Source of the DNA: Chthoniobacteraceae bacterium
GTDB lineage: Bacteria > Verrucomicrobiota > Verrucomicrobiia > Chthoniobacterales > Chthoniobacteraceae
Direction of reading: 5' to 3'
NCBI GenBank assembly: GCA_028293625.1
Contig: JAQGOL010000012.1
Location: 1 to 64,000 of the forward strand
Length of the DNA: 64,000 bases
Shown here one piece after another: positions 1-64,000 of this stretch. The stretch's first letter is position 1. The number at the start of each line of letters is the position of its first letter. The position numbers and the translations under genes are program-made. Below the pieces are notes generated by a model. It was not told where the DNA came from and searched no databases. It saw only the letters and a program-made list of their open reading frames with translations.

Positions 1-146
1 ACTTCGAGTTCTCGAGCGAGTTGGGCGACGGCACGCCCGCTTTCCATCAACTCCACGGCTTGGCGTTTAAAGGCTTCCGTAAAGGAGCGTCGGCTCTCGG
101 GGTTCTTAAGGATTTGGGATTGCACGGGGGTCTGTTTCACTTTCAT
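1..146 (-). CDS. IS3-family transposase OrfA, N-terminal part (runs off window)
   Basis: Reading the reverse strand from ATG at 146 gives about 48 residues that run off the left edge. They contain RRSFTEAFKRQAVELM and AVAQLARELEV, the helix-turn-helix start of IS3-family OrfA proteins (HTH_Tnp_1), which bind the element ends. The start lies 33 bp inside a plausible IS terminus at 179, the usual IS3 layout. OrfB and the other end would lie outside the window, so activity cannot be judged. The family call is firm; the subgroup is not determined. Confidence 0.85.
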   Translation of the reverse strand, partial: MKVKQTPVQSQILKNPESRRSFTEAFKRQAVELMESGRAVAQLARELE

Positions 147-179
147 TGGTATCGTCCAGATACCCGCCCCTTGTGTCCA
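1..179 (-). mobile_element. End of an IS3-family insertion sequence
   Basis: The orfA start is preceded on the reverse strand by a terminus beginning TGGACACAAGGGGCGGG at 179. It has the 5'-TG start and the G-rich inner part typical of IS3-family terminal inverted repeats. Sequence to the right of 179 belongs to the next gene's leader. The opposite terminus and the target duplication are outside the window, so the exact end is inferred from one side only. Confidence 0.65.
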
Positions 180-217
180 CTAAAGCGGAGCAAGCTCAGG
201 TGTTCCGCATACGCTCT

Positions 218-523
218 ATGAAAATCGAATTATTCAGTAGTGCCTCTGATGGCTTTCCGTGGGGGTTGTTTGCGCTTTGGGGTATTATTTGGCTCGGCGT
301 TCTCTATCGAATTCTGACTCGCGACGATTTCGACACGGCTTCCAAAATCCTTTGGACTATGGTTGTCATCTTTGTTCCTATCTTTGGCATACCTCTCTAT
401 TGGTTTGCTGCTCCGAGTTTGAAGAGTTCGCGTCACCAGCAAAAAGTAGATCAAACTGTTCTCGGGAGCGATGTCTCCGGCACTCCGTGGGCCAGCAACC
501 CTGGATTCACTAATGAAAAGTGA
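218..523 (+). CDS. Small membrane protein with PLDc_N-like domain
   Basis: 101 residues. Two hydrophobic segments (about residues 13-30 and 45-65) enclose LTRDDF and end in a V-F-I-P-I-F-G-I-P-L-Y-W-F stretch. This is the pattern of the phospholipase D/cardiolipin synthase N-terminal domain (PLDc_N) seen in short stand-alone membrane proteins; no catalytic HKD motif is present. ATG 218 was chosen over an upstream in-frame ATG at 146 because that one overlaps the IS terminus and adds a non-membrane leader. The base composition is less GC-rich than the chromosome to the right. A copy of the local repeat begins 16 nt after the stop. The role is unknown. Confidence 0.6.
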   Translation: MKIELFSSASDGFPWGLFALWGIIWLGVLYRILTRDDFDTASKILWTMVVIFVPIFGIPLYWFAAPSLKSSRHQQKVDQTVLGSDVSGTPWASNPGFTNEK

Positions 524-538
524 ACTTCAATCGTCGAA

Positions 539-605
539 CCCTGAAGTTTGTTCCGGTGCGGCGCAGCCGAGATCTGTAAAACCACTTTCGGGGAACCGGC
601 AGTGC
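539..605 (+). repeat. Dispersed gene-end repeat, copy 1
   Basis: The core CCTGAAGTTTGTTCCGG (540-556) is followed by GAGATCTG and ACTTTCGGGGAACCGGCAGT. It aligns over its whole length with copy 3 (2305-2369) and at the core with copy 2 (1512-1529). It can fold through TTCCGGT against ACCGG. It lies just behind the stop of the preceding small gene. Confidence 0.6.
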
Positions 606-636
606 TGCTTCCATGGCAAAATAGGACGCGCACTCT

Positions 637-1047
637 ATGAAAAAAAGTAGAATAGCCATCGTGTGTGGAATAACTGGCGTCATTGCGATGGCCGGATTGA
701 TCATTATCCCGCGGCATCGAGAGCGAGTCCACGTCCGTAATCGAGTCGAGGGCATGCGCCGCGTTTTGAAAAGCGGCGATATGCAAGGTGTCGCCGCTTT
801 TGTGCTCCCGAAGAGACCAGACGACCAAGCCCAAAAACTTTTGCCGCACTACCGAATTCCACTGGAGGATTACCGGATGCGCGTTGGCACCGATGACTCC
901 GTTCCCTTTATCTGGATCAGCGGAGATACCGCCAACGTGATTCCCCGCGTGGAATATCATTTCGGGATTCTACCCGGAGGCAACTCGCTCGAAATGAGGA
1001 AAGAAAATGGCGAGTGGTATTTTACCGGAAGACTTTTCATCGACTGA
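637..1047 (+). CDS. Hypothetical protein with N-terminal membrane anchor
   Basis: 136 residues. A charged MKKSR start is followed by one hydrophobic segment (about residues 6-24, IAIVCGITGVIAMAGLIII), then a soluble region rich in R, E and aromatic residues (DYRMRVGTDDSVPFIWISGD, EWYFTGRLFID). This fits a signal anchor with an extracytoplasmic domain. I recognise no family. An attC-like element begins 12 nt after the stop, so this could be the gene of an integron cassette (inference). Confidence 0.55.
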   Translation: MKKSRIAIVCGITGVIAMAGLIIIPRHRERVHVRNRVEGMRRVLKSGDMQGVAAFVLPKRPDDQAQKLLPHYRIPLEDYRMRVGTDDSVPFIWISGDTANVIPRVEYHFGILPGGNSLEMRKENGEWYFTGRLFID

Positions 1048-1059
1048 TCAACCAACGTA

Positions 1060-1158
1060 GCCTAACCAGCGCTCCACTCGACAGCACAGGGCCAAGGAAC
1101 TCCCTCTGAATCCCAGCGTTTCTCGCCCTCCGCTGTGAGTAAGCTTCTTTCGTTAGGC
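1060..1158 (+). other. attC-like recombination site (candidate)
   Basis: GCCTAAC (1060-1066) matches the R'' box consensus RYYYAAC, and GTTAGGC (1152-1158) matches the R' box GTTRRRY; the two are exact reverse complements 99 bp apart overall. Between them CTCGACAGCACAGGGC (1077-1092) pairs with GCCCTCCGCTGTGAG (1125-1139), with one bulged G and a two-base mismatch, as in folded attC sites with extrahelical bases. Orientation and position behind a small + strand gene fit a cassette end. Spacers between the outer and inner boxes are longer than in canonical attC, and no integrase is visible. Confidence 0.45.
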
Positions 1159-1231
1159 GTGCAGAGCATCTTTCCCGAACGCGAGCCAATCTCCACAAAT
1201 TTTCTAAAAAACCAACAATCGTACACAACGG

Positions 1232-1510
1232 ATGAAGTCCATATCCATCACCACCATCATCTGCGGCACTGCCCTTATTGTCGCTCCAATCGTCCAGAAC
1301 ATTCTGACCCTGCACATGGTCGCAAGTCTCATGGCGCAGACACACGAACGCGTTGATATGACAGGCCCTCTGAGCAATTCTTACAGTTCTTGGTGCCTTT
1401 TCATTGGCGTCTGTGTTATCATTAGTGGTCTGCTTGTTGGATTGCGATTTCGGAGCGCGCCGGAGAATCACAATTCGATAGGTTCCCATGTGGCAACAAG
1501 CAACGCCTAA
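1232..1510 (+). CDS. Small two-helix membrane protein, unknown function
   Basis: 92 residues with two hydrophobic segments (about 5-30 and 50-72) and a short polar tail. No family is recognised. It follows the attC-like element by about 70 bp and its stop codon is contained in GCCTAAC (1505-1511), directly before copy 2 of the local repeat. Like its neighbours it is an orphan small gene on the + strand in a compositionally distinct stretch. ATG 1232 is the only start that keeps the first helix intact. Confidence 0.5.
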   Translation: MKSISITTIICGTALIVAPIVQNILTLHMVASLMAQTHERVDMTGPLSNSYSSWCLFIGVCVIISGLLVGLRFRSAPENHNSIGSHVATSNA

Positions 1511-1511
1511 C

Positions 1512-1556
1512 CCTGAAGTTTCGTTCCGGCGCAGCCCGAAATGAAACTGCTTCAAC
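1512..1556 (+). repeat. Dispersed gene-end repeat, copy 2
   Basis: CCTGAAGTTTCGTTCCGG (1512-1529) repeats the core of copies 1 and 3. Here GTTTCGTTCCGG can pair with the following CCCGAAATGAAAC to form a short hairpin. It begins one base after the stop of the preceding gene. The remaining bases up to the next gene (to 1729) show no recognisable feature. Confidence 0.55.
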
Positions 1557-1729
1557 GAATGAAGAGTTTCCCGAGTGGAGAGCTGCCTATTCCCGTTCAA
1601 GCCCATGCCATACAGGCGTTGCTGCCACCCGTGGCTTGATGTTATCCTTTCCGCCTTGGTCGGGTAAATGCTCGGGAAGGCGTTGACTGCTCGATAAGAA
1701 TGTCAGGCGACTTAGGCGCGTAGCGTACA

Positions 1730-2309
1730 ATGAAATCCACAAAACTCAGCCCAGGCCAGTATCGCATCGAATCAGCCATTGGTACGTTCATCGTGCAAGC
1801 TTCAGAACGCGGCCTCCACAGACTACCAATGGGGCGTCTTCACGGACGAACTTAAGGTGCTTGAGTTGGGCTACACCAAGTCTGACTGCGAGTATGCAGT
1901 GGAGACATGGGAGCAAGGCACACCGATTCCAGACCCGCAAGATTACGACCTTCGCTTTCCCTCTTACATTGGCTCCAAACGCCTCGACCCGGGCACATAC
2001 CGGATGGAGACGCCTGTCGGCACCTTCCTTATACGAAAACTACCAGACCGCAAACGCGGTGAGTTTCAGTGGGGCATCTTTTCCGAGCAGGATGAGTTTT
2101 TCGCCGATGATCTCACCCGTGCAGATTGCGAGTCGCTCGTGCGCGACTGGGTAGCCCACGGCCTCAGGCCATCTGCGACGCGCCTTCCTGTCCAGCGCGT
2201 CAATGCCGCCATAGTGCCCCATACTAAATCCGGGTGTCTTGGGTGCATAGCAGCCCTCGTTTTGCCTTTCGCCTATGCTTTCTGGCGTGCCATCCAAGTC
2301 GCCTCCTGA
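1730..2309 (+). pseudogene. Two-module hypothetical protein, broken by a frameshift
   Basis: The frame from ATG 1730 gives LSPGQYRIESAIGTFIV and then stops. The frame open to 2309 continues with YQWGVFTDELKVLELGYTKSDCEYAVETW. A second complete module follows in one frame: LDPGTYRMETPVGTFLIRKL, then FQWGIFSEQ and TRADCESLVRDW. Aligning the modules places a frame change between about 1793 and 1828 (37 nt lie where a whole number of codons is expected). The C-terminus ends in a hydrophobic segment (CLGCIAALVLPFAYAFW). It may be a pseudogene or a consensus error. The module family is not recognised. Confidence 0.6.
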
Positions 2310-2369
2310 AGTTTCGTTCCGGCAGTTGCGAGCTGGGATCTGCAAGGGGGCTTTCGGGCAACCAGCAGT
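2305..2369 (+). repeat. Dispersed gene-end repeat, copy 3
   Basis: CCTGAAGTTTCGTTCCGG (2305-2322) contains the stop codon of the preceding gene (TGA, 2307-2309). It continues as GGGATCTGC and GGGCTTTCGGGCAACCAGCAGT, parallel to copy 1. From here to 2511, where the next gene ends on the other strand, I see no gene or second attC box. Confidence 0.6.
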
Positions 2370-2511
2370 TCTAAATTGTGGCAACAAAGAACGCTTTTGA
2401 TATGGGTGCCGCATCGGTTTATGGCTCAATCCACCCCAATTTTCGATGCCTACAGCTTGGTGATTTCCACGCGGTGGAACGAACAAGAAGCGGCCTTTAC
2501 CGCGGGTGCGC

Positions 2512-3282
2512 TCACTCAATGTGAGGTGCCAGATTCGGGACGACTTTCTTGAGCTCGTGGGCAACCATCCGGCCGAAGATCCGGCTGCCTTTTTCGTTCA
2601 AATGCGTGCCGTCCACCTGCTGTCCGCTGGTGTCTGCGGAGGGATTGGTCGGGTCGGCATTCTTTAACGGCGAAATCTCCAGGACTCCTTCCTTGCCCAT
2701 TTTTTCATACTCAGCGATCGACAAGGCGTGCAGGTCAATCAGCGGGACATTTTTCTCGGCGGCGATCGCCTTCACGGCATCGGCCCAAGGTTCCAGTTGA
2801 GGATTGATCTTTCCGTCGGCTCTCCAAGTTCGGCGGCTCAAGGAAGTCACCAGCACCGGTTTGATGTCGGCGGCAATGGCTTCCTCCACATATTGCGTCA
2901 TGTATTGCCTGTAGGTGGTTTGCGGGTCGGTTGCGCGCTCGCCGTGGCCGGGCTGATCGTTGTGGCCGAATTGGATCAGCACGTAGTCGGGTCGCATATC
3001 CAGAACCTTCTTCCATGAACTTTCTTTGATAAAGCTGCTGGAACTCCGCCCGCCCCTGGCGACATTGATGACCTGCACGTCGTCTTTCGTCGCGTTAGCG
3101 AAGCCTTTACCCCAGCCGGCGTTGTCGGTCACCGTCGAATCGCCTGCGAGAACGATATGGATTTTACCGGGCTGGAGAGCGGGTGTTGCCGGCTCTTCCG
3201 CCAAACTCGATGCGCCCAGCGCTAAGAACACTGCGGCGATGGCGCTAAAGGCAACCATTTCATTGAGCAGCTTGGTAGTCAT
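2512..3282 (-). CDS. Secreted rhamnogalacturonan acetylesterase (CE12, SGNH hydrolase)
   Basis: 256 residues with a signal peptide (hydrophobic to about 27, ending SSLAEE). SGNH blocks are all present: GDSTVTDNAGWG with the nucleophile Ser, NVARGGRSS, FGHND, and DGTHLNEKG near the C-terminus carrying the Asp/His pair. The GDSTVTD form is typical of rhamnogalacturonan acetylesterases (RhgT/YesT type), which remove acetyl groups from pectin backbones so that lyases and hydrolases can act. It is the last gene of the pectin locus, 50 nt after the pectinesterase gene and in the same direction. Confidence 0.85.
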   Translation of the reverse strand: MTTKLLNEMVAFSAIAAVFLALGASSLAEEPATPALQPGKIHIVLAGDSTVTDNAGWGKGFANATKDDVQVINVARGGRSSSSFIKESSWKKVLDMRPDYVLIQFGHNDQPGHGERATDPQTTYRQYMTQYVEEAIAADIKPVLVTSLSRRTWRADGKINPQLEPWADAVKAIAAEKNVPLIDLHALSIAEYEKMGKEGVLEISPLKNADPTNPSADTSGQQVDGTHLNEKGSRIFGRMVAHELKKVVPNLAPHIE

Positions 3283-3332
3283 TCAGATGAAGGGCAAATA
3301 GATCATGAACTAAGCCGTATGCCGACATTTCC

Positions 3333-4397
3333 CTACTTCGCTGGTTCATCTGCTGGGTTCCAGTCGTCCTTGCCCGCGAGCACCGTTTTGGCCGTGATAT
3401 TGGCCGCCTCCTCCTTGCTCAGCCGCTTTGCCCACGCCACACGCTGCTCCGGTTGCACACCGGGTCCAGTATTGCCAAACTCAGCAAAACGCGTTGTGGC
3501 TTCGTTTTCCGTTTTCCCCCAGTTGCTCCATCCCTCGGGCTTAATGTGGTCGCCCATCTCGCACTCGATGAACGCCACGCTGCCATACGGCCGCCACGGG
3601 CGGCCAAGATGTGCGTTTGGAAGCTTCCACACTGTCGCCGGTGTTAGGCCCGCAGGGTCCACCCATGGGACTGCGTCTCCGGTGAGTTTGCAACGCAGGA
3701 ACACGAAGCCGAAAGGCCGCTCGGGTGGTGTGCTGGCGGCAGTGACATAGCCGCCATTTTTGCTGTGGAGGTGGCACTGGTCGAAGACCGCAATCCCGTC
3801 GCCGTAGATGAAGTCCACCCGCCCTTCGATGTAGCAGTCCTTGAAATACTGCCGACCTTTGTTCACCATCAATGTGTCCTGCCAGCCAAGCAGTCGGCAG
3901 TTGCTGAAAACCACGCGGTCTGCGTCCACGCGAACGGCCAGACCTTGCCCGTGGTCGCCTGAGGTGTTGCGAAATGTAATGTTCTCCGCGCGAAAGCCAT
4001 CGCCCCGAATATGAACTCCGGGGTTCGTCCCATCAGCCCCGACGGGAATCGGATCCTTCACGTTCCTACCCCAAGTGATGATGGTTGATTGAGCATTGTC
4101 ACCCTTGAATGTCATCAACGTTTTACTGGTTGGCACCACAACTGGGCCTTCATAAATGCCAGCTCTGACACGGAGAATCACGCGCTCGGAACCCATTGCG
4201 GGCACGGCCGCAACCGCCTCCTGCAGTGTCTTGAAATCGCCGCTTCCGTCCGCAGCCACCGTGATGGATTTCTCGGCCGCAAACAATGATGCGGAGCCAA
4301 AGAACAGGATGAGCGAGCAGGCGGCAAGCGCGTAGGCTATGTTCACGAAGATGGGAGGTTGTAACATATGTGATCGAGAAGTGTGGGTGTTTGTCAT
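3333..4397 (-). CDS. Secreted pectinesterase (CE8)
   Basis: 354 residues, right-handed beta-helix pectin methylesterase. ITVAADGSGDFKTLQEAV near the mature N-terminus, GWQDTL, GRVDFIYGDGIAVFDQC (catalytic Asp) and LGRPWRPYG (substrate-binding Arg/Trp) are the family motifs. It hydrolyses methyl esters of homogalacturonan, producing polygalacturonate for the GH28 enzymes of the locus. ATG 4397 overlaps the stop of uxaC as ATGA, which supports this start over the upstream extension; a second ATG at 4367 sits closer to the signal peptide and is an alternative. The signal peptide ends near SLFAAE. Confidence 0.88.
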   Translation of the reverse strand: MTNTHTSRSHMLQPPIFVNIAYALAACSLILFFGSASLFAAEKSITVAADGSGDFKTLQEAVAAVPAMGSERVILRVRAGIYEGPVVVPTSKTLMTFKGDNAQSTIITWGRNVKDPIPVGADGTNPGVHIRGDGFRAENITFRNTSGDHGQGLAVRVDADRVVFSNCRLLGWQDTLMVNKGRQYFKDCYIEGRVDFIYGDGIAVFDQCHLHSKNGGYVTAASTPPERPFGFVFLRCKLTGDAVPWVDPAGLTPATVWKLPNAHLGRPWRPYGSVAFIECEMGDHIKPEGWSNWGKTENEATTRFAEFGNTGPGVQPEQRVAWAKRLSKEEAANITAKTVLAGKDDWNPADEPAK

Positions 4398-5827
4398 GGT
4401 GGAAATGCGAAGTATTGCCGTGCATTTGCGTGGCAGATGGCGCGCACGAGCGGGCCGAGCAGCGTGTCGTCGTTCGGCAATTCGCCTGCTTCGATGTCGC
4501 GGCCGAGCAGGTTGCACAGCACGCGGCGGAAATACTCGTGGCGCGGGTAGGACATGAAGGAGCGAGAATCAGTCACCATGCCGACGAAGCGCGAGAGCAG
4601 ACCGAGGTTGGAGAGGGAGTTGAACTGCCACTCCATCGCTTCCTTCTGATCGAGGAACCACCAGCCGCTGCCGAGCTGCACCTTGCCGGGAATGCTCCCA
4701 TCCTGAAAATTGCCGAGCATCGTGGCGAAGACGTAATTATCCGCCGGATTGAGGTTGTAGAGGATTGTTTTTGGCAGGGAGTTCTCACGGTCGAGCCTAT
4801 CGAGGAAGGCAGCAAGCGCAGTGGCCTGCGGAAAGTCGCCGATCGAGTCGAAGCCGGTGTCGGGGCCGAGCGTGCGCAGGAGCCGGGTGTTGTTGTTGCG
4901 CAGTGCCCCGAGGTGAAGCTGCATCGTCCAGCCGCGCTCGGCGTAGAGACACCCCAGGAAGACCATTAGGAACGAGGCAAACTTTGCGTGCTCCTGCGGT
5001 GAGGCCGCGTGGCCTGAGCGCGCGGTCACAAAAATGGCGGCGGCTTCTACTTCGGTACATGGCTCGGCGTAGCAGCGCTCCAGGCCGTGGTCGGAAAGGC
5101 GACAGTCGCGTTCATGGAAGAAGTCGTGGCGCTGGCGCAGCGCGTCGAGCAGCGCGGGGAGCGAGGCAACGCCGCTGCCGCAGATCTCTTCCAGCCGCGC
5201 GATCCAAGCGTTGAAGGACTCGGGACGATTGACGGCGAACGCGGTGTCTGGACGGAAGGTGGGCAGCACCTGTGTCGCGATGCCGCTGCGCGCGATGGCT
5301 TCGTGAAAGCGCAGGTCGTCCGTCGGGTCATCCGTCGTGCAGAGCGTGCTGACGCGGAACTTTTTCAAAATGCCCTGTGTCGAAAACTCCGGCATGGTGA
5401 GCTGCTCATTCGCCCGCTCCCAGATGCGCTCGGCGCTCGATTCATTGAGCAGCTCGGAGATGCCGAAGCATCGCGCGAGCTCCAGGTGGGTCCAGTGATA
5501 GAGTGGGTTTCGCACGGTATGCGGCACGGTCGCGGCCCATGCTTTGAACTTCTCCAGCGGCGACGCATCGCCTGTGCAGAAGCGCTCAGGCACACCGTTC
5601 GAGCGCATCGCGCGCCATTTGTAGTGATCGCCTTCGAGCCAGATCTCAAAGAGGTTCTTGAACTGCCGGTTCTCCGCGATGTCGCGCGGCGAGAGGTGGC
5701 AGTGGTAGTCGAAGATCGGCTCCGGTGCCGCGAACTCGTGGTAGAGCCGGCGAGCCGCGCGTGTGCCTAGTAGGAAGTCTTCGTGAATGAAGGCGCGGGC
5801 CTGCATGGTAGGTGGAGCGAAGCTCAC
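4394..5827 (-). CDS. uxaC: Glucuronate/galacturonate isomerase UxaC
   Basis: 477 residues, full length for uronate isomerase. FDYHCHLSPRDIAENRQF near the N-terminus holds the His-X-His metal ligands of the amidohydrolase-like barrel. Later blocks FVGMVTDSRSFMSYPRHEYFRRVLC and LHLGALRNNNTRL are characteristic. It converts D-galacturonate to D-tagaturonate in the cytoplasm, the first intracellular step after import. GTG 5827 overlaps the preceding gene's stop as GTGA; ATG 5806 (MQARAFIHEDF) is an equally reasonable start. The stop overlaps the pectinesterase start. Confidence 0.95.
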   Translation of the reverse strand: MSFAPPTMQARAFIHEDFLLGTRAARRLYHEFAAPEPIFDYHCHLSPRDIAENRQFKNLFEIWLEGDHYKWRAMRSNGVPERFCTGDASPLEKFKAWAATVPHTVRNPLYHWTHLELARCFGISELLNESSAERIWERANEQLTMPEFSTQGILKKFRVSTLCTTDDPTDDLRFHEAIARSGIATQVLPTFRPDTAFAVNRPESFNAWIARLEEICGSGVASLPALLDALRQRHDFFHERDCRLSDHGLERCYAEPCTEVEAAAIFVTARSGHAASPQEHAKFASFLMVFLGCLYAERGWTMQLHLGALRNNNTRLLRTLGPDTGFDSIGDFPQATALAAFLDRLDRENSLPKTILYNLNPADNYVFATMLGNFQDGSIPGKVQLGSGWWFLDQKEAMEWQFNSLSNLGLLSRFVGMVTDSRSFMSYPRHEYFRRVLCNLLGRDIEAGELPNDDTLLGPLVRAICHANARQYFAFPP

Positions 5828-7161
5828 GGTTTCGCAGCGGGCGGATCGAGCGGTGTGGCGGCCATCCCCTCGACTTGAGCGTTGAACGTGGTGAGGGCCG
5901 CACCCTTTCCGGCGTGAATTACCACGTTCTCGCAGCGAATGTCTTTAGCGTGGTAAACGACCGCGCCGCGGTCTGCTGTGATGCTCAGATTTTTCAACGT
6001 GACGCCCGTGATCGGCTGCTCCCGAAGCCCCCAGATGATGATGGCATTCGGGCAGTCGCTGATCGTGCCGTTCTCAATCATAATGTTTTGCCACTGCGGC
6101 GTCCTGGCTCCCGGCGCCTGGCCTTCGTCCTCGTCGGGGCGGTTCGGCTCCCTCGGGTAGTAGCTGGAAATGAAGATCGGTTTTTCCACGTTCCTCATCG
6201 TTATGTTTTTGAACGTGAGGTTCTCGACCAGGCCCCCGCGGTCGCGGGCCGCCTTCATCCGGATGCCTGAGGTGGTTCCGTCGAATGTCATGTTTTCCAC
6301 GGTGATGTTACGAATGCCGCCCGATGTATAACTGCCAAAGGACAAGCCGTGGCCAACGCCAAGTTTGCAGTCCGACACGAAGACATTTTCCACCCCTGGA
6401 GTCCCTTCCTTATTCGAGGCGCTCGCGAGGAAGACGATGTTATCGTCGCCTGTCGCGATATGGCAGTTGCGGATCACAGCGTTCCGGATGTTCAGATTCA
6501 GCGCGTCGGTATTGGGAGAATCAGCCGGCGCAAGCATGGTCAGGCCTTCAATGGTCACCTCCTTGCACTGGCGCAGTGAGCAGTGCGTGTTCGGAGGATT
6601 GAGCGTTGTGATTCCCTGCAGTTTCACCCGCTCGCAGCGCGTGAAGGCGATCATCTGCGGTCGGCGTGGCTCGGCTTCTGACGCAGCCGTGCCCTTGGTT
6701 TTCCGAAAGGCAGCCCACCATGGCTCGCCTTGCCCGTCGATGGTGCCTTCGCCGCTGATCTGAACATCCTTTGCTTCCGTGGCGGTGATGAACCCCAAGC
6801 GTTCGCGCTTGGTGCCAGCATAGTCATCGCCACGCTGGCTCATCTTGACAGTGGCGCCTTTCACCAAGTGCAGGTCCGTCGCGCTCCGCAGCTCAAATGG
6901 CCCGGTCAGGAAACTACCTTCCGGCACGACGACGTGCCCGCCGCCAGCCTTGGCACATGCTTCGATCGATGCGCGAAAGGCGGCGGTATTCATCGTAGTT
7001 CCGTCGCCCACCGCGCCGAAATCGGTGATCGTAAAGTTGCGCTGTGGGATTGCGGGCGCCTGCGGAACGATGGCCGGTGGCTCCGCGGCCACTACTGGAT
7101 TCATTAGCAGCACCACCGCGCTCGCGATGGCAAAGATGGCGGTGTTGGTTGGTCTTAACAT
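5824..7161 (-). CDS. Secreted polygalacturonase, GH28
   Basis: 445 residues with a signal peptide (about 1-26, ending VVAAEPP). The GH28 catalytic blocks are visible in order: SPNTDALNL (NTD), ATGDDNIVF (paired Asp), GVGHGLSFGS (catalytic-site GHG) and SGIRMKAA (RIK equivalent). The NTDALNL block has Ala where many members have Gly. It hydrolyses alpha-1,4-galacturonosyl bonds of de-esterified pectin outside the cytoplasm. The stop overlaps the uxaC GTG by 4 nt and the regulator gene ends 20 nt upstream, so it is in the same transcription unit. Confidence 0.9.
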   Translation of the reverse strand: MLRPTNTAIFAIASAVVLLMNPVVAAEPPAIVPQAPAIPQRNFTITDFGAVGDGTTMNTAAFRASIEACAKAGGGHVVVPEGSFLTGPFELRSATDLHLVKGATVKMSQRGDDYAGTKRERLGFITATEAKDVQISGEGTIDGQGEPWWAAFRKTKGTAASEAEPRRPQMIAFTRCERVKLQGITTLNPPNTHCSLRQCKEVTIEGLTMLAPADSPNTDALNLNIRNAVIRNCHIATGDDNIVFLASASNKEGTPGVENVFVSDCKLGVGHGLSFGSYTSGGIRNITVENMTFDGTTSGIRMKAARDRGGLVENLTFKNITMRNVEKPIFISSYYPREPNRPDEDEGQAPGARTPQWQNIMIENGTISDCPNAIIIWGLREQPITGVTLKNLSITADRGAVVYHAKDIRCENVVIHAGKGAALTTFNAQVEGMAATPLDPPAAKP

Positions 7162-7181
7162 GCTCTTTATAGATGGGCTTT

Positions 7182-8330
7182 TTAACGTGCGCGCCGGACG
7201 ACCTTGCGAAACTCGGCCGGCGTGGTTTTCTCAGACTTCCGAAAGGCGACGAAGAAGGTGTTCAGGCTGGGATACCCGCTTCGTTGCGCGATTGACTCAA
7301 TCTTCTCCTCCGTCTCGGCGAGGCGTCGCTTCGCGTAATCGAGGCGCACCTGGCGAATTTTGTCACCCGGCGTGCAGCCGACGTGCTCCGTAAAAGCTTG
7401 CTGCAACCCACGCCGCGACATCCCGGCGACCCGCGCGACGTCGTCCACACTGATCGTGTCGGCGTAGTGCTCGGCGATGAAATGCAACCCGCGCGCGACG
7501 CCACTGTGGTTCACCGCGAGGATGTCGCTGCTCTTGCGGGTGATAACTCCGGTGGGCGCGATCCGCACCGGCTTCGCGGGCATCTTCGCACCACGCATCA
7601 TGCGATCGAGCAGCGCGGCGCCCTGGTAGCCTTGCTCTTCGAGATTCGTATCCACGCCGGAGACCGAGCGGTTCGCGGCGCCGACCGAAAGCAGGTAGTC
7701 GTCGATGCCGACGATGGCGACCTCGGCTGGGACGCGAATGCTTGCGTCTTCGCAAAGCTCCTGCACTTCCACGGCGAGCGTTCCATTCGCGGCGAAAACC
7801 GCGACGGGCTTTGGCCCGGCCTTGAGATGCGCGAGCAGCCACTCGCGGCGGCGCGTCCACTGGCTCTGCGCGGCGTTCGCATCTTCGCGCCAGCGAAGCC
7901 AGTCGCATTTGTGGCCGCTGGCCGCGAGCGCGTTGGTGAAACCTTCGCCACGCTCGATCTGCGACCAGTTTTCCGAGTCGCTGTAAAAGAGAAAGTTCCG
8001 CAGCCCCCGTTCGACGAAATGGTCTGCGACGAGCTGGCCAGTCCTAGCGTGGTCCTGCACGACGTGCGCGAACGGGAGGTGCGGCCGGCGCAGCGAAAAA
8101 TCCACCGTCGGCACTTTCACCGACGCGACGAAGTGCGCGAGGTCGTCGCCCGCGGCGAGCCACGCAAGCACACCATCGCCTTCCCAGCCCCACGGGATCA
8201 CTTTCTCGTGAATGATGCTGTGCGCGGCGAGGTGCCAGCGGTGCTGCGTCGCGTAGGCGGCGATGCCTTGCAGCAGCCGGTGATCATACCAACCGAGCGC
8301 CACGAGGACGTTCTTCTGCTTCGTCTTCAT
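7182..8330 (-). CDS. XylR-type transcriptional regulator (PBP1 sensor + AraC HTH)
   Basis: 382 residues. The first 270 or so form a LacI/periplasmic-binding-protein-like sugar sensor (NVLVALGWYDHRLLQGIAAY, then VAIVGIDDYLL and GYQGAALLDRMM). The last 100 are an AraC-type double HTH (ISVDDVARVAGMSRRGLQQAF, then ESIAQRSGYPSLNTFFVAFRK). This architecture is that of E. coli XylR. Lying inside the pectin locus, it probably binds galacturonate or an oligouronide and controls the locus (inference). ATG 8330 gives the domain without the long unrelated upstream extension. It is 5 nt downstream of the transporter gene. Confidence 0.85.
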   Translation of the reverse strand: MKTKQKNVLVALGWYDHRLLQGIAAYATQHRWHLAAHSIIHEKVIPWGWEGDGVLAWLAAGDDLAHFVASVKVPTVDFSLRRPHLPFAHVVQDHARTGQLVADHFVERGLRNFLFYSDSENWSQIERGEGFTNALAASGHKCDWLRWREDANAAQSQWTRRREWLLAHLKAGPKPVAVFAANGTLAVEVQELCEDASIRVPAEVAIVGIDDYLLSVGAANRSVSGVDTNLEEQGYQGAALLDRMMRGAKMPAKPVRIAPTGVITRKSSDILAVNHSGVARGLHFIAEHYADTISVDDVARVAGMSRRGLQQAFTEHVGCTPGDKIRQVRLDYAKRRLAETEEKIESIAQRSGYPSLNTFFVAFRKSEKTTPAEFRKVVRRAR

Positions 8331-8335
8331 GGCGC

Positions 8336-9712
8336 TCAGATCTTGGCCGGCTCCATCCGCGGCACGAGCAGGTGCATGATGCCGAGCGCGGCGAGATAGG
8401 CGCAGCCGGCGATGACGAAGAGCGTGGTGTAGCTGCCGGTCTTGCTCAGGATCGCGCCGGTGAGCTTGAGCAGGCCCATCGCGCCGAGCGCGCCAGCCAT
8501 GCCACCGAGCCCAACGATGGAGCCGACGGCGCGCTTCGGAAACATATCCGAAGCCGTGGTGTAAAGATTCGCCGACCAGCCCTGATGCGCCGCGGCGGCG
8601 AGGCCGACAAGCCACACGGCGGCCCACATGTTCGGCACCTGCGTGGCGAGCACGACGGGCACCACGCAGACCGCGCAGATGAGCATCGCCGTTTTGCGTC
8701 CCGCATTCACGCTCCAGCCCTTGGAGATGAGCCGGGAGGAGAGCCAGCCGCCGCCGATGCTGCCGACATCGGCCAGCAGGTAGATGAGCACGAAGGGCGG
8801 CCCGAAGCTTTTGATATCGAGCTTGAAGTGCGAACTGAAGAAGAGCGGCAGCAGATAGAGATACCAGCGCCAGACGGAGTCGGTGAGGAACTTGGCGATG
8901 ACGTAGGCCCAGGTCTGGCGATGCGGCAGCAGGCTCAGCCACGGCACTTTAGTCGTCGCTTCCGCCGGCCCATCGCTGCGGATGTAAGCGAGCTCCTGCG
9001 GGGAAAGGCGCGGGTGCGCTTCCGGTTCGCGGAAGGCGCGCAGCCAGAAGCAGAGCCACACGAAGCCGATTCCTCCGGTGAGGATAAACGCCCACTGCCA
9101 GCCCCACGTGAGATAGATCAGCGGAATCCCCAGCGGCGCGGCGATGGCGCCGACATTTGAGCCTGCGTTGAAGATTCCCGTGGCGAGCGCACGCTCCTTT
9201 TTTGGATACCATTCGGCGACCACCTTGATGGACGCCGGAAAATTTCCCGACTCACCGAGGCCGAGCAAAAAGCGCGCGATGCTGAACCCGAGGATCGTCG
9301 CCATGCCCGCGTGGAGCATGCAGGAGAGGCTCCAAAAAACCATCGCGCAGGCGAACCCCACGCGCGTGCCGATCTTGTCGAGGATGCGCCCGAAGCCGAG
9401 CTGGCCGATGGCGTAGGCGACCTCGAACCAGAAGACGATCCCGACGTAATCCGCGTCCGTCCAACTAAAGATCTTCTTCATCTCCGGCGCGAGGATCCCG
9501 AAGACCTGGCGGTCGATGTAGTTGATCGTCGTGGCGAAAAAGAGCAGCGCGCAAATGGTCCAGCGGTAGCGCCCGACGCGCGGCGGGTGGGCGTGGCTCG
9601 CAGCGATGACTTCGCCGGTGATGCTTGCGGCGCTGTCTTCTGACGGAGCGATGGGCGAGGCGGCTTTGACCGCATCGGAAGCGGTCAGCGGATCGGGGGG
9701 ACCCGGATTCAT
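8336..9712 (-). CDS. exuT: MFS hexuronate transporter, ExuT-like
   Basis: 458 residues, 12 predicted membrane segments after a 45-residue polar N-tail. TINYIDRQVFGILAPEMKKIF and FSWTDADYVGIVFWFEVAYAIGQ match the anion:cation symporter group of hexuronate transporters; GESGNFPASIKVVAEWYPKKERALATGIFNAG is the family's strongest block. It is expected to import galacturonate/glucuronate by proton symport in the inner membrane. The ATG at 9712 overlaps the upstream GH28 stop as ATGA. The gene symbol is by family and context. Confidence 0.88.
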   Translation of the reverse strand: MNPGPPDPLTASDAVKAASPIAPSEDSAASITGEVIAASHAHPPRVGRYRWTICALLFFATTINYIDRQVFGILAPEMKKIFSWTDADYVGIVFWFEVAYAIGQLGFGRILDKIGTRVGFACAMVFWSLSCMLHAGMATILGFSIARFLLGLGESGNFPASIKVVAEWYPKKERALATGIFNAGSNVGAIAAPLGIPLIYLTWGWQWAFILTGGIGFVWLCFWLRAFREPEAHPRLSPQELAYIRSDGPAEATTKVPWLSLLPHRQTWAYVIAKFLTDSVWRWYLYLLPLFFSSHFKLDIKSFGPPFVLIYLLADVGSIGGGWLSSRLISKGWSVNAGRKTAMLICAVCVVPVVLATQVPNMWAAVWLVGLAAAAHQGWSANLYTTASDMFPKRAVGSIVGLGGMAGALGAMGLLKLTGAILSKTGSYTTLFVIAGCAYLAALGIMHLLVPRMEPAKI

Positions 9713-11082
9713 TTTCTATTTTTGGCGCGTTCGATGGTGACGTTCTCGAAAGTGAGCGAGCCGGAGTAATTGAGGACATCGGCGCCTTCGACGCCGCGGA
9801 AGGTGCAATCTTTCAGCCGCACGCCCTCGATGACGGCGCCCGGAAAGGCCGTAACGATCGCGACGCTCCCGCTCGACTTGCTCGTCACATTCTCGATGCG
9901 CACATCGCGCAGCGTCGGCTGGTGCGGACCGTTCGCGCCTTCCTCGTAATCGAACTCAATCGAGAGCACCGCCTTCTCGACCTGCCCGATCTGCACGTCG
10001 CGAATATGGATGTTCTCGATCACGCCGCCACGCACGGCGTTCGATTTGAAGCGAATCGCGCGGTCGAGATTCGGGCTGTCCATCTTGCAGTCCGAGACGA
10101 AAACGTTGCGCACGCCGCCGGAGATCTCGCTGCCCATCGTCACGCCGCCGTGTCCGTCCTTCATCGTGCAGCGGCGGATGACGATATTTTCCGAAGGCAC
10201 GCCGACGCGCCGCCCGTCGTTGTTGCGCCCGCTTTTGATGGCGATGCAGTCGTCACCAGTCTCGAAGATGCAGTCCTCGATGAGCACGTCGCGGCAGCTC
10301 TCCGGGTCGCAACCGTCGTTGTTCGTGCCGAGGCTGCGCACCGTCACGCCGCGCACAGTGACGTTGGTGCAAAGCACCGGATGAATCTGCCACATCGGCG
10401 AATTGATGATCGTCACCCCTTCAATGAGCACATTCTTGCAGCGATACGGCTGGATGAAATTCGGCCGCAAAAAGTGACCCTCGCCATACACCCGCTCCGC
10501 CACCGGCACGCCGTCGGCGCCTTGCTGATCGAGCTTCTTGCGCGCAGCAACCTGCCACCTCGGCTGCCCCTTCGACTTGTCGTTCCACGCCCACCAGGTC
10601 TCCCAATTTGCCGAGCCATCGAGCGTGCCCTTGCCGGTGATCGCCACATTCTCCTGCTCGAAGGCGTAGACGAGCGGCGAGTAGTTCATGCACTCGATCC
10701 CCTCGAATCGCGTGTGCACCACCGGAAGATACTTCGCGGGCTCGGGACTGAAGCGCAGCGTCGCACCCTCGGCTAAATGCAGGTTGACGTTGCTTTTCAA
10801 ATGGATCGCACCCGTGAGCCACACACCTTGCGGAATGACGACGCGCCCGCCGCCCGCCGCGTGGCACGCCGCTGTCGCCTTCGTGATCGCCTCCGTGCAA
10901 TCCGCATTTGCGGACGCGCCGAAGTCTGTCACTGGAAAGTCGTGCGGGGCGAACTGCGGCGCCTTGACCCGCACCAGAATCGCGGCCTGTTCATCGGCAA
11001 AAGCATCCGCATGCACCGACGACAGCCCGCGCAATGCGAGCAGACAAATCGCGGCAAACAATGACCAGGGGGTTGGAAGCAT
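9709..11082 (-). CDS. Secreted (exo-)polygalacturonase, GH28, first gene of the pectin locus
   Basis: 457 residues from ATG 11082 (MLPTPWSLFAAICLLAL signal peptide). GH28 blocks: GTNNDGCDPESCRDV (NxD), FETGDDCIAIKSGR (paired Asp), DGHGGVTMGSEISGG (GHG) and RAIRFKSNAVRGG (RIK equivalent). The DGCDPES and IAIKSGR forms resemble exo-polygalacturonases (PehX group). It would release galacturonate units for import by the adjacent transporter. The second GH28 of the locus is clearly divergent from it. A long upstream open frame was rejected as a start because it lacks family similarity and crosses a palindrome. Confidence 0.9.
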   Translation of the reverse strand: MLPTPWSLFAAICLLALRGLSSVHADAFADEQAAILVRVKAPQFAPHDFPVTDFGASANADCTEAITKATAACHAAGGGRVVIPQGVWLTGAIHLKSNVNLHLAEGATLRFSPEPAKYLPVVHTRFEGIECMNYSPLVYAFEQENVAITGKGTLDGSANWETWWAWNDKSKGQPRWQVAARKKLDQQGADGVPVAERVYGEGHFLRPNFIQPYRCKNVLIEGVTIINSPMWQIHPVLCTNVTVRGVTVRSLGTNNDGCDPESCRDVLIEDCIFETGDDCIAIKSGRNNDGRRVGVPSENIVIRRCTMKDGHGGVTMGSEISGGVRNVFVSDCKMDSPNLDRAIRFKSNAVRGGVIENIHIRDVQIGQVEKAVLSIEFDYEEGANGPHQPTLRDVRIENVTSKSSGSVAIVTAFPGAVIEGVRLKDCTFRGVEGADVLNYSGSLTFENVTIERAKNRK

Positions 11083-11130
11083 GAGCAACGAAGATGCGCG
11101 CCCTTGTCCGCTCCCGCAATTCCGATTCCG

Positions 11131-11158
11131 GCATTCGATATTCAAATATCGGCAATGC
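11131..11158. promoter_or_regulatory. Inverted repeat upstream of the pectin locus, candidate operator
   Basis: GCATT-CGATATT-CA-AATATCG-GC-AATGC: two nested arms (7 and 5 bp) around a 2-nt centre, with a 2-nt bulge on one side. It lies about 50-76 nt upstream of the first GH28 start on the reverse strand, where an activator or repressor of the locus would bind. Whether the XylR-type regulator is the one that binds is inference. Confidence 0.4.
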
Positions 11159-11350
11159 GGCAAGTGGTGCCGGTTTGGCTTATCAACGCAGAAAGCTGCA
11201 TTTACGCCGGAGACTTTGAGGCAACTCTTCCCACCACTTATATCTCCATGCCTCCTCTCGATAAGTTCTCCATGGGCGTTCGCCAATCGCTGCTTCGACA
11301 GCTTCCAAATTCCTTCCGGTCGGCTCCCGTTCTCCTCTCTCTCCCATCGC

Positions 11351-11674
11351 GCAAGCGAGGCTTCCGTCGCCATGCGAGCGCGGGTGGCGACGGCCCGCGC
11401 CCTCCAGCAGCAACGGTTTTCACAGCCCGGCAAGGTGCGCTGCAACGCTCGCATGAGCTCGCAACTGCTAAAGACCCACTGCCAACTCAACCCCGCCGCG
11501 ACCCATCTGATGGAGATGGCCATGAGCGAACTCAATTTCAGTGCCGGCGCCTACGACCGCATGCTCAAAGTCGCGCGCATCGTTGCCGATCTCGAAGGGC
11601 AAACTCAACTTCAGCCGCATCACGTTGGGGAAGCCATCCAGTATCGCACCCTCGACCGCAAACTCTGGGCTTAG
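11351..11674 (+). pseudogene. comM: C-terminal remnant of comM (Mg-chelatase-like ATPase)
   Basis: The frame open to TAG 11672-11674 ends with ARALQQQRF, NARMSSQLL, SGRAYDR-like SAGAYDRMLKVARIVADL and HHVGEAIQYRTLDRKLWA. These are the extreme C-terminal helical domain of ComM/YifB proteins. Only about 107 residues remain of a roughly 500-residue protein; the AAA+ core with its Walker motifs is absent upstream, where instead the pectin locus promoter lies. It is a relic, not a gene. It ends tail to tail with the phosphoesterase fragment, their stop codons overlapping. Confidence 0.8.
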
Positions 11675-12003
11675 CCTTGATCGGGCGTTTGCCGCACTTG
11701 GCGCATTCGACTCGGGAGGTTGTCCACGCTGGCAGCCACTCGTAAGCGGGCGTGGGCATCCTGCAATCTTTCGCTCTCATCGATAATTTTGCGCTGCACG
11801 TCGTGATTCCCAGGAATTGTCCGCACCGATTCTTCAGGACAGCCGACTCGCTCGCAGAGCTCCCGGAGCCACTTATCCGCTCGAGCATACTCCTCCCGCT
11901 GCCCTCCAAAGGCGATGTCCCCTGTCGCTACAACGAAGTGAGCGGATCCAAGCGCTTCCCGTTCGAGCACAAGACCGACATCCCGTTTAGTTGGATCACG
12001 CAT
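11671..12003 (-). pseudogene. Fragment of a calcineurin-like metallophosphoesterase
   Basis: 110 residues at most. FVVATGDIAFGGQ and TIPGNHDVQRK are the second and third metal-binding blocks of calcineurin-like phosphoesterases (GD...GNHD), but the first block (DxH) is missing at the N-terminus and the long C-terminal part with the remaining His ligands is lost. The frame stays open upstream of 12003 toward the tRNA without a better start. A truncated, probably non-functional piece of a larger protein left beside tRNA-Thr. Confidence 0.65.
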
Positions 12004-12087
12004 GGATTTAGTCCGATTCGGGCAGTAATCAGGCAGTAAATTTTGGCCGCTGCTTGCGAAACTTGCGTAAGTGCCTCAGGGAGAGAG

Positions 12088-12160
12088 AGCCGGCAGACGG
12101 GTTCGAACCGACGACCTGCTGATTACAAATCAGCTGCTCTACCAACTGAGCTATGCCGGC
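12088..12160 (-). tRNA. tRNA-Thr (anticodon TGT)
   Basis: On the reverse strand the 73-nt sequence folds as a cloverleaf: acceptor GCCGGCA/TGCCGGC, D arm AGCTCAGTTGGTAGAGC, anticodon stem CTGAT/ATCAG with loop TTGTA carrying TGT, T arm GTCGGTTCGAACCCGTC, discriminator T. CCA is not encoded. It reads ACA (Thr) codons. It follows the trxB-glycosyltransferase-GNAT genes on the same strand, and its 3' end faces two decayed gene fragments. Confidence 0.95.
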
Positions 12161-12247
12161 TTTGAGAGCGCGCGTTATTTCGCATGCGGGCGGGCTCGGG
12201 GCAAGCGCTGAATTGGGTTTGGAAGGGAAAATACGCGAAAACCACGA

Positions 12248-12922
12248 TTACGGCGCGTAGAGGCGGCTGCTTTCGTCCAGGTTTTTAATCACTGTGCAGA
12301 GGTAGACGGGCTCCGGGTGAACGTCGCGATACTTTGTGATCTCCGCCCTGTTGAGGACCCGGAAACCGTATCGCTCGAACATTTTAGCGCCCCGGCGGCC
12401 GGCAAAGACGACCATCTGACCGTAAACGGCTTTTTCACCATGCTTGTGGAGGTAATCCAGGTACGATTCCACCAAGGCGCGCGTGGTGGCGACTTGGCGG
12501 GCATCCGCGAGGAGGTTGATGTGAAAATGGGCCATGCGCCGGGGCGCGGCAGGCACCTCGCGCCAGGCCTGACCCAGAATCCAGCGGACGAACTTTTTGG
12601 AAGCGGCGTTGTAGCCGCCATACCGGACAATGCCCCGCAGGAAGAGGGCGATGTTGTTGTAGAAGTTATAAAGCTGCTGGCGGAATGGATGCCTCGAGCC
12701 AAGGAGGTATCCGCGGATCTCGTTGTTCACCAACAAAACAAACGAGGATTGCGGTTCCCAATCGGTGTAGTAGCCCGTCAGGTAATCGGCGAAAAGTTCG
12801 CGGTCCTCAAATACCGGATCGATTGGGGTCCCAAGAAACCCGGTTTCGCAACAAAGTTCGCGGACCCGGGCACGATCGCCGGGTTGAAAGTTGCGGATTT
12901 CGAAAGTGCGCGCGTTGTGCAT
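12248..12922 (-). CDS. GNAT-family N-acetyltransferase
   Basis: 224 residues. IRNFQPGDRARVRELC at the start is the typical first strand and helix of GNAT enzymes. SFVLLVNNEIRGYLLG, AHFHINLLADARQVATTRALVESYLDYL (acetyl-CoA site region) and GAKMFERYGFRVLNR (last strands) complete the fold. The substrate is unknown. It starts 11 nt after the glycosyltransferase stop, so the pair is probably co-transcribed; the link to sugar or cell-surface modification is inference. Confidence 0.75.
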   Translation of the reverse strand: MHNARTFEIRNFQPGDRARVRELCCETGFLGTPIDPVFEDRELFADYLTGYYTDWEPQSSFVLLVNNEIRGYLLGSRHPFRQQLYNFYNNIALFLRGIVRYGGYNAASKKFVRWILGQAWREVPAAPRRMAHFHINLLADARQVATTRALVESYLDYLHKHGEKAVYGQMVVFAGRRGAKMFERYGFRVLNRAEITKYRDVHPEPVYLCTVIKNLDESSRLYAP

Positions 12923-12933
12923 TGAAGGAACGG

Positions 12934-14121
12934 TTAGTCGCAGGGAGTGAAGTTGTGAATGACTTCACGATAGAAAGCAAAAAGTTGCCTGAAGACTTCA
13001 TTCCACGAGTATTGGGCGGCGATTGTTTGATGAAGCCGAAGCGCGGATTCGCCAGTTGGAGGGGGGCAATCGGCGGTTTGTTGGATCGCGGTGGCGAGCG
13101 CTTCGGCCGAGTTTTCGCGCGCCCAAAAGGTTTGGTCCGTTTGGATGATGCGATCCATATAGGTGCCTCGAATTCCGACAATGGGTGTCCCACACGACTG
13201 GGCTTCAAGCGTGACAAGGCCAAATGTTTCCTGCACGCCGGGATGCACAAAAAGATCCGCGGCGCGGTAGATCTGCGCCAGGCGCGCCGGATCATCGCAA
13301 TAGGAGAGCGAGGAGACCGCGCCGTGTGTCTCCCGTTTGAGCGCATTAAGTTCAGCCCGCTGGAGTCCGTCGCCGATAATCAAAAGATGGAAACGATCGG
13401 GGTGCGCCCGGGTCAGCAGGCGGAATGCAGAAAAAAGCGTGTGAGTGTTTTTTTCGCGGGCAAGACGTCCCACATAGAGCAGAAGGAACCGGTCAGGCGG
13501 CAGATTTAATTCCGCGCGGATTTGTTCATTAAAAGAAGGGAGAGGCCGAAAAATCGCCGGATCAACGCCGAGATCGGTCGTGACAACATTGCGCACGCCC
13601 CAATCGGTCAGCAGCTCGCCGAGAGCGGGCGAGGGGACCACGGTGTGTTGAAACTGGTTATAGAGATTGCAAACGTAACGCCGCGCCAACCCCATGACGA
13701 ACTCGGTTGGCATCGAGCCGAGGAATTTCCGGACGCCGCGCAGATAAGCTTCCGGAAAATGCGAATGATAAAAGCCAATCACGGGGATCCGAAGCGCCCG
13801 GCCAGCCCGGAGAGATTTCCATCCTATCTGATAGGGATCACCGCACTCGATGAGATCGGGGCGTTCTTCTTCCAGAATCCGCGCAATGGCGCGAAGATTG
13901 AGCAGGACCCGGTATCCGGATGTTTTTGAGATGAGCGGCGATCGGATGGTATGGATGCGAGAACGCGTGCCGGTGATGACTCCATCGCGTTCTCCGGGAA
14001 TAATCAGGAGATGCTCGGAATCGCCGGTTTGTTCACGAATGAACCGCACTTTCTCCGTGAGATACCGTTTCACGCCACCGCCGACCGGGGAATAAAACTG
14101 GGTAAGATCACAGACTTTCAA
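12934..14121 (-). CDS. GT4-family glycosyltransferase
   Basis: 395 residues, GT-B fold. The N-terminal domain begins VCDLTQFYSPVGGGVKRYL; the C-terminal domain has LYVGRLAREKNTHTL and HPGVQETFGLVTLEAQSCGTPIV, the E-x7-E nucleotide-sugar motif. It transfers a hexose (mannosyl or glucosyl-like) from a nucleotide donor; the acceptor is unknown. TTG 14121 was chosen because it puts the first beta-strand at the N-terminus; the longer frame upstream overlaps trxB and has no family similarity. Lies 53 nt downstream of trxB. Confidence 0.82.
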   Translation of the reverse strand: MKVCDLTQFYSPVGGGVKRYLTEKVRFIREQTGDSEHLLIIPGERDGVITGTRSRIHTIRSPLISKTSGYRVLLNLRAIARILEEERPDLIECGDPYQIGWKSLRAGRALRIPVIGFYHSHFPEAYLRGVRKFLGSMPTEFVMGLARRYVCNLYNQFQHTVVPSPALGELLTDWGVRNVVTTDLGVDPAIFRPLPSFNEQIRAELNLPPDRFLLLYVGRLAREKNTHTLFSAFRLLTRAHPDRFHLLIIGDGLQRAELNALKRETHGAVSSLSYCDDPARLAQIYRAADLFVHPGVQETFGLVTLEAQSCGTPIVGIRGTYMDRIIQTDQTFWARENSAEALATAIQQTADCPPPTGESALRLHQTIAAQYSWNEVFRQLFAFYREVIHNFTPCD

Positions 14122-14174
14122 TGAAAAGACCCAAGGCGGGGGGATGCTTTTTCTGCTCGCCGCTTGCGGCGGGC

Positions 14175-15092
14175 TTAGAGGCCGGCCATGTAATGCTCGG
14201 CGTCGAGCGCGGCGGCGCAGCCCTGGCCGGCGGCGGTGATGGCCTGGCGATAGACGTGATCGGCGACATCGCCGGCGGCAAAAACACCGGGAACATTGGT
14301 CCGGGTGCCACCGTTTTGGAGCAGATAACCATTCTCGTCCATGTCGAGTTTGCCTTTGAATGGCGCGGTATTGGGAACGTGACCGATCGCCACAAAGACA
14401 CATTTGACTTCCAACTCGCTGGTTTGGTTGAGCAGCAGGTTTTGCAGTTTAATTCCGCGCACCTCGCCGTTTTCGTCGGTGAGATATTCAATCGGCTCGC
14501 TGTTCCAGATTGGGATCACCTTGGGATTGGAGAGGGCGCGATCGGCCATGATTTTTGAGGCGCGCAAGGTGTCGCGGCGATGGATTAAATAAACCTTCGA
14601 GGCAAATCGGGTCAGGAACGACGCTTCCTCGCAGGCCGAATCCCCGCCGCCCACCACGCAGACGGGAACGTTGCGATAAAAAGCGCCATCGCACGTCGCG
14701 CACGAAGTCAGCCCGTGGCCGACGAGCCTCTTTTCGTTGGGCAAACCGAGCCAGCGGGCCGAGGCGCCACTGGCGATGATCAGGGTCTGCGTATCGACCC
14801 ATTGATCGTCGATTTTCACGCTGACAAAGTTTTCTTTCGGTTCGAATTCGCTGACGCCCGCAAATTGGAATCGCGCGCCGAATCGTTGGGACTGCGCCTT
14901 CATGTTCATGATCAGTTCAGGCCCATCGATCCCATCTTTAAACCCGGGAAAATTCTCCACCAGCGTGGTCGTGCTGAGCTGTCCTCCGGGCTCGTGGCCT
15001 TCGAGCACAAGCGGAGCGAAATTGGCGCGTGCCGCATAAATGGCCGCAGTCAGGCCGGCGCAGCCTGTGCCGATAATGATCATTTTTTCCAT
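14175..15092 (-). CDS. trxB: Thioredoxin-disulfide reductase
   Basis: 305 residues. FAD-binding GTGCAGLTAAIYAAR at the N-terminus, redox centre CATC followed by DGAFY, NADPH-binding VVGGGDSACEEA and the C-terminal FAD block GVFAAGDVADHVYRQAITAAGQG. It reduces thioredoxin with NADPH in the cytoplasm. ATG 15092 (MEKMIIIGTG) places the first beta-strand directly at the start and fits family length; the upstream extension was rejected. Divergent from the STAS gene across a 216-nt gap in which I see no other feature. Confidence 0.95.
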   Translation of the reverse strand: MEKMIIIGTGCAGLTAAIYAARANFAPLVLEGHEPGGQLSTTTLVENFPGFKDGIDGPELIMNMKAQSQRFGARFQFAGVSEFEPKENFVSVKIDDQWVDTQTLIIASGASARWLGLPNEKRLVGHGLTSCATCDGAFYRNVPVCVVGGGDSACEEASFLTRFASKVYLIHRRDTLRASKIMADRALSNPKVIPIWNSEPIEYLTDENGEVRGIKLQNLLLNQTSELEVKCVFVAIGHVPNTAPFKGKLDMDENGYLLQNGGTRTNVPGVFAAGDVADHVYRQAITAAGQGCAAALDAEHYMAGL

Positions 15093-15308
15093 AAGGTGGG
15101 CGGAGACTAAAGCGGAGGGGAACCAATCGAGCAAGGCGGCAGGCTCAATTCACAAACCAGGGAAGGAAACCGGACCGGCAAAGGAGCGGGGAACGGGCAA
15201 ATCGGGAGGAGCCTGGAGCAATAAAAATCTATGTGGCAATTAGGAATGAGAATGTGCTCACGGTGGAGGCAGGAATCGGTTACGGTCACCGCGATTGTAA
15301 ATACATCC

Positions 15309-15659
15309 ATGCAGATCCAGGAAGAACGCCAGGGCGACGTACAAATTATCACGATTGACGATCATCTCGATACGTCAACGGCGACGTTATTTGAGGCGCG
15401 TCTTCTGGGAATGATCGACCGCGGCACACGGCGTATCCTGCTTGATTGCACGGCGCTGAGTTACGTCAATAGCGCGGGTTTAAAAGTGCTTCTCCTTGCC
15501 ACCAAGAAGCTTGAGCCTTTTCACGGCGAGCTCATTCTTTGCTCGCTGTCACAGAACGTGCTGATGATTTTCGAGATGATCGGGTTTACAAGGATTATGA
15601 AGATTGTTCCGGATCGCGAAACGGCCCTGAAACTTTTTACACAACTCCCGGTTTCCTGA
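15309..15659 (+). CDS. STAS-domain anti-sigma factor antagonist
   Basis: 116 residues, a single STAS domain. GTRRILLDCTALSYVNSAGLKVLLLA holds the phosphorylatable Ser (NSAG) of SpoIIAA/RsbV proteins. In partner switching the unphosphorylated form binds the anti-sigma kinase and frees the sigma factor. The SpoIIE-type phosphatase encoded 145 nt downstream is its likely activator. No RsbW-like kinase is in the window. ATG 15309 was chosen over TTG/ATG codons further up because the domain begins right there. Confidence 0.88.
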   Translation: MQIQEERQGDVQIITIDDHLDTSTATLFEARLLGMIDRGTRRILLDCTALSYVNSAGLKVLLLATKKLEPFHGELILCSLSQNVLMIFEMIGFTRIMKIVPDRETALKLFTQLPVS

Positions 15660-15804
15660 GCCGGTCTTCAGCCGACGTTGGAGTCCGCGATTTCTGCTGA
15701 AATGGATGCCATCGAGGCGGAACCAAGATGCGATAGGGCTGGAAAATAATTGTGCGCCACTTTTTTTGTGAGCTTTTGAACTGGGCAACGGGAAGGCGGA
15801 TCCG

Positions 15805-17727
15805 TTGACCAGGAGCCTCACATCGCGCCTGATCCTGCGTGTGGGAGTGCCTGCGGCGGTGCTCTTTGTTCTCCTGATCGGCATTGCTGCTCATCGCAGT
15901 TTCAAACGTTTGCTGGCTGAGACGGCCGATTCGTCGCGATCAATGGCCCGGCGCGAGGCGGGTCATTTTGAAATTGAATTGAGCCGCGCCACAAAAATCT
16001 CGGAAATGGTCGCGCTCGGCCTGGAGAAGGGTGGCTTCGATACGGAGGCAAAGGTGGAAAGTTATCTGTGCGAGGTGCTCAAGCGGAACCGCGAGATTTT
16101 CGGAAGCTGCCTCGCGTTTGAGCCGCACGGTTTTAATCCGGAGAAACGTTGGTACGCCCCTTATTATTATTGGAAGGACGAGCAGCCGGAGTTCGTGCAG
16201 CTTGGAAACCCAGGCTACGATTACTTTCACTGGGAATGGTACTGGGCGCCAAAAGAGTCGGGGACGGCGCACTGGTCGGAGCCATATTTTGATGAAGGCG
16301 GCGGCAATACGATCATGACCACCTACTCGGTGCCGTTTCGCCGGGATGGGAAATTCTGGGGAATCGCAACGATCGATATCGCCATGTCGCAGCTCATTGA
16401 ACGGGCATCGCGGATCCAGGTGGGCCGGACCGGATACGCCTTTATCGTGAGCAAACAAGGCCGTTTCCTGGCTTATGCGGATAAGGGCCGGATCATGAAA
16501 AGCAGCATTCAGGAGGTGAACCCGGAACTCGGCCGGCGCATGATCTCCGGGGAGGACGGTTTTTTGCGCACACAAGATCCCTCCACCGGCCGCGATGCGT
16601 GGATTGCATTTGTGCCGGTGCAGAACGGGGAGCTCTCGCTGGCGGTGGTTTATCCGGAGTCGGAGTTGATGAAGGAAGCGCTGCGGCAGCAAGTTGAACT
16701 GCTGGTATTGGGAATCTCGGGATTAATGGTGATGTTCGCAGCCGTGATCCTGGTGGCGCGCTCCATTTCACGCCCAATCCGGGAACTCGCGATCGCGGCC
16801 CAGGAAGTGGCGGCGGGCCGGCTCGATTACAAGCTGAGCCCGAATAACACCACCGTTGATGAAGTACGGCATCTCACCTTTGCGTTTAACAAAATGACGC
16901 GGGACCTGCAGATGCGCATGGAAGAGTTGCGGTACACCACGACCATCACTGAACGGCTCCAGGGAGAACTTTCCGGCGCGCGCAGCATCCAGATGAGTTT
17001 ATTGCCGAAAATATTCCCCGCCTTTCCCGACCGGCCTGAAATTGATATCCATGCCTTGATCCGGCCGGCGCGCGAAGTGGGGGGCGATTTCTACGATTTC
17101 TATTTCGTCGATGAGCACCGGCTTTGCCTCACCATCGGGGATGTCTCGGGAAAAGGCATTGGCGCGGCGCTCTTCATGGCGGTCACAAAAACCCTTCTCA
17201 AATCGAAGTCCTCGGCGGCTGATCCGATTGATGTCATCATGCGGCAGGTCAACCGCGAGATTTGCCAGGGCGGCGACACCGGAATGTTTGTGACGTTGAT
17301 CTACGCGCTGCTCGATACCTCCACTGGCCGGCTCGAGCTTTGTAATGCCGGCCATCTTCCACCCTTGATCGTGACCGGTGCCGCGGGAGAAGTGACGCCG
17401 GTCCATTGCCAGGCAGGAATCGCTTTGGGCTTAATGCGGGAAGCCGATTATCCGATCACCCATGTGCAACTCGCGCCGGGCGATACACTGGTGTTTTTCA
17501 CCGACGGGATTACTGAAGCGCTCGACCCGGATCGAAACTTTTACGCGGCGCTCCGGCTGCGGGCTTCCATCGAAGGAAGCCAGGAGATGCCCGTTCAGAT
17601 GTTAACGCGCAATCTTGCCCAGGATGTGCGCAACTTTACCGCTGGCAGGGAGCAGGCGGATGATATCGCGATTCTCGCCTTGCGATGGAAGGGGATGGAA
17701 GTGGAAACCCAGGCCATCTCGGCTTAA
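15805..17727 (+). CDS. Membrane sensor PP2C (SpoIIE/RsbU) phosphatase with Cache and HAMP domains
   Basis: 640 residues from a TTG start. First membrane helix about residues 8-28, an extracytoplasmic double-Cache sensor about 35-285, a second helix about 293-316, HAMP 317-370, a short coiled coil, then a PP2C_SIG domain from about 415 (VGGDFYDFYF with metal Asp, TIGDVSGKGIGAALFMA, FTDGITEALD, ADDIAILAL). It should dephosphorylate the neighbouring STAS protein in response to an external small ligand. The reading of function is firm; the ligand is unknown. Confidence 0.9.
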   Translation: MTRSLTSRLILRVGVPAAVLFVLLIGIAAHRSFKRLLAETADSSRSMARREAGHFEIELSRATKISEMVALGLEKGGFDTEAKVESYLCEVLKRNREIFGSCLAFEPHGFNPEKRWYAPYYYWKDEQPEFVQLGNPGYDYFHWEWYWAPKESGTAHWSEPYFDEGGGNTIMTTYSVPFRRDGKFWGIATIDIAMSQLIERASRIQVGRTGYAFIVSKQGRFLAYADKGRIMKSSIQEVNPELGRRMISGEDGFLRTQDPSTGRDAWIAFVPVQNGELSLAVVYPESELMKEALRQQVELLVLGISGLMVMFAAVILVARSISRPIRELAIAAQEVAAGRLDYKLSPNNTTVDEVRHLTFAFNKMTRDLQMRMEELRYTTTITERLQGELSGARSIQMSLLPKIFPAFPDRPEIDIHALIRPAREVGGDFYDFYFVDEHRLCLTIGDVSGKGIGAALFMAVTKTLLKSKSSAADPIDVIMRQVNREICQGGDTGMFVTLIYALLDTSTGRLELCNAGHLPPLIVTGAAGEVTPVHCQAGIALGLMREADYPITHVQLAPGDTLVFFTDGITEALDPDRNFYAALRLRASIEGSQEMPVQMLTRNLAQDVRNFTAGREQADDIAILALRWKGMEVETQAISA

Positions 17728-17789
17728 GCCTCAAACATTGCCTTTTTCTTAATCGTTCCGCCTTCTGGTGCGTGGATCGTACAAAGCTA

Positions 17790-17847
17790 GGAAGATTAAG
17801 ATTATGAGTAAGAGGAAAAGTGAGGATTAGGGAGAAGAAGGAGAGCG
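17790..17847 (+). repeat. Purine-rich GAAGATTA-type intergenic stretch
   Basis: GAAGATTAAGATTATGAGTA and the following AGAGGAAAAG, GAAGAAGGAG form a low-complexity purine run in the leader of the ABC ATPase gene. The word GAAGATTATGA also occurs near 27692 and, inverted, near 26905. It has no recoverable coding meaning. Confidence 0.45.
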
Positions 17848-17880
17848 GGATTTGGATTTTCCACGTTAAGGTCCGGATTC

Positions 17881-18648
17881 ATGGATATCGCTGAGATCCC
17901 GGCCATTACCAATCTGCCGCCCCCGCCTTCGCATGGAGAGGAGAGGAAACCGCTCTTTTCGGCGCGCGGATTGACCAAGGTTTACACGACCGGCGCCGTC
18001 GATGTGCGGGCGCTTGACGGCGTGGACCTCGATCTGTTTGCGGGCGAGCTGATCGTTTTACTGGGCGCCTCGGGGAGCGGCAAATCGACTCTGCTTAACA
18101 ATCTGGGCGGACTCGATCTGCCCACCGCGGGGAGTCTTACTTATCGGGGGCGCGATCTTGCCCAGGCCAATGAAGATGAACTGACCCGGTTTCGGCGCGA
18201 CTCGGTGGGGTTTGTATTCCAGTTTTACAATCTGATACCGAGTCTCACGGCGCGGGAGAATGTCGCGTTGATTACGGAGATTGCGCACGATCCGATGGAC
18301 CCGGAGGAAGCGCTTGCTTTGGTGGAACTAACCGATCGGATGGATCATTTCCCGTCGCAGATGTCGGGCGGCCAGCAGCAGCGCGTGGCGATCGCGCGCG
18401 CCATTGCAAAGCGTCCCGAGGTGCTCCTTTGCGATGAGCCAACCGGCGCGCTCGATGTGAAAACAGGCATCACTGTGCTTGAAGCAATCGAACACGCGAA
18501 CCTGGAGCTTGGCACCCTCACGGTGATCATCACTCACAACGCCACCATTGCCGATATGGCCGATCGCGTGATTCACCTTTCTGACGGGCATATCATCGAT
18601 ATCAGAACAAACGCTCATCGGCGGCCGGTCCGCTCGCTCGCCTGGTAA
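17881..18648 (+). CDS. ABC transporter ATP-binding protein (MacB/LolD type)
   Basis: 255 residues. Walker [11 protein letters not shown]-loop [18 protein letters not shown], signature [16 protein letters not shown], Walker [12 protein letters not shown] and H-loop ITHN are all intact. The [11 protein letters not shown] and NLIPSL features place it with the LolD/MacB/FtsE group that partners FtsX-type permeases. The permease gene starts 8 nt downstream. A 35-residue N-terminal extension precedes the domain. Substrate unknown. Confidence 0.93.
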
Positions 18649-18656
18649 CTGCCGCC

Positions 18657-21020
18657 ATGCATCCGCTCAATATCAAACTCTTCCGCGACATCGGGAAGAT
18701 GAAAGGGCAGATGGTTTCCGTCAGCCTCATCATGTCGTGCGGATTGGCGATGATGATCATGGCGCGCAGCCTGATCCTTTCCCTGGAATCGACCCGCGAC
18801 GCCTACTACGAACACAACCGCTTTGCCGACGTCTTTTGCGACGTCAAACGCGCCCCGAACGCGTTGCGCAGCCGGCTCACTCAAATCCCGGGTGTTGCCG
18901 CGGTGGAAACGCGAGTTTCGGGAAAAATCACGCTCGATCTGCCGGGACTTTCCGAGCCGGCCGATGGAGTGGTGCTTTCCCTTCCCGAAGATCGGCCCCA
19001 GCAGCTCAACCTGCTTTTTGTCCGGCGCGGACGCCTTCCCGAATCCGGCAGCCGGAGCGAGGTGGTGGTTGGCGAGGCATTTGCCAAGGCGCACGGGTTT
19101 GAGCCTGGCAATACGATCTCGGCCATCATGCATGGGGCGCGGCAGACTTTAAAAATCGTCGGGATCGTCCTTTCTCCCGAATACGTGTTTGAATCGCGCC
19201 CTGGGGAGACGCTGCCCGACAATCGCCGCTTCGGGGTTTTTTGGATGAACGAACGGGAGCTTGCGACGGCGTTTGAGCTGAATGGCGCGTTCAACAATGT
19301 GCTTGTCGACGTGGCACCAGGCGAGGCGCCCGCATCAGTGATGGCTGAACTGGATCGTCTGCTGGCGCCGTACGGCGGATTGGTCGCTTACGATCGAAAA
19401 GATCATCCTTCGGCCGTGCGGCTCAGCGATGAGCTCCGGGTGATGCGGGGAATGTCGGTGGCGTTTCCCGCCGTTTTTTTGAGCATCGCCGCTTTTATGA
19501 CGAGTGCCATGCTCACCCGGCTCATCCGGCTTCAACGCGAGCAGATCGCCCAGTTGAAGGCATTCGGGTATTCTTCCAGCCAGGTCGGGATTCATTACCT
19601 GAAGTTCGCCCTCTTTATTGTGGTGATCGGGATCACCGTGGGAGGCATCGCGGGGACGTGGCTCGGCACAAACGTCGTGATCGTTTACCGGCGCTTTTTT
19701 CAGTTCCCGCTTTTGACTTTTCATCCCGATATCCGGGCCATCGGCGTCGCATTTTTTGTCAGTGCCGGCGCCGCCTTCCTCGGGGTGATCGGCGCGGTGC
19801 GGCAGGCGGTGAAGTTGCCCCCGGCTGAGGCGATGCGGCCCGAACCGCCCGCGGAATTTCGCGCATCGCTCCTCGAACGGCTCGGTTTGGCGCGATTTGC
19901 GAGCCCGGGTTTTCGAATGATCCTGCGCAATATCGAGCGCCGTCCGTGGCAGGCATTTTTTACGGCATTCGGACTCGCGCTGGCGACCGGGATCCCGGTG
20001 GTGCCGGGCGCGATGCGCGACGGCATCGATTACATCCTCACGTTTCAATGGGATAAAGCGCAGCATCAGGATGTGTCGCTTGGATTGCTTGAACCCGGTT
20101 CAGGCTCGGCTTTGAGCGATATGAGGAGCCTGCCTGGAGTCATGATCGCCGAGCCGTTTCGCAGCGTGCCCGCGCGCTTGCGATTCGGACACCATTCACG
20201 GCGTCTCGGCGTGACCGGCCTCCCCAAGGAATCGCTTTTGAATCGTGTGCTCGATGAAAGTGGCCATCCCGTGGCCCTGCCTCCCGATGGATTGCTCGTT
20301 TCGGCCAAACTCGCCGAAATTCTCGGCGCAAAACCGGGCGACCGCATCATTTTGGAGGTGCAGGAGGGACAACGTCCGAGGCGAGAGGCGGTGATCCAGG
20401 GGCTTGTGACCGATTACGCCGGGGTGGCTGCTTATATGGAGATCGACTCGTTGCGAAAGCTCATGCGCGAAGGGCCGACGGTAAGCGGCGCGCATCTTGC
20501 CGTTGACGCGGATCATTGGGTTGAATTCCTCGATCGCGTGAAGGAATCGCCGCGGATCGCCTCGCTCGCGATCAAAAGTGCGGTGCGCCAGAGTTTCCGA
20601 AAGAGCACCGCGGAAATGATCGGGCTCATCCAGGGGCTTTATTTCAGTTTCTCAATCGTGGTGGCCTTTGGCGTGGTTTATAACAGCGCCCGCATCGCGC
20701 TTTCCGAACGCAGCCGCGACCTGGCCACTTTGCGCGTGATCGGCTTCACGCATCGCGAGGTGGCCGCGGTGATGATTGGCGAAATCGTCATTTTAACCCT
20801 GGTGGCGCTGCCGGTGGGGTTGGTGATCGGGAGTTACCTGGCGAGCGCGATCGTTCACACGGCAAGCACCGAGACGGTCCGCTTACCGCTCGTTTTAACT
20901 TCACGCACCTACGCGACGGCTGTGTTAATCGTGCTCGTCTCGGCTGCGATCTCGTGCGCGGTGGTGAGCAGCCGCATTCGGCATCTCGACTTGTTAAGCG
21001 TGCTGAAATCGACGGAGTAA
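18657..21020 (+). CDS. FtsX-type ABC permease (large, two FtsX domains)
   Basis: 787 residues. One N-terminal helix (about 17-38), a periplasmic MacB_PCD-like domain (about 45-255), a first FtsX block of three helices (about 265-385), a second periplasmic domain after about 420, and a second FtsX block at the C-terminus (about 650-780, VVYNSARIALSERSRDLATLRVIGFTHREV). This is the LolE-like or DevC-like mechanotransmission permease type. With the adjacent ATPase it forms an exporter or lipoprotein-release system; no HlyD-type adaptor gene adjoins, which would be expected for a MacAB-like pump. Confidence 0.9.
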   Translation: MHPLNIKLFRDIGKMKGQMVSVSLIMSCGLAMMIMARSLILSLESTRDAYYEHNRFADVFCDVKRAPNALRSRLTQIPGVAAVETRVSGKITLDLPGLSEPADGVVLSLPEDRPQQLNLLFVRRGRLPESGSRSEVVVGEAFAKAHGFEPGNTISAIMHGARQTLKIVGIVLSPEYVFESRPGETLPDNRRFGVFWMNERELATAFELNGAFNNVLVDVAPGEAPASVMAELDRLLAPYGGLVAYDRKDHPSAVRLSDELRVMRGMSVAFPAVFLSIAAFMTSAMLTRLIRLQREQIAQLKAFGYSSSQVGIHYLKFALFIVVIGITVGGIAGTWLGTNVVIVYRRFFQFPLLTFHPDIRAIGVAFFVSAGAAFLGVIGAVRQAVKLPPAEAMRPEPPAEFRASLLERLGLARFASPGFRMILRNIERRPWQAFFTAFGLALATGIPVVPGAMRDGIDYILTFQWDKAQHQDVSLGLLEPGSGSALSDMRSLPGVMIAEPFRSVPARLRFGHHSRRLGVTGLPKESLLNRVLDESGHPVALPPDGLLVSAKLAEILGAKPGDRIILEVQEGQRPRREAVIQGLVTDYAGVAAYMEIDSLRKLMREGPTVSGAHLAVDADHWVEFLDRVKESPRIASLAIKSAVRQSFRKSTAEMIGLIQGLYFSFSIVVAFGVVYNSARIALSERSRDLATLRVIGFTHREVAAVMIGEIVILTLVALPVGLVIGSYLASAIVHTASTETVRLPLVLTSRTYATAVLIVLVSAAISCAVVSSRIRHLDLLSVLKSTE

Positions 21021-21160
21021 CCGGGCACTTATCGGCATCAAAGCGCCCATAAACGAGCATTCGGCGCGCAAAATGGGGCGAGGCCTCTCTCAAGAGGTAT
21101 GATTGCGGTGTAAAAACGGTGCGCATGCGGCTTGGGAAAGCCGAAGCGGAAGCAAAATGA
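21021..21160. other. Intergenic start between ABC permease and the tandem repeat
   Basis: The gap between the permease and queF is 445 nt. The first 140 nt hold no ORF with family similarity, no tRNA and no clear terminator. The second part is the 21-bp repeat, and the last 150 nt are the queF leader, in which I could not recognise a preQ1 riboswitch. Confidence 0.4.
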
Positions 21161-21306
21161 GCGTTTCCGGTGTTGAGCCGCGGATTCCCTGCATTCAGTT
21201 GAGGATTTCCCGCATTGAGCCAAGGATTCCCGTGGTCAGTTACGGATTTCCCTCATCAAGTTGAGGATTTCCTGTATTCAGCGGAGGGTGCCCCGCATTG
21301 AGTAAA
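21161..21306 (+). repeat. Degenerate 21-bp tandem repeat, seven units
   Basis: Units start at 21161, 21182, 21203, 21224, 21244, 21265 and 21286 (the unit at 21224 is 20 bp, the rest 21). The consensus begins GGATTYCCYGCATTSAG and ends in a variable A-rich four bases; a partial eighth begins at 21307 (GGATTC). Units are degenerate and abut without spacers. All frames contain stops, so it is not coding. It lies between convergently unrelated genes: the ABC permease and the que operon. Confidence 0.75.
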
Positions 21307-21465
21307 GGATTCGTTCCATCATGCCGCTATTGGAGGGGCAAAATCGGTCTTCCACGGGCCTCGCATGACCTTTCCATCTGATTGTAAGCGCTTTTCCTTC
21401 CGATCTTTTCGCAGATCGCGTTTGAATCAGAACGGTTCCCGCCTTAGTGCTCGACCGACACGTTC

Positions 21466-21885
21466 ATGATTAAGCCGACTAAAACTTCACGCCGCGGACT
21501 TACGCTTTTGGGCCGCGCCAACGCAGAATTTCCCGCTGAACCGGCCAAAAGCGTGCTGGAGAGTTTCGAAAACCTTTTCCCGCATCGCGATTACGTCGTG
21601 CGCTTTGAGTGCTCGGACTTTACCTCGCTCTGCCCGATCACGGGGCAACCTGACTTTGCCAAAATCCGGATTGAATACATTCCCGACAAGCGATGCATCG
21701 AGACCAAGTCACTCAAATTTTATCTTTCCGCCTTTCGCAACACGCGCAGTTTTAATGAAGAGGTGGTTAACCGGATTCTTGACGATCTGGTGGCTGCCTG
21801 CGCCCCCCGAAAACTCACCGTGCATGGCGAGTTTGCCGCGCGCGGCGGGATCACGGTGACGGTGGACGCCAGTTTTCCAGGATAA
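21466..21885 (+). CDS. queF: NADPH-dependent preQ0 reductase QueF
   Basis: 139 residues, type I (single-domain) QueF. The catalytic Cys is in SLCPITGQPDF, the substrate-binding Glu in KRCIETKSLKFYL, and SFNEEVVNRILDDL and the tunnel-fold strands follow. It reduces 7-cyano-7-deazaguanine (preQ0) to preQ1, the last free-base step toward queuosine in tRNA. It is the first gene of the que operon and its stop overlaps the queC start by 1 nt. Confidence 0.95.
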   Translation: MIKPTKTSRRGLTLLGRANAEFPAEPAKSVLESFENLFPHRDYVVRFECSDFTSLCPITGQPDFAKIRIEYIPDKRCIETKSLKFYLSAFRNTRSFNEEVVNRILDDLVAACAPRKLTVHGEFAARGGITVTVDASFPG

Positions 21886-22589
21886 TGGCCGGCGATGCGA
21901 CACGCGTGGTGGTGCTGCTGAGTGGCGGCATGGATTCGGTGGCGGCTTTTTACGAGGCGCACCGGAAACATTGCGTCGTGGCGTGCCTGAGTTTTGATTA
22001 CGGCGCAAAACATAACGCGCGCGAGATCCCGTTTGCCCGGCACCATGCCGAGCGCTTCCAGGTGCCGCATTTCACGATCCCGCTGGAGTTTGTCGCCCGG
22101 CATTTTGCCTCCGACCTGCTTGAGAGCGGCGGCGAGATCCCAAAAGGGCATTACGAAGAGCAATCGATGAAAAAGACCGTCGTTCCGTTCCGCAACGGGA
22201 TTATGATGGCGATCGCGGCCGGGTTTGCCGAAAGCCAGGAGGCGCAAGCCGTCGTGATCGCCGCGCACTCGGGCGACCATGCGATTTATCCCGATTGCCG
22301 CGAGGATTTCATGCGTGCGATGGGCGACGCGGTGCGGCTCGGGACGTATGTAGGGATTGAGATCCTGCGGCCCTTTATTGCAATGAGCAAGGCGGACATC
22401 GCGCGCCGCGGGAACGAGCTGGGAGTCGATTTTGCGCAAACGTGGTCGTGTTATGTGGGCGGCGAGATGCAATGTGGGGAATGCGGCACCTGTGTGGAGC
22501 GCCGGGAAGCTTTTCAACTGGCGGATTTAACCGATCCGACCATTTACATGAGCACACCTCCTTTGCCTCCGCGTCCCGCCACTCATTAA
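21885..22589 (+). CDS. queC: 7-cyano-7-deazaguanine synthase QueC
   Basis: 234 residues. PP-loop LLSGGMDSVAA near the N-terminus binds ATP; the C-terminal zinc site is SCYVGGEMQCGECGTCVERREAF with four Cys. It converts 7-carboxy-7-deazaguanine to preQ0 using ammonia and two ATP. The gene overlaps queF by 1 nt and continues the operon. Confidence 0.96.
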   Translation: MAGDATRVVVLLSGGMDSVAAFYEAHRKHCVVACLSFDYGAKHNAREIPFARHHAERFQVPHFTIPLEFVARHFASDLLESGGEIPKGHYEEQSMKKTVVPFRNGIMMAIAAGFAESQEAQAVVIAAHSGDHAIYPDCREDFMRAMGDAVRLGTYVGIEILRPFIAMSKADIARRGNELGVDFAQTWSCYVGGEMQCGECGTCVERREAFQLADLTDPTIYMSTPPLPPRPATH

Positions 22590-22594
22590 GCCTT

Positions 22595-22756
22595 ATGGAA
22601 AATCAACCTTCACGAAAACCGAAGCCAGACGCCCGCGCGAAACCCCAGGCAGCGCCTCCTCAGAAAGCCAAAAAACCGAAATCGCGCCGCACGCATTCCT
22701 CGCATCCATGGCAGGCGATGCATCCTCCCGCGCCTTCGGTGGAAGAAGAGGAATAA
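22595..22756 (+). CDS. Small basic, proline-rich protein in the que operon
   Basis: 53 residues, almost entirely K, R, P, A, Q and S with an acidic tail (VEEEE). It starts 5 nt after queC and is followed 66 nt later by queE. No domain is recognisable and it is likely disordered. Position inside the operon and absence of a stop in a coherent frame support it as a gene; no function is proposed. It could also be a chance frame. Confidence 0.4.
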   Translation: MENQPSRKPKPDARAKPQAAPPQKAKKPKSRRTHSSHPWQAMHPPAPSVEEEE

Positions 22757-22822
22757 AGAGCATCGAGTGAGAGTCGACGGTGTGAAGGAACGCGCGCTAG
22801 GCTCAAACGAGATGAGAGCCGC

Positions 22823-23512
22823 ATGCTGATTTCCGAGATTTTTTATTCGATCCAGGGGGAAGGGGAGTTGACGGGAGTGCCGTCGGTTTTCCTGCGCACA
22901 TCGGGCTGCAACCTGCGGTGTTCATGGTGCGATACCAAGTACGCGTCGTGGAATCCGGAAGGAAACGAGATGTCGGTCGACGAGTTGGTGGAAAAGGTGG
23001 CCAGCTTCCCCGCGCGGCACGTCGTGTTGACCGGAGGCGAACCGTTGGTGGCCAAAGCGATGCCGGAACTCGCCCGACGGCTTCATGAAAAGGGATTGCA
23101 CATCACCTTCGAGACGGCGGGGACAGTGGCGCCGCAAGGGATCGCGTGCGATCTCGCTTCGTTAAGTCCAAAGCTGAGCAATTCAACGCCGGAGACCCTT
23201 GGGGAGGGTTGGCGTCAAAAACATGAGACGCGGCGTTTGCAGCCGGCGATTTTGCGCCAATGGATCGAAAATTACCCCTTCCAATTGAAGTTTGTCGTCG
23301 AAAACGCGCAAGATATCGCGGAGATCGAGGCGCTGATCGCGGCAATCGGCGTGCCGGTGCCGCCGCATAAAGTATTGCTCATGCCGCAGGGAACCGATAC
23401 CGAGACCCTTGATGGCAGGCAGGAATCTTTAGTCGAACTGTGCAAAAGCCGCGGATACCGCTATTGCACGCGCCTCCATATCGCGCTCTTTGGCAACACA
23501 AAGGGCACCTGA
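22823..23512 (+). CDS. queE: 7-carboxy-7-deazaguanine synthase QueE
   Basis: 229 residues, radical SAM enzyme. SIQGEGELTGVPSVFLRTSGCNLRCSWCDT has the CxxxCxxC iron-sulfur motif, and VVLTGGEPLV the SAM-binding GGE. It contracts 6-carboxytetrahydropterin to 7-carboxy-7-deazaguanine. The queD gene starts 3 nt downstream. ATG 22823 is directly upstream of the conserved LISEIFYSIQGEG. Confidence 0.95.
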   Translation: MLISEIFYSIQGEGELTGVPSVFLRTSGCNLRCSWCDTKYASWNPEGNEMSVDELVEKVASFPARHVVLTGGEPLVAKAMPELARRLHEKGLHITFETAGTVAPQGIACDLASLSPKLSNSTPETLGEGWRQKHETRRLQPAILRQWIENYPFQLKFVVENAQDIAEIEALIAAIGVPVPPHKVLLMPQGTDTETLDGRQESLVELCKSRGYRYCTRLHIALFGNTKGT

Positions 23513-23515
23513 CCC

Positions 23516-23980
23516 ATGGCTTACCGAATCTGTAAATCTTTTGAAATTGAAAGCGGGCACATGCTCGCCAAGCATCCCGACAAATGCCAGTTCCCGCACG
23601 GGCACACCCGCAAGGTGGAATTCGTTTTGGAGGCCGATACGTTGGATCAGAACGACATGGTCTGCGACTTTAAGGTGGTCCGCGATACCATGGCCGGATT
23701 CCTCGACCAATATGATCATGCCATGTGCATGAATACCGACGATCCGCAGTACTCTCATTTTAAGGCGGCTTATGGCGAGCGCATCATCGACTTTGTAAAA
23801 ACCGATCCTACCACGGAAGTCATTGCCAAGGTGATCTTCGATTTTTTCAAGACGCGCCTCGCCGAGTACGCCGCGCGCGCGGACATGCGTTATCCGATTC
23901 GTCCTTCATTGAAGGTAATCAAGGTCCGGCTCTGGGAAACGAGCAGTTCCTGGGCGGAATACTCGGAGGAAAACCTGTAA
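23516..23980 (+). CDS. queD: 6-carboxytetrahydropterin synthase QueD
   Basis: 154 residues, tunnel-fold enzyme. The zinc-binding His residues are in ESGHML and FPHGHTRKVE, the catalytic Cys in KCQFPHGH, and DHAMCMN and PTTEVIAKVIFDFF are later family blocks. It makes 6-carboxytetrahydropterin from dihydroneopterin triphosphate. The stop is directly followed by the folE2 start, so the two are tightly coupled. Confidence 0.95.
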   Translation: MAYRICKSFEIESGHMLAKHPDKCQFPHGHTRKVEFVLEADTLDQNDMVCDFKVVRDTMAGFLDQYDHAMCMNTDDPQYSHFKAAYGERIIDFVKTDPTTEVIAKVIFDFFKTRLAEYAARADMRYPIRPSLKVIKVRLWETSSSWAEYSEENL

Positions 23981-24838
23981 ATGAAACCGATTAAAAATAA
24001 TCACGGCGCCGCGACGCCTCACGCCGGTACCGAGTTGGTTGATATCCAAAAAACGCCCGATGTGCGCGGCATTGAGATCGATCAGGTGGGTGTTTGCGAT
24101 CTCGCTTATCCGATCGTGGTGCTTGATCGCGAAAATCAGCGCCAGCACGCGGCCGCCCAGATTTCGATGTCGGTCAATCTGCCGCATCATTTTAAAGGGA
24201 CCCACATGAGCCGGTTTCTGCAGGTGCTTGCAAAGCATCAGGGGGAAGTAACCATGCGCACCCTGCCGGCGATCCTGCATGAGCTGCGCCAGCGTCTCGA
24301 TGCCGAGGCGGCGCATATCGAGGTGGAGTTCACCTATTTCCTCATGCGCACGGCGCCTGTCAGCAAGCTCAAGGCGCCGATGGATTATCGCTGCACGTTC
24401 ATCGGCGAGTCCAATGGCGCGACCGACGATTTCATTTTACGCGTCGCGGTGCCGGTCAGCACGCTCTGCCCGTGCTCGAAAATGATCAGCGATTACGGCG
24501 CGCACAATCAGCGTGGGTACGTGACCATTTCGGTGCGCATGAACCGCGATGCGGCTGGCGATTACCAGATGATCTGGATCGAGGAACTTATTGAAGTGGC
24601 GGAAAAATCGGCTTCCGCGCCGATCTACCCGCTTCTCAAGCGCACCGATGAGCGGTTCGTAACGATGCAAGCCTACGACAACCCGGTTTTTGTCGAAGAT
24701 GTGGTGCGCAACGTGGCGGCCTTCCTTCGGGACGACGATCGAATCGGATGGTTTGAAGTGCGGGCCGTCAACCATGAGAGCATCCATAATCACTCCGCTT
24801 TCGCGGTAGTGAAGATGGACAAAACCAAGCCCGCTTAA
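23981..24838 (+). CDS. folE2: GTP cyclohydrolase I type IB, FolE2
   Basis: 285 residues. Family blocks: DVRGIEIDQVGV, FKGTHMSRFLQVL, ISVDLPAHFKG-like MSVNLPHHFKGTHMS, VSTLCPCSKMISDYGAHNQRG with the metal-ligand Cys, and the C-terminal VRAVNHESIHNHSAFA. It opens GTP to dihydroneopterin triphosphate, feeding QueD here and possibly folate. Type IB enzymes are not strictly zinc dependent, which fits growth under zinc limitation. Last gene of the que operon; the next gene is convergent. Confidence 0.95.
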   Translation: MKPIKNNHGAATPHAGTELVDIQKTPDVRGIEIDQVGVCDLAYPIVVLDRENQRQHAAAQISMSVNLPHHFKGTHMSRFLQVLAKHQGEVTMRTLPAILHELRQRLDAEAAHIEVEFTYFLMRTAPVSKLKAPMDYRCTFIGESNGATDDFILRVAVPVSTLCPCSKMISDYGAHNQRGYVTISVRMNRDAAGDYQMIWIEELIEVAEKSASAPIYPLLKRTDERFVTMQAYDNPVFVEDVVRNVAAFLRDDDRIGWFEVRAVNHESIHNHSAFAVVKMDKTKPA

Positions 24839-24877
24839 CCGCCGCTTTGGGCGAAAAGCCGCGGGGAACGGTGGCCG

Positions 24878-26839
24878 TTAAGGCGTGAGGCGCTGCGGGA
24901 TGCCATTGTGCCGGTAAGCGCGAATGAGCCGTTCCAATTGCCCGATCGCGCAGTGCAGATCCCGGCCGCGCTGGCTGTCGGCCACCCGCTTGGGCGTTTT
25001 CCATTCACGCACCACCGTGATGCTTGGAACAATGTCCGCTCCTTCCAGAATCGCCGCTTCCACCGACTCGAAATGATGGTGCCGGGCGAGGAAGGTGCGA
25101 TGCGGTTCCAGCACGAGCGTAAAACCGTGATCGCCATACGCTTCGGAAAACGCGCCATCGATGGTGATCGCCTTGCCGCTGCGTTTAAGAGGGGATTCGC
25201 CTTTCTCAATCTTCACCGGGACATGGCCGTTGACGATCAAGCCGTCTCCGGGGTCGACATCGAATTCGGCGAGGATTTTTTCACAAAACCACGGCTCATG
25301 GATGAGTGAGAAATACGGGTTTTTGGTTTCGTGATGGGAAGCCGGGTCGGCAATCAGATCGCGTTCCAGGGTCGTGATCCGGTCCTTGCCAAAGAGTGGC
25401 GATTGCGGGCCGCTCCAAAGATACCAAAGAAGATCGATTTCCTCACACGTGGCGCCGTTCATCATCCGATAGACGACGCTGTTGATGGCATCAAAAAGCG
25501 CGCGGCCGCTTCGGGGCTGTCCATTGACCATCATTGAGAGAAATCCGCCATTTTCATCGACCGGCACGCAGCCGTGGAAGATGAGATGTTCCTCGCGGCG
25601 CAAATAGAGGGAGCCATGGGAAACCATCCAGCGCATTTGTTTCCAAAGCATCTGGCTGGCGAGAAAGGAACCGCGAATCCGGTCGAGGCAAACGCGTTCA
25701 TCGGTGCTGAGCGCATACGGGTTGGCCGGGTCAATCGTCGGGAAATGGGTTTCCTGAAGAGGATAAGTCACGCCGTCGATTTCGATCGTGCCCGCTTCGA
25801 GGTTCATGCGATGGAGCAGGCGGCGGTTCTCCATCTCCCATTCGGGATGCCGCGCGATCACCTCGCCCTCCAGCTTGAATTGCATGATCGCCACCGCTTT
25901 CTGCATCCGTGCGATCATGACCTTTTCGCGCATGCCGGTCGCGTTGGTTTCAAAAGAGGAGGCGGGATCGTCGCCGTAAATCTTTCGCACGAGCACCTCA
26001 AGCGGTTGAACCGGGATCCCGTAGCCTTCTTCCAATTGAGAAAGGCGCCGGTATCGAAGCGAGATCCGCAGCACATGGCAAATGAGCGCTTCGTGACCAA
26101 GACAGGCGCCGAGCCATGCCATATCGTGGTTGCCCCAGACAAACGAGACGTTGGGCTGTTGCATGAGATAATCAACAACCCGATCGCCGCGCGGGCCGCG
26201 ATCCCAGCAATCGCCGGCAATGATCAGCTCGTCGATTGCCAGGTTGCGAATGACGCGCCCGGTCAGATGGATGAGATGCAGGACGCGACCCCGGCTCACG
26301 AGTTCATCGATCATCGCCTCGATATAAACGCGCTCCCGTTCAGTCGATGGTTCATGCAGGATTTCCGCCAGCAGATCGCGGTATTCAGCCGGGAAAATCC
26401 GGGTTGCATGCTTGAGGCTGCGGCGCGCCGCCAGGACCCGCACCACATCGAACAGACAGTTTAAAGTCCTTTGCGCGAACGCCTTGATCTCGTGCGGCTC
26501 GCGGAGAGTTTGTTCCAGGCGGTTTACCACTTCAGCCGGATAAAAGATGAGTGTCAGGAACTCTTCGAATTCGTGCGGGGGAAGCCGGTCTTTGAGAAGG
26601 CGTTCGACCAGGGGACGCAAGGTGCCCGAGGCGTTGTTGATCACATGCCGCAGCTTTTTGTCTTCCCCGTGAATGTCGCTGATGACGTGGATGGTTCCCT
26701 TGGGCAAGGTGAGTTCCGCTGAGTAGCGGACAATCTCCGCGATCGCGAAGTCGACATTGGGAATCTCGCGGGCCAGCGGTCGCAGCGCAGCCAGTTCGTC
26801 GTTGCTAAACGGCGCCTCGTCGGTTTGTGGGTTCGTCAT
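24878..26839 (-). CDS. fbp: Fructose-1,6-bisphosphatase class III
   Basis: 653 residues, the usual length of class III FBPases. Phosphoesterase motifs SDIHGEDKKL, AGDCWDRGPRGDRVVDYL and WGNHDMAWLGA bind the metals; FHGCVPVDENG and IVNGHVPVKIEKGESPLK supply later His ligands. It hydrolyses fructose 1,6-bisphosphate in gluconeogenesis, needed for growth on galacturonate and other non-hexose carbon. Divergent from thiE. ATG 26839 has a good fit with the family N-terminus. Confidence 0.95.
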   Translation of the reverse strand: MTNPQTDEAPFSNDELAALRPLAREIPNVDFAIAEIVRYSAELTLPKGTIHVISDIHGEDKKLRHVINNASGTLRPLVERLLKDRLPPHEFEEFLTLIFYPAEVVNRLEQTLREPHEIKAFAQRTLNCLFDVVRVLAARRSLKHATRIFPAEYRDLLAEILHEPSTERERVYIEAMIDELVSRGRVLHLIHLTGRVIRNLAIDELIIAGDCWDRGPRGDRVVDYLMQQPNVSFVWGNHDMAWLGACLGHEALICHVLRISLRYRRLSQLEEGYGIPVQPLEVLVRKIYGDDPASSFETNATGMREKVMIARMQKAVAIMQFKLEGEVIARHPEWEMENRRLLHRMNLEAGTIEIDGVTYPLQETHFPTIDPANPYALSTDERVCLDRIRGSFLASQMLWKQMRWMVSHGSLYLRREEHLIFHGCVPVDENGGFLSMMVNGQPRSGRALFDAINSVVYRMMNGATCEEIDLLWYLWSGPQSPLFGKDRITTLERDLIADPASHHETKNPYFSLIHEPWFCEKILAEFDVDPGDGLIVNGHVPVKIEKGESPLKRSGKAITIDGAFSEAYGDHGFTLVLEPHRTFLARHHHFESVEAAILEGADIVPSITVVREWKTPKRVADSQRGRDLHCAIGQLERLIRAYRHNGIPQRLTP

Positions 26840-26873
26840 GGAGGGAATTGGCTAAGTGTGTTGACCTCCATCA

Positions 26874-26918
26874 TTCGTAATCTTCCTCGCAAGCGTAATC
26901 ATAATCTTCCGTTTCTTC
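26874..26918 (-). repeat. GAAGATTATGATTACG-type stretch in the fbp/thiE divergent gap
   Basis: On the reverse strand GGAAGATTATGATTACGC and GAGGAAGATTACGAATG lie in tandem. It is the same kind of word as at 17790-17847 and 27690-27710, and sits in the intergenic space between the divergent fbp and thiE starts. No TPP riboswitch was recognised here. Confidence 0.4.
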
Positions 26919-26991
26919 CGGTTTGAAAGAGTGGGATGAAGAAGAGTCCGCCTGCGGGCTCCGCTTTGCGATTGCTCACAAGCGGGCGAAC

Positions 26992-27654
26992 ATGCTCGAT
27001 AACCACCCTGTGAAAACGCTCCTTCAATCCCGGCTCTATGGCATTCTTGATCTTGGCTACATTTCTTCCGCGGAACTGCGGCCGGTTGCCGAAAGGATGA
27101 TTGAAGGGGGCGTCGATCTTCTCCAGTTGCGCGCCAAAAACGCCACCGAAGAAGAGATCGAGTCGCTTGGCCAGATGCTCATTCCTTTGACGGAAGCCGC
27201 CGGGGTTCCATTAATCATCAACGATTTCCCGCAACTGGTTCCTTCCATCGGCGCGCAGGGAGCCCATGTCGGGCAGGACGACTTTTCAATCGACGACGCC
27301 CGGTGGCGGGCCGGCCGCGCGCTGGCCGCGGAAGTCGCGCTGCCGATTATCGGCAAATCGACGCATTCCATCGAGCAGGCGGTCGCGGCAGAGCAGCAGG
27401 GCGCCGATTACATCGGGTTCGGCCCGTTGTTTTCAACTCCAACCAAGCCCGGACGTCCCGCGATCGGGCTCGAAGAGCTCCGCCGGGTCCATGAGTTGGT
27501 GAAGCTCCCGATTTTTTGCATTGGCGGGATCAAATTGGAAAATCTTGAAACAGTGATCAAAGCCGGCGCGCGCAGGGTGGTGATCGTCTCGGGGATTTTG
27601 CAGGCGTCGGACATCGTGGGCTACTGTCGGACGGTCACCGCGTTGCTTCCCTGA
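26992..27654 (+). CDS. thiE: Thiamine-phosphate synthase
   Basis: 220 residues, TIM barrel. QLRAKNATEEEIESLG near the front, DDFSIDDARWRAG with the D-x-x-x-x-DD pattern, and GFGPLFSTPTKPG (phosphate-binding loop) are typical, as is FCIGGIKLENLETVIKAGARRVVIVSGI at the end. It joins the thiazole and pyrimidine moieties of thiamine. ATG 26992 places the enzyme start properly; the TTG further up adds 23 unrelated residues. No other thi gene is nearby. Confidence 0.9.
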   Translation: MLDNHPVKTLLQSRLYGILDLGYISSAELRPVAERMIEGGVDLLQLRAKNATEEEIESLGQMLIPLTEAAGVPLIINDFPQLVPSIGAQGAHVGQDDFSIDDARWRAGRALAAEVALPIIGKSTHSIEQAVAAEQQGADYIGFGPLFSTPTKPGRPAIGLEELRRVHELVKLPIFCIGGIKLENLETVIKAGARRVVIVSGILQASDIVGYCRTVTALLP

Positions 27655-27804
27655 TTTTTGCCGTCTCCGCCCGATTCCGGGAGAGGGCGATGAAGATTAT
27701 GAGGGGCGAAGATCGATTAATTGATTGAAGGAAAACTCGTTTGATGGTTTTGGATTCGCGCGGGTCCGTTGATCCGCCTGATCCCTTCATTTATCCGCCC
27801 CTTT

Positions 27805-28722
27805 ATGTCTGTTCTCGTAGTTGGTTCCATCGCGCTTGATACTGTTAAAACGCCGCTTGAAGAGCATGCCGATTTGCTTGGCGGCTCCGCTTCGTACGCG
27901 GCGGTCGGGGCAAGTTTCTTTTCCCCTGTGAACATGGTCGGAGTAGTCGGAGACGATTTTCCCACGGCGCATGTCGATTATTTCCGCAGCCGGAAGATCG
28001 ATCTGACCGGGTTGCAGGTGGCAACCGGGAAAACTTTCCGCTGGTCGGGTGAATACATGTGGGATCTCAACACACGCGAAACCCGCAGTGTGGAACTCAA
28101 CGTATTTGAGCATTTTACGCCGACGTTGCCCGCCGGTTACGCGGAAACGCAGATTGTGCTGCTTGCAAATATCGCGCCGAGTCTTCAAAGCCACGTGCTC
28201 GATCAGATCACGCAGCCGCGCTTCATCATCGCCGATACGATGGATCTCTGGATCAACATCGCCAATGACGATCTGCGCGCGTTGCTGCCCCGGGTCGACA
28301 TGCTTATTCTCAACGATGGCGAAGCGCGCCAGTTCACCAGCGAGACCAGCCTGATCAAGGCGGGAGCGAAAATCCGGGCATTGGGACCGCGTTTTGTGGC
28401 AATCAAGAAAGGCGAGCACGGCTGCCTGTTGTTCGGGGAGAACGAGTTTTTCAGCTGCGGCGCTTATCCTCTGGAAGATATCCATGATCCAACAGGCGCG
28501 GGCGACACATTCGCAGGCGGGCTGGCCGGCCATCTCGCGGCCCAGGGCGGCGGTGAAATTTCCTTCTCGCAGCTGCGCAAAGCCGTCGTTTTTGGCAGCG
28601 TGCTGGCAAGCTTTAATGTGGAAGCATTCAGCCTTGAACGGCTCCGGACGCTGACTGCGGAAGAGATTGCCAAGCGCTACAAATCGTTTCAGCTCATGAG
28701 CGAATTTGAGGCTTTGGGCTGA
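27805..28722 (+). CDS. PfkB-family sugar/nucleoside kinase
   Basis: 305 residues, ribokinase fold. VVGSIALDTVKTP at the start, GGSASYAAVGASFF (substrate motif), and the C-terminal DPTGAGDTFAGGLAGHLA with the catalytic Asp and anion hole. RWSGEYMWDLNTRETRSVELNVF is close to a subgroup common in bacteria with unassigned substrate. ATG 27805 was preferred to 27769, which adds a non-family leader. It could act on ribose, adenosine or another furanose. Confidence 0.85.
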   Translation: MSVLVVGSIALDTVKTPLEEHADLLGGSASYAAVGASFFSPVNMVGVVGDDFPTAHVDYFRSRKIDLTGLQVATGKTFRWSGEYMWDLNTRETRSVELNVFEHFTPTLPAGYAETQIVLLANIAPSLQSHVLDQITQPRFIIADTMDLWINIANDDLRALLPRVDMLILNDGEARQFTSETSLIKAGAKIRALGPRFVAIKKGEHGCLLFGENEFFSCGAYPLEDIHDPTGAGDTFAGGLAGHLAAQGGGEISFSQLRKAVVFGSVLASFNVEAFSLERLRTLTAEEIAKRYKSFQLMSEFEALG

Positions 28723-28792
28723 TCTTTCCGGGCGCGGCGGCGGGAATTTAAGAAGCGCATGGGGAGCCGCGCCGGCTTAAGAAGAGGCATTC

Positions 28793-28816
28793 AAGCCGGG
28801 TTTCGCGGCTTTTCTT
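28793..28816 (+). terminator. Intrinsic terminator downstream of the PfkB gene
   Basis: AAGCCG-GGTTTCG-CGGCTT followed by TTCTTTCC: a 6-bp stem, 7-nt loop and a T-rich tail, 70 nt after the PfkB stop and 60 nt before the next start. It is a short stem, so a moderate call. Confidence 0.55.
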
Positions 28817-28875
28817 TCCCCTTGCCTCTTTTTCCTCTTTCACGGCTCAGGCGGGCCGCTTAGAGAAGCTGGCAC

Positions 28876-29835
28876 ATGACTTTTACACGCTCCGCATCGC
28901 GTCCCATCTCCGTCGTAACCGGCGGCTCGGGGTTTCTCGGTTCGCATCTTACCGATCGGCTGCTTTTGGAAGGGCATCGGGTAATCGGACTCGACAATTT
29001 CATCACCGGCAACACGGCGAATATCGCGCACCTTTCGGGGAATGAAGATTACAAATTAATCAAGCAGGACGTTTCAAACTACATCTTCCTGCCTGATGAC
29101 ATTGATTTCATCTTCCACTTCGCCTCCCCGGCAAGCCCGATCGATTATCTCGAGCACCCGATCCCGACATTAAAAGTCGGCGCGCTCGGCACCCACAACG
29201 CCCTTGGACTTGCCAAGGCGAAAAAAGCGACCTTCCTGCTCGCGTCGACCTCGGAGTGTTATGGCGATCCGCTGATCCATCCGCAGCGGGAGGATTACTG
29301 GGGCAATGTCAACCCGATCGGGCCGCGGGGAGTCTATGATGAAGCCAAGCGATTCGCGGAGGCGATCACGATGGCTTATCACCGCTATCATCATGTCGAT
29401 ACAAAGATTGTTCGTATCTTCAATACCTACGGCCCCCGGATGCGCCTTCGCGATGGGCGCGTGGTGCCGGCCCTGATCGGGCAGGCTCTCACGGGCGAGC
29501 CGCTGACTATTTTTGGCGACGGGACGCAAACCCGCTCGTTTTGTTATGTGAGCGATTTGATTGACGGCATTTACAAGCTTGCCCTGTCTGACTTTCACGA
29601 GCCGGTGAATATTGGCAACCCGCGTGAGATGACCATCCAGCAGTTTGCTGAAGAGATTAAACGCATTACCCAGACCACCTCAGAAATCGAATATAGGCCG
29701 TTGCCGGTGGACGATCCGAAGGTGCGTCAACCTGATATCACCCGTGCTAAAAGCATTCTGCATTGGGAGCCGAAGGTCGCATTCGAGGAGGGGATCCGGA
29801 TCGCGATCGAATATTTTAAAACCCGCCTGAATTAA
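28876..29835 (+). CDS. UDP-glucuronate decarboxylase (UDP-xylose synthase)
   Basis: 319 residues, extended SDR. NAD-binding [15 protein letters not shown], active-site YDEAKR (Tyr-x-x-x-Lys), [32 protein letters not shown] and [14 protein letters not shown] are the UXS block. It makes UDP-xylose from UDP-glucuronate for surface polysaccharide, with NAD recycled. Downstream of an intrinsic terminator, so it is probably its own unit or the head of the next. Confidence 0.92.
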
Positions 29836-29929
29836 GATTTGAAGCCACTTTTTACTTTCCATTCCCATTCAAATGTTCGAGAAGCATAACCAGTTTCCCA
29901 GGAACACCCCTCCTAAGAAATCCCCCTCC

Positions 29930-30490
29930 ATGAAACTCTTTCTTTTTTGCGCGGCGACACTCACGTCTCTGACTCTCAATGGCCTTGCTCAGGCGCCAGT
30001 TGGCCCCGGAGCGGTCAAGCTTGGCAAAGTGCTGCCGGCTGTGGTCAAGACGCCTGAATTTCAAATCACCGGAGCCCAAAATAAGCGCTACAAGCTTGGT
30101 GAATGGCTCGAAGTGGAAGTCGAATTTGAAACCAAGCTTGAGGATATCGATGAGCTTACTTTCAAATACACGATGCTCGTTGAGAAAAAGATTCTCGATG
30201 GCGAAGTCACTTATGTGAACATCCCCAAGGGACGCGAGCACTACTCGGTGATGTATGTGGCGCCGCGCAGCCTTGAAAAGCTCGCAGGCGGCAAGGCGAT
30301 CACCGCCTCGGCGATTGAGAATGTCTGGGTGGAAGTTTCCCATAACGGACTGGTTCTCGACAAGGTGAGTCTCCGTCCGACGGCGATTCCCAATGCCCAG
30401 CATATTTCCAGTCTTGTTCTGAACAAGAATGAGACGCCTTTCGCGCCACTCTATTTTGACCGCTACGAGGCGATCAAAAAAAGCCGATAG
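29930..30490 (+). CDS. Amuc_1102-like secreted protein of the pilus-like locus
   Basis: 186 residues from MKLFLFCAATLTSLTL, a cleavable signal peptide (to about residue 23). The rest is a soluble beta-rich domain (QNKRYKLGEWLEVEVEFE, ELTFKYTMLVEKKILDGEVTY, VWVEVSHNGLVLDKVSL). Position as the first gene before PilM-, Amuc_1100- and secretin-like genes matches Amuc_1102 of Akkermansia, whose exact role is unknown. ATG 29873 lies upstream but its leader does not look secretory. It starts 94 nt after the UXS stop. Confidence 0.65.
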   Translation: MKLFLFCAATLTSLTLNGLAQAPVGPGAVKLGKVLPAVVKTPEFQITGAQNKRYKLGEWLEVEVEFETKLEDIDELTFKYTMLVEKKILDGEVTYVNIPKGREHYSVMYVAPRSLEKLAGGKAITASAIENVWVEVSHNGLVLDKVSLRPTAIPNAQHISSLVLNKNETPFAPLYFDRYEAIKKSR

Positions 30491-30514
30491 CGGATTCGGG
30501 TCAGATACAATTTC

Positions 30515-32197
30515 ATGGCTGCACCTAACCGTATCTTCAGTCTGGATCTCGGTACCCAGACTGTCGGAATCGCTGAATTTCACACCGGGAAAACCGGGGG
30601 GCTCGTCCTCGCAAACTATCGTTCCACCGGCTTGCTGGCGGATCCTGCCGCGGATGCTAGCCGTCTCGCGCAGGCCAGGATTGCGACGAGCGAGATGGTG
30701 GGCGCCTCCGGTCTTAAAGGCCAGAAGGTCAACTACTCTATTTCCGCGCAATCTGTCTTTACTCGCTTTGTAAAGCTGCCCGCGGTCGGCGAGGATCAGG
30801 CGGAGCAAATCGTTGCGTTTGAAGCGCAGCAGAATGTTCCTTTCCCGATTGATGAAGTTGTCTGGGATTACCAGTTGGTCGACACCGGCACGCCTGAAGT
30901 TGAGGTTGTGCTTGTGGCCATCAAGTCTGATCTTCTTGATGAGATCAATGGAGCTGTCGAGGACTCCGGTCTTCGTGCCAATACGGTCGATGTCTCGCCG
31001 ATGGCGCTCTATAATGCGTTCCGCTATAACTATAGCGACCAGGATGGATGCGCGCTTCTTATCGATATCGGCGCGCGGACAACCAACCTGATCTTCGTTG
31101 AACCGAAGAAGGTGTTCAGTCGCAGCATCGCCATTGGCGGTTCGAAGATCACCGAGGCGATTGCCAAGGACTTTAATGAACCGTTCGGCGCGGCCGAAGA
31201 ACGTAAGAAGCAGGATGGTTTTGTCAGCCTTGGCGGCGCCTATTCGGATCCGGATGATCCCGAAATTGCGCGTGTCTCCAAGATGATCCGCAATTCGATG
31301 ACTCGGCTGCATGCTGAGATTTCGCGTTCGATCAGTTTCTATCGTTCCCAGCAGCACGGCTCGCAGCCGGTGCGCGTGTTCCTGTGCGGCGGAAGCGCCA
31401 CGCTTCCTTACATGCGGGAGTTCTTCCATGAGAAACTTCAGTTGCCCGTGGAGTTCTTTAATCCGCTGCGCAATGTCGCCATCGGTCCGAATCTCAATGT
31501 GGACGAGATTGGCCGGCAGGCGCATACCCTCGGTGAAGTGGTGGGGCTTGCCTTGCGCAACATCGGCAGTTGTCCGATGGAGCTCAATCTGCGTCCGGTC
31601 AGCTTGGTTAAACGCCAGCGGATGGCCCGGCAGAAGCCTTTCATTATCCTGGCAGGCCTCTGTTTCCTCATGATTCTGGCCGCGTGGTGGGTCTACTTTG
31701 ATCACGCCACGGCGATCGCTAATGAAGAGGTTGCCAAGGTTGAAGAGCGTTTAGCTCCGCTCCAATCGATGGATGGCAAGATGAAGGCCGTTCAGGACGC
31801 CAAGAAAAAGCAGGAAGCGCTCGCCGCCCCGCTGCTCGCCGCGGTAACTGATCGCGGTTACTGGACCGAGATTATCAATGATATCAATTCCCGGCTGCCG
31901 GAGGATTATATCTGGATCGTATCGCTTGGCCTGCAGGAAGCGAAACCGAATGCCTCAACTTCTTCCTCTGCGAAGAACGCCCCGGCAAAGGACCCTCGGC
32001 CAGTGCTTCTGCTTCAAGGGCTTTACCTTGAGAATCCTAAAAACGCTCAAATCGTGGTCGACTTCATTGAGAAACTCAAGGCTTCGCCTCTGTATGAGGT
32101 CCGCGAGGATGAGATGAGGCGTGCCAATCCAAATGACACTGAATGGGCCTTTGACTACTCGGTGCCACTCGTTCTTAAAACTTCAATCAGCCACTAA
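30515..32197 (+). CDS. pilM: PilM-like ATPase fused to a PilN-like domain (Amuc_1101-like)
   Basis: 560 residues. Residues 1 to about 350 are an actin/FtsA-fold PilM (RIFSLDLGTQTVGIAEF, ALLIDIGARTTNLIF, VFLCGGSATLPYMREFF). From about 370 MELNLRPVSLVKRQRMARQK and a membrane helix (about 378-398) followed by a coiled coil and a ferredoxin-like tail form a PilN-like part. The two are normally separate inner-membrane platform proteins of type IV pili. The fusion is as in Amuc_1101. Its stop overlaps the next start (TAATG). Confidence 0.85.
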   Translation: MAAPNRIFSLDLGTQTVGIAEFHTGKTGGLVLANYRSTGLLADPAADASRLAQARIATSEMVGASGLKGQKVNYSISAQSVFTRFVKLPAVGEDQAEQIVAFEAQQNVPFPIDEVVWDYQLVDTGTPEVEVVLVAIKSDLLDEINGAVEDSGLRANTVDVSPMALYNAFRYNYSDQDGCALLIDIGARTTNLIFVEPKKVFSRSIAIGGSKITEAIAKDFNEPFGAAEERKKQDGFVSLGGAYSDPDDPEIARVSKMIRNSMTRLHAEISRSISFYRSQQHGSQPVRVFLCGGSATLPYMREFFHEKLQLPVEFFNPLRNVAIGPNLNVDEIGRQAHTLGEVVGLALRNIGSCPMELNLRPVSLVKRQRMARQKPFIILAGLCFLMILAAWWVYFDHATAIANEEVAKVEERLAPLQSMDGKMKAVQDAKKKQEALAAPLLAAVTDRGYWTEIINDINSRLPEDYIWIVSLGLQEAKPNASTSSSAKNAPAKDPRPVLLLQGLYLENPKNAQIVVDFIEKLKASPLYEVREDEMRRANPNDTEWAFDYSVPLVLKTSISH

Positions 32198-33132
32198 TGA
32201 GCGCGCTCAAAGAGAATAAGTTCCTCGCCGGATTCCTCGGCGTGATGGTGGTCGCCACTGGTGGCCTTGGGTTTCTATTGTATTCAGCGTCGGGCCGCTA
32301 CTCCGCGGCGATGAGCGATTTTGAAGACAAATCAAGGCAGCTTTACGAGCTCCAGACCAAAGCCCCGTATCCCGATGAGGCTAATCTGGAAAAGATGAAG
32401 GCCCAGACCAAGGAGCATCAGGATGCCGTGACAACGCTTCAAAAGAGCCTGCTCGCCAACCAGCTTCCGATGGAGTCGATTACTCCGGTTCAGTTTCAGG
32501 ACAAGCTGAAAGAATCGGTCGTAAGAGTCACAACCAGGGCTACTGAGAAGGGGATGAAGCTCCCTGAGAAGTTTTACATGGGATTCGATCCTTATCAGTT
32601 TGAACCGCCCAAGCAGGAAGCGGCATCGTTACTGGGCAAGGAGCTCAAAGCTCTTGAACTGGTCGTCATGACTCTGATTGATAGCCGGACGCAAGCCCTG
32701 ACTACTTTTGATCGCGCTCCGCTTCAGGAAGAGGGCGTCGATAAAGCCCGCGCGGCTAACAGCAAGCCGGATGGCAAACCCGGTGACAAAGAATCCGCAG
32801 TCAAGTCGCTGATCATCAGACGGCCGGTGACACTCGGATTTACGGGTGAACAAGGTGCCTTCCGAAATCTGCTCAACAATCTGGTCTCCTCGAAGGAACA
32901 ATTTTTTGTCCCTCGCAAGATCGACATCAAGAACGAGAAGTTGACGGGGCCTTCCAAAGCAACTGAGGCGGATGCGGCAGCGGCACCCGCGCCTTTCGAT
33001 CCAAGCGCTTCAGGCGGGGCTGTGGCGCCTGAGCCAAAAAAGCCGGCGTTGAAGTATATTGTCGGTGAAGAAAAAATCGATGTGACCATGCAACTCGATA
33101 TTGTCGATTTCGTTGAAGCCAGTGTGAAATAG
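32197..33132 (+). CDS. Amuc_1100-like PilO-type membrane protein
   Basis: 311 residues. One N-terminal membrane helix (about 9-30), a coiled-coil region (SGRYSAAMSDFEDKSRQLYELQ), then two ferredoxin-like halves joined by a linker rich in A, P and G near 265-285. Length and arrangement match Amuc_1100 (317 residues), the outer-membrane-associated TLR2-active protein of Akkermansia, itself a PilO-like structure. Gene order is identical. Sequence identity cannot be measured here, so homology is by architecture and order. Confidence 0.75.
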   Translation: MSALKENKFLAGFLGVMVVATGGLGFLLYSASGRYSAAMSDFEDKSRQLYELQTKAPYPDEANLEKMKAQTKEHQDAVTTLQKSLLANQLPMESITPVQFQDKLKESVVRVTTRATEKGMKLPEKFYMGFDPYQFEPPKQEAASLLGKELKALELVVMTLIDSRTQALTTFDRAPLQEEGVDKARAANSKPDGKPGDKESAVKSLIIRRPVTLGFTGEQGAFRNLLNNLVSSKEQFFVPRKIDIKNEKLTGPSKATEADAAAAPAPFDPSASGGAVAPEPKKPALKYIVGEEKIDVTMQLDIVDFVEASVK

Positions 33133-33136
33133 TTTT

Positions 33137-34150
33137 ATGGACTGGATTAAAAAACATTACGACCAGTTCGCGCTTGGCGTGATAGCTCTGGTGCTACTTG
33201 GTTTCTCAGGCTTCATTGCAATGAAGACCTTCAGCTTCAATCAGGCGTTTGCGGCACTCGAGACTGTGCCCCAGCGCAATGACAAGCTGCCTCCACTTGA
33301 TTTGGCGCCCGTGGCCGAGGCTCACGAAAAGTTAACCAAGCCCGTTTCCTGGGCGCCCAAGAAAAACTCGGGGTCACTTTTTGTTTCCATCGGCTATATC
33401 GTTGATCCCAATACCGGGAAACTGACTGCCCCCGGGCATACGTCGAGTGGTGGCTCGCTTCATCCTCCGGTGCCGGACAGCTATTTCCTAGACAACCATC
33501 TTGATCTGCTCTCGCCGACAGCGCTTGAGGACGATCCTGACAAAGACTTGTTCAGCAATCTTGACGAGTACCTTAACGGCGGGAAAAAGAATGCCGCGGG
33601 CGAGCCTGAATCGACCAGTCCAGTCGATCCGAAAGATCATCCCCCTTACTACACCAAGCTCTATTTGGAGCAATGGATTAAAGTGCCGTTCCTGCTTCTT
33701 TTCCAGAGTGTGGATGGCGATCCAGCCAAGCCGGAGACTCTCACGTTCGGAATCAATCCGAAGTCATTGAAGCAGCCTACCGAGTTCCTGAAAATCGGTG
33801 AAACAGTTCGGAATACCAAATTCCGGGTTGAAAAGTACGAAGCAAAGACCGCCTTTAATAAGAAGATCGAGGAAGAAGAAGATGTTTCCGAGTTGACGCT
33901 CAAGAACACAGAGACAGGTGAATCCGTGGTTCTTGTTGTCGCCAAGCTTACTGACTCGCCCGATTCGTACGCCGCTTTCACCTATATCTGGCCGCAGCCA
34001 CACCAGGCGATCAAGGTTAAAAAGCTTCAGGAATTTGTGCTTAAGCCGAATCTCCAGGAGAAATTCAAAGTCCTTGACATCAAAGCCGACCACGCGGTAA
34101 TAGCGCTGCCTGGTGGCGGTGAATACACAGTGCCTTTGCTTAAGAAGTAA
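33137..34150 (+). CDS. Amuc_1099-like membrane protein (PilP-position)
   Basis: 337 residues. An N-terminal helix (about 10-30, FALGVIALVLLGFSGFIAM) anchors a mostly soluble protein with a P- and G-rich linker around 80-120 and a C-terminal beta region ending VIALPGGGEYTVPLLKK. It occupies the slot of PilP, which links the inner-membrane platform to the secretin. It starts 4 nt after the previous stop. I do not recognise a named domain. Confidence 0.7.
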   Translation: MDWIKKHYDQFALGVIALVLLGFSGFIAMKTFSFNQAFAALETVPQRNDKLPPLDLAPVAEAHEKLTKPVSWAPKKNSGSLFVSIGYIVDPNTGKLTAPGHTSSGGSLHPPVPDSYFLDNHLDLLSPTALEDDPDKDLFSNLDEYLNGGKKNAAGEPESTSPVDPKDHPPYYTKLYLEQWIKVPFLLLFQSVDGDPAKPETLTFGINPKSLKQPTEFLKIGETVRNTKFRVEKYEAKTAFNKKIEEEEDVSELTLKNTETGESVVLVVAKLTDSPDSYAAFTYIWPQPHQAIKVKKLQEFVLKPNLQEKFKVLDIKADHAVIALPGGGEYTVPLLKK

Positions 34151-34267
34151 AGCACTCTCCCGCAGCCCCATCCCTCTCCTCCCCTCCAGAAATCCTAAAA
34201 CGTCGCCCGCTCGCGGTCACGTCACTAAAAAATTGCAGTTTCCATCCTTTAAACGCCGAGCTCATCC

Positions 34268-36904
34268 ATGATCAGACCCCCACTCGCCACCACTGTCGCC
34301 TCCTTAATAGGCGTACTAGTAATAAATCCCGCGTTCGCTGGGCCAGCCGTGCAAGGCTCGGTCCGGACGACGACCACCTACTCCGGAAGAGTTGAAGACG
34401 TAGCGACCCGCGAGGAAGCTCGCCGCGCTGATCGTTCCGAGCGTATCGGCCGCGAAGCGATCACCGTTGCGGAGCGTGCGATGGCTGACAAAGATTACGA
34501 GAAGGCATTCGCTGAGTACAAGCTGGCATGTGACAATATCCCGGTTGCTCCGAAGTCTGATGGGCTTTACAAGCGCGCATTGCGCGGCTTGTGCGATGCA
34601 GCGATCCATCTGGCAGAACAGCGTATTACCGAAGGACGTTATGCGGATGCCGAGTTGACGCTCAAGTTGATCACCGAGCATTATGACCCGCAATGCAAGG
34701 GTGCGGTTGTGATGCTCCGTAATCTGGAAACTCCCGGGTATTACAATAAGACCATTACTCCCAAGTTCCGTGCGAACGTGGAAGAAGTGAAACGGTTGCT
34801 GGTCGAAGCCGATGGTCTTTATCAGAGCGCCCGCTACGACATCGCCTTCAAGCGTTGCGAGCAGGTTCTCAATCTTGATCCGTATAATATCGCGGCTCGC
34901 AAGATGGAGGAGAAGATCAACTTCGCCCGGGATAATTACGCGGATGCCGCTTACAATGAAGCGCGGGCTCGCGCGGTATGGAAAGTGAACAAAGGGTGGG
35001 AAAACCCCGTGCGCAAATTTGGTTTGAAGGGGAGCGAAATCATCGTTCAGCCTAAAAGCACGAACGAAGGCACCACCCGCATTGAGCAAAAGCTCAACCG
35101 GATCATTATTCCCAAGCTCGAGTTCCGCGAAGCAACCATTCGTGAAGCTGTCGATTTCCTGAAGAAAAAGAGCATCGATCTCGACACCCAGGAGTCCGAT
35201 CCGACGCGCCGTGGTGTTAATATCGTGCTCAAGCTTGAAGGCGGCGGCGCCATTGGCGGTGCTGCGCCAGCTGAGATTCCCCTTAATATTCCCGGAATTG
35301 AACCGGCTGCGGGAGGCGCGCCTGCCGCCAATCCGATCCTTCCGGTCGGAAATCCGAGCGACGCGCGGATCACCATCTCGCTCACCAACGTTCCGATCAA
35401 GGTTGCGCTCGATTACGTGACGCAGCTCGCCAGTCTTAAATACAAGATCGAGCCGTTCGCCGTGTCGATCGTGCCGCAGGGCACTCCGATCGAGACCTTG
35501 CAGAACAAGGAATTTAAAGTGCGTCCCGGCTTTATCGGTTCGCGCACGGCTGCCGCCGGCGGAGACAATGCCCTGCTTCCCGCCGGGCCTGCCGACGCAA
35601 CCAGGGGGACTGGCTCCTCGATCGCCGGCCGTCTTGAAGCCAAGGAATTCCTCGTTTCCCAGGGAATCCCATTCCCTCCCGGAGCTTCGGCAACCTATCT
35701 GGCCGGCAGCAGCCGTCTGGTCGTGCGCAATACTCAGGAAAACCTCGATCTTCTCGAGATCCTGATTGCGGCCACCACCGGCGACGATTTGGCCGCACAG
35801 GTTGAAATCGAATCGAAATTTGTCGAAATCACGCAGAGCAATCTCAAGGAACTGAGCTTTGACTGGTTGCTTGGACAGTTCAATGTCGGCAAGGGCGGTG
35901 TCTTTGCAGGTGGCGGAACTGCGGGGACCTCACCGGGCACCAACGGCTCGGATTTCCCGTTCGTGGCTCCGGGCGGCTCGCCAATTGGCACTTTGCCGAT
36001 CACGGCTGGCAACCGCAGCGGCCAGACAGCGTTGACCGCGAGCGCAATCGACGCGCTTCTGTTCGGAACCGCCGGCGCTTCCCGACTCGCTCCTGCAATC
36101 GGCGCCATCTCCGGTGTCTTCACCGATCCTCAGTTCCAGGTAGTCATTCGAGCGCTGAATCAGAAAAAAGGCGTTGATCTTCTCTCCGCACCACGTGTGA
36201 CGACGAAGAGCGGTCAAAAAGCCGTCATCGAGATTATCCGGGAATTCCGTTACCCAACTGAATTCGACCCACCCCAGATTCCGCAGAACTTCGGCAATAC
36301 CGGTGGCACAACTTCGTTGATCCCCACCTTGTCGACGCCTCCGAGTTCGTTCCCGGTCACGCCGACCACCCCGACGCAGTTTGACACGCGTAACACCGGT
36401 GTAACGCTGGAAGTCGATCCCGTCATCGGGCCTGATGGTTACACGATCGACTTGAACCTGGTTCCGCAGGTGGTGGAGTTTGAAGGCTTCATCAACTACG
36501 GCAGCCCGATTCAGACGACGTCGACCAATGCGCTTGGCATTTCGACCACGAACATCATTACGCCTAACGTCATCAACCAGCCGATCTTCAGCACTCGTAA
36601 AGTGACGACTGCTGTGACGATCTTCGACGGACAAACCGTCGTGCTTGGCGGATTGATGCGTGAAGATGTGCAGAAGGTGGAAGACAAGGTACCGCTACTT
36701 GGCGATATCCCCTTTGTCGGACGCCTCTTCCGTTCGAGCGTCGATCAGCATCTCAAGCGTAATCTGGTCATCTTCGTCTCCGCACGATTGATCAATCCCG
36801 CGGGTGAACCGGTTCATCTTGAAGAAGAGACCGAGGAAGTCGTTGAGACGCTTTCGGTGCCTGAGGTGGCCGCTCCCGAGCTGCTTCCTTTGATGTCGAA
36901 GTAA
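34268..36904 (+). CDS. Secretin of the pilus-like locus (Amuc_1098/PilQ-GspD type)
   Basis: 878 residues. Signal peptide (to about 25), a TPR-like helical region (about 60-230), a short N-domain starting IIIPKLEFREATIREAVDFL, a Gly-rich middle, then a C-terminal secretin domain with the family core RKVTTAVTIFDGQTVVLGGLM and VPLLGDIPFVGRLFRS, ending in ARLINPAGE. It should form a multimeric outer-membrane ring. The 117-nt gap upstream has no ORF. It ends the locus; coaE follows at 7 nt. Confidence 0.92.
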   Translation: MIRPPLATTVASLIGVLVINPAFAGPAVQGSVRTTTTYSGRVEDVATREEARRADRSERIGREAITVAERAMADKDYEKAFAEYKLACDNIPVAPKSDGLYKRALRGLCDAAIHLAEQRITEGRYADAELTLKLITEHYDPQCKGAVVMLRNLETPGYYNKTITPKFRANVEEVKRLLVEADGLYQSARYDIAFKRCEQVLNLDPYNIAARKMEEKINFARDNYADAAYNEARARAVWKVNKGWENPVRKFGLKGSEIIVQPKSTNEGTTRIEQKLNRIIIPKLEFREATIREAVDFLKKKSIDLDTQESDPTRRGVNIVLKLEGGGAIGGAAPAEIPLNIPGIEPAAGGAPAANPILPVGNPSDARITISLTNVPIKVALDYVTQLASLKYKIEPFAVSIVPQGTPIETLQNKEFKVRPGFIGSRTAAAGGDNALLPAGPADATRGTGSSIAGRLEAKEFLVSQGIPFPPGASATYLAGSSRLVVRNTQENLDLLEILIAATTGDDLAAQVEIESKFVEITQSNLKELSFDWLLGQFNVGKGGVFAGGGTAGTSPGTNGSDFPFVAPGGSPIGTLPITAGNRSGQTALTASAIDALLFGTAGASRLAPAIGAISGVFTDPQFQVVIRALNQKKGVDLLSAPRVTTKSGQKAVIEIIREFRYPTEFDPPQIPQNFGNTGGTTSLIPTLSTPPSSFPVTPTTPTQFDTRNTGVTLEVDPVIGPDGYTIDLNLVPQVVEFEGFINYGSPIQTTSTNALGISTTNIITPNVINQPIFSTRKVTTAVTIFDGQTVVLGGLMREDVQKVEDKVPLLGDIPFVGRLFRSSVDQHLKRNLVIFVSARLINPAGEPVHLEEETEEVVETLSVPEVAAPELLPLMSK

Positions 36905-36911
36905 AGGGCGA

Positions 36912-37514
36912 ATGCCCGTTCTTGGCATCACCGGAGGAATCGCCACGGGAAAGTCGACATTTGTTCGCGCTTTCCTGGGGCGATTGCCAGCCAGGCTTTT
37001 CGATGCGGATGCCTGTGCGCGAGATCTTCTGGAAAATGATAGCGAGGTGCGTGAGCGCCTTCATGAGACGTTCGGGCTAAACCGCCCGAACGTCGAGCCA
37101 GGCGCCGAAAGGGCGTGGCTGCGGGAGGTGGTGTTCTCCGATGCAGCAAAACGCCGGCAGCTGGAAGCGATTCTGCATCCGGTGATCCGGGAACGCTGGG
37201 TGGTTCAGGCGCGCGAATGCGCGGTGGCCGGCGGCTGGTTTTGCGTCGATATTCCGTTGCTCTTTGAAACAGGAGCGGAAAGTTACTTCGACCGCATTAT
37301 TGTGGTAGCCTGTTCGGGCGAACGACAGCGCGCCCGGCTCAGGGAAGACCGAGGACTCGACGAGTCGATGTCAGAGAAGATCATCGCCTCGCAGCTCGAC
37401 CTCGGCCTGAAAATAACTAAAGCTGATCATCTCATTTGGAATGATTCCACTATTTCCAATCTTGAGGGGCAAACCGCTCTTCTGGCGACCTATCTGAGTG
37501 CACGTTATGGATGA
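36912..37514 (+). CDS. coaE: Dephospho-CoA kinase
   Basis: 200 residues. P-loop GITGGIATGKSTF at the start, DADACARDLLEND, HPVIRERW, and VDIPLLFETGAESYFDRIIVVAC are the CoaE blocks. It phosphorylates the 3' hydroxyl of dephospho-CoA, the last step of CoA synthesis. It starts 7 nt after the secretin and its end overlaps the rho start by 8 nt. Confidence 0.94.
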   Translation: MPVLGITGGIATGKSTFVRAFLGRLPARLFDADACARDLLENDSEVRERLHETFGLNRPNVEPGAERAWLREVVFSDAAKRRQLEAILHPVIRERWVVQARECAVAGGWFCVDIPLLFETGAESYFDRIIVVACSGERQRARLREDRGLDESMSEKIIASQLDLGLKITKADHLIWNDSTISNLEGQTALLATYLSARYG

Positions 37515-38850
37515 TATTGTTTCTTCACATCAAGGACCGGGCGCTTCTCCGGACGCGGAACCTTCCGCAACCACCGGCGCGCCTGTCTCAATTCCCAGAG
37601 AACTCTGGATCGATGAACTGAATGGCGAACCGCTCAATGGTTTGCTTGAGCGATGCGACGCCTTGGGCCTTCGCCTCAATGCCGACAAAACACGGCATCA
37701 GATCGTCTTTGACCTTTTGAAAGCCTACGCCTCGCGCGGCACCACTCTCTTTGCCGATGGCGTCGTGGAGCTCTCCGCCCAGGGAAGTGGCTTTCTGCGC
37801 TGGCCGCGCTTTAACTTCCGTTCGCTCCCGCAGGACGTTTTTGTCTCCACGCAAACCGAACGGCAACTTTATCTGCGCAATGGAAACCGGCTCAGCGCCA
37901 GACTGCGGACACCGCGTGACCGCGAAAAATTCTTTGCCGTGGATGAAGTCATTTCCATTGAAGGGATACCGGTTGCGGAATGGCACGAGACCACTGAGTT
38001 CGACCGCCTGACCGCGTTGCATCCAACCGAGAGGATCGTGCTTGAAACGCCGCGCTCGGTCAGCACCCGGGCGATGGATTTAATCGCGCCGTTGGGCCGC
38101 GGTCAGCGCGGCCTGATTGTCGCGCCGCCGCGCACAGGCAAAACGATTTTGTTGAAGGATATTGCCCGCGCGGTTCTGGCCAATTCGCCGGAGACCTCGC
38201 TGATTTTATTGCTCGTCGATGAACGGCCGGAGGAAGTCACTGACTTTAAAAATTCGCTCGAAAACTGCGAGATCTACAGTTCAACCTTCGATGAGAGCGC
38301 GCAACGGCATACGGCGGTGGCTGAGATCGTGAGCGATCGCGCCAAACGCCTCGTGGAGTTGGGGCGCCATGTAGTGATCCTGCTTGATTCCATCACGCGG
38401 CTTTCCCGCGGTTACAACAACCTGATGGGCGGCAAGGGGCGCACCATGTCGGGCGGCATCGACTCGAAGGCATTGGTGAAACCGAAGAAGTTTTTCAGCG
38501 CGGCGCGCAACACCGAGGAAGGCGGCAGCCTGACCATCCTTGCCACGGCACTGATCGAGACCAACAGCCGCATGGACGACCTCATTTTTGAGGAATACAA
38601 GGGGACCGGCAACATGGAGGTCCGCCTCGACCGCACCCTGGCTGATAAACGGATGTTCCCGGCAATCAATATTCTCGAATCGGCCACCCGGCGCGACGAG
38701 TTGCTTTATCACCCGCAGGAATTCGCTAAAATCAACGTGCTCCGACGCCAATTGGCGGCGCTGCCGCCGGTGGAAGCCACTGAGGTGATGATTCATGCGA
38801 TCAAGGCCACCAACTCTAACGCCGAGCTCTTGCTCGCCGGGCTGCGCTGA
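37507..38850 (+). CDS. rho: Transcription termination factor Rho
   Basis: 447 residues. N-terminal RNA-binding domain with GVVELSAQGSGFLRWPRFNF and the cold-shock fold; Walker A LIVAPPRTGKTILLKDIA, Walker B VVILLDSITRL, Q- and R-loops in SGGIDSKALVKPKKFFSAARNTEEGGSLTI. It is a hexameric RNA helicase. ATG 37507 was preferred to GTG 37498; it overlaps coaE. The stop overlaps the rnd start (TGATG). Confidence 0.96.
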   Translation: MDDIVSSHQGPGASPDAEPSATTGAPVSIPRELWIDELNGEPLNGLLERCDALGLRLNADKTRHQIVFDLLKAYASRGTTLFADGVVELSAQGSGFLRWPRFNFRSLPQDVFVSTQTERQLYLRNGNRLSARLRTPRDREKFFAVDEVISIEGIPVAEWHETTEFDRLTALHPTERIVLETPRSVSTRAMDLIAPLGRGQRGLIVAPPRTGKTILLKDIARAVLANSPETSLILLLVDERPEEVTDFKNSLENCEIYSSTFDESAQRHTAVAEIVSDRAKRLVELGRHVVILLDSITRLSRGYNNLMGGKGRTMSGGIDSKALVKPKKFFSAARNTEEGGSLTILATALIETNSRMDDLIFEEYKGTGNMEVRLDRTLADKRMFPAINILESATRRDELLYHPQEFAKINVLRRQLAALPPVEATEVMIHAIKATNSNAELLLAGLR

Positions 38851-39908
38851 TGATCGCGCTGGTCAATACCGAGGCCGGGCTCGCTGAGTTGCTGCCGCTT
38901 CTGGAAGCCCCGGACCGCATTGCCATCGATACGGAAGCAGACAGTCTTCATTGTTACTTCGAAAAACTTTGTCTCATTCAGATCAGCGCTTCGGGCCAGG
39001 ATCTGTTGATTGATCCGCTTGCCGGTTTTTCACTTGAACCGCTTTTCGCGGCGTTGACCGGCAAAGAACTCATTTTTCATGGAGCCGACTACGATCTGCG
39101 TCTCCTGCGCAGGGTCGGTTACGGCGGACCGGATCGGATTTTTGATACGATGATCGGCGCCCGTTTGTGCGGGATCACCGAGTTCAGTCTCGCGGCGTTG
39201 ATTGAACGCTATTTTGGACTGAAGCTTGCCAAGGGATCGCAAAAGGCAAATTGGGCGCTGCGACCGTTGCCGGCCGAGATGGCCGATTACGCGGTCAAGG
39301 ATACGCATTATCTTCACGAACTGGCGGAGATTTTCAGCGCGGATCTGGTGAAGCTCGGACGCTGGGAATGGTTCCAACAGTCGTGCGAACGGGCAATCCG
39401 GCTGACAGAGACGACCAAGGAGCGCGATGCCGAGGAGGTCTGGCGCATTCCGGGCAGCGGTCTGATGCGCGGACGCACCGCGGCGATTCTTCGGGAACTA
39501 TGGCGGTGGCGCGACGAAGAGGCGCGCGCGATTGACCGGCCTGCTTTCCATGTCCTGCATAACGAGCAGCTCATTTACGCAGCCAACCGGATTGATCAAG
39601 GCGTGCCAACCGAGTTCCATCATCTGCGCGGCTCGCGTCTTCGGCGTTTTGAAGAAGCGGTCGATCGCGCGCTCGATATGCCGGAGACCCAATGGCCTGT
39701 CTTTGTGCGCACACCGCGTCCGCGTCCTTCCAAGGAGGAGGAAGCGGAGTTTCGCATCTTAAAACAAAAGCGCGACAAGGTGGCCGCCGACCTCCAGCTC
39801 GACGCGTCGTTGATCGCGCCCAAAGCCACCTTGGAAGTCATCGCCTCCAATTTTGAGGAAGGCATTGTGCGGCTGATGCCGTGGCAGCGTGAACTGCTGG
39901 CGCTCTAG
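38850..39908 (+). CDS. rnd: Ribonuclease D
   Basis: 352 residues. DEDD exonuclease: IAIDTEADSLHCY (Asp-x-Glu), IFHGADYDLRLL, and DYAVKDTHYLHEL (catalytic Asp and Tyr). An HRDC domain (about 210-290, LRELWRWRDEEARAIDRPAF) follows. It trims tRNA 3' ends. The start overlaps the rho stop by 1 nt. Confidence 0.93.
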   Translation: MIALVNTEAGLAELLPLLEAPDRIAIDTEADSLHCYFEKLCLIQISASGQDLLIDPLAGFSLEPLFAALTGKELIFHGADYDLRLLRRVGYGGPDRIFDTMIGARLCGITEFSLAALIERYFGLKLAKGSQKANWALRPLPAEMADYAVKDTHYLHELAEIFSADLVKLGRWEWFQQSCERAIRLTETTKERDAEEVWRIPGSGLMRGRTAAILRELWRWRDEEARAIDRPAFHVLHNEQLIYAANRIDQGVPTEFHHLRGSRLRRFEEAVDRALDMPETQWPVFVRTPRPRPSKEEEAEFRILKQKRDKVAADLQLDASLIAPKATLEVIASNFEEGIVRLMPWQRELLAL

Positions 39909-39974
39909 CGGGGAGGGCCTCCTGGCGCTTTCGGCAGCGCGACCTGCAACGGACCGCTGAAAGCGGACGGCTGA

Positions 39975-40184
39975 CTAGATCTGCGGCTTTGGCGCGGATG
40001 GTTCGCCGATGTTTGTTTTCGCGGGAGCGGGCTTGACGCCTTTTCTCCAAGTCCCGTCCTTGAGCGCTTTGGAGTAAGGGCCGTTGCCTTCCGATGGCCG
40101 GTAGGTGTCGCGCCGGTTCACGATTGTGGTGCAGGCGCTCAATGCCAGGGCAAAGGCGACGAAAAAGAGGGGGGCAGTTTTCAT
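39975..40184 (-). CDS. Small lipoprotein
   Basis: 69 residues. MKTAPLFFVAFALALSAC is a lipoprotein signal with the LSAC lipobox (Cys about 18). The mature part is basic, rich in P, K, G (EGNGPYSKALKDGTWRKGV), with no recognised domain. ATG 40184 was chosen because the signal starts there; the upstream frame adds 12 unrelated residues. It is opposite in direction to its neighbours. Confidence 0.65.
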   Translation of the reverse strand: MKTAPLFFVAFALALSACTTIVNRRDTYRPSEGNGPYSKALKDGTWRKGVKPAPAKTNIGEPSAPKPQI

Positions 40185-40324
40185 GCGGCGAATCCGAGCA
40201 CAACACGCATACGCTGTCAATCGCCCCGCCCTCTCAAAGCACGCGATTTGCCCCTTGGCCGGGCGCTCGAAAAAAAAGCGATTGCCCTGCGTGAGCGAGC
40301 CGCTACTTTCCTCGCCCTTTTCTC

Positions 40325-41341
40325 ATGATTATCGTCACAAAACCCGAAGCTACCGAGGAGCAGGTTCAGCATATCGTCGATCGCATTCTCGAGTGGGGCC
40401 TGAAGGCGGAAGTGAGCAAAGGCGCGCTCCGCACTGTCATCGGCATTATTGGACCAGAGGATGCCGTGCGTGAGCGGCCGATCGCGGCAATTCCCGGGGT
40501 TGAATCTGTCACGCCCGTGCTAAAGCCTTACAAGCTGGTGGCTCGCGAATTTCGGGGCGGTAACAGTTCGAAAGTAAAGATCGGCAATGTGACCGTGGGC
40601 GGGGGAGAAGTCGTGGTGATGTCGGGCCCGTGCTCGGTGGAAAGCCGCGATCAGATTACTTCCATCGCCCATGAGATTAAGAAAGCCGGAGCCACGATCC
40701 TGCGCGGAGGCGCATTCAAGCCCCGCACGTCGCCGTATTCGTTCCAGGGCCTCGGTGTGGAAGGCCTGCGCCTGTTGGCCGAAGCGCGCGAGGAAACGGG
40801 GCTTCCGATCATCACCGAGATCATGGATACCAAGGATCTCGAGGTCATGGAGCAATACGCCGATTGTCTTCAGGTCGGTGCCCGCAACATGCAGAACTTC
40901 GCCCTCCTCAAGGAAGTGGGCCGCAGCAAGCTCCCCGTCATGCTTAAGCGCGGCATGAGCGCCACGATCAAGGACTTGCTCATGAGCGCCGAATACATTC
41001 TGAGCGAAGGCAATTTCAACGTGCTCCTTTGCGAGCGCGGCATCCGCACCTTTGAGACTTATACCCGCAACACGCTCGATTTAAACGCCGTTCCGGTGCT
41101 GCAAGCCGAGACCCATTTGCCGGTCATTGTCGATCCCACCCATGGCATCGGCTTGCGCGAGCATATCCTCCCAATGGCATTGGCTGCCGTCGCCGCCGGG
41201 GCCGATGGCATCATGATCGAAGTGCACAATTCCCCTGAGCTCGCCAAGAGCGACGGCGAGCAGGCGCTGCTTCCCGACGAGTTCACCGATCTCGTCGAGC
41301 GGGTGCGCAAGGTGGCACAGGCGGTTGGCCGTTCGCTGTAA
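40325..41341 (+). CDS. aroF: 3-deoxy-7-phosphoheptulonate synthase (DAHP synthase, AroF)
   Basis: 338 residues, the Bacillus/Thermotoga-type enzyme. A ferredoxin-like N-terminal domain (about 1-70, regulatory) precedes the TIM barrel with [42 protein letters not shown], and [10 protein letters not shown]. It condenses PEP with erythrose 4-phosphate, the first step of the shikimate pathway. The N-terminal domain is where aromatic amino acids would inhibit. Confidence 0.95.
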
Positions 41342-41644
41342 AGTTCTCATTGCCGGCAAGCGGCCGGGTCACCTTCAGGGCGGGCCGGCTGCAACGGCAG
41401 AGCCGCGTCGGTTTGCGGTGGCCTGGGTATTCTGAAAAATTTTCAGACAAAGCTGTATACAGTTTAGTACGCACCTTTACGTGCCGGCAACGGCAGTGTG
41501 TAATGGGATGTTTGTTTTCCGGTTGCGGGATACTCCTCGATTGCTTTCATCGTGTTGCTTGCAATATTATCAGGCAACGGTCCCCAGTTCGTCTGCGCTT
41601 TCTGCCGTACAAACACGGGCCGTGATAATCTTTGCCTCCTTAAA
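41342..41644. other. Intergenic region before the twin-propeller giant
   Basis: Two palindromes: TCTGAAAAATTTTCAGA (41431-41447, arms of 8) and CTGTATACAG (41453-41462). They fall about 180-210 nt upstream of the giant gene's start, in a stretch more AT-rich than its surroundings, and may be regulatory. No RNA gene is seen. Confidence 0.35.
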
Positions 41645-44600
41645 ATGATAACATGTTCAAGCCGGACTTCCGGCGCGGTCCGGTTGCTCTCTCTTTTGTT
41701 CATCATTTGGGCCACCCAAGGCTGGGGCGCTCCTGCCGTTCTGGTTCAGCCGGTGACCAGTCAGGTTGTGGCCGTGGACGCTCCCGTCGACTTCAACGTG
41801 AGCGCGGAAGGAAACGGCGCCTTGAACTATCAATGGTTTCAGAACGGGCGGCCGCTTGCGGGCGAAACGGGAAGCAGACTTACTCTCGGCAAGGTCCGGT
41901 ATTCGGATCGCGGCTATTATCAGGTGAGACTCACCGACTCAACGGGCAGTCAAACCAGTCATGCGGGATTTCTGAATGTATTGGTACCCGCTGAGATCAT
42001 TCCTTTCGCGCAAGATTACTCCGCGCCGGTGCCTCCGGGCTTGTTGAATGTGGTCGCGATGGACGTTGGAGCCGATCACAAGCTTGCATCGGCGGCAATC
42101 AATGGTGTTGCGCTTAAGTCGGATGGAACCGTCATTTCGTGGGGCGAATCGGTGGGGGCGGCTCCCTTGGGAGTAAAGGATGTCGTGGCTGTTTCGGCGG
42201 GCATTTACCATAGCCTCGCACTGAGATCGGACGGAACAGTGGTTGCCTGGGGAAGTAATCCGATATTAACGACCGTGCCGGCCAATCTATCGGGAGTCGT
42301 GGCAATCTCCGCGGGAAGTGCGTATAACCTTGCGTTGAAGGAAAACGGAACGGTGATCGCCTGGGGTGCGAATGCCGTCAATGACATGACGGTCCCCGCT
42401 GGGCTTTCCGATGTAACCGCGATTTCCGCGGGACAGCTTCATGCGCTTGCATTGAAATCTGATGGCACGGTGGTGACCTGGGGATCTTCCGGTGTAAGTA
42501 GTCTAACTGTTCCTGCGGGACTAACCGGCGTGACGGCAATTTCCGCGGGATACCTTTACAGCCTTGCATTGAAAACGGACGGCACCGTGGTGGGCTGGGG
42601 CGAGAGCGGGTATAACGATTTAAGCGCGCCTTCAGGGTTGTCCGAAGTGGTCGCGATTTCAGCAGGCGACGGGTGCAACCTTGCTTTGAAATCGGATGAG
42701 ACAGCTGTCGCCTGGGGTGGCAATACAATCGCCGAACACAGAGGAGTGGTTGCCGTGGCCGCCGGCTTTACGCGAAACTTCGCGCTGAAAAAAGTGGTCC
42801 AACCGCTTATTACGACTCAACCTCTTCCCGCGGTTCAAACATTGAATGAACCAGATCGCTTAACCTATTCGGTCACCGCGACAGGCGGCGGACTTAACTA
42901 CCAATGGAAGAAGGACGGAGTAACGCTCGCGGGCGAGACCAGCGATTCATTGCTTATCCAGGAGCTCAGCTCGTATAACGCCGGGAATTACACGGTCACT
43001 GTCAGCAACGCCGTCGGCAGCGTTACGAGCGATATGGCCGTTCTTCTACTAAGAGGCCCCACTTTTATCCGGGATCCCGAGCCAAGCCAAGTAGCGAAGG
43101 TTGGAACGTCCGTGACATTTAACGCAGCCGTCACAGGTTCCGGCTCACTGGCTTATCAGTGGATGCGGAACGGATTCCCGATCGCGGGCGCAACCGGCAG
43201 CTCGCTTACATTGAGCCAGGCACGATTTAGTGACCGGGGTTATTATCAGCTAAGGGTTACCGATTTACTTGGCACAGCGACGAGCCGTGCCGGATTTCTC
43301 AATATCGCGCGCTCCGGTGAACTCCGCGTCTGGGGATATAACGCGGAAGGACAAAACACGCCGCCAGCGGGGCTGACGGACATTGTGGCGCTTTCTGCCT
43401 CCGACAACCACACGCTTGCGTTAAAGTCTGACGGCACCGTAGTCGCCTGGGGCGATGATGACGTGCAGGTCCCTTCAGGACTCTCCGGCGTTGTCGCGGT
43501 CTCGTGCGAAAGTTGCAATGTCGCGCTTAAGTCTGATGGAACCATCGTGGCGTGGGGGAAAGACAAGTATTCCCGGAATGCGTTATTTGCCGGGCTCTCG
43601 GAGATTGTAGCGATCAGCGACCATTTTGCCATCAAGGCGGATGGCACCGTGGTGGCTTGGGCTTTTGAGGGGGACTTCAAAAGGAGTCTCCATGAAGGGT
43701 TGGGACACACGACGGCAATCACCACCGGCGGCGGCCGTGTCGTTACACTACGTTCTGATGGAAGCGTCGTTGACTGGAATTCAGACGGTTCGCCTGAGAA
43801 CAGTCCGCCTGCCTTCCAGACGGGCGTAGTTGCAGTCGCCTCGGGCGGCAGCCATTGCCTGGCACTCAAATCTGATGGGACGGTGGTTGCCTGGGGTAAC
43901 AGACTCTTTACCGCAGTGCCAGTAGGGCTCTCCGAGGTGACAGCTATTTCCGCGGGTGCTTTCCATAGTGTTGCCCTTAAGTCCGATGGAACGGTTGTGG
44001 CATGGGGTTCCAACGACTCGTTTTTGTATTCAAACTCCAATCAGAGCATCGTGCCTGCTGACCTTGGTTATGTGGTCCTGATTGAGGCCGGCAGTGCCTA
44101 CAATCTCGCTTTGCAGGTGCTCGTTCCCACTCCCATCACCAACCCGGCAACCAACCTCCAATCTCATTCCGCGACCTTCAATGCCGAGATTAATCCGGAG
44201 GGTTTTCCAGCCAGTCTCTTTTTTCAATTCAGTGCCGATTCACTTTCGTATGAAAACTCAACACCTCCGCAGCAAGTCGACGGGGCTGTGTTCCCAGTGG
44301 CTGTCAGCTTTATCAAGGCCGGTTTGCTGACCGATACGACTTATCATTACCGCGCGGTGACGACCAACGGACGTACAACCAGCTATGGCACTGACCGCAC
44401 TTTTACAACTTTGCCCCCGCCGCCCTCAACCTCCGGCACAAGTGCAAAGCAAGTCACCACCGGCTCCGCAATCCTTTCGGGTTTAATCAATTCGAATGGG
44501 ATCGCCGTGAGTGCCTATTTTGAATACGGTCCTATTTCAGCTCCTGCGGCACAGACAGCCCCTCAGGAATTTGGCCCGGGTTCGACAACAGTCACGCAGC

Positions 44601-46612
44601 TCTTAAGCGGCTTGGAAGCGGAGCATATTTACCGATTTCGTCTCGTCGCCACCAGCGATGCGGGAACAACTTACGGCGATTTCCATACCTTTTCGACCAT
44701 CTCCAAGGCAAGACCCACCGTGAAAACCGGCACGGTATCGGAAGTCGCGCCCGGCAACGCCATTCTCGGCGCGCAGGTCAATCCGAACGGGTTTCTCACC
44801 ACCGTTTATTTCGAATACGGCGTGACGGCTAACTATGGCAGCGAGACTGCGGTGCAAAACATAGGAGTCGGCCATGATGACGTGGTTTTGAACCGTAAGA
44901 TAACCGATTTTGCTTCCAACCACCTTATCCATTTCAGAGTAGTCGCCTCCAATATCAACGGCATTAGTTACGGCGATGACCAGACATTTACGAGCAGTAT
45001 CACGAAGCCTATCGTGGCAGGCGGATCTGTCAGCCCGATAAATGCCAGCAACATCACTTTTCAGAGTTTCTGTATTCCGAATGGTTCTGCCACCAAGGCG
45101 CATTTTATCTACTCCTTTGGAACAGATGAACCTTTGGCAACCGCCGAGCAGGAGATTGGAAGCGGCTATGAGCGTCTGCCTGTTTTTGCCACAATCACCG
45201 TTCCTGATCCTGCCCGCTCGTGCCGTTATCAACTTGTGGCCACCAATGCCGCGGGAACCGTCTATGGGGATACCCATACTTTCGAGCCCAAGATTTTTGC
45301 CGTGGCCGACACGGCGTCTATCAATGGTGCTGGTTCGATTCGGATCGACGTGCTTGCCAATGACTTCTCACCCGCCGGCCATGCACTCTCAGTCAGCGCG
45401 GTCGCGCAGGGATCGTCAGGCACCGTCTCGATTAACTCCGACCAGTCCCTTCAGTATTTGCCCGGCCGCAAGTTCACTGGGTCTGACAGTTTCATCTATA
45501 CCATCAGCGACGGACACGGCGCCTCGGCGGACGCGATGGTTGAAATCCACAATGTCCCGGTAAAAAGCGGAGGGCGGTACGTCGGACTTGTCCTTTCGGA
45601 ACCATTGCTGCATGGGCAGTCCGGTTACATCAATGCCACGCTAACAACCAAGGGCACGCTTACAGGTCAGTTACAATTTGCGGGAGCCAATTACGTGCTG
45701 AAAGGCGTGGTCAGTTCGGAGGGTAAATATGCGCAGATCATCCAGCGTCCTCATTTGAATCCACTTTTTCTATCACTTTCAACCGGCAGCGATGCGGCAC
45801 TGCTAAGCGGATTCATTTCAGAAAGCGAGGCCGCCGGTAATCGAGCAAGTATCGTGGCAAAAAAATCGTCGTTTACAAAAGCAGCGCCCTGCCGGCTGCC
45901 TGGAATATACACGGCGTTGTTGCAGCCCGATGAAAGCGCAGAGAAATCAGAGGAGCCTCGCACCAGCGGATACGCTACTATTCAAATTAACGCGCTTGGA
46001 ATTGCCCGGACAGTGGGCAGGTTGGGCGATGGCACGCCGATTTCCGTTGGGAGCCTTGTATGCGACGAGATGGAACTCGCGTTCTATACCGGCCTGTATG
46101 GCAAAAAGCCGAATGAGAGAGGAAGTCTTTTTGGAAACGTGCGTTTCGAACTTATCAGTGACATCCAGCAGGCGACCGGAGCGCTCTCCTGGCATAAACC
46201 ACCGCAGAGTTCGGGAGCGTTTTACCGTGACGGCTTCACCGTAACAACCACCCTGACGGGCTCGATGTATTGGCCAACGTCTCCCGCGCTCACGCTCGTT
46301 GGCGAGCAATATAACGCTTACGCGACTTTTACGGATGGCAACCTTGATAAATCGAGTCTGGAAGCGGAGCTAACCAAGACTTTAAGTATCTCCGTGGCAT
46401 ATAAGGTGACCGCCCTCACGAAGTCCGATGACCGCCTGGCCGTGCGAATTTCTCCAAAGAGCGGGCTTTTTTCCGGTAACTTTCGCGACAAGTTCTCCGG
46501 CATGACCCGGACTTTCACGGGTGTGCTTCTGCAAAACGACAACATAGGAATCGGACTCTTTTCCGGAAGCAATGAAATGGGTTCGGTCCGGCTTCAACCA
46601 AGACAAAACTAA
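41645..46612 (+). CDS. Giant secreted Ig / RCC1-propeller / FN3-like protein
   Basis: 1,655 residues with a signal peptide (to about 27). An Ig-like domain (about 27-115, NYQWFQNGRPLAGETGS), an RCC1 block with seven repeats of the type VVAISAG...LALKSDGTVVAWG (about 132-382), two Ig-like domains (385-555), a second seven-repeat RCC1 block (558-824), four FN3-like domains (825-1217), a cadherin-like Ig domain (1217-1302, VLANDFSP), and a 350-residue C-terminal domain of unknown type. Likely an exported or surface protein that binds a glycan or protein partner (inference). The longer ATG upstream was rejected because the signal starts at 41645. Confidence 0.85.
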   Translation: MITCSSRTSGAVRLLSLLFIIWATQGWGAPAVLVQPVTSQVVAVDAPVDFNVSAEGNGALNYQWFQNGRPLAGETGSRLTLGKVRYSDRGYYQVRLTDSTGSQTSHAGFLNVLVPAEIIPFAQDYSAPVPPGLLNVVAMDVGADHKLASAAINGVALKSDGTVISWGESVGAAPLGVKDVVAVSAGIYHSLALRSDGTVVAWGSNPILTTVPANLSGVVAISAGSAYNLALKENGTVIAWGANAVNDMTVPAGLSDVTAISAGQLHALALKSDGTVVTWGSSGVSSLTVPAGLTGVTAISAGYLYSLALKTDGTVVGWGESGYNDLSAPSGLSEVVAISAGDGCNLALKSDETAVAWGGNTIAEHRGVVAVAAGFTRNFALKKVVQPLITTQPLPAVQTLNEPDRLTYSVTATGGGLNYQWKKDGVTLAGETSDSLLIQELSSYNAGNYTVTVSNAVGSVTSDMAVLLLRGPTFIRDPEPSQVAKVGTSVTFNAAVTGSGSLAYQWMRNGFPIAGATGSSLTLSQARFSDRGYYQLRVTDLLGTATSRAGFLNIARSGELRVWGYNAEGQNTPPAGLTDIVALSASDNHTLALKSDGTVVAWGDDDVQVPSGLSGVVAVSCESCNVALKSDGTIVAWGKDKYSRNALFAGLSEIVAISDHFAIKADGTVVAWAFEGDFKRSLHEGLGHTTAITTGGGRVVTLRSDGSVVDWNSDGSPENSPPAFQTGVVAVASGGSHCLALKSDGTVVAWGNRLFTAVPVGLSEVTAISAGAFHSVALKSDGTVVAWGSNDSFLYSNSNQSIVPADLGYVVLIEAGSAYNLALQVLVPTPITNPATNLQSHSATFNAEINPEGFPASLFFQFSADSLSYENSTPPQQVDGAVFPVAVSFIKAGLLTDTTYHYRAVTTNGRTTSYGTDRTFTTLPPPPSTSGTSAKQVTTGSAILSGLINSNGIAVSAYFEYGPISAPAAQTAPQEFGPGSTTVTQLLSGLEAEHIYRFRLVATSDAGTTYGDFHTFSTISKARPTVKTGTVSEVAPGNAILGAQVNPNGFLTTVYFEYGVTANYGSETAVQNIGVGHDDVVLNRKITDFASNHLIHFRVVASNINGISYGDDQTFTSSITKPIVAGGSVSPINASNITFQSFCIPNGSATKAHFIYSFGTDEPLATAEQEIGSGYERLPVFATITVPDPARSCRYQLVATNAAGTVYGDTHTFEPKIFAVADTASINGAGSIRIDVLANDFSPAGHALSVSAVAQGSSGTVSINSDQSLQYLPGRKFTGSDSFIYTISDGHGASADAMVEIHNVPVKSGGRYVGLVLSEPLLHGQSGYINATLTTKGTLTGQLQFAGANYVLKGVVSSEGKYAQIIQRPHLNPLFLSLSTGSDAALLSGFISESEAAGNRASIVAKKSSFTKAAPCRLPGIYTALLQPDESAEKSEEPRTSGYATIQINALGIARTVGRLGDGTPISVGSLVCDEMELAFYTGLYGKKPNERGSLFGNVRFELISDIQQATGALSWHKPPQSSGAFYRDGFTVTTTLTGSMYWPTSPALTLVGEQYNAYATFTDGNLDKSSLEAELTKTLSISVAYKVTALTKSDDRLAVRISPKSGLFSGNFRDKFSGMTRTFTGVLLQNDNIGIGLFSGSNEMGSVRLQPRQN

Positions 46613-46629
46613 GATTGGAAAATCGGGCG

Positions 46630-46755
46630 TTGTTCAGATTCGCCATCACCTTCAGCGGAGTGATCCTTCAGCACGACAACTTGGGCACTGGGCTTTTCTT
46701 GGGCAGAAATGAGACGGGCTCAGTTCTGGTGACGCCAAGGTCAACACAGCCCTGA
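46630..46755 (+). pseudogene. C-terminal relic of a paralogue of the giant protein
   Basis: The frame TTG 46630 to TGA 46755 gives FSGVILQHDNLGTGLFLG and NETGSVLVTPR, matching the giant's own C-terminal FTGVLLQNDNIGIGLFSG, NEMGSVRLQPR. It begins 18 nt after the giant's stop, and only the last 41 codons remain. It is the remains of a tandem duplicate or of recombination with a paralogue. Confidence 0.75.
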
Positions 46756-47090
46756 GGCGTGCAGGCTCAAGGGGGGGCGCCGTCAGCGGCTGCTCCGTTG
46801 ATTTCGCGGCAAAAGGAGCGGGATGCTGGCGAAAGCACACAGTGTGCAGCGCATGTTGAAGGCAGCATGATTGTTGATTGAGGTTGGCAACGAATAAACT
46901 ATCGGGAGACTCATTCCATTCCTAAGAACCAGGGTGGTTTTTGTATTAATTACTGCCTTTTGGTTGATTTGTTTTCCGCAAATTAATTGTCCGTGTTTGC
47001 CACGTATTTCGGTGGGATTTCATGCTTGTGCATATGCGTGAAATGTTTACGCAATGTCCTGTTCCAAGAACTTTGCAGTGGCCCCCGCCC
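46756..47090. other. Intergenic region before the secreted propeller gene
   Basis: 335 nt with no gene. AACCAGGGTGGTT followed by TTTG (46927-46942) is a short possible terminator. Downstream of it, 46940-47020, is an AT-rich stretch that could hold a promoter for the propeller gene; no clear -35/-10 pair could be assigned. Confidence 0.35.
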
Positions 47091-47993
47091 ATGAACACGT
47101 TCCCCCCTCCTAATACCTTCGCAAAACGTCTGTTGCTCACCGCCGTGCTCGCTTTTTTAAGCGTCTGCGGCAACGCCCAAACCGTCAAACATCGCATTCT
47201 GCTCTTTGAATATGGGAGCGGGCCGAATCGAATGCTTGAGCTCGATGCGGACGGAAAAGTGGTGTGGGAACACAAGCCGCCGAGTATCGCCGTCATCTTC
47301 GAGGTGTTGCCGAGTGGGAACGTGCTTTACGCTTACGGCGGAAAACCGACCGGTGTGCAGGAGGTGACCCGAAAAGGGGACGTGGTATGGAATTATGTCA
47401 GCAAGTCCGCGCAGGTGCTGGGAAGTCGCCGTTTGGCGAATGGCAATACCTTGCTTGCGGAGCAGGGGCCGTGTCAGGCACTTGAAGTCAATCCAAAGGG
47501 CGAGATCGTACGGATCACGCCGTTAAAGACCAGTCATGCCGAGCCGCACCTTCAGGTCCGCAATATTCATCAGCTCGCCGATGGCCATATCCTGGCAGCG
47601 CATGAGGGAGAAGGGGCGGTGCGTGAAGTGGATCAGACCGGCAAAGTCATCTGGGAATACACCGGCGTGGAAAACGCCGGCGATGCCCAGCGCCTAGCCA
47701 ATGGGAATACGCTTATTTCTTGCGGCACACAGAAACGCCTCATCGAAGTAACCCCTGACAAGCAGATCGTCTGGGAGTTCGGGGCCAAGGACGCGCCCGA
47801 GCTTAATCTGACGTGGATTACCAGCATCCAGCAGCTCAGGAACGGCAACGTGCTCGTCGGCAACTTTCTTCGCGGGCAGGAAGGGAAGGGGGCGCATGCT
47901 TTTGAGGTCACGCATGACAAAAAAGTCGTCTGGAAGTATGACGACCACAGCATCATTAAATCGCTGACCACCGTGCGTGTGGTGGAGGAATAA
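47091..47993 (+). CDS. Secreted PQQ-like beta-propeller protein
   Basis: 300 residues, signal peptide to about 30 (FLSVCGNAQT). Repeats of the type LADGHILAAHEGEGAVREVDQTGKVIWEY, LANGNTLISCG...VIWEF and LRNGNVLVGNF...VVWKY make a six- or seven-bladed propeller, each ending in Trp-containing GKVVW-type strands. It has no visible catalytic residues and probably binds a ligand in the periplasm. ATG 47091 puts the signal at the N-terminus. The MFS gene follows after 1 nt, so it is likely co-expressed. Confidence 0.75.
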   Translation: MNTFPPPNTFAKRLLLTAVLAFLSVCGNAQTVKHRILLFEYGSGPNRMLELDADGKVVWEHKPPSIAVIFEVLPSGNVLYAYGGKPTGVQEVTRKGDVVWNYVSKSAQVLGSRRLANGNTLLAEQGPCQALEVNPKGEIVRITPLKTSHAEPHLQVRNIHQLADGHILAAHEGEGAVREVDQTGKVIWEYTGVENAGDAQRLANGNTLISCGTQKRLIEVTPDKQIVWEFGAKDAPELNLTWITSIQQLRNGNVLVGNFLRGQEGKGAHAFEVTHDKKVVWKYDDHSIIKSLTTVRVVEE

Positions 47994-47994
47994 T

Positions 47995-49314
47995 ATGCCA
48001 CTGGCTCCAGCGAGTGCGCCCGCCGCCGCGGCGATTGATCCCGGTCTGCTCCGCAAGAAGATTGCGTGGCGTGTCCTGCCATTTGTTTTTGTCCTTTATA
48101 TCGTTGCTTACCTGGATCGCGCGAATGTCGGCTTTGCCAAGCTGGCGATGAAGGATGATCTCAAGTTCTCCGAGGGAGTCTTCGGTCTTGGGTTCGGCAT
48201 CTTTTTCATCGGTTATCTCTTTCTTGAAATCCCCGGCGCGCTGCTGGTGGAACGCTGGAGCGCACGCAAATGGTTTGCCCGCATCCTTTGTTCATGGGGC
48301 CTGGTCTCCTCGCTGACTGCTTTTGTGCAAACGCCGATGCAGTTTTACATGGCGCGCTTTTTCCTTGGGATCGCGGAAGCGGGCCTTTTCCCCGGCATCA
48401 TCGTTTATTTCACGCACTGGTTTACAAGCCAGGATCGTGGCCGCGCGTTGGCGGGGCTGGTGATGGCCGTGCCGTTCAGCCTGGCGCTTGGGGCACCAGT
48501 GTCGGGTGGATTGATGCACATCCATTGGCTCGATCTTGCGGGCTGGAAGTGGCTCTTTATTTTAGAAGGCGTGCCGGCAGTCATCCTCGGCGTGGTGACG
48601 CTATACGTGCTTAAAGATCGCCCCCGCGACGCGAAATGGCTTCTGCCGCACGAATGCGAATGGCTCGAAAGCCAGCTTGAGGCGGAGGCGGCGGAAAAGC
48701 GGGCACTGGGCCACGCGTCCGTCTGGCAGGCGTTGCGGATGCCCACCGTTTGGTTGCTTGCGCTTGGCATCTTCGCCACCAACACAGGCGGCTATGCGCT
48801 GGTCTTTTGGTTGCCGACCGCAGTGAAAGGCGTATCGGGCGGCTCGACTTTGGAAGTGCTGGCGTGGAGCGGGCTCATTTACGCTTTTGGTGTCGTCGGC
48901 GTTTATGTCTCCGGCTGGTCTTCGGATCGGACCGGTGACCGCAAATGGCATTGCGTAGCCGGGATGGCGTTGACCGCATTCTTTCTGGCGGGCAGCACAA
49001 TTCCGGGCCAGCCGGTCTGGCTGGTGATGACGTGGCTCTGCCTGATGGGTTTCACGGCTTTTTTCTGGCCGTCGCCGTTTTGGGCGCTGCCAACAATCAC
49101 GCTCACAGCTTCGGCGGCCGCGGTGTCGATTGGCTTTATCAACATGTTCGCCAATCTGGCCGGGTATCTGGGCAATCACCACGTCGGCTGGCTTAAGGAA
49201 CACGGCTTCGATGACCGGGTCTGTCTGCTCTTCCTGGCCGGATGCTACCTCGTCGGGAGCGTATTTGTCGCATTGATCCGGGTCCGCAAAGTGGCGACCC
49301 AACAGAGTGCGTAA
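47995..49314 (+). CDS. MFS transporter, ACS (anion:cation symporter) family
   Basis: 439 residues with about 12 membrane segments. VLYIVAYLDRANVGFAKLAMKDDL and LGIAEAGLFPGIIVYFTHWF with the signature RGRALAGLVM mark the ACS family of phthalate and sugar-acid permeases. ATG 47995 sits 6 nt after a good GGAGG ribosome site, which fixes the start. Together with the SMP-30 lactonase nearby it suggests sugar-acid or aldonate uptake (inference). It is distinct from the ExuT of the pectin locus. Confidence 0.88.
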   Translation: MPLAPASAPAAAAIDPGLLRKKIAWRVLPFVFVLYIVAYLDRANVGFAKLAMKDDLKFSEGVFGLGFGIFFIGYLFLEIPGALLVERWSARKWFARILCSWGLVSSLTAFVQTPMQFYMARFFLGIAEAGLFPGIIVYFTHWFTSQDRGRALAGLVMAVPFSLALGAPVSGGLMHIHWLDLAGWKWLFILEGVPAVILGVVTLYVLKDRPRDAKWLLPHECEWLESQLEAEAAEKRALGHASVWQALRMPTVWLLALGIFATNTGGYALVFWLPTAVKGVSGGSTLEVLAWSGLIYAFGVVGVYVSGWSSDRTGDRKWHCVAGMALTAFFLAGSTIPGQPVWLVMTWLCLMGFTAFFWPSPFWALPTITLTASAAAVSIGFINMFANLAGYLGNHHVGWLKEHGFDDRVCLLFLAGCYLVGSVFVALIRVRKVATQQSA

Positions 49315-49344
49315 TCAGACCGGTCCGTTTCCCAAAGGCCGGTG

Positions 49345-49374
49345 GCGCGGAGCAAGTCGAGGCTTGCCCCGCGC
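49345..49374. terminator. Hairpin between convergent genes
   Basis: GCGCGGAGCAAG (49345-49356) and CTTGCCCCGCGC (49363-49374) pair over 11 of 12 positions with a single A/C mismatch around the loop TCGAGG. It lies between the convergent MFS and SMP-30 genes. There is no T-run, so it may be a bidirectional termination or mRNA-end hairpin. Confidence 0.5.
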
Positions 49375-49386
49375 GTGAGCGGTGGC

Positions 49387-50502
49387 TCAGCACCAATGCG
49401 CGCCGATTGCCTCGACGTAGACCGCGTAGAGCGACTGGCTCGCCGTCATGAAAAGCCGGTTGCGCCGTGGGCCGCCAAAGCAGACGTTGCCGCACACTTC
49501 AGGAAGCCTGATCTGGCCGATGCGCTGGCCGTCGGGCGCGAAGACATGGACGCCGTCGTAGAGGCCAAGTGATTCCGCGAAAACTTGTTTTGATTCATCA
49601 ACGGAGGTTGCCCATCCGCAACCGGCCCAGATGTTGCCTTCCGTATCGCAGCGTATCCCGTCGGCGAGACCCGCAACGGCGCAACCCGCCCCGCCCTCCG
49701 GCAACTCCATTTTCATGGAGGCAAAGACGCGTCCTTTGCTTAGACTGACACCGTTTACGACGTCGAAGACTTGGATGTTTTTCGGCGCGTCTTTAAAATG
49801 CGTGGCGCCGGTGTCGGCGATGTAGAGCAGCTTATAGTCGGGCGAAAAACAGAGGCCGTTTGGTTTAAAAAGCGCATCGGTGACGAGCGCGATTTTTCCA
49901 TCCTTTGGATCGATCCGATAAACGGCTTCCTTGAGCTGGAGTTCGCCTTTGTGTCCTTCGTAATTGCCGAGGGTTCCGTAGCCGGGATCGGTAAACCAGA
50001 TGCCGCCATCGGGATGAACGACCAGATCGTTGGGGGCGTTGAGCGGCTTGCCGTTGAATTGATCGGCGAGGACGGAGACGGAGCCATCGCGTTCATAGCG
50101 CACGACACGCCGGGTGCCATGTTCGCAGGAGAGCTGCCGGCTTTCGCGATCGAAGGTGTTGCCGTTGCTGTTATTGGCCACTTTACGCAGCCGGCTGATG
50201 TGATCGTCCTCGCAGAGCCAGCGCAGCTGGGCGTCATTGGGAATGTCACTCCACATGAGATAACCGCCCGTCGCGCTCCATGCGGGTCCTTCGGCCCAAA
50301 GCATCCCGGTGTGCAGCCGCTGAATCGGGGTGCTTCCGATGCGATATTTCTTAAACCGATCATCAAATGCGATGACGTCCTGTTCCGGGTAACGCAGCGG
50401 CGGCGCGCCGGGCTGGAAATCGCGCGCAAGAAGCGGCGTGGCGGCGAACGCACCGAGGCCGGCGAGAAACGAGCGGCGGCTGGGGAGTGGGGAGACGCTC
50501 AC
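49387..50502 (-). CDS. SMP-30/gluconolactonase-family protein, Tat-type signal
   Basis: 371 residues. A twin-arginine signal (PSRRSFLAGLGAFAATPLL) marks export of a folded protein. Then a six-bladed propeller with WAEGPAW (metal Glu), NGNTFDRESRQLSCEHGTRRV, NAPNDLVVHPDGGIWFTDPGYG, and KPNGLCFSPDYKLLYIADTG. It probably hydrolyses a sugar lactone. GTG 50502 follows AGGAGGG by about 6 nt and overlaps the PEP-CTERM stop as GTGA, which supports this start. Confidence 0.87.
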   Translation of the reverse strand: MSVSPLPSRRSFLAGLGAFAATPLLARDFQPGAPPLRYPEQDVIAFDDRFKKYRIGSTPIQRLHTGMLWAEGPAWSATGGYLMWSDIPNDAQLRWLCEDDHISRLRKVANNSNGNTFDRESRQLSCEHGTRRVVRYERDGSVSVLADQFNGKPLNAPNDLVVHPDGGIWFTDPGYGTLGNYEGHKGELQLKEAVYRIDPKDGKIALVTDALFKPNGLCFSPDYKLLYIADTGATHFKDAPKNIQVFDVVNGVSLSKGRVFASMKMELPEGGAGCAVAGLADGIRCDTEGNIWAGCGWATSVDESKQVFAESLGLYDGVHVFAPDGQRIGQIRLPEVCGNVCFGGPRRNRLFMTASQSLYAVYVEAIGAHWC

Positions 50503-51815
50503 AGTGCGACCCTCCTGCGGCGCAGCAGTGCAGCGATTCCGCCGAATGCCATGAGAGCCGTGGAGCACGGCTCCGGAATGAACTCGACTGTCAGCCCGGA
50601 GAGAACGCCGGTGGATCCATTGGCGCCGAGCACCCCCTCCACGGTTCCATTGGTAACGGGCACATCGTCAAAGAAAATGGCGTTCAAGCCGTTGTAATTG
50701 CCGGCCACTCCGCCGCCCTCCACGCCATTGATTCCGATGATGCCTGTATTAAAGCCCATATAAAAATAGAGATCCGCGGTCGCGGCGTCACTAAGCCCCG
50801 AGATGGTAAACGGGGATCCGGTCGGAGAACTATTAGCGGCCGAGTTATTAAAGACGTAATCATCAAAAAGGACATCAGGCTGGTTTGCCTGGCCGGGTTC
50901 ATGATCCCCACCGACCAGACCGATTGTGAAAGCGACCTTGGTCGCAATTCCCTGGTCATTCAGCAGGTTGCTTCCCGAGACTTGCAGGTTGTCGTCGCCG
51001 CCGGTCGAATCCGCGGTCAGTCCATTGAAGGTGTTGCCACCGCCGGCAGCGCCCGGGCCAAAGTAGGTGCCGGCCGAGTCGGCGTCGCCCGGCCGTTTGC
51101 CATTAAAATCGATGTTGACCCTCGTGTTTGGTAATGGAGGCGGCGGGGTGATGCTGCGATTTAATGAAGCGGTGAGCCCGGTTGAATCGCCGCCGATTCC
51201 GGTCCCGGCACTGACTCCGACCGAAAAGTCGATGCGATCATTCGCCGCGAGCTGCAGGGTAAGGTTGAAGGAGCCTGCATCAAGTAGGCTCGCGATCCTA
51301 GTGGTCGTGTTCGAGGCATTCGTAAAAAGAATGTTGTTTTGCGTAATGCCTCCATCGAGCGAGCGAAAATTGCCCGTGATGGTGTAGTAACCATCGGAAG
51401 GCACGGTGAACCGCACCAAACCCGCATAAATGGGCGCGACCGATCCATCCGGACCGAGGCCGCCGGGATGAAGCAGGATTTCCCCGGGATTCAGTCCCGA
51501 AAATCCCGAGCCCGGGACGGTGTCAACGTTGATGACAGCGGCGGGCACGATGACATTGTTGGCAACGTGAAATCCCTGGGTATTGGGATTGCCGGCAAAA
51601 GTGTTTTCGTGCTGGCTTGGTAAGAACAAGGTGAAATCACCAGCGTCTAAACCATAACCAACGCTGAAAGGACCAAACGTCGGAGTTGTCTCCGTTAAAG
51701 GATCAAGTTCGTTAGCGAGAAAGGAGGCGTTGGCGTCGAATAGCTGCGCTTGCGCGCGAGGTGTGGTGGTCCAGACAAGGAATCCAAGGGCGGAGAGAAC
51801 GAGGGAGCGGTGCAT
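50499..51815 (-). CDS. PEP-CTERM sorted exported protein
   Basis: 438 residues. Signal peptide (to about 24), then a 200-residue beta-rich domain starting DANASFLANELDP, a proline-rich linker (ITPPPPLPN), a second domain (NIDFNGKRPGDADSAGTYFG) and a C-terminal sorting tag: IPEPCSTALMAFGGIAALLRRRR. The tag is cut by an exosortase after reaching the membrane; none is in this window. The N-terminal domain is shared with the CotH/lamin-tail protein next door. The stop overlaps the lactonase GTG. Confidence 0.85.
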   Translation of the reverse strand: MHRSLVLSALGFLVWTTTPRAQAQLFDANASFLANELDPLTETTPTFGPFSVGYGLDAGDFTLFLPSQHENTFAGNPNTQGFHVANNVIVPAAVINVDTVPGSGFSGLNPGEILLHPGGLGPDGSVAPIYAGLVRFTVPSDGYYTITGNFRSLDGGITQNNILFTNASNTTTRIASLLDAGSFNLTLQLAANDRIDFSVGVSAGTGIGGDSTGLTASLNRSITPPPPLPNTRVNIDFNGKRPGDADSAGTYFGPGAAGGGNTFNGLTADSTGGDDNLQVSGSNLLNDQGIATKVAFTIGLVGGDHEPGQANQPDVLFDDYVFNNSAANSSPTGSPFTISGLSDAATADLYFYMGFNTGIIGINGVEGGGVAGNYNGLNAIFFDDVPVTNGTVEGVLGANGSTGVLSGLTVEFIPEPCSTALMAFGGIAALLRRRRVAL

Positions 51816-51893
51816 CTGTTTTTAGGGGGATGTGCATGCGGTATGCAGGCTGAGTGCGGGACTAATTGGGTTGTGAACGAAAGAGGCTCGGCG

Positions 51894-54800
51894 TCATGGA
51901 GAGAGAAGGATTCGATAGAAGCGGCGGTTGCCGGGAGGATTGCTTTCAACCACCGTGAGTGTCGAATTGGTGGCCACCTCCTCATTTCCCACGGGCGCCC
52001 ATGTCAGGAGATCGCTGCTGACTTCAACCCGGTAGCGCAACCCGGGCGTGGTGGTGAACGTAATCGACACTTTGGCGGTCTCGCGCGTGAATTCCGTTAA
52101 TTGCGTCAGCGCATTGGAGCGGCCCGGAGTGGGAAGGCTCAGCGCGCGAATCATGGCGCCGCCGTCCGGGAAACGGCCCTCCGTGCGATCCTCCGTCTGG
52201 GGGCCGAATACGACCGAGTCGATGAGTGTGCCGTCCGGTGCGGAAAGCACCAGCGCTTCGCCGCCGCCCGCGAGCTTGAAGTTGGCGTGAAGCTCCGGAT
52301 TGCCGGCGCTGTTTTCCAAGGCCTCGTTGTCCGCCCAGACCAGCAGGCGTCCGCCGGCGGGGATCGTATAACCATTCGGCACGATGAATTGCGAAGGGAG
52401 CCCGGACTGATCGCTCAGCTGCCAGTTGGCGAGGTTCACCGGCGTGCCGGTCGGGTTATAGATTTCAAACCAGTCGTCGGCGTGTCCGTCCGCCGGATCC
52501 GGATAGGAGGAATTGGTCGCCATCCATTCATTGATGCGCAAAGCGGGCCACGTCGCCGTGCCGGTGTAATGGATGGTCAACGTTGTTGAGCCGAGCAGGT
52601 TTCCGGACGTCCCGAGCGCATTGATCACGATCGTATTGTCGCCGGGCGCAAGAAGGTAAGTGGCGCTCCATGCGTTGACTGACGACCAGACCACGCCCAA
52701 TTCGGTTCCCTTGGCGGTGATGCTCTTTGTTCCGATTGGCGCGGTGCCGCTCAGGGTGATCGTGCCGGTGTCGGTGCTGAAACTCGTCGGCCCGGTGACG
52801 GTGAAACCTGAGGCCACTGTCGCGAGTTGCGAGAGGATGTAATTGCGCCGTGCGGCCACATAATCCTTCACCCCCTGCACGCCCGTGGCATTGACTCCCT
52901 GTGCAAGCAGCGCGTTGTGGATCAGGTCGATGCGCGCATTGGCCGCAAGCAGCGGCCCGTTGACCGCGTCACTGAAGGCGCGCCAGTAGCTTCGGCGGAA
53001 AGTGATGTTGTTGCGGAATTTGAGCATCAACGAATCGGCCAGCGATTCATTGCCGACATGCTCGGAAGTGTTCGTGAAAAGATTCGACGTGGCCGAATCG
53101 CCGACCTGTCCAAACGAGAAATCGATATCCCACGGAATCATCGCCCAGCGGCCGGCGGGCGGCTTGTACACATACATGTTCTTGCCGATGCTCCAGCCGT
53201 AGGAATCCCAGTTGCCCGCGATCCGCTGCAATGCCATCGCGCGCATCCACGAGTCGATATCGACCAAGGTGGAAACCTGCGTCTGATAGGCCGTGCCATT
53301 CGGTTCGTTGTGCGCCGCGACAAGCGCGAAGAAGTCCGCGAAATTATTGTCGAGCACGTCTCCGGCACGCGGCGCCCAAAGCCAGCGGTAGCGCGCCGTT
53401 TTTTTCACACCACCCGTTGTCGTGAAATTGCCGAGAGTCGCGCGGACGTCGCCCAGAGCGCTCATCGCGTTATCCTGAAATTCGACCCAGTCCTGGGACT
53501 TGTGCATGACGCCCTGGTCGTTGTTCGGAAACCATTCCTTAAGAAACTCACCGCCCGGCTGCTGGGTATCTTCGAGCACTGACTGGCGTTGCTGGCCATT
53601 GACGAAGACGCGCACAAAGCGGCGGTGAATCGCCGGGACGCCGAGCTTGCGGGCGATCCACCAGGCAAGCTGTTCGCGCTGAAAAGCCGCATCGTCTCCG
53701 ACCGATCCCGGCAGCGCGAGGATGCCGGCCGTCTCGCCGAGCAACGGATCGTCAGTCGGAAAGTTCAATGTGTAATCGCACGGCGCGCCCGTCGGCCCGC
53801 TGAATCCCGGCGTGTGCGCCCAGCTGCCGCTGTATTGGGCCGTCGCGTTATAAATCACGCGATCCCCGCCGTAGACGAAAGTAATGTCGAGCGGCGCATT
53901 GCTGTTTTTCTCGCGCACGGCCCATCGGTCGGCGGTCGCTTTGGTCATCCACATTCGATAGACGCCAAAATCGCCGGTTGGGACACGATCGCCCCAGCGC
54001 ACCAGGCATTCGCGGACCGGTGCGTCGTCAGGGAAAGTCGCGGACGCGCCCGCCGTGTCGGCCGCCACGACGCGGAAGGCCGCGAGCACGCCGGAGGTTT
54101 GCGCGGGAATTTGCGCGGAGAAAAGGCCGCCGCCTATCGGTGCCATCGCCACGCTCGCAAGCGTGGCGCCGGGATCGATGCGGTATTGGAGCTGCACGCC
54201 GTTGAGCGGGTCCGGATCGGATACGCGCGCATAGACCACCACCGGTTGTCCGCCGTGCGGAAGGATCGGCCGATGGGTCACCTCGCTGATGGCCGGGCCG
54301 GAATTGGTGGCCGCGCGCGAGTTCGGCGCACCGGGTGTGCCGAGCGCTCCGGAGGTCAGTATGTAACCGCTCGCCTCCAGCCAGCTTCCCCTGAGCCGCA
54401 AAAGAATTTCAGGCGAGCCGCGCAACCACTTCACCTTTGCGCGAATCGTGGCGGTCGTGCCGGCGGGAATCGTGGCGGTCAGCGGTGTGAAGACGCGGTT
54501 GGAAGTGTCGCCGCGATCTGTCGCACGAAGATGGAGCGCGCCGTTTTCGACCGTGGAGGTCTCCTGTGTCCCTTGAAAGGTCCAGCCTGCCGCGCCGGAA
54601 CTGAAGGCGCCGTTCGTGATGAGATTGGTACCGCCCGATCTGATGATCTCGACGTCGTCGACAAGGCATTCGCCTTTGCCGAGAAGAAAGAGCTGAAGCT
54701 GATTGGCAGGCGCCGCGCCCATGCCGTTGTCGAGCACGCCTGTAAGTTCAATCGTTTTCCAGTCGCTCACCGCCGAGCTGTCGCTATCGGCCCATGAAGC

Positions 54801-56843
54801 TGCGAGGCGTCCGTCCGCGCGCGCATCAATGAGCTCAAGACTGCTTCCGCCGCCATCGCTCCATTTGCCCCATCGCCCGCCGGTGCCGTAAGTGAGCGCA
54901 TCAACTTCCACGTTGAGCGTTTGTGTCGGGCCGCCCGCCGGCGTGTAAGCGACCGGCTTCTGCAGCACGAGATTTCCGCTGCGATCGCTGAGCGAACCGG
55001 AGAAAGGCCCCAGTGTGTTTTCTTTGGTCAGCCCGGCATAAGCCGCGATCAAGTGCGACGGATTTTGCGCAAGCACGATGCGCCCGCCGGCCGCGATCGT
55101 CGTGCCGGGGGGGAAGTTGAAGTCCGCTTCGCCGCGCATCCGCCAGCCGCTCATATCGAGCGCCGCCGCGGTCCGATTCTGGAGTTCAATAAACTCGTCG
55201 GCCGCGAGCGTCGTAATCGGGTGATACATGATCTCGCTGATCACCACGTCGCCGCGGCGTGGCGCCGAATTGGCCCCGCCGGGTGTCGCTGCAGTAAGCG
55301 TGCTCCATTGCTTCGCGCCGTCCGGGGTGCGTCCGCTGCTGACCGCCATTTCCTGTGCTCCAAAACGCACCGCATCGAGCACGCGCGCCCCTTGCGGCGC
55401 TTTTAAATAAATCGTGTCGCCAGCCGCGTGCGGCGCGAAACCAAGGCCGGTTTCATTGAGCGCGAGGAAACCCTTTGCCGGAATGCTTGCACCGGCAGGG
55501 AAAACATATTTCGGCAGATCAGGATGATCCGAAAGGATGCAGCCGGTCAGGTCCACGGCCGTGGCGCCTGTGTTGTATAGCTCGATAAAATCGCCGTTCA
55601 GAAGATGCGCAAGCACCTCGTTGATGAGCACGCCCCGCCACGGATTTTCAAGCTGCGGTTCGGCGGCGCCAGGAGAGCCGCCTGCCTGTACGCTCATCGC
55701 CCACGCGGCCGCATTGCGCATTCCCAGAGTCGGCCGTGAAAGCACCAGTGATGGTCCGCCGCCATCGGGCGCCGCGGGCCATTCATTGTCGCTTTGGTAA
55801 TCGACCTCAAAGACAATTCCGCCACCTTCATTGCGAAGATTCAGCTTGCCGCCCCCATTGTTGAGCGCGCCCATCCATGGTCCGAGCACCCCGGTGATTC
55901 CATAGATTGTGCCGACATCTGCGGGAACCGCCGCAATGACCAGGCGCCCCAGCGCGGGGATCGTCGTTCCCGGCGGGAAGTCGTAAGCAACTTCACCCGT
56001 GATCCGGTAGCCGCTCAGATCCTCCGCCCACGGCTGCGAATTGTAGAGCTCGATAAATTCGGCGTTCCGCCCGTCCGCGCGGCTCGCGGGGTGATACATG
56101 ATTTCCGAGAAAACGAATGCCCCGCGCCGTGTCGCCGGCCCGATTGGTTCCGACTCGGCAATGGTGAAATCCGGCGGAGGAGGCGGAGGCGGCTCGCCCT
56201 GGGCGATGTTCGCATTAAGTCCCGTCGAATCGCTTCCCACGTCGCCTGCGCTATCGACCACAAAATCGATCAGGTCCCCCGCGGCGAGCGTTTCGACCTC
56301 CTCAAAACTCGTCGCATCCGATCCTGCGCCGTTGGCCAGGATCGAGACGCCGTTACGCAGAATGTCGACCGCAACTGTCCCGGCATTGAGCGATTGGAAG
56401 TCGCCGCTGATCGTATAAACACCGCTGGCCGGAACCGTGTAGCGGAGCACCGCCGCCGCGGCCGGCAGCGCTCCCCCGTTTGCCGAAGGATTGCCCGGAT
56501 GAAGATGCATCTGGCCGGGCGCCATATTCGCAAAGGGGAGGGTGACCGTGCCGGAGGTCGTGTTTACCACCAGTGCCGGGACGATGAAATCATTGGCGTA
56601 ATACCACCCCTGCATGCTCGGCGAATTCGCCCAGTTATCGGTGTGGACGAGCCCTGTCGTGGAGAACTTCGAAGGCGTCGCCGGCGTGAAATTATAGCCG
56701 AGGCTAAGCGTGCCGCCGAACGGTCCGGGAAAACTGATGGCTCCGCTTGCCAGCTCATTGGCAATGAACGCGCTGTTGAGATTATACTCTCCAAACGCCG
56801 CGTTCAGCGGAAGCAGTGCCAACAAAAAGAGAGGGAGTTTCAT
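51894..56843 (-). CDS. Giant secreted lamin-tail/CotH-kinase protein
   Basis: 1,649 residues. Signal peptide, an N-terminal domain shared with the PEP-CTERM neighbour (about 20-210), lamin-tail domains at about 240-345 (VFSEIMYHP), 395-500 (LINEVLAHL) and 530-650 (VISEIMYHP), a carbohydrate-binding-like segment (690-810), a CotH-like kinase region (about 970-1360, LEDTQQPGGEFLKEWF, IPWDIDFSFGQ), an Ig-like domain, a fourth lamin-tail (INEWMATNSSYPDPADGHAD) and a last beta domain. It may anchor to or modify surface material (inference). No PEP-CTERM tag at its end. Confidence 0.85.
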   Translation of the reverse strand: MKLPLFLLALLPLNAAFGEYNLNSAFIANELASGAISFPGPFGGTLSLGYNFTPATPSKFSTTGLVHTDNWANSPSMQGWYYANDFIVPALVVNTTSGTVTLPFANMAPGQMHLHPGNPSANGGALPAAAAVLRYTVPASGVYTISGDFQSLNAGTVAVDILRNGVSILANGAGSDATSFEEVETLAAGDLIDFVVDSAGDVGSDSTGLNANIAQGEPPPPPPPDFTIAESEPIGPATRRGAFVFSEIMYHPASRADGRNAEFIELYNSQPWAEDLSGYRITGEVAYDFPPGTTIPALGRLVIAAVPADVGTIYGITGVLGPWMGALNNGGGKLNLRNEGGGIVFEVDYQSDNEWPAAPDGGGPSLVLSRPTLGMRNAAAWAMSVQAGGSPGAAEPQLENPWRGVLINEVLAHLLNGDFIELYNTGATAVDLTGCILSDHPDLPKYVFPAGASIPAKGFLALNETGLGFAPHAAGDTIYLKAPQGARVLDAVRFGAQEMAVSSGRTPDGAKQWSTLTAATPGGANSAPRRGDVVISEIMYHPITTLAADEFIELQNRTAAALDMSGWRMRGEADFNFPPGTTIAAGGRIVLAQNPSHLIAAYAGLTKENTLGPFSGSLSDRSGNLVLQKPVAYTPAGGPTQTLNVEVDALTYGTGGRWGKWSDGGGSSLELIDARADGRLAASWADSDSSAVSDWKTIELTGVLDNGMGAAPANQLQLFLLGKGECLVDDVEIIRSGGTNLITNGAFSSGAAGWTFQGTQETSTVENGALHLRATDRGDTSNRVFTPLTATIPAGTTATIRAKVKWLRGSPEILLRLRGSWLEASGYILTSGALGTPGAPNSRAATNSGPAISEVTHRPILPHGGQPVVVYARVSDPDPLNGVQLQYRIDPGATLASVAMAPIGGGLFSAQIPAQTSGVLAAFRVVAADTAGASATFPDDAPVRECLVRWGDRVPTGDFGVYRMWMTKATADRWAVREKNSNAPLDITFVYGGDRVIYNATAQYSGSWAHTPGFSGPTGAPCDYTLNFPTDDPLLGETAGILALPGSVGDDAAFQREQLAWWIARKLGVPAIHRRFVRVFVNGQQRQSVLEDTQQPGGEFLKEWFPNNDQGVMHKSQDWVEFQDNAMSALGDVRATLGNFTTTGGVKKTARYRWLWAPRAGDVLDNNFADFFALVAAHNEPNGTAYQTQVSTLVDIDSWMRAMALQRIAGNWDSYGWSIGKNMYVYKPPAGRWAMIPWDIDFSFGQVGDSATSNLFTNTSEHVGNESLADSLMLKFRNNITFRRSYWRAFSDAVNGPLLAANARIDLIHNALLAQGVNATGVQGVKDYVAARRNYILSQLATVASGFTVTGPTSFSTDTGTITLSGTAPIGTKSITAKGTELGVVWSSVNAWSATYLLAPGDNTIVINALGTSGNLLGSTTLTIHYTGTATWPALRINEWMATNSSYPDPADGHADDWFEIYNPTGTPVNLANWQLSDQSGLPSQFIVPNGYTIPAGGRLLVWADNEALENSAGNPELHANFKLAGGGEALVLSAPDGTLIDSVVFGPQTEDRTEGRFPDGGAMIRALSLPTPGRSNALTQLTEFTRETAKVSITFTTTPGLRYRVEVSSDLLTWAPVGNEEVATNSTLTVVESNPPGNRRFYRILLSP

Positions 56844-56868
56844 GGGGGGAAACGCTCTGGGTTACAAG

Positions 56869-57858
56869 TTAGTCCGGCCTGGGATGCGCGCGCGGGGCTG
56901 TCACGCCATTCACCACGTTGGGCGGCAGTTTTTTGCCGATCGCCGTCGCAGCAAGCGTCGCGGCCGTCTCGCGCAATTTCCTCACGGCCGTGGGACTGGT
57001 CGAGGCGATGTGGGGGGCAAGAATGACATTCGGAAGTTTGCGCAGCGCATGATCGGCCGGGATCGGTTCGGGATCGCACACGTCGAGTGCCGCGGCGCCA
57101 AGGTGGCCGCTCTTCAAGGCGTCCACCAGCGCGTCGGTATCGACCAAATCCCCGCGGGCCACATTGATAAGGATGGCCCCGGAAGGGAGTTTCGCGATCG
57201 CCGCGGCGTTGATCATCTTGCGGGTCTGGGCGTTGGACGGGCAATGCAGCGTGAGCACGTCGGATTGCGAAAAGAGCGCCTCGGTCGAGTCGATGGCAGT
57301 CGCGCCGGCGGCATTGATTTCCGCGACCGATGCGATCGGATCGAAGACCAGCACCTTGCATTTAAAAGGGAGCAACCGCCTTACGACTTCGCGCCCGATC
57401 CGCCCGAAACCGACGACGCCCACGGTGAGATCGCGCAACGCCTTCATCGCGCTGGCCGGGACCTTTGTGCCCCATTCGCCGTTGCGAAGATTGACCGTAT
57501 GAGTCACCACCTGGCGGGTCGCCCCAAGGATAAAAGCGAGGGTATGATCGGCAACTTCATCGATGCAATAATCGGGAATATTGCACACCGGGATGCCGTG
57601 CGAACGCGCCGCCTCAAGGTCGACATTATCAACGCCGATCCCGTAGCGGACGATGGCGCTGGCCTTGTTCATGGCCGCAATGACATTGGCATTCACCTTT
57701 GCAAACTGGGTGATCACGCAATCGGCATCCGCGACCAGCGAGATGAGATCCGCCTCGGTTGCGCATTGGCGGCCAATAAGCTCGCAGCCTGCGGAGCTGA
57801 TGATCGCTTCCTCCATCGCAAGATCGGGAAACGTGTAATCGGTGACAACGACTTTCAT
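56869..57858 (-). CDS. D-2-hydroxyacid dehydrogenase (CtBP/SerA-like)
   Basis: 329 residues. NAD-binding VGVVGFGRIGREV; the catalytic Arg in INVARGDLVD, the Glu in LDVCDPEPIP and the His in APHIA. The N-terminal domain starts MKVVVTDYTFPDLAMEE, as in the CtBP-like D-isomer-specific group. It interconverts a 2-oxo and a D-2-hydroxy acid with NAD. It lies 83 nt downstream of the E2 gene on the same strand and may be the last gene of that operon. The substrate is unknown. Confidence 0.85.
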   Translation of the reverse strand: MKVVVTDYTFPDLAMEEAIISSAGCELIGRQCATEADLISLVADADCVITQFAKVNANVIAAMNKASAIVRYGIGVDNVDLEAARSHGIPVCNIPDYCIDEVADHTLAFILGATRQVVTHTVNLRNGEWGTKVPASAMKALRDLTVGVVGFGRIGREVVRRLLPFKCKVLVFDPIASVAEINAAGATAIDSTEALFSQSDVLTLHCPSNAQTRKMINAAAIAKLPSGAILINVARGDLVDTDALVDALKSGHLGAAALDVCDPEPIPADHALRKLPNVILAPHIASTSPTAVRKLRETAATLAATAIGKKLPPNVVNGVTAPRAHPRPD

Positions 57859-57941
57859 ATTTTGGGGGGAATGCGTCCTGACACGGTTGTAACCGCGGCG
57901 GGGCGTTTTTGTTTTGATTAAAGCGAACAGGAGCGGAGAAA

Positions 57942-59174
57942 TCAGCTTTCGAGCAAATACGCAGGACTTTCAATGTGATGTCGCAGCGTTTCAAGGAAGC
58001 GGCCCGCGGGTGCGCCGTCCACGATGCGGTGATCGAACGTGAGGCTTAAGGTCACCATCTGCCGGGGCACAATCTGGCCGGCGACGACCACCGCCTCGAA
58101 TGCGATGCGGCCCACTCCCAGGATCGCGCACTGCGGCAGATTGATGATCGGCGTGAAGGCTTCAATGCCGAGGCTGCCAAGATTGGTGATCGTGAAAGTG
58201 CCGCCCTGAAGGAGCTCGCCGGAGAGACGATTGGCGCGTGCCGCCGCAATCAACGCGCGGGAGGCCTCGGCCACCTCGGTAAGATTTAGCGAGGGAACGT
58301 TTTGGATGACCGGCGCCAGAAGGCCCGCATCAACATCCACGGCGATGGCGATGTTGATATGATCGGGGAAAAAGAGAGTCTCCTCGCGCCACTGGGCGGT
58401 GAGCAAAGGATGCTCCTGCAACGCCGCGGCGGCCAGCTTCACAAGCATGTCGTTGAAGCTCGGGACGGGTTCACCGGGCCAGGCGGCGGCTTTGAGTTTC
58501 TCCCGGATGAGCACAAGCTGGGTTGCGTCAGCGCGGCTGTTTAAAGTGACCGGCGCGGCTTGCTGAATCCCGGCGGACATGCGCCGCGCTATCGTACGGC
58601 GCGTGGCACTCATCGGTTTTGTATGGCCCGGCAGATTGGAGTGAGCGGGTTCGACCGGGGCGGGCGTCACGGGATCAGGGCGGTCCGTGCTTGCCGCGGC
58701 GGCCAGGACATCGCGTTCACGGATCCGTTTGGTGCGGCCGGTCCCGCGCAGTTTGCGTAAATCAATTCCCAGGGCCAGGGCCGTGCGCGCCGCGCGCGGA
58801 CTGATTCTGAATGCATTTTCCAGCGCGGGTACGGCAGGCAAGACGCGTGCGTTATCGACCACGGGGAGTGCGGCCGGCTCGGGGGGCTCAATTTGGGCTG
58901 CCGATGGTGCCTGGAATAAAGCGGTTTCCCCTTCTTCAACGAGGTAGCCCAGGAGCGCGCCGACGAGAATAACGGTGCCGGCGGCAGGCGCGTCGGGGGC
59001 GATCCGCAGGATGCCGCTATCGACGGCCTCGACTTCCTGGGAAGCTTTTTCGCTTTCAAGGGTGAAGAGCGATTCACCCACGGCGACGTACTCGCCTTCC
59101 TGCTTAAGCCAGCCAAGAAAGGTCCCTTCCTCCATCGACCAGCCCAAACGTGGAACAGTGATTTCAAACGCCAT
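57942..59174 (-). CDS. E2 component, dihydrolipoamide acyltransferase
   Basis: 410 residues. One lipoyl domain (about 1-80, lipoyl Lys in LESEKASQEVEAVDSG), a short linker, a peripheral subunit-binding domain (RISPRAARTALALGIDLRKLRGTG), then the catalytic core ending TFDHRIVDGAPAGRFLETL with the His-x-x-x-Asp active site. It takes the acyl group from the E1 and passes it to CoA. The substrate could be pyruvate, acetoin or a branched 2-oxoacid. The E1 gene is upstream with 4 nt spacing; no E3 is in the window. Confidence 0.9.
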   Translation of the reverse strand: MAFEITVPRLGWSMEEGTFLGWLKQEGEYVAVGESLFTLESEKASQEVEAVDSGILRIAPDAPAAGTVILVGALLGYLVEEGETALFQAPSAAQIEPPEPAALPVVDNARVLPAVPALENAFRISPRAARTALALGIDLRKLRGTGRTKRIRERDVLAAAASTDRPDPVTPAPVEPAHSNLPGHTKPMSATRRTIARRMSAGIQQAAPVTLNSRADATQLVLIREKLKAAAWPGEPVPSFNDMLVKLAAAALQEHPLLTAQWREETLFFPDHINIAIAVDVDAGLLAPVIQNVPSLNLTEVAEASRALIAAARANRLSGELLQGGTFTITNLGSLGIEAFTPIINLPQCAILGVGRIAFEAVVVAGQIVPRQMVTLSLTFDHRIVDGAPAGRFLETLRHHIESPAYLLES

Positions 59175-59178
59175 AACT

Positions 59179-61182
59179 TTATTCCTCGAGCAAATCGCGG
59201 ATGGCCTGCGCGATTGTTTCTGAATTTGGCGCCATCGCGGCCTCAAGCGGTGGGCTGTAAGGGGTGGGTGAGTGCGCCCCGTTAAGCCGGCGGATCGGCG
59301 CGTCGAGATCGTCAAAAACGAAGTCGCCAAGCTGCGCGGCAATCTCGGCGCCGACTCCGCACGGCGCGAAGTCTTCATCCACAATCAGCAGGCGCCCGGT
59401 TTTGCGCACCGATTCGACGATCGTGTTGATGTCGAGCGGGGCGACTGTGCGCGGATCGATCAGCTCGACGGAAATGCCTTCCTTTGCCAGCACCGCGCAG
59501 GCCGCCAAGGTCTTGTGCACCATCAGCGCCAGCGCGACGACAGTGATGTCGCCGCCTTCACGCACGATCTTCGCCTGGCCGAATTCGATGAAATACTCCT
59601 CCTCGGGCACGGAACTCTTGAAGCCGAGCACTTCTTTGTGCTCCAGGAAAAGGACCGGGTCATCGCAGTTGAGCGCGGTTTTGAGCAAACCCTTGGCATC
59701 GTAGGCGTTCGAGGGAACCACGACTCGCAGCCCCGGGAAATGCGCATACATCGCGTAATAATTGCCCGAATGATGGGTCGCCGAAGAATGTCCCATGCCG
59801 ATGCAACCGCGAAGAAGCACCGGCATCCTGAGCCGGCCACTGCTCATATATTGCATCTTCGCAATCTGGTTGATGATCTCGCCGACCCCGTCGAGGAGAA
59901 AGTCCGAGAACATAAAATCGACAACGGGCCGCGTGCCTGTCATCGCCGCGCCGCCCGCGAGACCGACAAATCCGCGTTCGCAAATCGGCGTGTCGCACAA
60001 GCGTTCGGCTCCGTAGAGTTCAAAAAGCCCCGTGGTGGTGCCGAAGTTTCCGCCCCGCTTTCCAATGCCCTCTCCGAAGACGAAAATGGCGGGGTTTTTC
60101 GCCATCTCCTCCGTAAGCGCTTCAAGGGTGGCCTTCATAAAAGTCAGCTCACGATTGCGAAGCGAACTTTGCGGCGGTCCGGATGGCTGAGGAGTGCTCA
60201 GCGCCCGGGGAGACGAGAAGACGTGCGTCGTGGCGGTGGAAGCGGCGGGCAGCGGGCTGCTCTCTCCAAAACCATGCGCAGCTTCCACGGCGGCTGCCAC
60301 TTCATCCGCGATCGACTCGAGCTCCGCGGCTTCCGCGATGTTTCCCTCCGTCAAGGTCTGCTTGAGACGCAGGATCGGGCAGCGCGTTTTCCAAAGCTCG
60401 ACTTCCTCGCGAGTGCGATAGGTGAAATCGCCCATCCCTTCGGCATGCGGCCGGGTCCGGTAAGTTTTACATTCAAGGAGCGTGGCGCCGCCGCCGCTTC
60501 GGGCACGGCGAATCGCTTCACCGGCCGCCGCGTGGACTGCTTTCACATCGTTGCCATCCACCTCGACTCCCGCGAGTCCGTAAATCGCCGCCCGGCTCTG
60601 GACGCTGGGATTGCCCGCCGAATAACCAAAGGCAATCTCGGTCGCGTATTGATTGTTCTCGCAGACAAAAAGCACGGGCAGTTTCCAGATCCCGGCCATG
60701 TTCAATCCTTCATGGAAGGCGCCGTTGTTCACGGCGCCATCGCCAAAAAAGGCAACCCCGACATGCTCGCTTCTGAGCAGCTTAAAGCTGTAGCCGGCCC
60801 CTGCCGCCTGGAGGATGCACGGACCAACGATTCCGCTTGTTCCCATCAGCCCGATTTCCGGCGCGAACAGATGCATGCTCCCTCCGCGCCCGTGCGAGCA
60901 ACCTGTCTCGCGTCCGTAAAGCTCCGCGAAGAGCTGCCGTGGATCGAGCCCTTTGGCGAGCGCATGCCCATGGCCCCGATGCGTGCTGAAGATGGCATCC
61001 CGGTAAGTGAGATGCGCGCAGACCCCCACGGCGATCGCTTCCTGTCCAACATAGGTATGGCACGCGCCCGGGATCAGGCCGCGCTGATGCGATTTCGCCA
61101 GCCGCTCCTCGCAGAGCCGGATCGTCAGCATCTCCCGGTAAAGTGCCAGCAGCTCGGGCTTGTCTAATGAAGAAGTTGTCAT
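59179..61182 (-). CDS. Fused E1 alpha-beta of a 2-oxoacid/acetoin dehydrogenase
   Basis: 667 residues. Residues about 1-330 are an E1-alpha (ALYREMLTIRLCEERL, RGHGHALAKG, TPP motif FFGDGAVNNGAFHEGLNMA to ENNQYA). A linker of about 50 residues, rich in S, T and P, joins a full E1-beta (about 350-667, TFMKATLEALTEEMAK, MGHSSATHHSG, LIDPRTVAPLD). The two are usually separate genes. It decarboxylates a 2-oxoacid or splits acetoin on TPP. ATG 61182 overlaps the SDR stop as ATGA. Confidence 0.92.
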   Translation of the reverse strand: MTTSSLDKPELLALYREMLTIRLCEERLAKSHQRGLIPGACHTYVGQEAIAVGVCAHLTYRDAIFSTHRGHGHALAKGLDPRQLFAELYGRETGCSHGRGGSMHLFAPEIGLMGTSGIVGPCILQAAGAGYSFKLLRSEHVGVAFFGDGAVNNGAFHEGLNMAGIWKLPVLFVCENNQYATEIAFGYSAGNPSVQSRAAIYGLAGVEVDGNDVKAVHAAAGEAIRRARSGGGATLLECKTYRTRPHAEGMGDFTYRTREEVELWKTRCPILRLKQTLTEGNIAEAAELESIADEVAAAVEAAHGFGESSPLPAASTATTHVFSSPRALSTPQPSGPPQSSLRNRELTFMKATLEALTEEMAKNPAIFVFGEGIGKRGGNFGTTTGLFELYGAERLCDTPICERGFVGLAGGAAMTGTRPVVDFMFSDFLLDGVGEIINQIAKMQYMSSGRLRMPVLLRGCIGMGHSSATHHSGNYYAMYAHFPGLRVVVPSNAYDAKGLLKTALNCDDPVLFLEHKEVLGFKSSVPEEEYFIEFGQAKIVREGGDITVVALALMVHKTLAACAVLAKEGISVELIDPRTVAPLDINTIVESVRKTGRLLIVDEDFAPCGVGAEIAAQLGDFVFDDLDAPIRRLNGAHSPTPYSPPLEAAMAPNSETIAQAIRDLLEE

Positions 61183-61973
61183 CCGACAGATCCTCCCGCG
61201 TTCATCGCAAGGTTTCCGCCATCCATTGGAATGAGCGCGCCCGTGATCCAGCTCGAGGCGTCGGAGGCGAGGAAAACGGACAGGCCTTTGATGTCGTCGG
61301 GCTCGCCCAACCGGCCGGCCGGGACCGCGCTCAAAAATCGGGGACGAAGTGTCGGGTCGGCGCTCATGCGTTGCTCCAGACCGGCGTTGACCACCTGCGC
61401 CGGTAGGATGGCGTTCACGCGCACGCCGCGGCCCGCCCACTCGGTGCTCAATTCGCGGGTCATCTGCGCCACGGCACCCATCGCCATGCTGTATGCGATA
61501 TGTCCGCGGCCAAGTGAGCGCACGCTCGCCAGTGAACCGATGTTTACAATGCTCCCGCGACCGGCGGCCAGCATGCGTCGGCCCGCTTCCTGGCAGCAGC
61601 AAAACCGGCCATACACAAGGTTGCGCCACGTTGCCTCGACGTCCGCCAGCGCGATCTCTTCCGGACGCCCGAGGACGGCGTCTCCCGCCACGTTCCCGAG
61701 AAAATCGATCCGCCCGAAATCGCGGTCGAGTTGGGCGAACATATCGCGGATCTGTTCCGGATCGGAAATATCGCAAGCCCTCACGACGGCGCGGCGTCCG
61801 AGCCGGCCGATTTCCTCGGCCGTTGCCTGTGCGCCATCGGCGTGGCGATCTGCGAGCAGGAGATCGGCGCCGGCCTCCGCGAGTGCGAGGGCCATGGCGC
61901 GTCCCATTCCTCTGGCTGCCCCGGAGACGAGCGCGACGCGTCCGCTCAGATCAAATAGACCTAATGAAGTCAT
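61179..61973 (-). CDS. SDR-family oxidoreductase
   Basis: 264 residues. NAD(P)-binding VSGAARGMGRAMA, NVAGDAVLG (NNAG-like), and the catalytic block NIGSLASVRSLGRGHIAYSMAMGAVAQM. The usual Tyr-x-x-x-Lys reads YSMAM here, so the conserved Lys is replaced by Met. It is the first gene of the SDR-E1-E2 operon. ATG 61973 was used; longer starts reach into the palindrome. The substrate is unknown and, lacking the Lys, activity is in doubt. Confidence 0.85.
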   Translation of the reverse strand: MTSLGLFDLSGRVALVSGAARGMGRAMALALAEAGADLLLADRHADGAQATAEEIGRLGRRAVVRACDISDPEQIRDMFAQLDRDFGRIDFLGNVAGDAVLGRPEEIALADVEATWRNLVYGRFCCCQEAGRRMLAAGRGSIVNIGSLASVRSLGRGHIAYSMAMGAVAQMTRELSTEWAGRGVRVNAILPAQVVNAGLEQRMSADPTLRPRFLSAVPAGRLGEPDDIKGLSVFLASDASSWITGALIPMDGGNLAMNAGGSVG

Positions 61974-61992
61974 GGGAATCGAGGTCATCATG

Positions 61993-62012
61993 GTTGACGG
62001 TCGACCGTCAAC
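61993..62012. promoter_or_regulatory. Perfect 20-bp palindrome, candidate GntR operator
   Basis: GTTGACGGTCGACCGTCAAC is its own reverse complement. It lies in the 46-nt gap between the divergent SDR and GntR starts, 19 nt from the first and 7 nt from the second. FCD-type GntR regulators bind palindromes of about this size near their own gene. The placement would block both promoters. Confidence 0.7.
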
Positions 62013-62019
62013 TACTATC

Positions 62020-62748
62020 ATGATTGATATGACCAAAACCAGCGTTCTGCCGCATCAAAGTGTCCGCGCCTCTTTCGCGCCACTCGCCCGCCGCACATTG
62101 GGTGATGATGTTCTGGATACATTGCGCCGGGCGATCATCGCAGGTGAGTTCGCTCCCGGTCATCACTTGGCGGAAGGCGTCCTGGCACAGGAACTCGGAG
62201 TAAGCCGTGCGCCGGTTCGCGAGGCGATGATGCAGTTGGAACGCGAAGGGTTGCTGCTCTTCAACAAGCGCGGCGCGGCCCTGGTAAAAGCATTTACCGA
62301 CGACGACTTTGAAGAGATTTTTACTCTGCGTTTGACGCTGGAAACAGCCGGGGCGCGCTTTGCCTGCCGGCATTTCCAGGCGGGCGATGCGGAGCGCCTG
62401 GAGGAGAGCATCGCGCGCACGGAGTCGGCGGCCCGGTTATTGGAAGTCACATTGCTCGACGTGGAGTTTCACGATTTGATCATGCAGACTGCGCGGCATT
62501 CACGGCTTTACTCGTGCTGGGATCTTTTGCGGCACCAGATCGAAGTCTGGCTTGCGCGGATGCATAGCGAGATCGACGCGCCAACGCAGGATACCCGCGA
62601 GAGGACGGTATCCCATCACGGCGACCTGCTTGAATCGCTGCGCTCAGGCAATGAGGAGGAAGCCGCGCAGGCGATGCACACTCACATCAAAAGCTGGGGC
62701 AGGCAATATCCGCGGACCAGAATCCGGAATGGGAAGGGTCATGCTTAA
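62020..62748 (+). CDS. GntR-family regulator, FCD type (FadR-like)
   Basis: 242 residues. N-terminal winged HTH (DVLDTLRRAIIAGEFAPGHH, LAQELGVSRAPVREAMMQLEREGLL), then an all-helical FCD effector domain (DDDFEEIFTLRLTLETAGAR, VEFHDLIMQTARHSRL, HGDLLESLRSGN) with the Asp/His metal ligands. Such regulators sense organic acids. Divergent from and likely controlling the SDR-E1-E2 genes. ATG 62020 or 62029 can start it. Its end overlaps the next gene by 8 nt. Confidence 0.9.
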   Translation: MIDMTKTSVLPHQSVRASFAPLARRTLGDDVLDTLRRAIIAGEFAPGHHLAEGVLAQELGVSRAPVREAMMQLEREGLLLFNKRGAALVKAFTDDDFEEIFTLRLTLETAGARFACRHFQAGDAERLEESIARTESAARLLEVTLLDVEFHDLIMQTARHSRLYSCWDLLRHQIEVWLARMHSEIDAPTQDTRERTVSHHGDLLESLRSGNEEEAAQAMHTHIKSWGRQYPRTRIRNGKGHA

Positions 62749-64000
62749 AATCTTCGTGATGAACGCGGTGAAATCACATGCCGCGGCGCTCTGGTTTGGA
62801 CTCGTGTTATTCGTGTCCGACGCGCCCGCACAGAACGATGCGGCGGGGCTGGAGTTTTTTGAAAACAAAATCCGGCCGGTGCTTGCTGACCAATGCTACA
62901 AGTGCCACAGCGTTGATGCGAAAAAGATCAAGGGCGGGCTACGGCTCGACACCAGGGAGGATTTGCTCAAGGGAGGCACCAATGGCGCCGCGATTGTCCC
63001 CGGCCAACCGGACGCGAGCCTGTTGATTGAAGCGGTTCGCTACGAAGAGAAAGATCTGCAAATGCCGCCGGCCAAGGACGGGGGCAAGAAGCTTCCCGAC
63101 GCGGTGATCGCCGACCTGGCGCAATGGGTGAAGATGGGCGCGCCTTTTCCCGCCGCTTCGGCTCGCGCGGTGAAGGATCAGCCGAAGCATCTTTGGGCGT
63201 TTGATCCCATTCAAAATCCGCCATCGCCTGCCGTGCGGAACGCGGCCTGGATTCAGACTCCCGTCGATGCGTTCATCCTGGCGAAGCTCGAAAAACGCGG
63301 ACTTTCGCCGTCCGTGCCGGCTGACAAGCGCACGTTGATCCGGCGGGCGACATTCGACCTGACCGGCCTCCCTCCAACTCCGGAGGAAATCGATCGATTC
63401 CTGGCGGACGAATCACCCGACGCCTTCTCCCGGGTCGTTGATCGGCTGCTGAGTTCGCCGCGTTACGGCGAGCAATGGGGACGGCATTGGCTGGATGTGG
63501 TTCGCTATGCCGACACCGCCGGGGAGACCGCCGACTATCCCGTGCCGCTCGCGTGGCGTTACCGCAATTACGTGATTGATGCGTTTAACTCGGACAAACC
63601 GTATGACGAGTTTTTGCGCGAGCAGATCGCCGGCGACATCCTCGCAAGCCAGGGGCCGCGTGAGAGTTATGCGGAACGGGCGACCGCAACCGGTTTTCTC
63701 GCCATTTCGCGCCGCTTCGGCTTCGACTCGGAGAACTATCATCATCTTACGATCCAGGACACACTCGATACGATGGGGCAGAGCGTGCTCGGTCTGAGTC
63801 TCGGTTGCGCGCGCTGCCACGACCACAAGTTCGACCCGGTCTCGATGGTCGATTATTACGCGCTTTACGGGATCTTTGAGAGCAGCAGTTATGCGTTTCC
63901 CGGCTCGGAGCAGAAACCGAGATCGCGGGCGCTCATGCCGCTGATTCCACCACGGGAATCGCAACCAAAGTGGCGGGATTTTGACATGCGCGTGGCCTCG
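62741..64000 (+). CDS. PSCyt1/PSCyt2 (DUF1549) protein, N-terminal part
   Basis: At least 420 residues, cut off by the window edge. A signal peptide (to about 31), then a cytochrome-like PSCyt1 domain with the heme-binding CYKCH (about residues 52-56) and GGLRLDTREDLLKGG, AIVPGQPDASLL, MPP. Then PSCyt2/DUF1549 from about residue 170 (VDAFILAKLEKRGLSP, RRATFDLTGLPPTPEE, YGEQWGRHWLDVVRYADT, CARCHDHKFDPV with a second CxxCH). Such proteins are abundant in Planctomycetes and Verrucomicrobia; their role is unknown. ATG 62741 follows GGAAGG. Confidence 0.9.
   Translation, partial: MLKIFVMNAVKSHAAALWFGLVLFVSDAPAQNDAAGLEFFENKIRPVLADQCYKCHSVDAKKIKGGLRLDTREDLLKGGTNGAAIVPGQPDASLLIEAVRYEEKDLQMPPAKDGGKKLPDAVIADLAQWVKMGAPFPAASARAVKDQPKHLWAFDPIQNPPSPAVRNAAWIQTPVDAFILAKLEKRGLSPSVPADKRTLIRRATFDLTGLPPTPEEIDRFLADESPDAFSRVVDRLLSSPRYGEQWGRHWLDVVRYADTAGETADYPVPLAWRYRNYVIDAFNSDKPYDEFLREQIAGDILASQGPRESYAERATATGFLAISRRFGFDSENYHHLTIQDTLDTMGQSVLGLSLGCARCHDHKFDPVSMVDYYALYGIFESSSYAFPGSEQKPRSRALMPLIPPRESQPKWRDFDMRVAS

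Follow-up and report, generated by a model that had tools for sequence, protein, structure and literature searches.

A probable remnant integron cassette array at a contig end of a Chthoniobacteraceae genome

Cassettes enter an integron at attI, and the integrase IntI cuts the core site between G and TT. The attC sites carry an RYYYAAC inverse core and a GTTRRRY core within 57-141 bp, and IntI binds their folded bottom strand, in which extrahelical bases matter for recognition (PMC3053210). Verrucomicrobiota are counted among the integron host phyla in a 2021 review, which also describes CALINs, i.e. clusters of attC sites lacking an integrase (PMC8618304). No report of integrons in Chthoniobacter was found in a search of open-access papers.

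The stretch of DNA analysed here (the window) comprises the first 64,000 nucleotides of contig C5 (92.7 kb) from a Chthoniobacteraceae genome of 6.83 Mb in 43 contigs, 96.4% complete (G000, the source genome). With a probability of about 0.93, we read window positions 1 to ~2400 as the remaining, partly decayed cassette array of a Chthoniobacteraceae sedentary chromosomal integron. The system resembles other integrons of this kind in its TIGR02249 integrase, its attC arrays, its small strain-specific genes and a toxin-antitoxin cassette in a relative. It departs from the canonical form in that intI appears to run with the cassettes in the genus of the source genome, and in that the window array is decayed and split by an IS and by contig ends. 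A CALIN is usually scored from at least two attC sites within ~4 kb without intI. The attC-bearing stretch of the window, on a contig where a TIGR02249 profile search gave no intI match, is like a CALIN and contains one attC by covariance model, or four if a second repeat family is counted; unlike a CALIN, it lies on a contig truncated at the array, so that the absence of intI may be an assembly effect.

Small genes and elements at the contig end

Four small plus-strand ORFs (218-523, 637-1047, 1232-1510 and 1779-2309) are closed by elements at ~533, 1060, 1505 and 2298, respectively. The features of this region are:

3-146, minus strand: start of an IS transposase, HTH_Tnp_1 (PF01527, 27.2 bits), cut by the contig end at base 1
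218-523, plus strand: cassette ORF, 101 aa, PLDc_N (PF13396, 36.6 bits, cut-off 23.3)
533-622, plus strand: second-family element, ~90-nt form, degenerate boxes (end approximate)
637-1047, plus strand: cassette ORF, 136 aa, no Pfam or NCBIfam match, ending 12 nt before R''
1060-1158, plus strand: attC (lineage type 1), R'' at 1060-1066 and R' at 1152-1158, identified from covariance model, 83% copy on C31 and fold
1232-1510, plus strand: cassette ORF, 92 aa, no match over curated cut-off
1505-1708, plus strand: second-family element, long form, R''-like GCCTAAC at 1505-1511 and degenerate R' GTCAGGC at 1702-1708
1730-2309, plus strand: cassette gene, apparently frameshifted; the frame opened by the ATG at 1730 ends after 41 aa
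2298-2388, plus strand: second-family element, ~90-nt form, overlapping the end of ORF 1779-2309 (end approximate)

The TAA stop codon of ORF 1232-1510 falls inside the next GCCTAAC box (1505-1511), the remainder of the frameshifted gene is open as ORF 1779-2309, and the element at 2298-2388 forms the last cassette end of the array. Both ORF 637-1047 and ORF 1232-1510 were absent from all 39 other genomes among the 40 of the family (present in their own only) and thus show no fixed synteny, as expected of cassettes. Minus-strand genes lie downstream, opening with a GDSL esterase followed by a pectinesterase; they form a pectin/uronate degradation locus directly after the array (2512-9712) that also includes a UxaC glucuronate isomerase, a GH28 protein, a sugar-binding AraC-type regulator and an MFS transporter.

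At the proximal end of the array, contig C5 starts within the IS; since the window begins at a contig end inside this fragment, the array may continue leftward. The 5' part of the IS has near-identical copies close to or at the ends of 10 other contigs, four of which carry an attC or second-family element within ~1.5 kb of the IS (L220, L173, L192 and L031). The distribution suggests that this IS may favour or accumulate in cassette arrays.

The attC site at 1060-1158 and its relatives

R'' (GCCTAAC) and R' (GTTAGGC) agree with the consensus inverse core and core and delimit a site of 99 nt end to end, within the described size range. An earlier note on this DNA, made from the letters alone, had reported these two boxes in the correct order and exactly complementary, enclosing an imperfect inner stem with a bulged base; both boxes were confirmed, and the inner stem was found where the note had placed it in the predicted fold of either strand. 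This fold is a hairpin with an R''/R' stem, unpaired spacers and an inner stem with unpaired bases, and on the folded bottom strand the inner L''/L' stem has its extrahelical bases on one side. Fold and model alignment of the bottom strand show one broken inner pair, and the unpaired bases deviate in identity from the lineage consensus.

The fold was only modestly more stable than those of dinucleotide shuffles (plus strand z -2.19, equalled by 6 of 200 shuffles; minus strand z -2.28, equalled by 7 of 200). Perfectly complementary RYYYAAC...GTTRRRY pairs 50-170 nt apart arose at a mean of 0.38 per shuffled 64-kb window, and the combined box and stem score of the site (15.3) was reached in 12 of 60 such windows. 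By itself, the box/stem pattern is not beyond chance. It is lifted above chance by a second copy in the same genome, 83% identical (C31:829854, E 5.6e-20), and by a covariance model from relatives. An Rfam search of the window returned only a tRNA at 12088-12160. A strict box and stem scan had yielded 1060-1158 and little else, with C29 seemingly devoid of an array.

This model, R1, was constructed from 28 aligned attC sites of other genomes and none from the source genome. The sites came from a relaxed box scan of intI loci in related genomes; the null rate of that scan was high (38 candidates in 348 kb), which limited its use to the collection of relatives' sites, after which the model replaced it. 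Within R1, 92.8% of cells were paired and 10 of 19 pairs showed changes on both sides; none of 500 shuffles equalled this on any of five measures, with slid controls far lower. When applied to 80 named intI loci, R1 gave 62 matches at E ≤ 0.1 in 31 loci, three of them training sites. All 62 lay on the other strand from intI, as the canonical integron layout demands, and on its 5' side as read from coordinates. R1 works as a general attC detector. Type-1 sites, as defined by R1, were present in at least 27 of 40 family genomes, including the source genome, with 93 candidates scored per genome.

In a search of 206 kb of the source genome, R1 matched 1060-1158 on the plus strand over the full model length (40.7 bits, E 4.9e-7), linking it by homology to the attC sites of intI-adjacent arrays in the same bacterial family. 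The best other match in the window (7.1 bits) was the opposite strand of the same site, and this low score indicates that the site has the same orientation as the small genes. The site scores lower than most sites in the intact arrays of relatives, where the best 28 of 48 reached 62-105 bits and several others 20-49 bits. Judged on its sequence, then, the element is a genuine attC.

When R1 was first run over the whole source genome, 150 of 4946 candidates were scored and the window site was not among the matches; contig ends were then searched directly. The resulting 834 kb, in 87 stretches that took in nearly every contig end and some interior sequence, gave 14 matches up to E 10, nine of them with E < 0.01: five on C36 and one each on C31, C32, C13 and in the window. 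These counts are lower bounds, with the left end of C36 and most contig interiors outside the search. The five C36 sites form an array within 2.2 kb, several of them each preceded by one small ORF, and the window has its one site plus three second-family elements.

The source genome also encodes an integron integrase. An intact intI lies at C29:562-1632 on the minus strand (434 bits with TIGR02249, whose cut-off of 265 none of 14 control genomes passed), on a contig that presumably also holds ribosomal protein and rpoB-like genes. A second, frameshifted copy lies on C19, and a third is an N-terminal fragment running off the end of C33; among the 40 family genomes, 11 (including this one) have an IntI above the cut-off. 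Directly upstream of each of the three copies is a minisatellite region, seen on C29 (L026, 1799-2049) as ~6 diverged copies of a 42-bp unit and as similar stretches on C19 and C33.

The earlier note had proposed an attC within a cassette array, had seen one convincing site and no integrase in the window, and had advised covariance-model and intI searches, naming a lack of intI, a lack of other attC sites and fixed synteny of gene 637-1047 as evidence that would count against it. Its proposal is borne out at the genome level by the intact intI on C29, eight further sites at E < 0.01 in the 834 kb and strain-specific flanking ORFs, gene 637-1047 being found in none of the 39 other genomes. The note was right that the window has a single convincing site, as far as type-1 attC is concerned (the next best score falls in the same place), and right that it has no integrase, an absence that a contig break may explain, intI lying on another contig.

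In the mechanism that we propose, the bottom strand of 1060-1158 would fold into a hairpin, which the integrase encoded on C29 would cut between G and TT of GTTAGGC, presumably between G1152 and T1153. This activity would have brought in the adjacent small genes as cassettes in the past, and they could still be mobilised by it. Since both boxes and the inner stem are kept, recombination activity is plausible, and the site may still be active. The window array was, we infer, formerly joined to an intI locus, from which IS insertion and breaks in the assembly now separate it. Degenerate neighbouring sites and one frameshifted gene fit an old part of the array that is no longer exchanged.

The second repeat family and alternative readings

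A second repeat family, which starts with GCCTAACCCTGAAGTTTCGTTCCGG and is co-oriented with the neighbouring small genes, accounts for the window elements at ~533, 1505 and 2298. The family occurs at 14 places in the source genome and three in G002 of the same genus; among the 40 genomes, it had no matches in the same-genus G001 and G003 and weak single or double matches (E 0.005 to 0.09) in five others. R1 does not recognise the three window elements, and all three have a degenerate R'. The 1505 copy aligns with one on C25 at 76% identity over 207 columns, and the alignment ends at 1703, inside the R' box. A description of the family as 55-nt attCs with R' GTTGAGC was rejected, as covariation was unsupportive and homology extends past that box.

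We think that these elements are degenerate attCs marking further, decayed cassette ends, and that 1505-1708 is probably one such decayed site. They could instead represent a mobile or REP-like repeat of unrelated origin that has spread into the array, a reading that we consider unlikely yet worth keeping in mind: 13 sequences showed no covariation beyond shuffles, several length variants have different 3' ends, and copies also occur outside recognised type-1 arrays (C9, C28, C31 and C32). It is opposed by the boundaries of the repeats, since most pairwise alignments of 18 copies begin at the GCCTAAC (RYYYAAC) box and an R'-like box terminates the long form, and by their genomic setting. On C17 the repeat separates and closes a run of small co-oriented ORFs, and on C52 of G002 a HicB/HicA pair (PF15919, PF07927) sits as a cassette between a type-1 attC and a co-oriented second-family element. 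The C17 array also includes a stretch (~150-300, L177) that resembles the putative attI of C29 and C19 and ends in GTTAGGC, possibly an attI copy or hybrid site.

The single type-1 site in the window, together with a similar C31 site that stands alone within the 20 kb examined around it, would also suit a lone off-target attC or cassette inserted by an integrase in trans, outside any array. We hold this to be improbable, as the array-associated second repeat stands, in the same orientation, at three further gene ends of the window and the contig is cut at base 1, leaving the left side unseen. That 1060-1158 is a chance palindrome, or an ordinary intergenic hairpin or terminator between two small genes, is in keeping with the shuffled-window score and the fold z of about -2.2, but is very improbable given the E-value from a model of other genomes, the C31 copy and the co-oriented repeats at neighbouring gene ends.

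Integrase orientation relative to the cassettes

The attC sites are placed 5' of intI and on the other strand in G016, G019, G022 and G027, as well as in the named Chthoniobacterales/Spartobacteria records L054 and L078. At three loci of G001, from the genus of the source genome, intI and all attC sites share one strand, and 7 of 7, 2 of 2 and 4 of 9 sites are found 3' of intI; six of these 18 are training sites, whose strand had been chosen by score. The third locus (L145, G001:C60, 506-8656) has its other five sites on the 5' side of an intI pseudogene, which therefore sits inside the array.

The C29 and C19 loci of the source genome are ~90% identical up to a GTT 3' of intI and then diverge. 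Beyond this junction, C19 continues with GTTAGGC and a reading frame still open at the contig end, much as attI followed by a first cassette would. R1 found no credible attC on C29 (best matches E 5 and 6.3 in the 206-kb search, and none among the 14 matches in 834 kb), so that in the source genome the turned layout is read only from the C29/C19 junction.

A quick tree of 93 IntIs placed the five inverted ones in a clade with seven members (SH-aLRT 91). This clade is nested among Chthoniobacteraceae IntIs that have the divergent layout wherever their sites were mapped. The other two members of the clade, from G002 and G012 (both cut at the 3' end), had no 5'-side attC within 5.4 and 9 kb, respectively. 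In the genus of the source genome, intI appears to run with the cassettes, and close relatives of this genome appear to have turned the integrase round relative to them. Treponema chromosomal integrons share the layout of this clade (PMC3607928); unlike in Treponema, the layout here occurs in a clade inside Chthoniobacteraceae IntIs with divergent neighbours, and so looks like a separate change (in a tree built without Treponema IntI). Term searches of the available text of three papers (PMC2426708, PMC9668308 and PMC8352920) returned nothing on intI orientation in Verrucomicrobiota.

We put at slightly under an even chance the fuller interpretation of one lineage within Chthoniobacteraceae whose integrase gene was flipped to read into the array and whose arrays combine two unrelated attC families served by one integrase, the window showing the worn end of such an array. 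The site at 1060-1158 adds to a known kind, as integrons in Verrucomicrobiota have already been reported; an intI turned to run with its cassettes, and two attC-like families mixed in one array, may be new and deserve specialist attention. For the detection of integrons, our results mean that training a model on sites from related genomes can decide the status of a lone, weak attC candidate at the edge of a contig, and that Chthoniobacteraceae are a place where integrons are common. The intI flip, if real, would let the role of the divergent layout in cassette expression be tested, and two site families would let the same be done for integrase specificity.

Follow-up and report, generated by a model that had tools for sequence, protein, structure and literature searches.

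Amuc_1100 of Akkermansia muciniphila has been studied as a probiotic outer-membrane protein acting on TLR2, and its native job is unsettled. Its gene belongs to Amuc_1098-Amuc_1102, which comprises MUL2 (Amuc_1099-1102) and the PilQ gene Amuc_1098. In published work, the MUL2 of Akkermansia is associated with attachment to and capture of glycans (PMC13174399). All five proteins are reported to be enriched in an envelope fraction of A. muciniphila (PMC5332112), and the secretin to be its most abundant outer-membrane protein (PMC4960237). The locus has also been published outside Akkermansia, with a dpck-ttfr (CoaE-Rho) flank order in Akkermansiaceae and a locus described as less conserved in Chthoniobacterales (PMC13174399).

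The locus described here resembles the A. muciniphila cluster in gene set, gene order, NCBIfam equivalogs and the CoaE-Rho flank, whereas its host is a relative of Chthoniobacter rather than a member of Akkermansiaceae, and its 1102, 1101 and 1100 proteins (named here after the Amuc numbers) share about 23-40% identity with those of A. muciniphila. With the type IVa PilMNOPQ system of Myxococcus, Pseudomonas and Thermus, it has in common folds or sequence matches for PilM, PilN, PilO and PilP, a secretin, and the order PilM-N-O-P-Q. However, PilM and PilN are fused in the host, PilP is replaced by a larger, transmembrane (TM)-anchored protein with an EF-hand-like loop, an extra gene (1102) stands in front, and the motors are found at another locus. 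The GspL-GspM-GspC-GspD set of type II secretion (T2SS) is likewise similar in its actin-like/periplasmic fusion, ferredoxin-like partner, HR domain and secretin, although by HMM the host has PilM and PilN rather than GspL, and PilT is linked. Taken together, the five genes very probably encode the type IV pilus (T4P) alignment complex (PilMNOP) and secretin, with the other half of the machine at a second locus in the same genome.

Gene content and family assignment

The window, namely the whole stretch of 64,000 nucleotides analysed, contains the five ORFs (29873/29930-36904) on one strand (+), almost without gaps. These and the flanking genes, which are not considered parts of the machine, are as follows.

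28876..29835, + strand: flank, upstream; UDP-glucuronate decarboxylase-like epimerase (PF16363/PF01370)
29930..30490, + strand: secreted/periplasmic protein of the Amuc_1102 family (the longest ORF starts at 29873)
30515..32197, + strand: Amuc_1101-family PilM-PilN fusion (NF045709, PF11104)
32197..33132, + strand: Amuc_1100-family PilO-like protein (NF038287, AF2 fold)
33137..34150, + strand: Amuc_1099-family PilP/GspC-like protein (NF042425, AF2 fold)
34268..36904, + strand: Amuc_1098-family outer-membrane secretin with a long N-terminal region (NF042912, PF00263)
36912-37514, + strand: flank; dephospho-CoA kinase, CoaE (Pfam)
37498-38850, + strand: flank; transcription terminator Rho (sequence, homologues beside related loci)

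All five proteins exceeded the curated cut-off of the matching NCBIfam equivalog (Amuc_1102, 1101, 1100, 1099 and 1098). A plain Pfam search returned no match for the 1102-, 1100- and 1099-like proteins, all three of which were resolved by NCBIfam. The gene order was 1102-1101-1100-1099-1098 followed by CoaE and Rho, and the earlier note was thus correct in recognising the order of the Akkermansia cluster. The same order was found in 69 of 70 assessable relatives; CoaE-Rho are conserved downstream neighbours across related loci, and the epimerase is located upstream in 52 of 80. With its matches to the family models, the Akkermansia order and a CoaE-Rho flank already published for Akkermansiaceae, the locus is a member of an already described family (MUL2 plus secretin). 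The closest named relatives of 1101 were from Chthoniobacter/Spartobacteria MAGs, at 65% identity or less, in line with the placement of the locus in a non-Akkermansia genome. The host shares its class, with a different order, with Akkermansia-type genomes and is a soil-type relative of Akkermansia.

Relationship of the five products to alignment proteins

The 1101 protein scored 697 bits against NF045709 (cut-off 650) and 135 bits against PF11104. Its PilM half passed the pilM model TIGR01175 (155 bits, cut-off 133), and the score of 17 bits against the GspL model TIGR01709, below the cut-off of 65, does not place it in GspL. The PilM part (residues 1-350) is followed by ELNLRP (ca. 357-361), a TM helix (ca. 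377-395) and a PilN-like periplasmic part. PilN carries the motif INLLP, which ELNLRP at the junction resembles; L359 and P361 were invariant across 16 homologues, and the membrane helix comes after the motif. Pfam found no PilN domain in 1101, whereas a profile search of PDB sequences did match PilN: in 3jc8, a model of the Myxococcus pilus machine (T4aP), the profile built from 16 distant homologues hit two chains, PilM at 9e-68 and PilN at 3e-10. As judged from its sequence, 1101 is PilM and PilN in a single chain.

The 311-aa 1100 protein scored 270 bits against NF038287 (cut-off 180) and matched the crystal structures of Amuc_1100 in phmmer (2e-12). Its AF2 prediction (mean pLDDT 85, 49 homologues in the alignment) comprised an N-terminal TM helix, a coiled coil and a ferredoxin-like periplasmic domain. 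A structure unlike Amuc_1100 had been named beforehand as the outcome that would count against the assignment; the prediction superposed on Amuc_1100 (6kny) with a Z of 23.9 and 1.9 Å over 169 residues. The next best match was Pseudomonas PilO (2rjz; Z 10.2, 2.1 Å over 91 residues), above the unrelated rows at about Z 7. On this predicted model, 1100 is a PilO-like member of the alignment complex.

For 1099, a score of 197 bits against NF042425 (cut-off 50) and an AF2 prediction with a pLDDT of 89 were obtained. The protein consists of an N-terminal TM anchor, an EF-hand-like loop (133-144) and an HR-type beta domain (170-337). Foldseek alone gave no significant fold match for 1099. With a second aligner, the top four rows were the PilP chain of 3jc8 (Z 9.6, a row derived from an architectural model), the GspC HR domain 3oss (Z 8.9), GspB (Z 7.9) and the PulC HR domain (Z 6.8), all of them secretin-docking or secretin-anchoring proteins. 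The C-terminal domain of 1099 is therefore predicted to be the PilP/GspC secretin-binding fold. The EF-hand-like loop is conserved in Amuc_1099-family proteins, and both this loop and the PilP-type fold of the family are possibly new.

The secretin 1098 scored 881 bits against NF042912 (cut-off 750) and 116.5 bits against PF00263, and its phmmer matches in the PDB were GspD/PilQ structures, with GspD as the best. The 1102 protein scored 91 bits against NF042424 (cut-off 55) and matched the Amuc_1102 structure 7dsz (3e-8, phmmer). An in-frame ATG at 29930, the start given in the earlier note, opens its Sec-type signal peptide and is a likelier start than 29873. A role of 1102 as a pilin precursor was ruled out because none of 68 homologues carried the class III prepilin motif. 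The HMMs, profile search and folds thus back the description of the remaining four products as a PilM-PilN fusion, a PilO-like protein, a PilP-position protein and a secretin.

Motor genes in the host and across the phylum

On the 92.7-kb contig carrying the cluster, no T2SSE or T2SSF gene was detected, and when the window was searched with a regular expression for class III prepilin motifs that have a hydrophobic tail, none was found. The observation that PilB, PilT and pilin genes do not adjoin the five genes is accordingly true of the window. The earlier note had regarded this as a sign of a distinct envelope machine and had named a genome-wide search for pilB/T and pilins as a check. A PilB2-PilT-PilB-PilC-prepilin operon was found on one strand of contig C6 of the same genome. 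Its PilT scored 446 bits (cut-off 319). PilB and PilC scored below the PilB/PilC cut-offs as well as the GspE/GspF cut-offs (PilC against GspF: 415 bits, cut-off 424) and were identified by superfamily, gene order and relatives. Since these scores leave pilus and T2SS unseparated, PilT and the gene neighbourhoods carry the argument. The gene 3' of pilC matched PF07963 (24 bits, cut-off 21) as a prepilin with a class III signal and is a candidate filament subunit.

The only full-length PilM in the host genome is 1101. Two weak partial PilM matches were also present, one of them inside a separate T2SS-like locus on contig C20 with GspL/M- and H/I/J/K-like genes. Because the cluster and the C6 operon lie on different contigs, their pairing rests on relatives and on the single PilM. 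In one relative (G015), PilB2-PilT-PilB-PilC, four pseudopilin-like genes, 1102-1101-1100-1099-1098, one further gene and CoaE-Rho follow each other on one strand; in another (G055), 1101-1100-1099-1098, a second secretin (1098') and PilB2-PilB-PilT-PilC do so. In three MAGs that are probably one lineage (G115-G117; bog_1451, Bin_23R and palsa_1439), PilC-PilB-PilT-PilB2 stands tail to tail with the cluster, with one gene between. Among the matches listed, motor genes thus adjoined the cluster in at least five genomes and three arrangements, a count that is not a rate. Across the phylum, the five-gene block keeps its order, usually without motors alongside. G015 and G055 belong to the phylum of the host and to another class. 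Several further candidates were left uncounted: in L095 and L118, apparent PilT or PilC genes close to the cluster reach only 221-307 bits to the C6 proteins and resemble other paralogues; the PilB genes of G120 are on a contig (C86) different from that of its cluster; and PilT in G112 and G016 lies on the cluster's contig, 10-15 kb off and outside any motor operon.

The host genome contains five PilC-like genes and several PilB/GspE-like and PilT genes. A true T4P alignment complex might accordingly be served by another PilB/PilC set (on C13, C32, C20 or C1) than that on C6. Such a pairing is unlikely, however, as the motor genes beside the cluster in relatives strongly matched the C6 proteins and followed the C6 order, and an operon of the C6 type is present in A. 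muciniphila, where PilC is a single gene. This genome (G113), whose Amuc_1100 shows no difference from the crystal-structure protein (6lad) across 287 residues, encodes one PilM and one PilC, a PilB2-PilB-PilC-prepilin operon and, elsewhere, a tandem PilT pair; identities to the C6 proteins are 56% (PilB2), 63% (PilB) and 56% (PilC). The operon and the single PilM and PilC indicate that the best-studied member likewise has a dispersed partner set. The A. muciniphila prepilin beside pilC is a candidate pilin, neither Amuc_1100 nor Amuc_1102, and is possibly new in this capacity.

Assignment of the five genes to type II secretion is improbable. GspL (fused like 1101), GspM, GspC and GspD share the four folds; GspL likewise joins an actin-like part to a periplasmic one, 1099 matches the GspC HR domain, GspD structures are the best phmmer matches of 1098, and the C6 PilC falls just short of the GspF cut-off. 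In contrast, 1101 passes the pilM model and stays far below that of GspL, its profile matches both PilM and PilN chains, the linked operon includes a PilT of the retraction type, and the host has a separate T2SS-like locus on C20.

Co-occurrence was assessed in 115 genomes of the phylum. Strong 1101 was found in 99 of these, all of which (99/99) had PilC and PilT over the cut-off, and the sampled genomes without PilC and without full-scoring PilT also lacked the cluster. PilC was absent from six genomes, and the same six had no 1101, 1100 or 1098 beyond noise. The hypergeometric probability of this joint absence is 3e-6 if the genomes are independent; the six represent only two clades, and the loss of PilC together with the cluster should therefore be read as two losses rather than six independent ones. 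Two of the PilC-less genomes are of 0.9 Mb and in the host's order, and four are from one family. Where the PilC family was represented by one gene only, in 18 genomes, 1101 was always present, and nearly every sampled genome had one full-length PilM, at the 1101 place. Ten sampled genomes had PilC and PilT and no strong 1101, and in none of these ten was another PilM match found at E 1e-15.

A distinct envelope machine needing neither motor ATPase nor pilin, such as a static glycan-uptake channel, would agree with the motor- and pilin-free 92.7-kb contig and with the conserved block usually standing apart from motors, but is very unlikely given the motor operon in the host genome and beside the cluster in other members of the phylum, the retention of PilM (1101 being its sole full-length copy) and the PilN motif, which are most diagnostic of motor coupling, and the fact that no sampled genome had the cluster without PilC and PilT.

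Proposed function of the two loci

An alignment complex and secretin completed by the C6 operon thus remains the favoured reading, and the two loci probably form a single machine. In 1101, the N-terminal motif of PilN would link the cytoplasmic actin-like PilM with a membrane helix and the periplasmic PilN-like part, and 1100 would be the PilO-like, inner-membrane-anchored partner of 1101. The HR-type domain of the membrane-anchored 1099 would dock on the outer-membrane secretin 1098, so that 1101-1100-1099-1098 would bridge the inner membrane to the secretin and receive the filament. Extension and retraction, the platform and the filament itself would come from PilB2, PilB, PilT, PilC and the prepilin of C6, and 1102 may be an accessory protein that is secreted to the periplasm or the cell surface. 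Such a machine presumably makes a retractable filament, which, by analogy with MUL2 of Akkermansia, might serve attachment or polysaccharide capture; this use would fit the reported envelope enrichment of the five A. muciniphila proteins and the abundance of its secretin. More speculatively, and with considerable doubt, the pilus of Verrucomicrobiota could be a T4P variant with fused PilM-PilN, an enlarged PilP whose conserved EF-hand-like loop binds calcium, a pair of divergent PilB ATPases encoded in one operon and the secreted 1102, tuned for calcium-sensed hauling of polysaccharides to the cell surface rather than for movement.

The link of the five-gene locus to a motor operon is possibly new. 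No paper on the link to a pilB/pilC operon, or on a PilP/GspC fold for 1099, was found in the literature searched, outside which the central genetics paper lies, and priority is claimed for neither. The proposed arrangement would give the Amuc_1100 family an ordinary place as a PilO-like, inner-membrane-anchored member of the base of a pilus machine carried by most of the phylum. As the missing partners (PilB2, PilB, PilC, PilT and prepilin) are named in both the host and A. muciniphila, the pilus hypothesis is directly testable by knockout. The locus was also present intact and in full order in many Chthoniobacterales MAGs, a group in which it had been called less conserved.

A predicted calcium loop in the Amuc_1099 family

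The PilP/GspC-like protein of the window contains a 12-residue loop that resembles the calcium-binding loop of EF-hands:

window 33137-34150, plus strand, residues 133-144 of the encoded protein: EF-hand-like calcium loop, pattern D-x-D-x-D-G-x5-E

The loop reads DPDKDLFSNLDE in this protein and DPDNDGFTVQEE in its A. muciniphila counterpart. A relaxed form of the pattern was found in 47 of the 49 homologues in the family alignment, and the loop is missing from a few lineages. A weak match to an EF-hand profile supports the assignment. Across the Amuc_1099 family this predicted EF-hand-like calcium loop is near-invariant.

Motor, candidate subunit and secretin genes elsewhere

Paired PilB-type ATPases share an operon with PilC in both the window's own genome (contig C6) and the A. 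muciniphila-type genome G113 (locus L163). The C6 pair, 43% identical to each other, and the other genes described here are located as follows:

L039 9882-14526, contig C6: two PilB-type ATPases of the operon that includes PilC
L163 5704-6372, G113: prepilin-type gene immediately after pilC
C1:1979191-1981593, G113: additional Amuc_1098-type secretin, 989 bits
L043 1820-6858, contig C20 of the window's genome: separate T2SS-like set (GspL/M-, GspK-, J-, I- and H-like)

Both ATPases are of the extension type, and each has a Walker A motif as well as MshEN domains. The G113 prepilin-type gene, a candidate pilus subunit, is related (26% identity) to the gene in the matching post-pilC position of the Chthoniobacteraceae genome. 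Full-length additional Amuc_1098-type secretin genes lie outside the 1102-1098 cluster in G113, G066 (three secretin genes of this type in total) and other genomes. The T2SS-like labels on C20 were assigned from gene order and N-termini; a tandem PilT pair lies near this set.

Other genes of the window

The window also encodes a pectin-degradation neighbourhood, fitting a plant-polysaccharide lifestyle, and two very large predicted proteins:

2512-7161, minus strand: GDSL esterase, uronate isomerase UxaC and GH28 polygalacturonase
41552-46612: predicted protein of 1686 aa with RCC1 repeats, Ig and cadherin-like domains
51894-56843: predicted protein of 1649 aa with CotH kinase and lamin-tail domains
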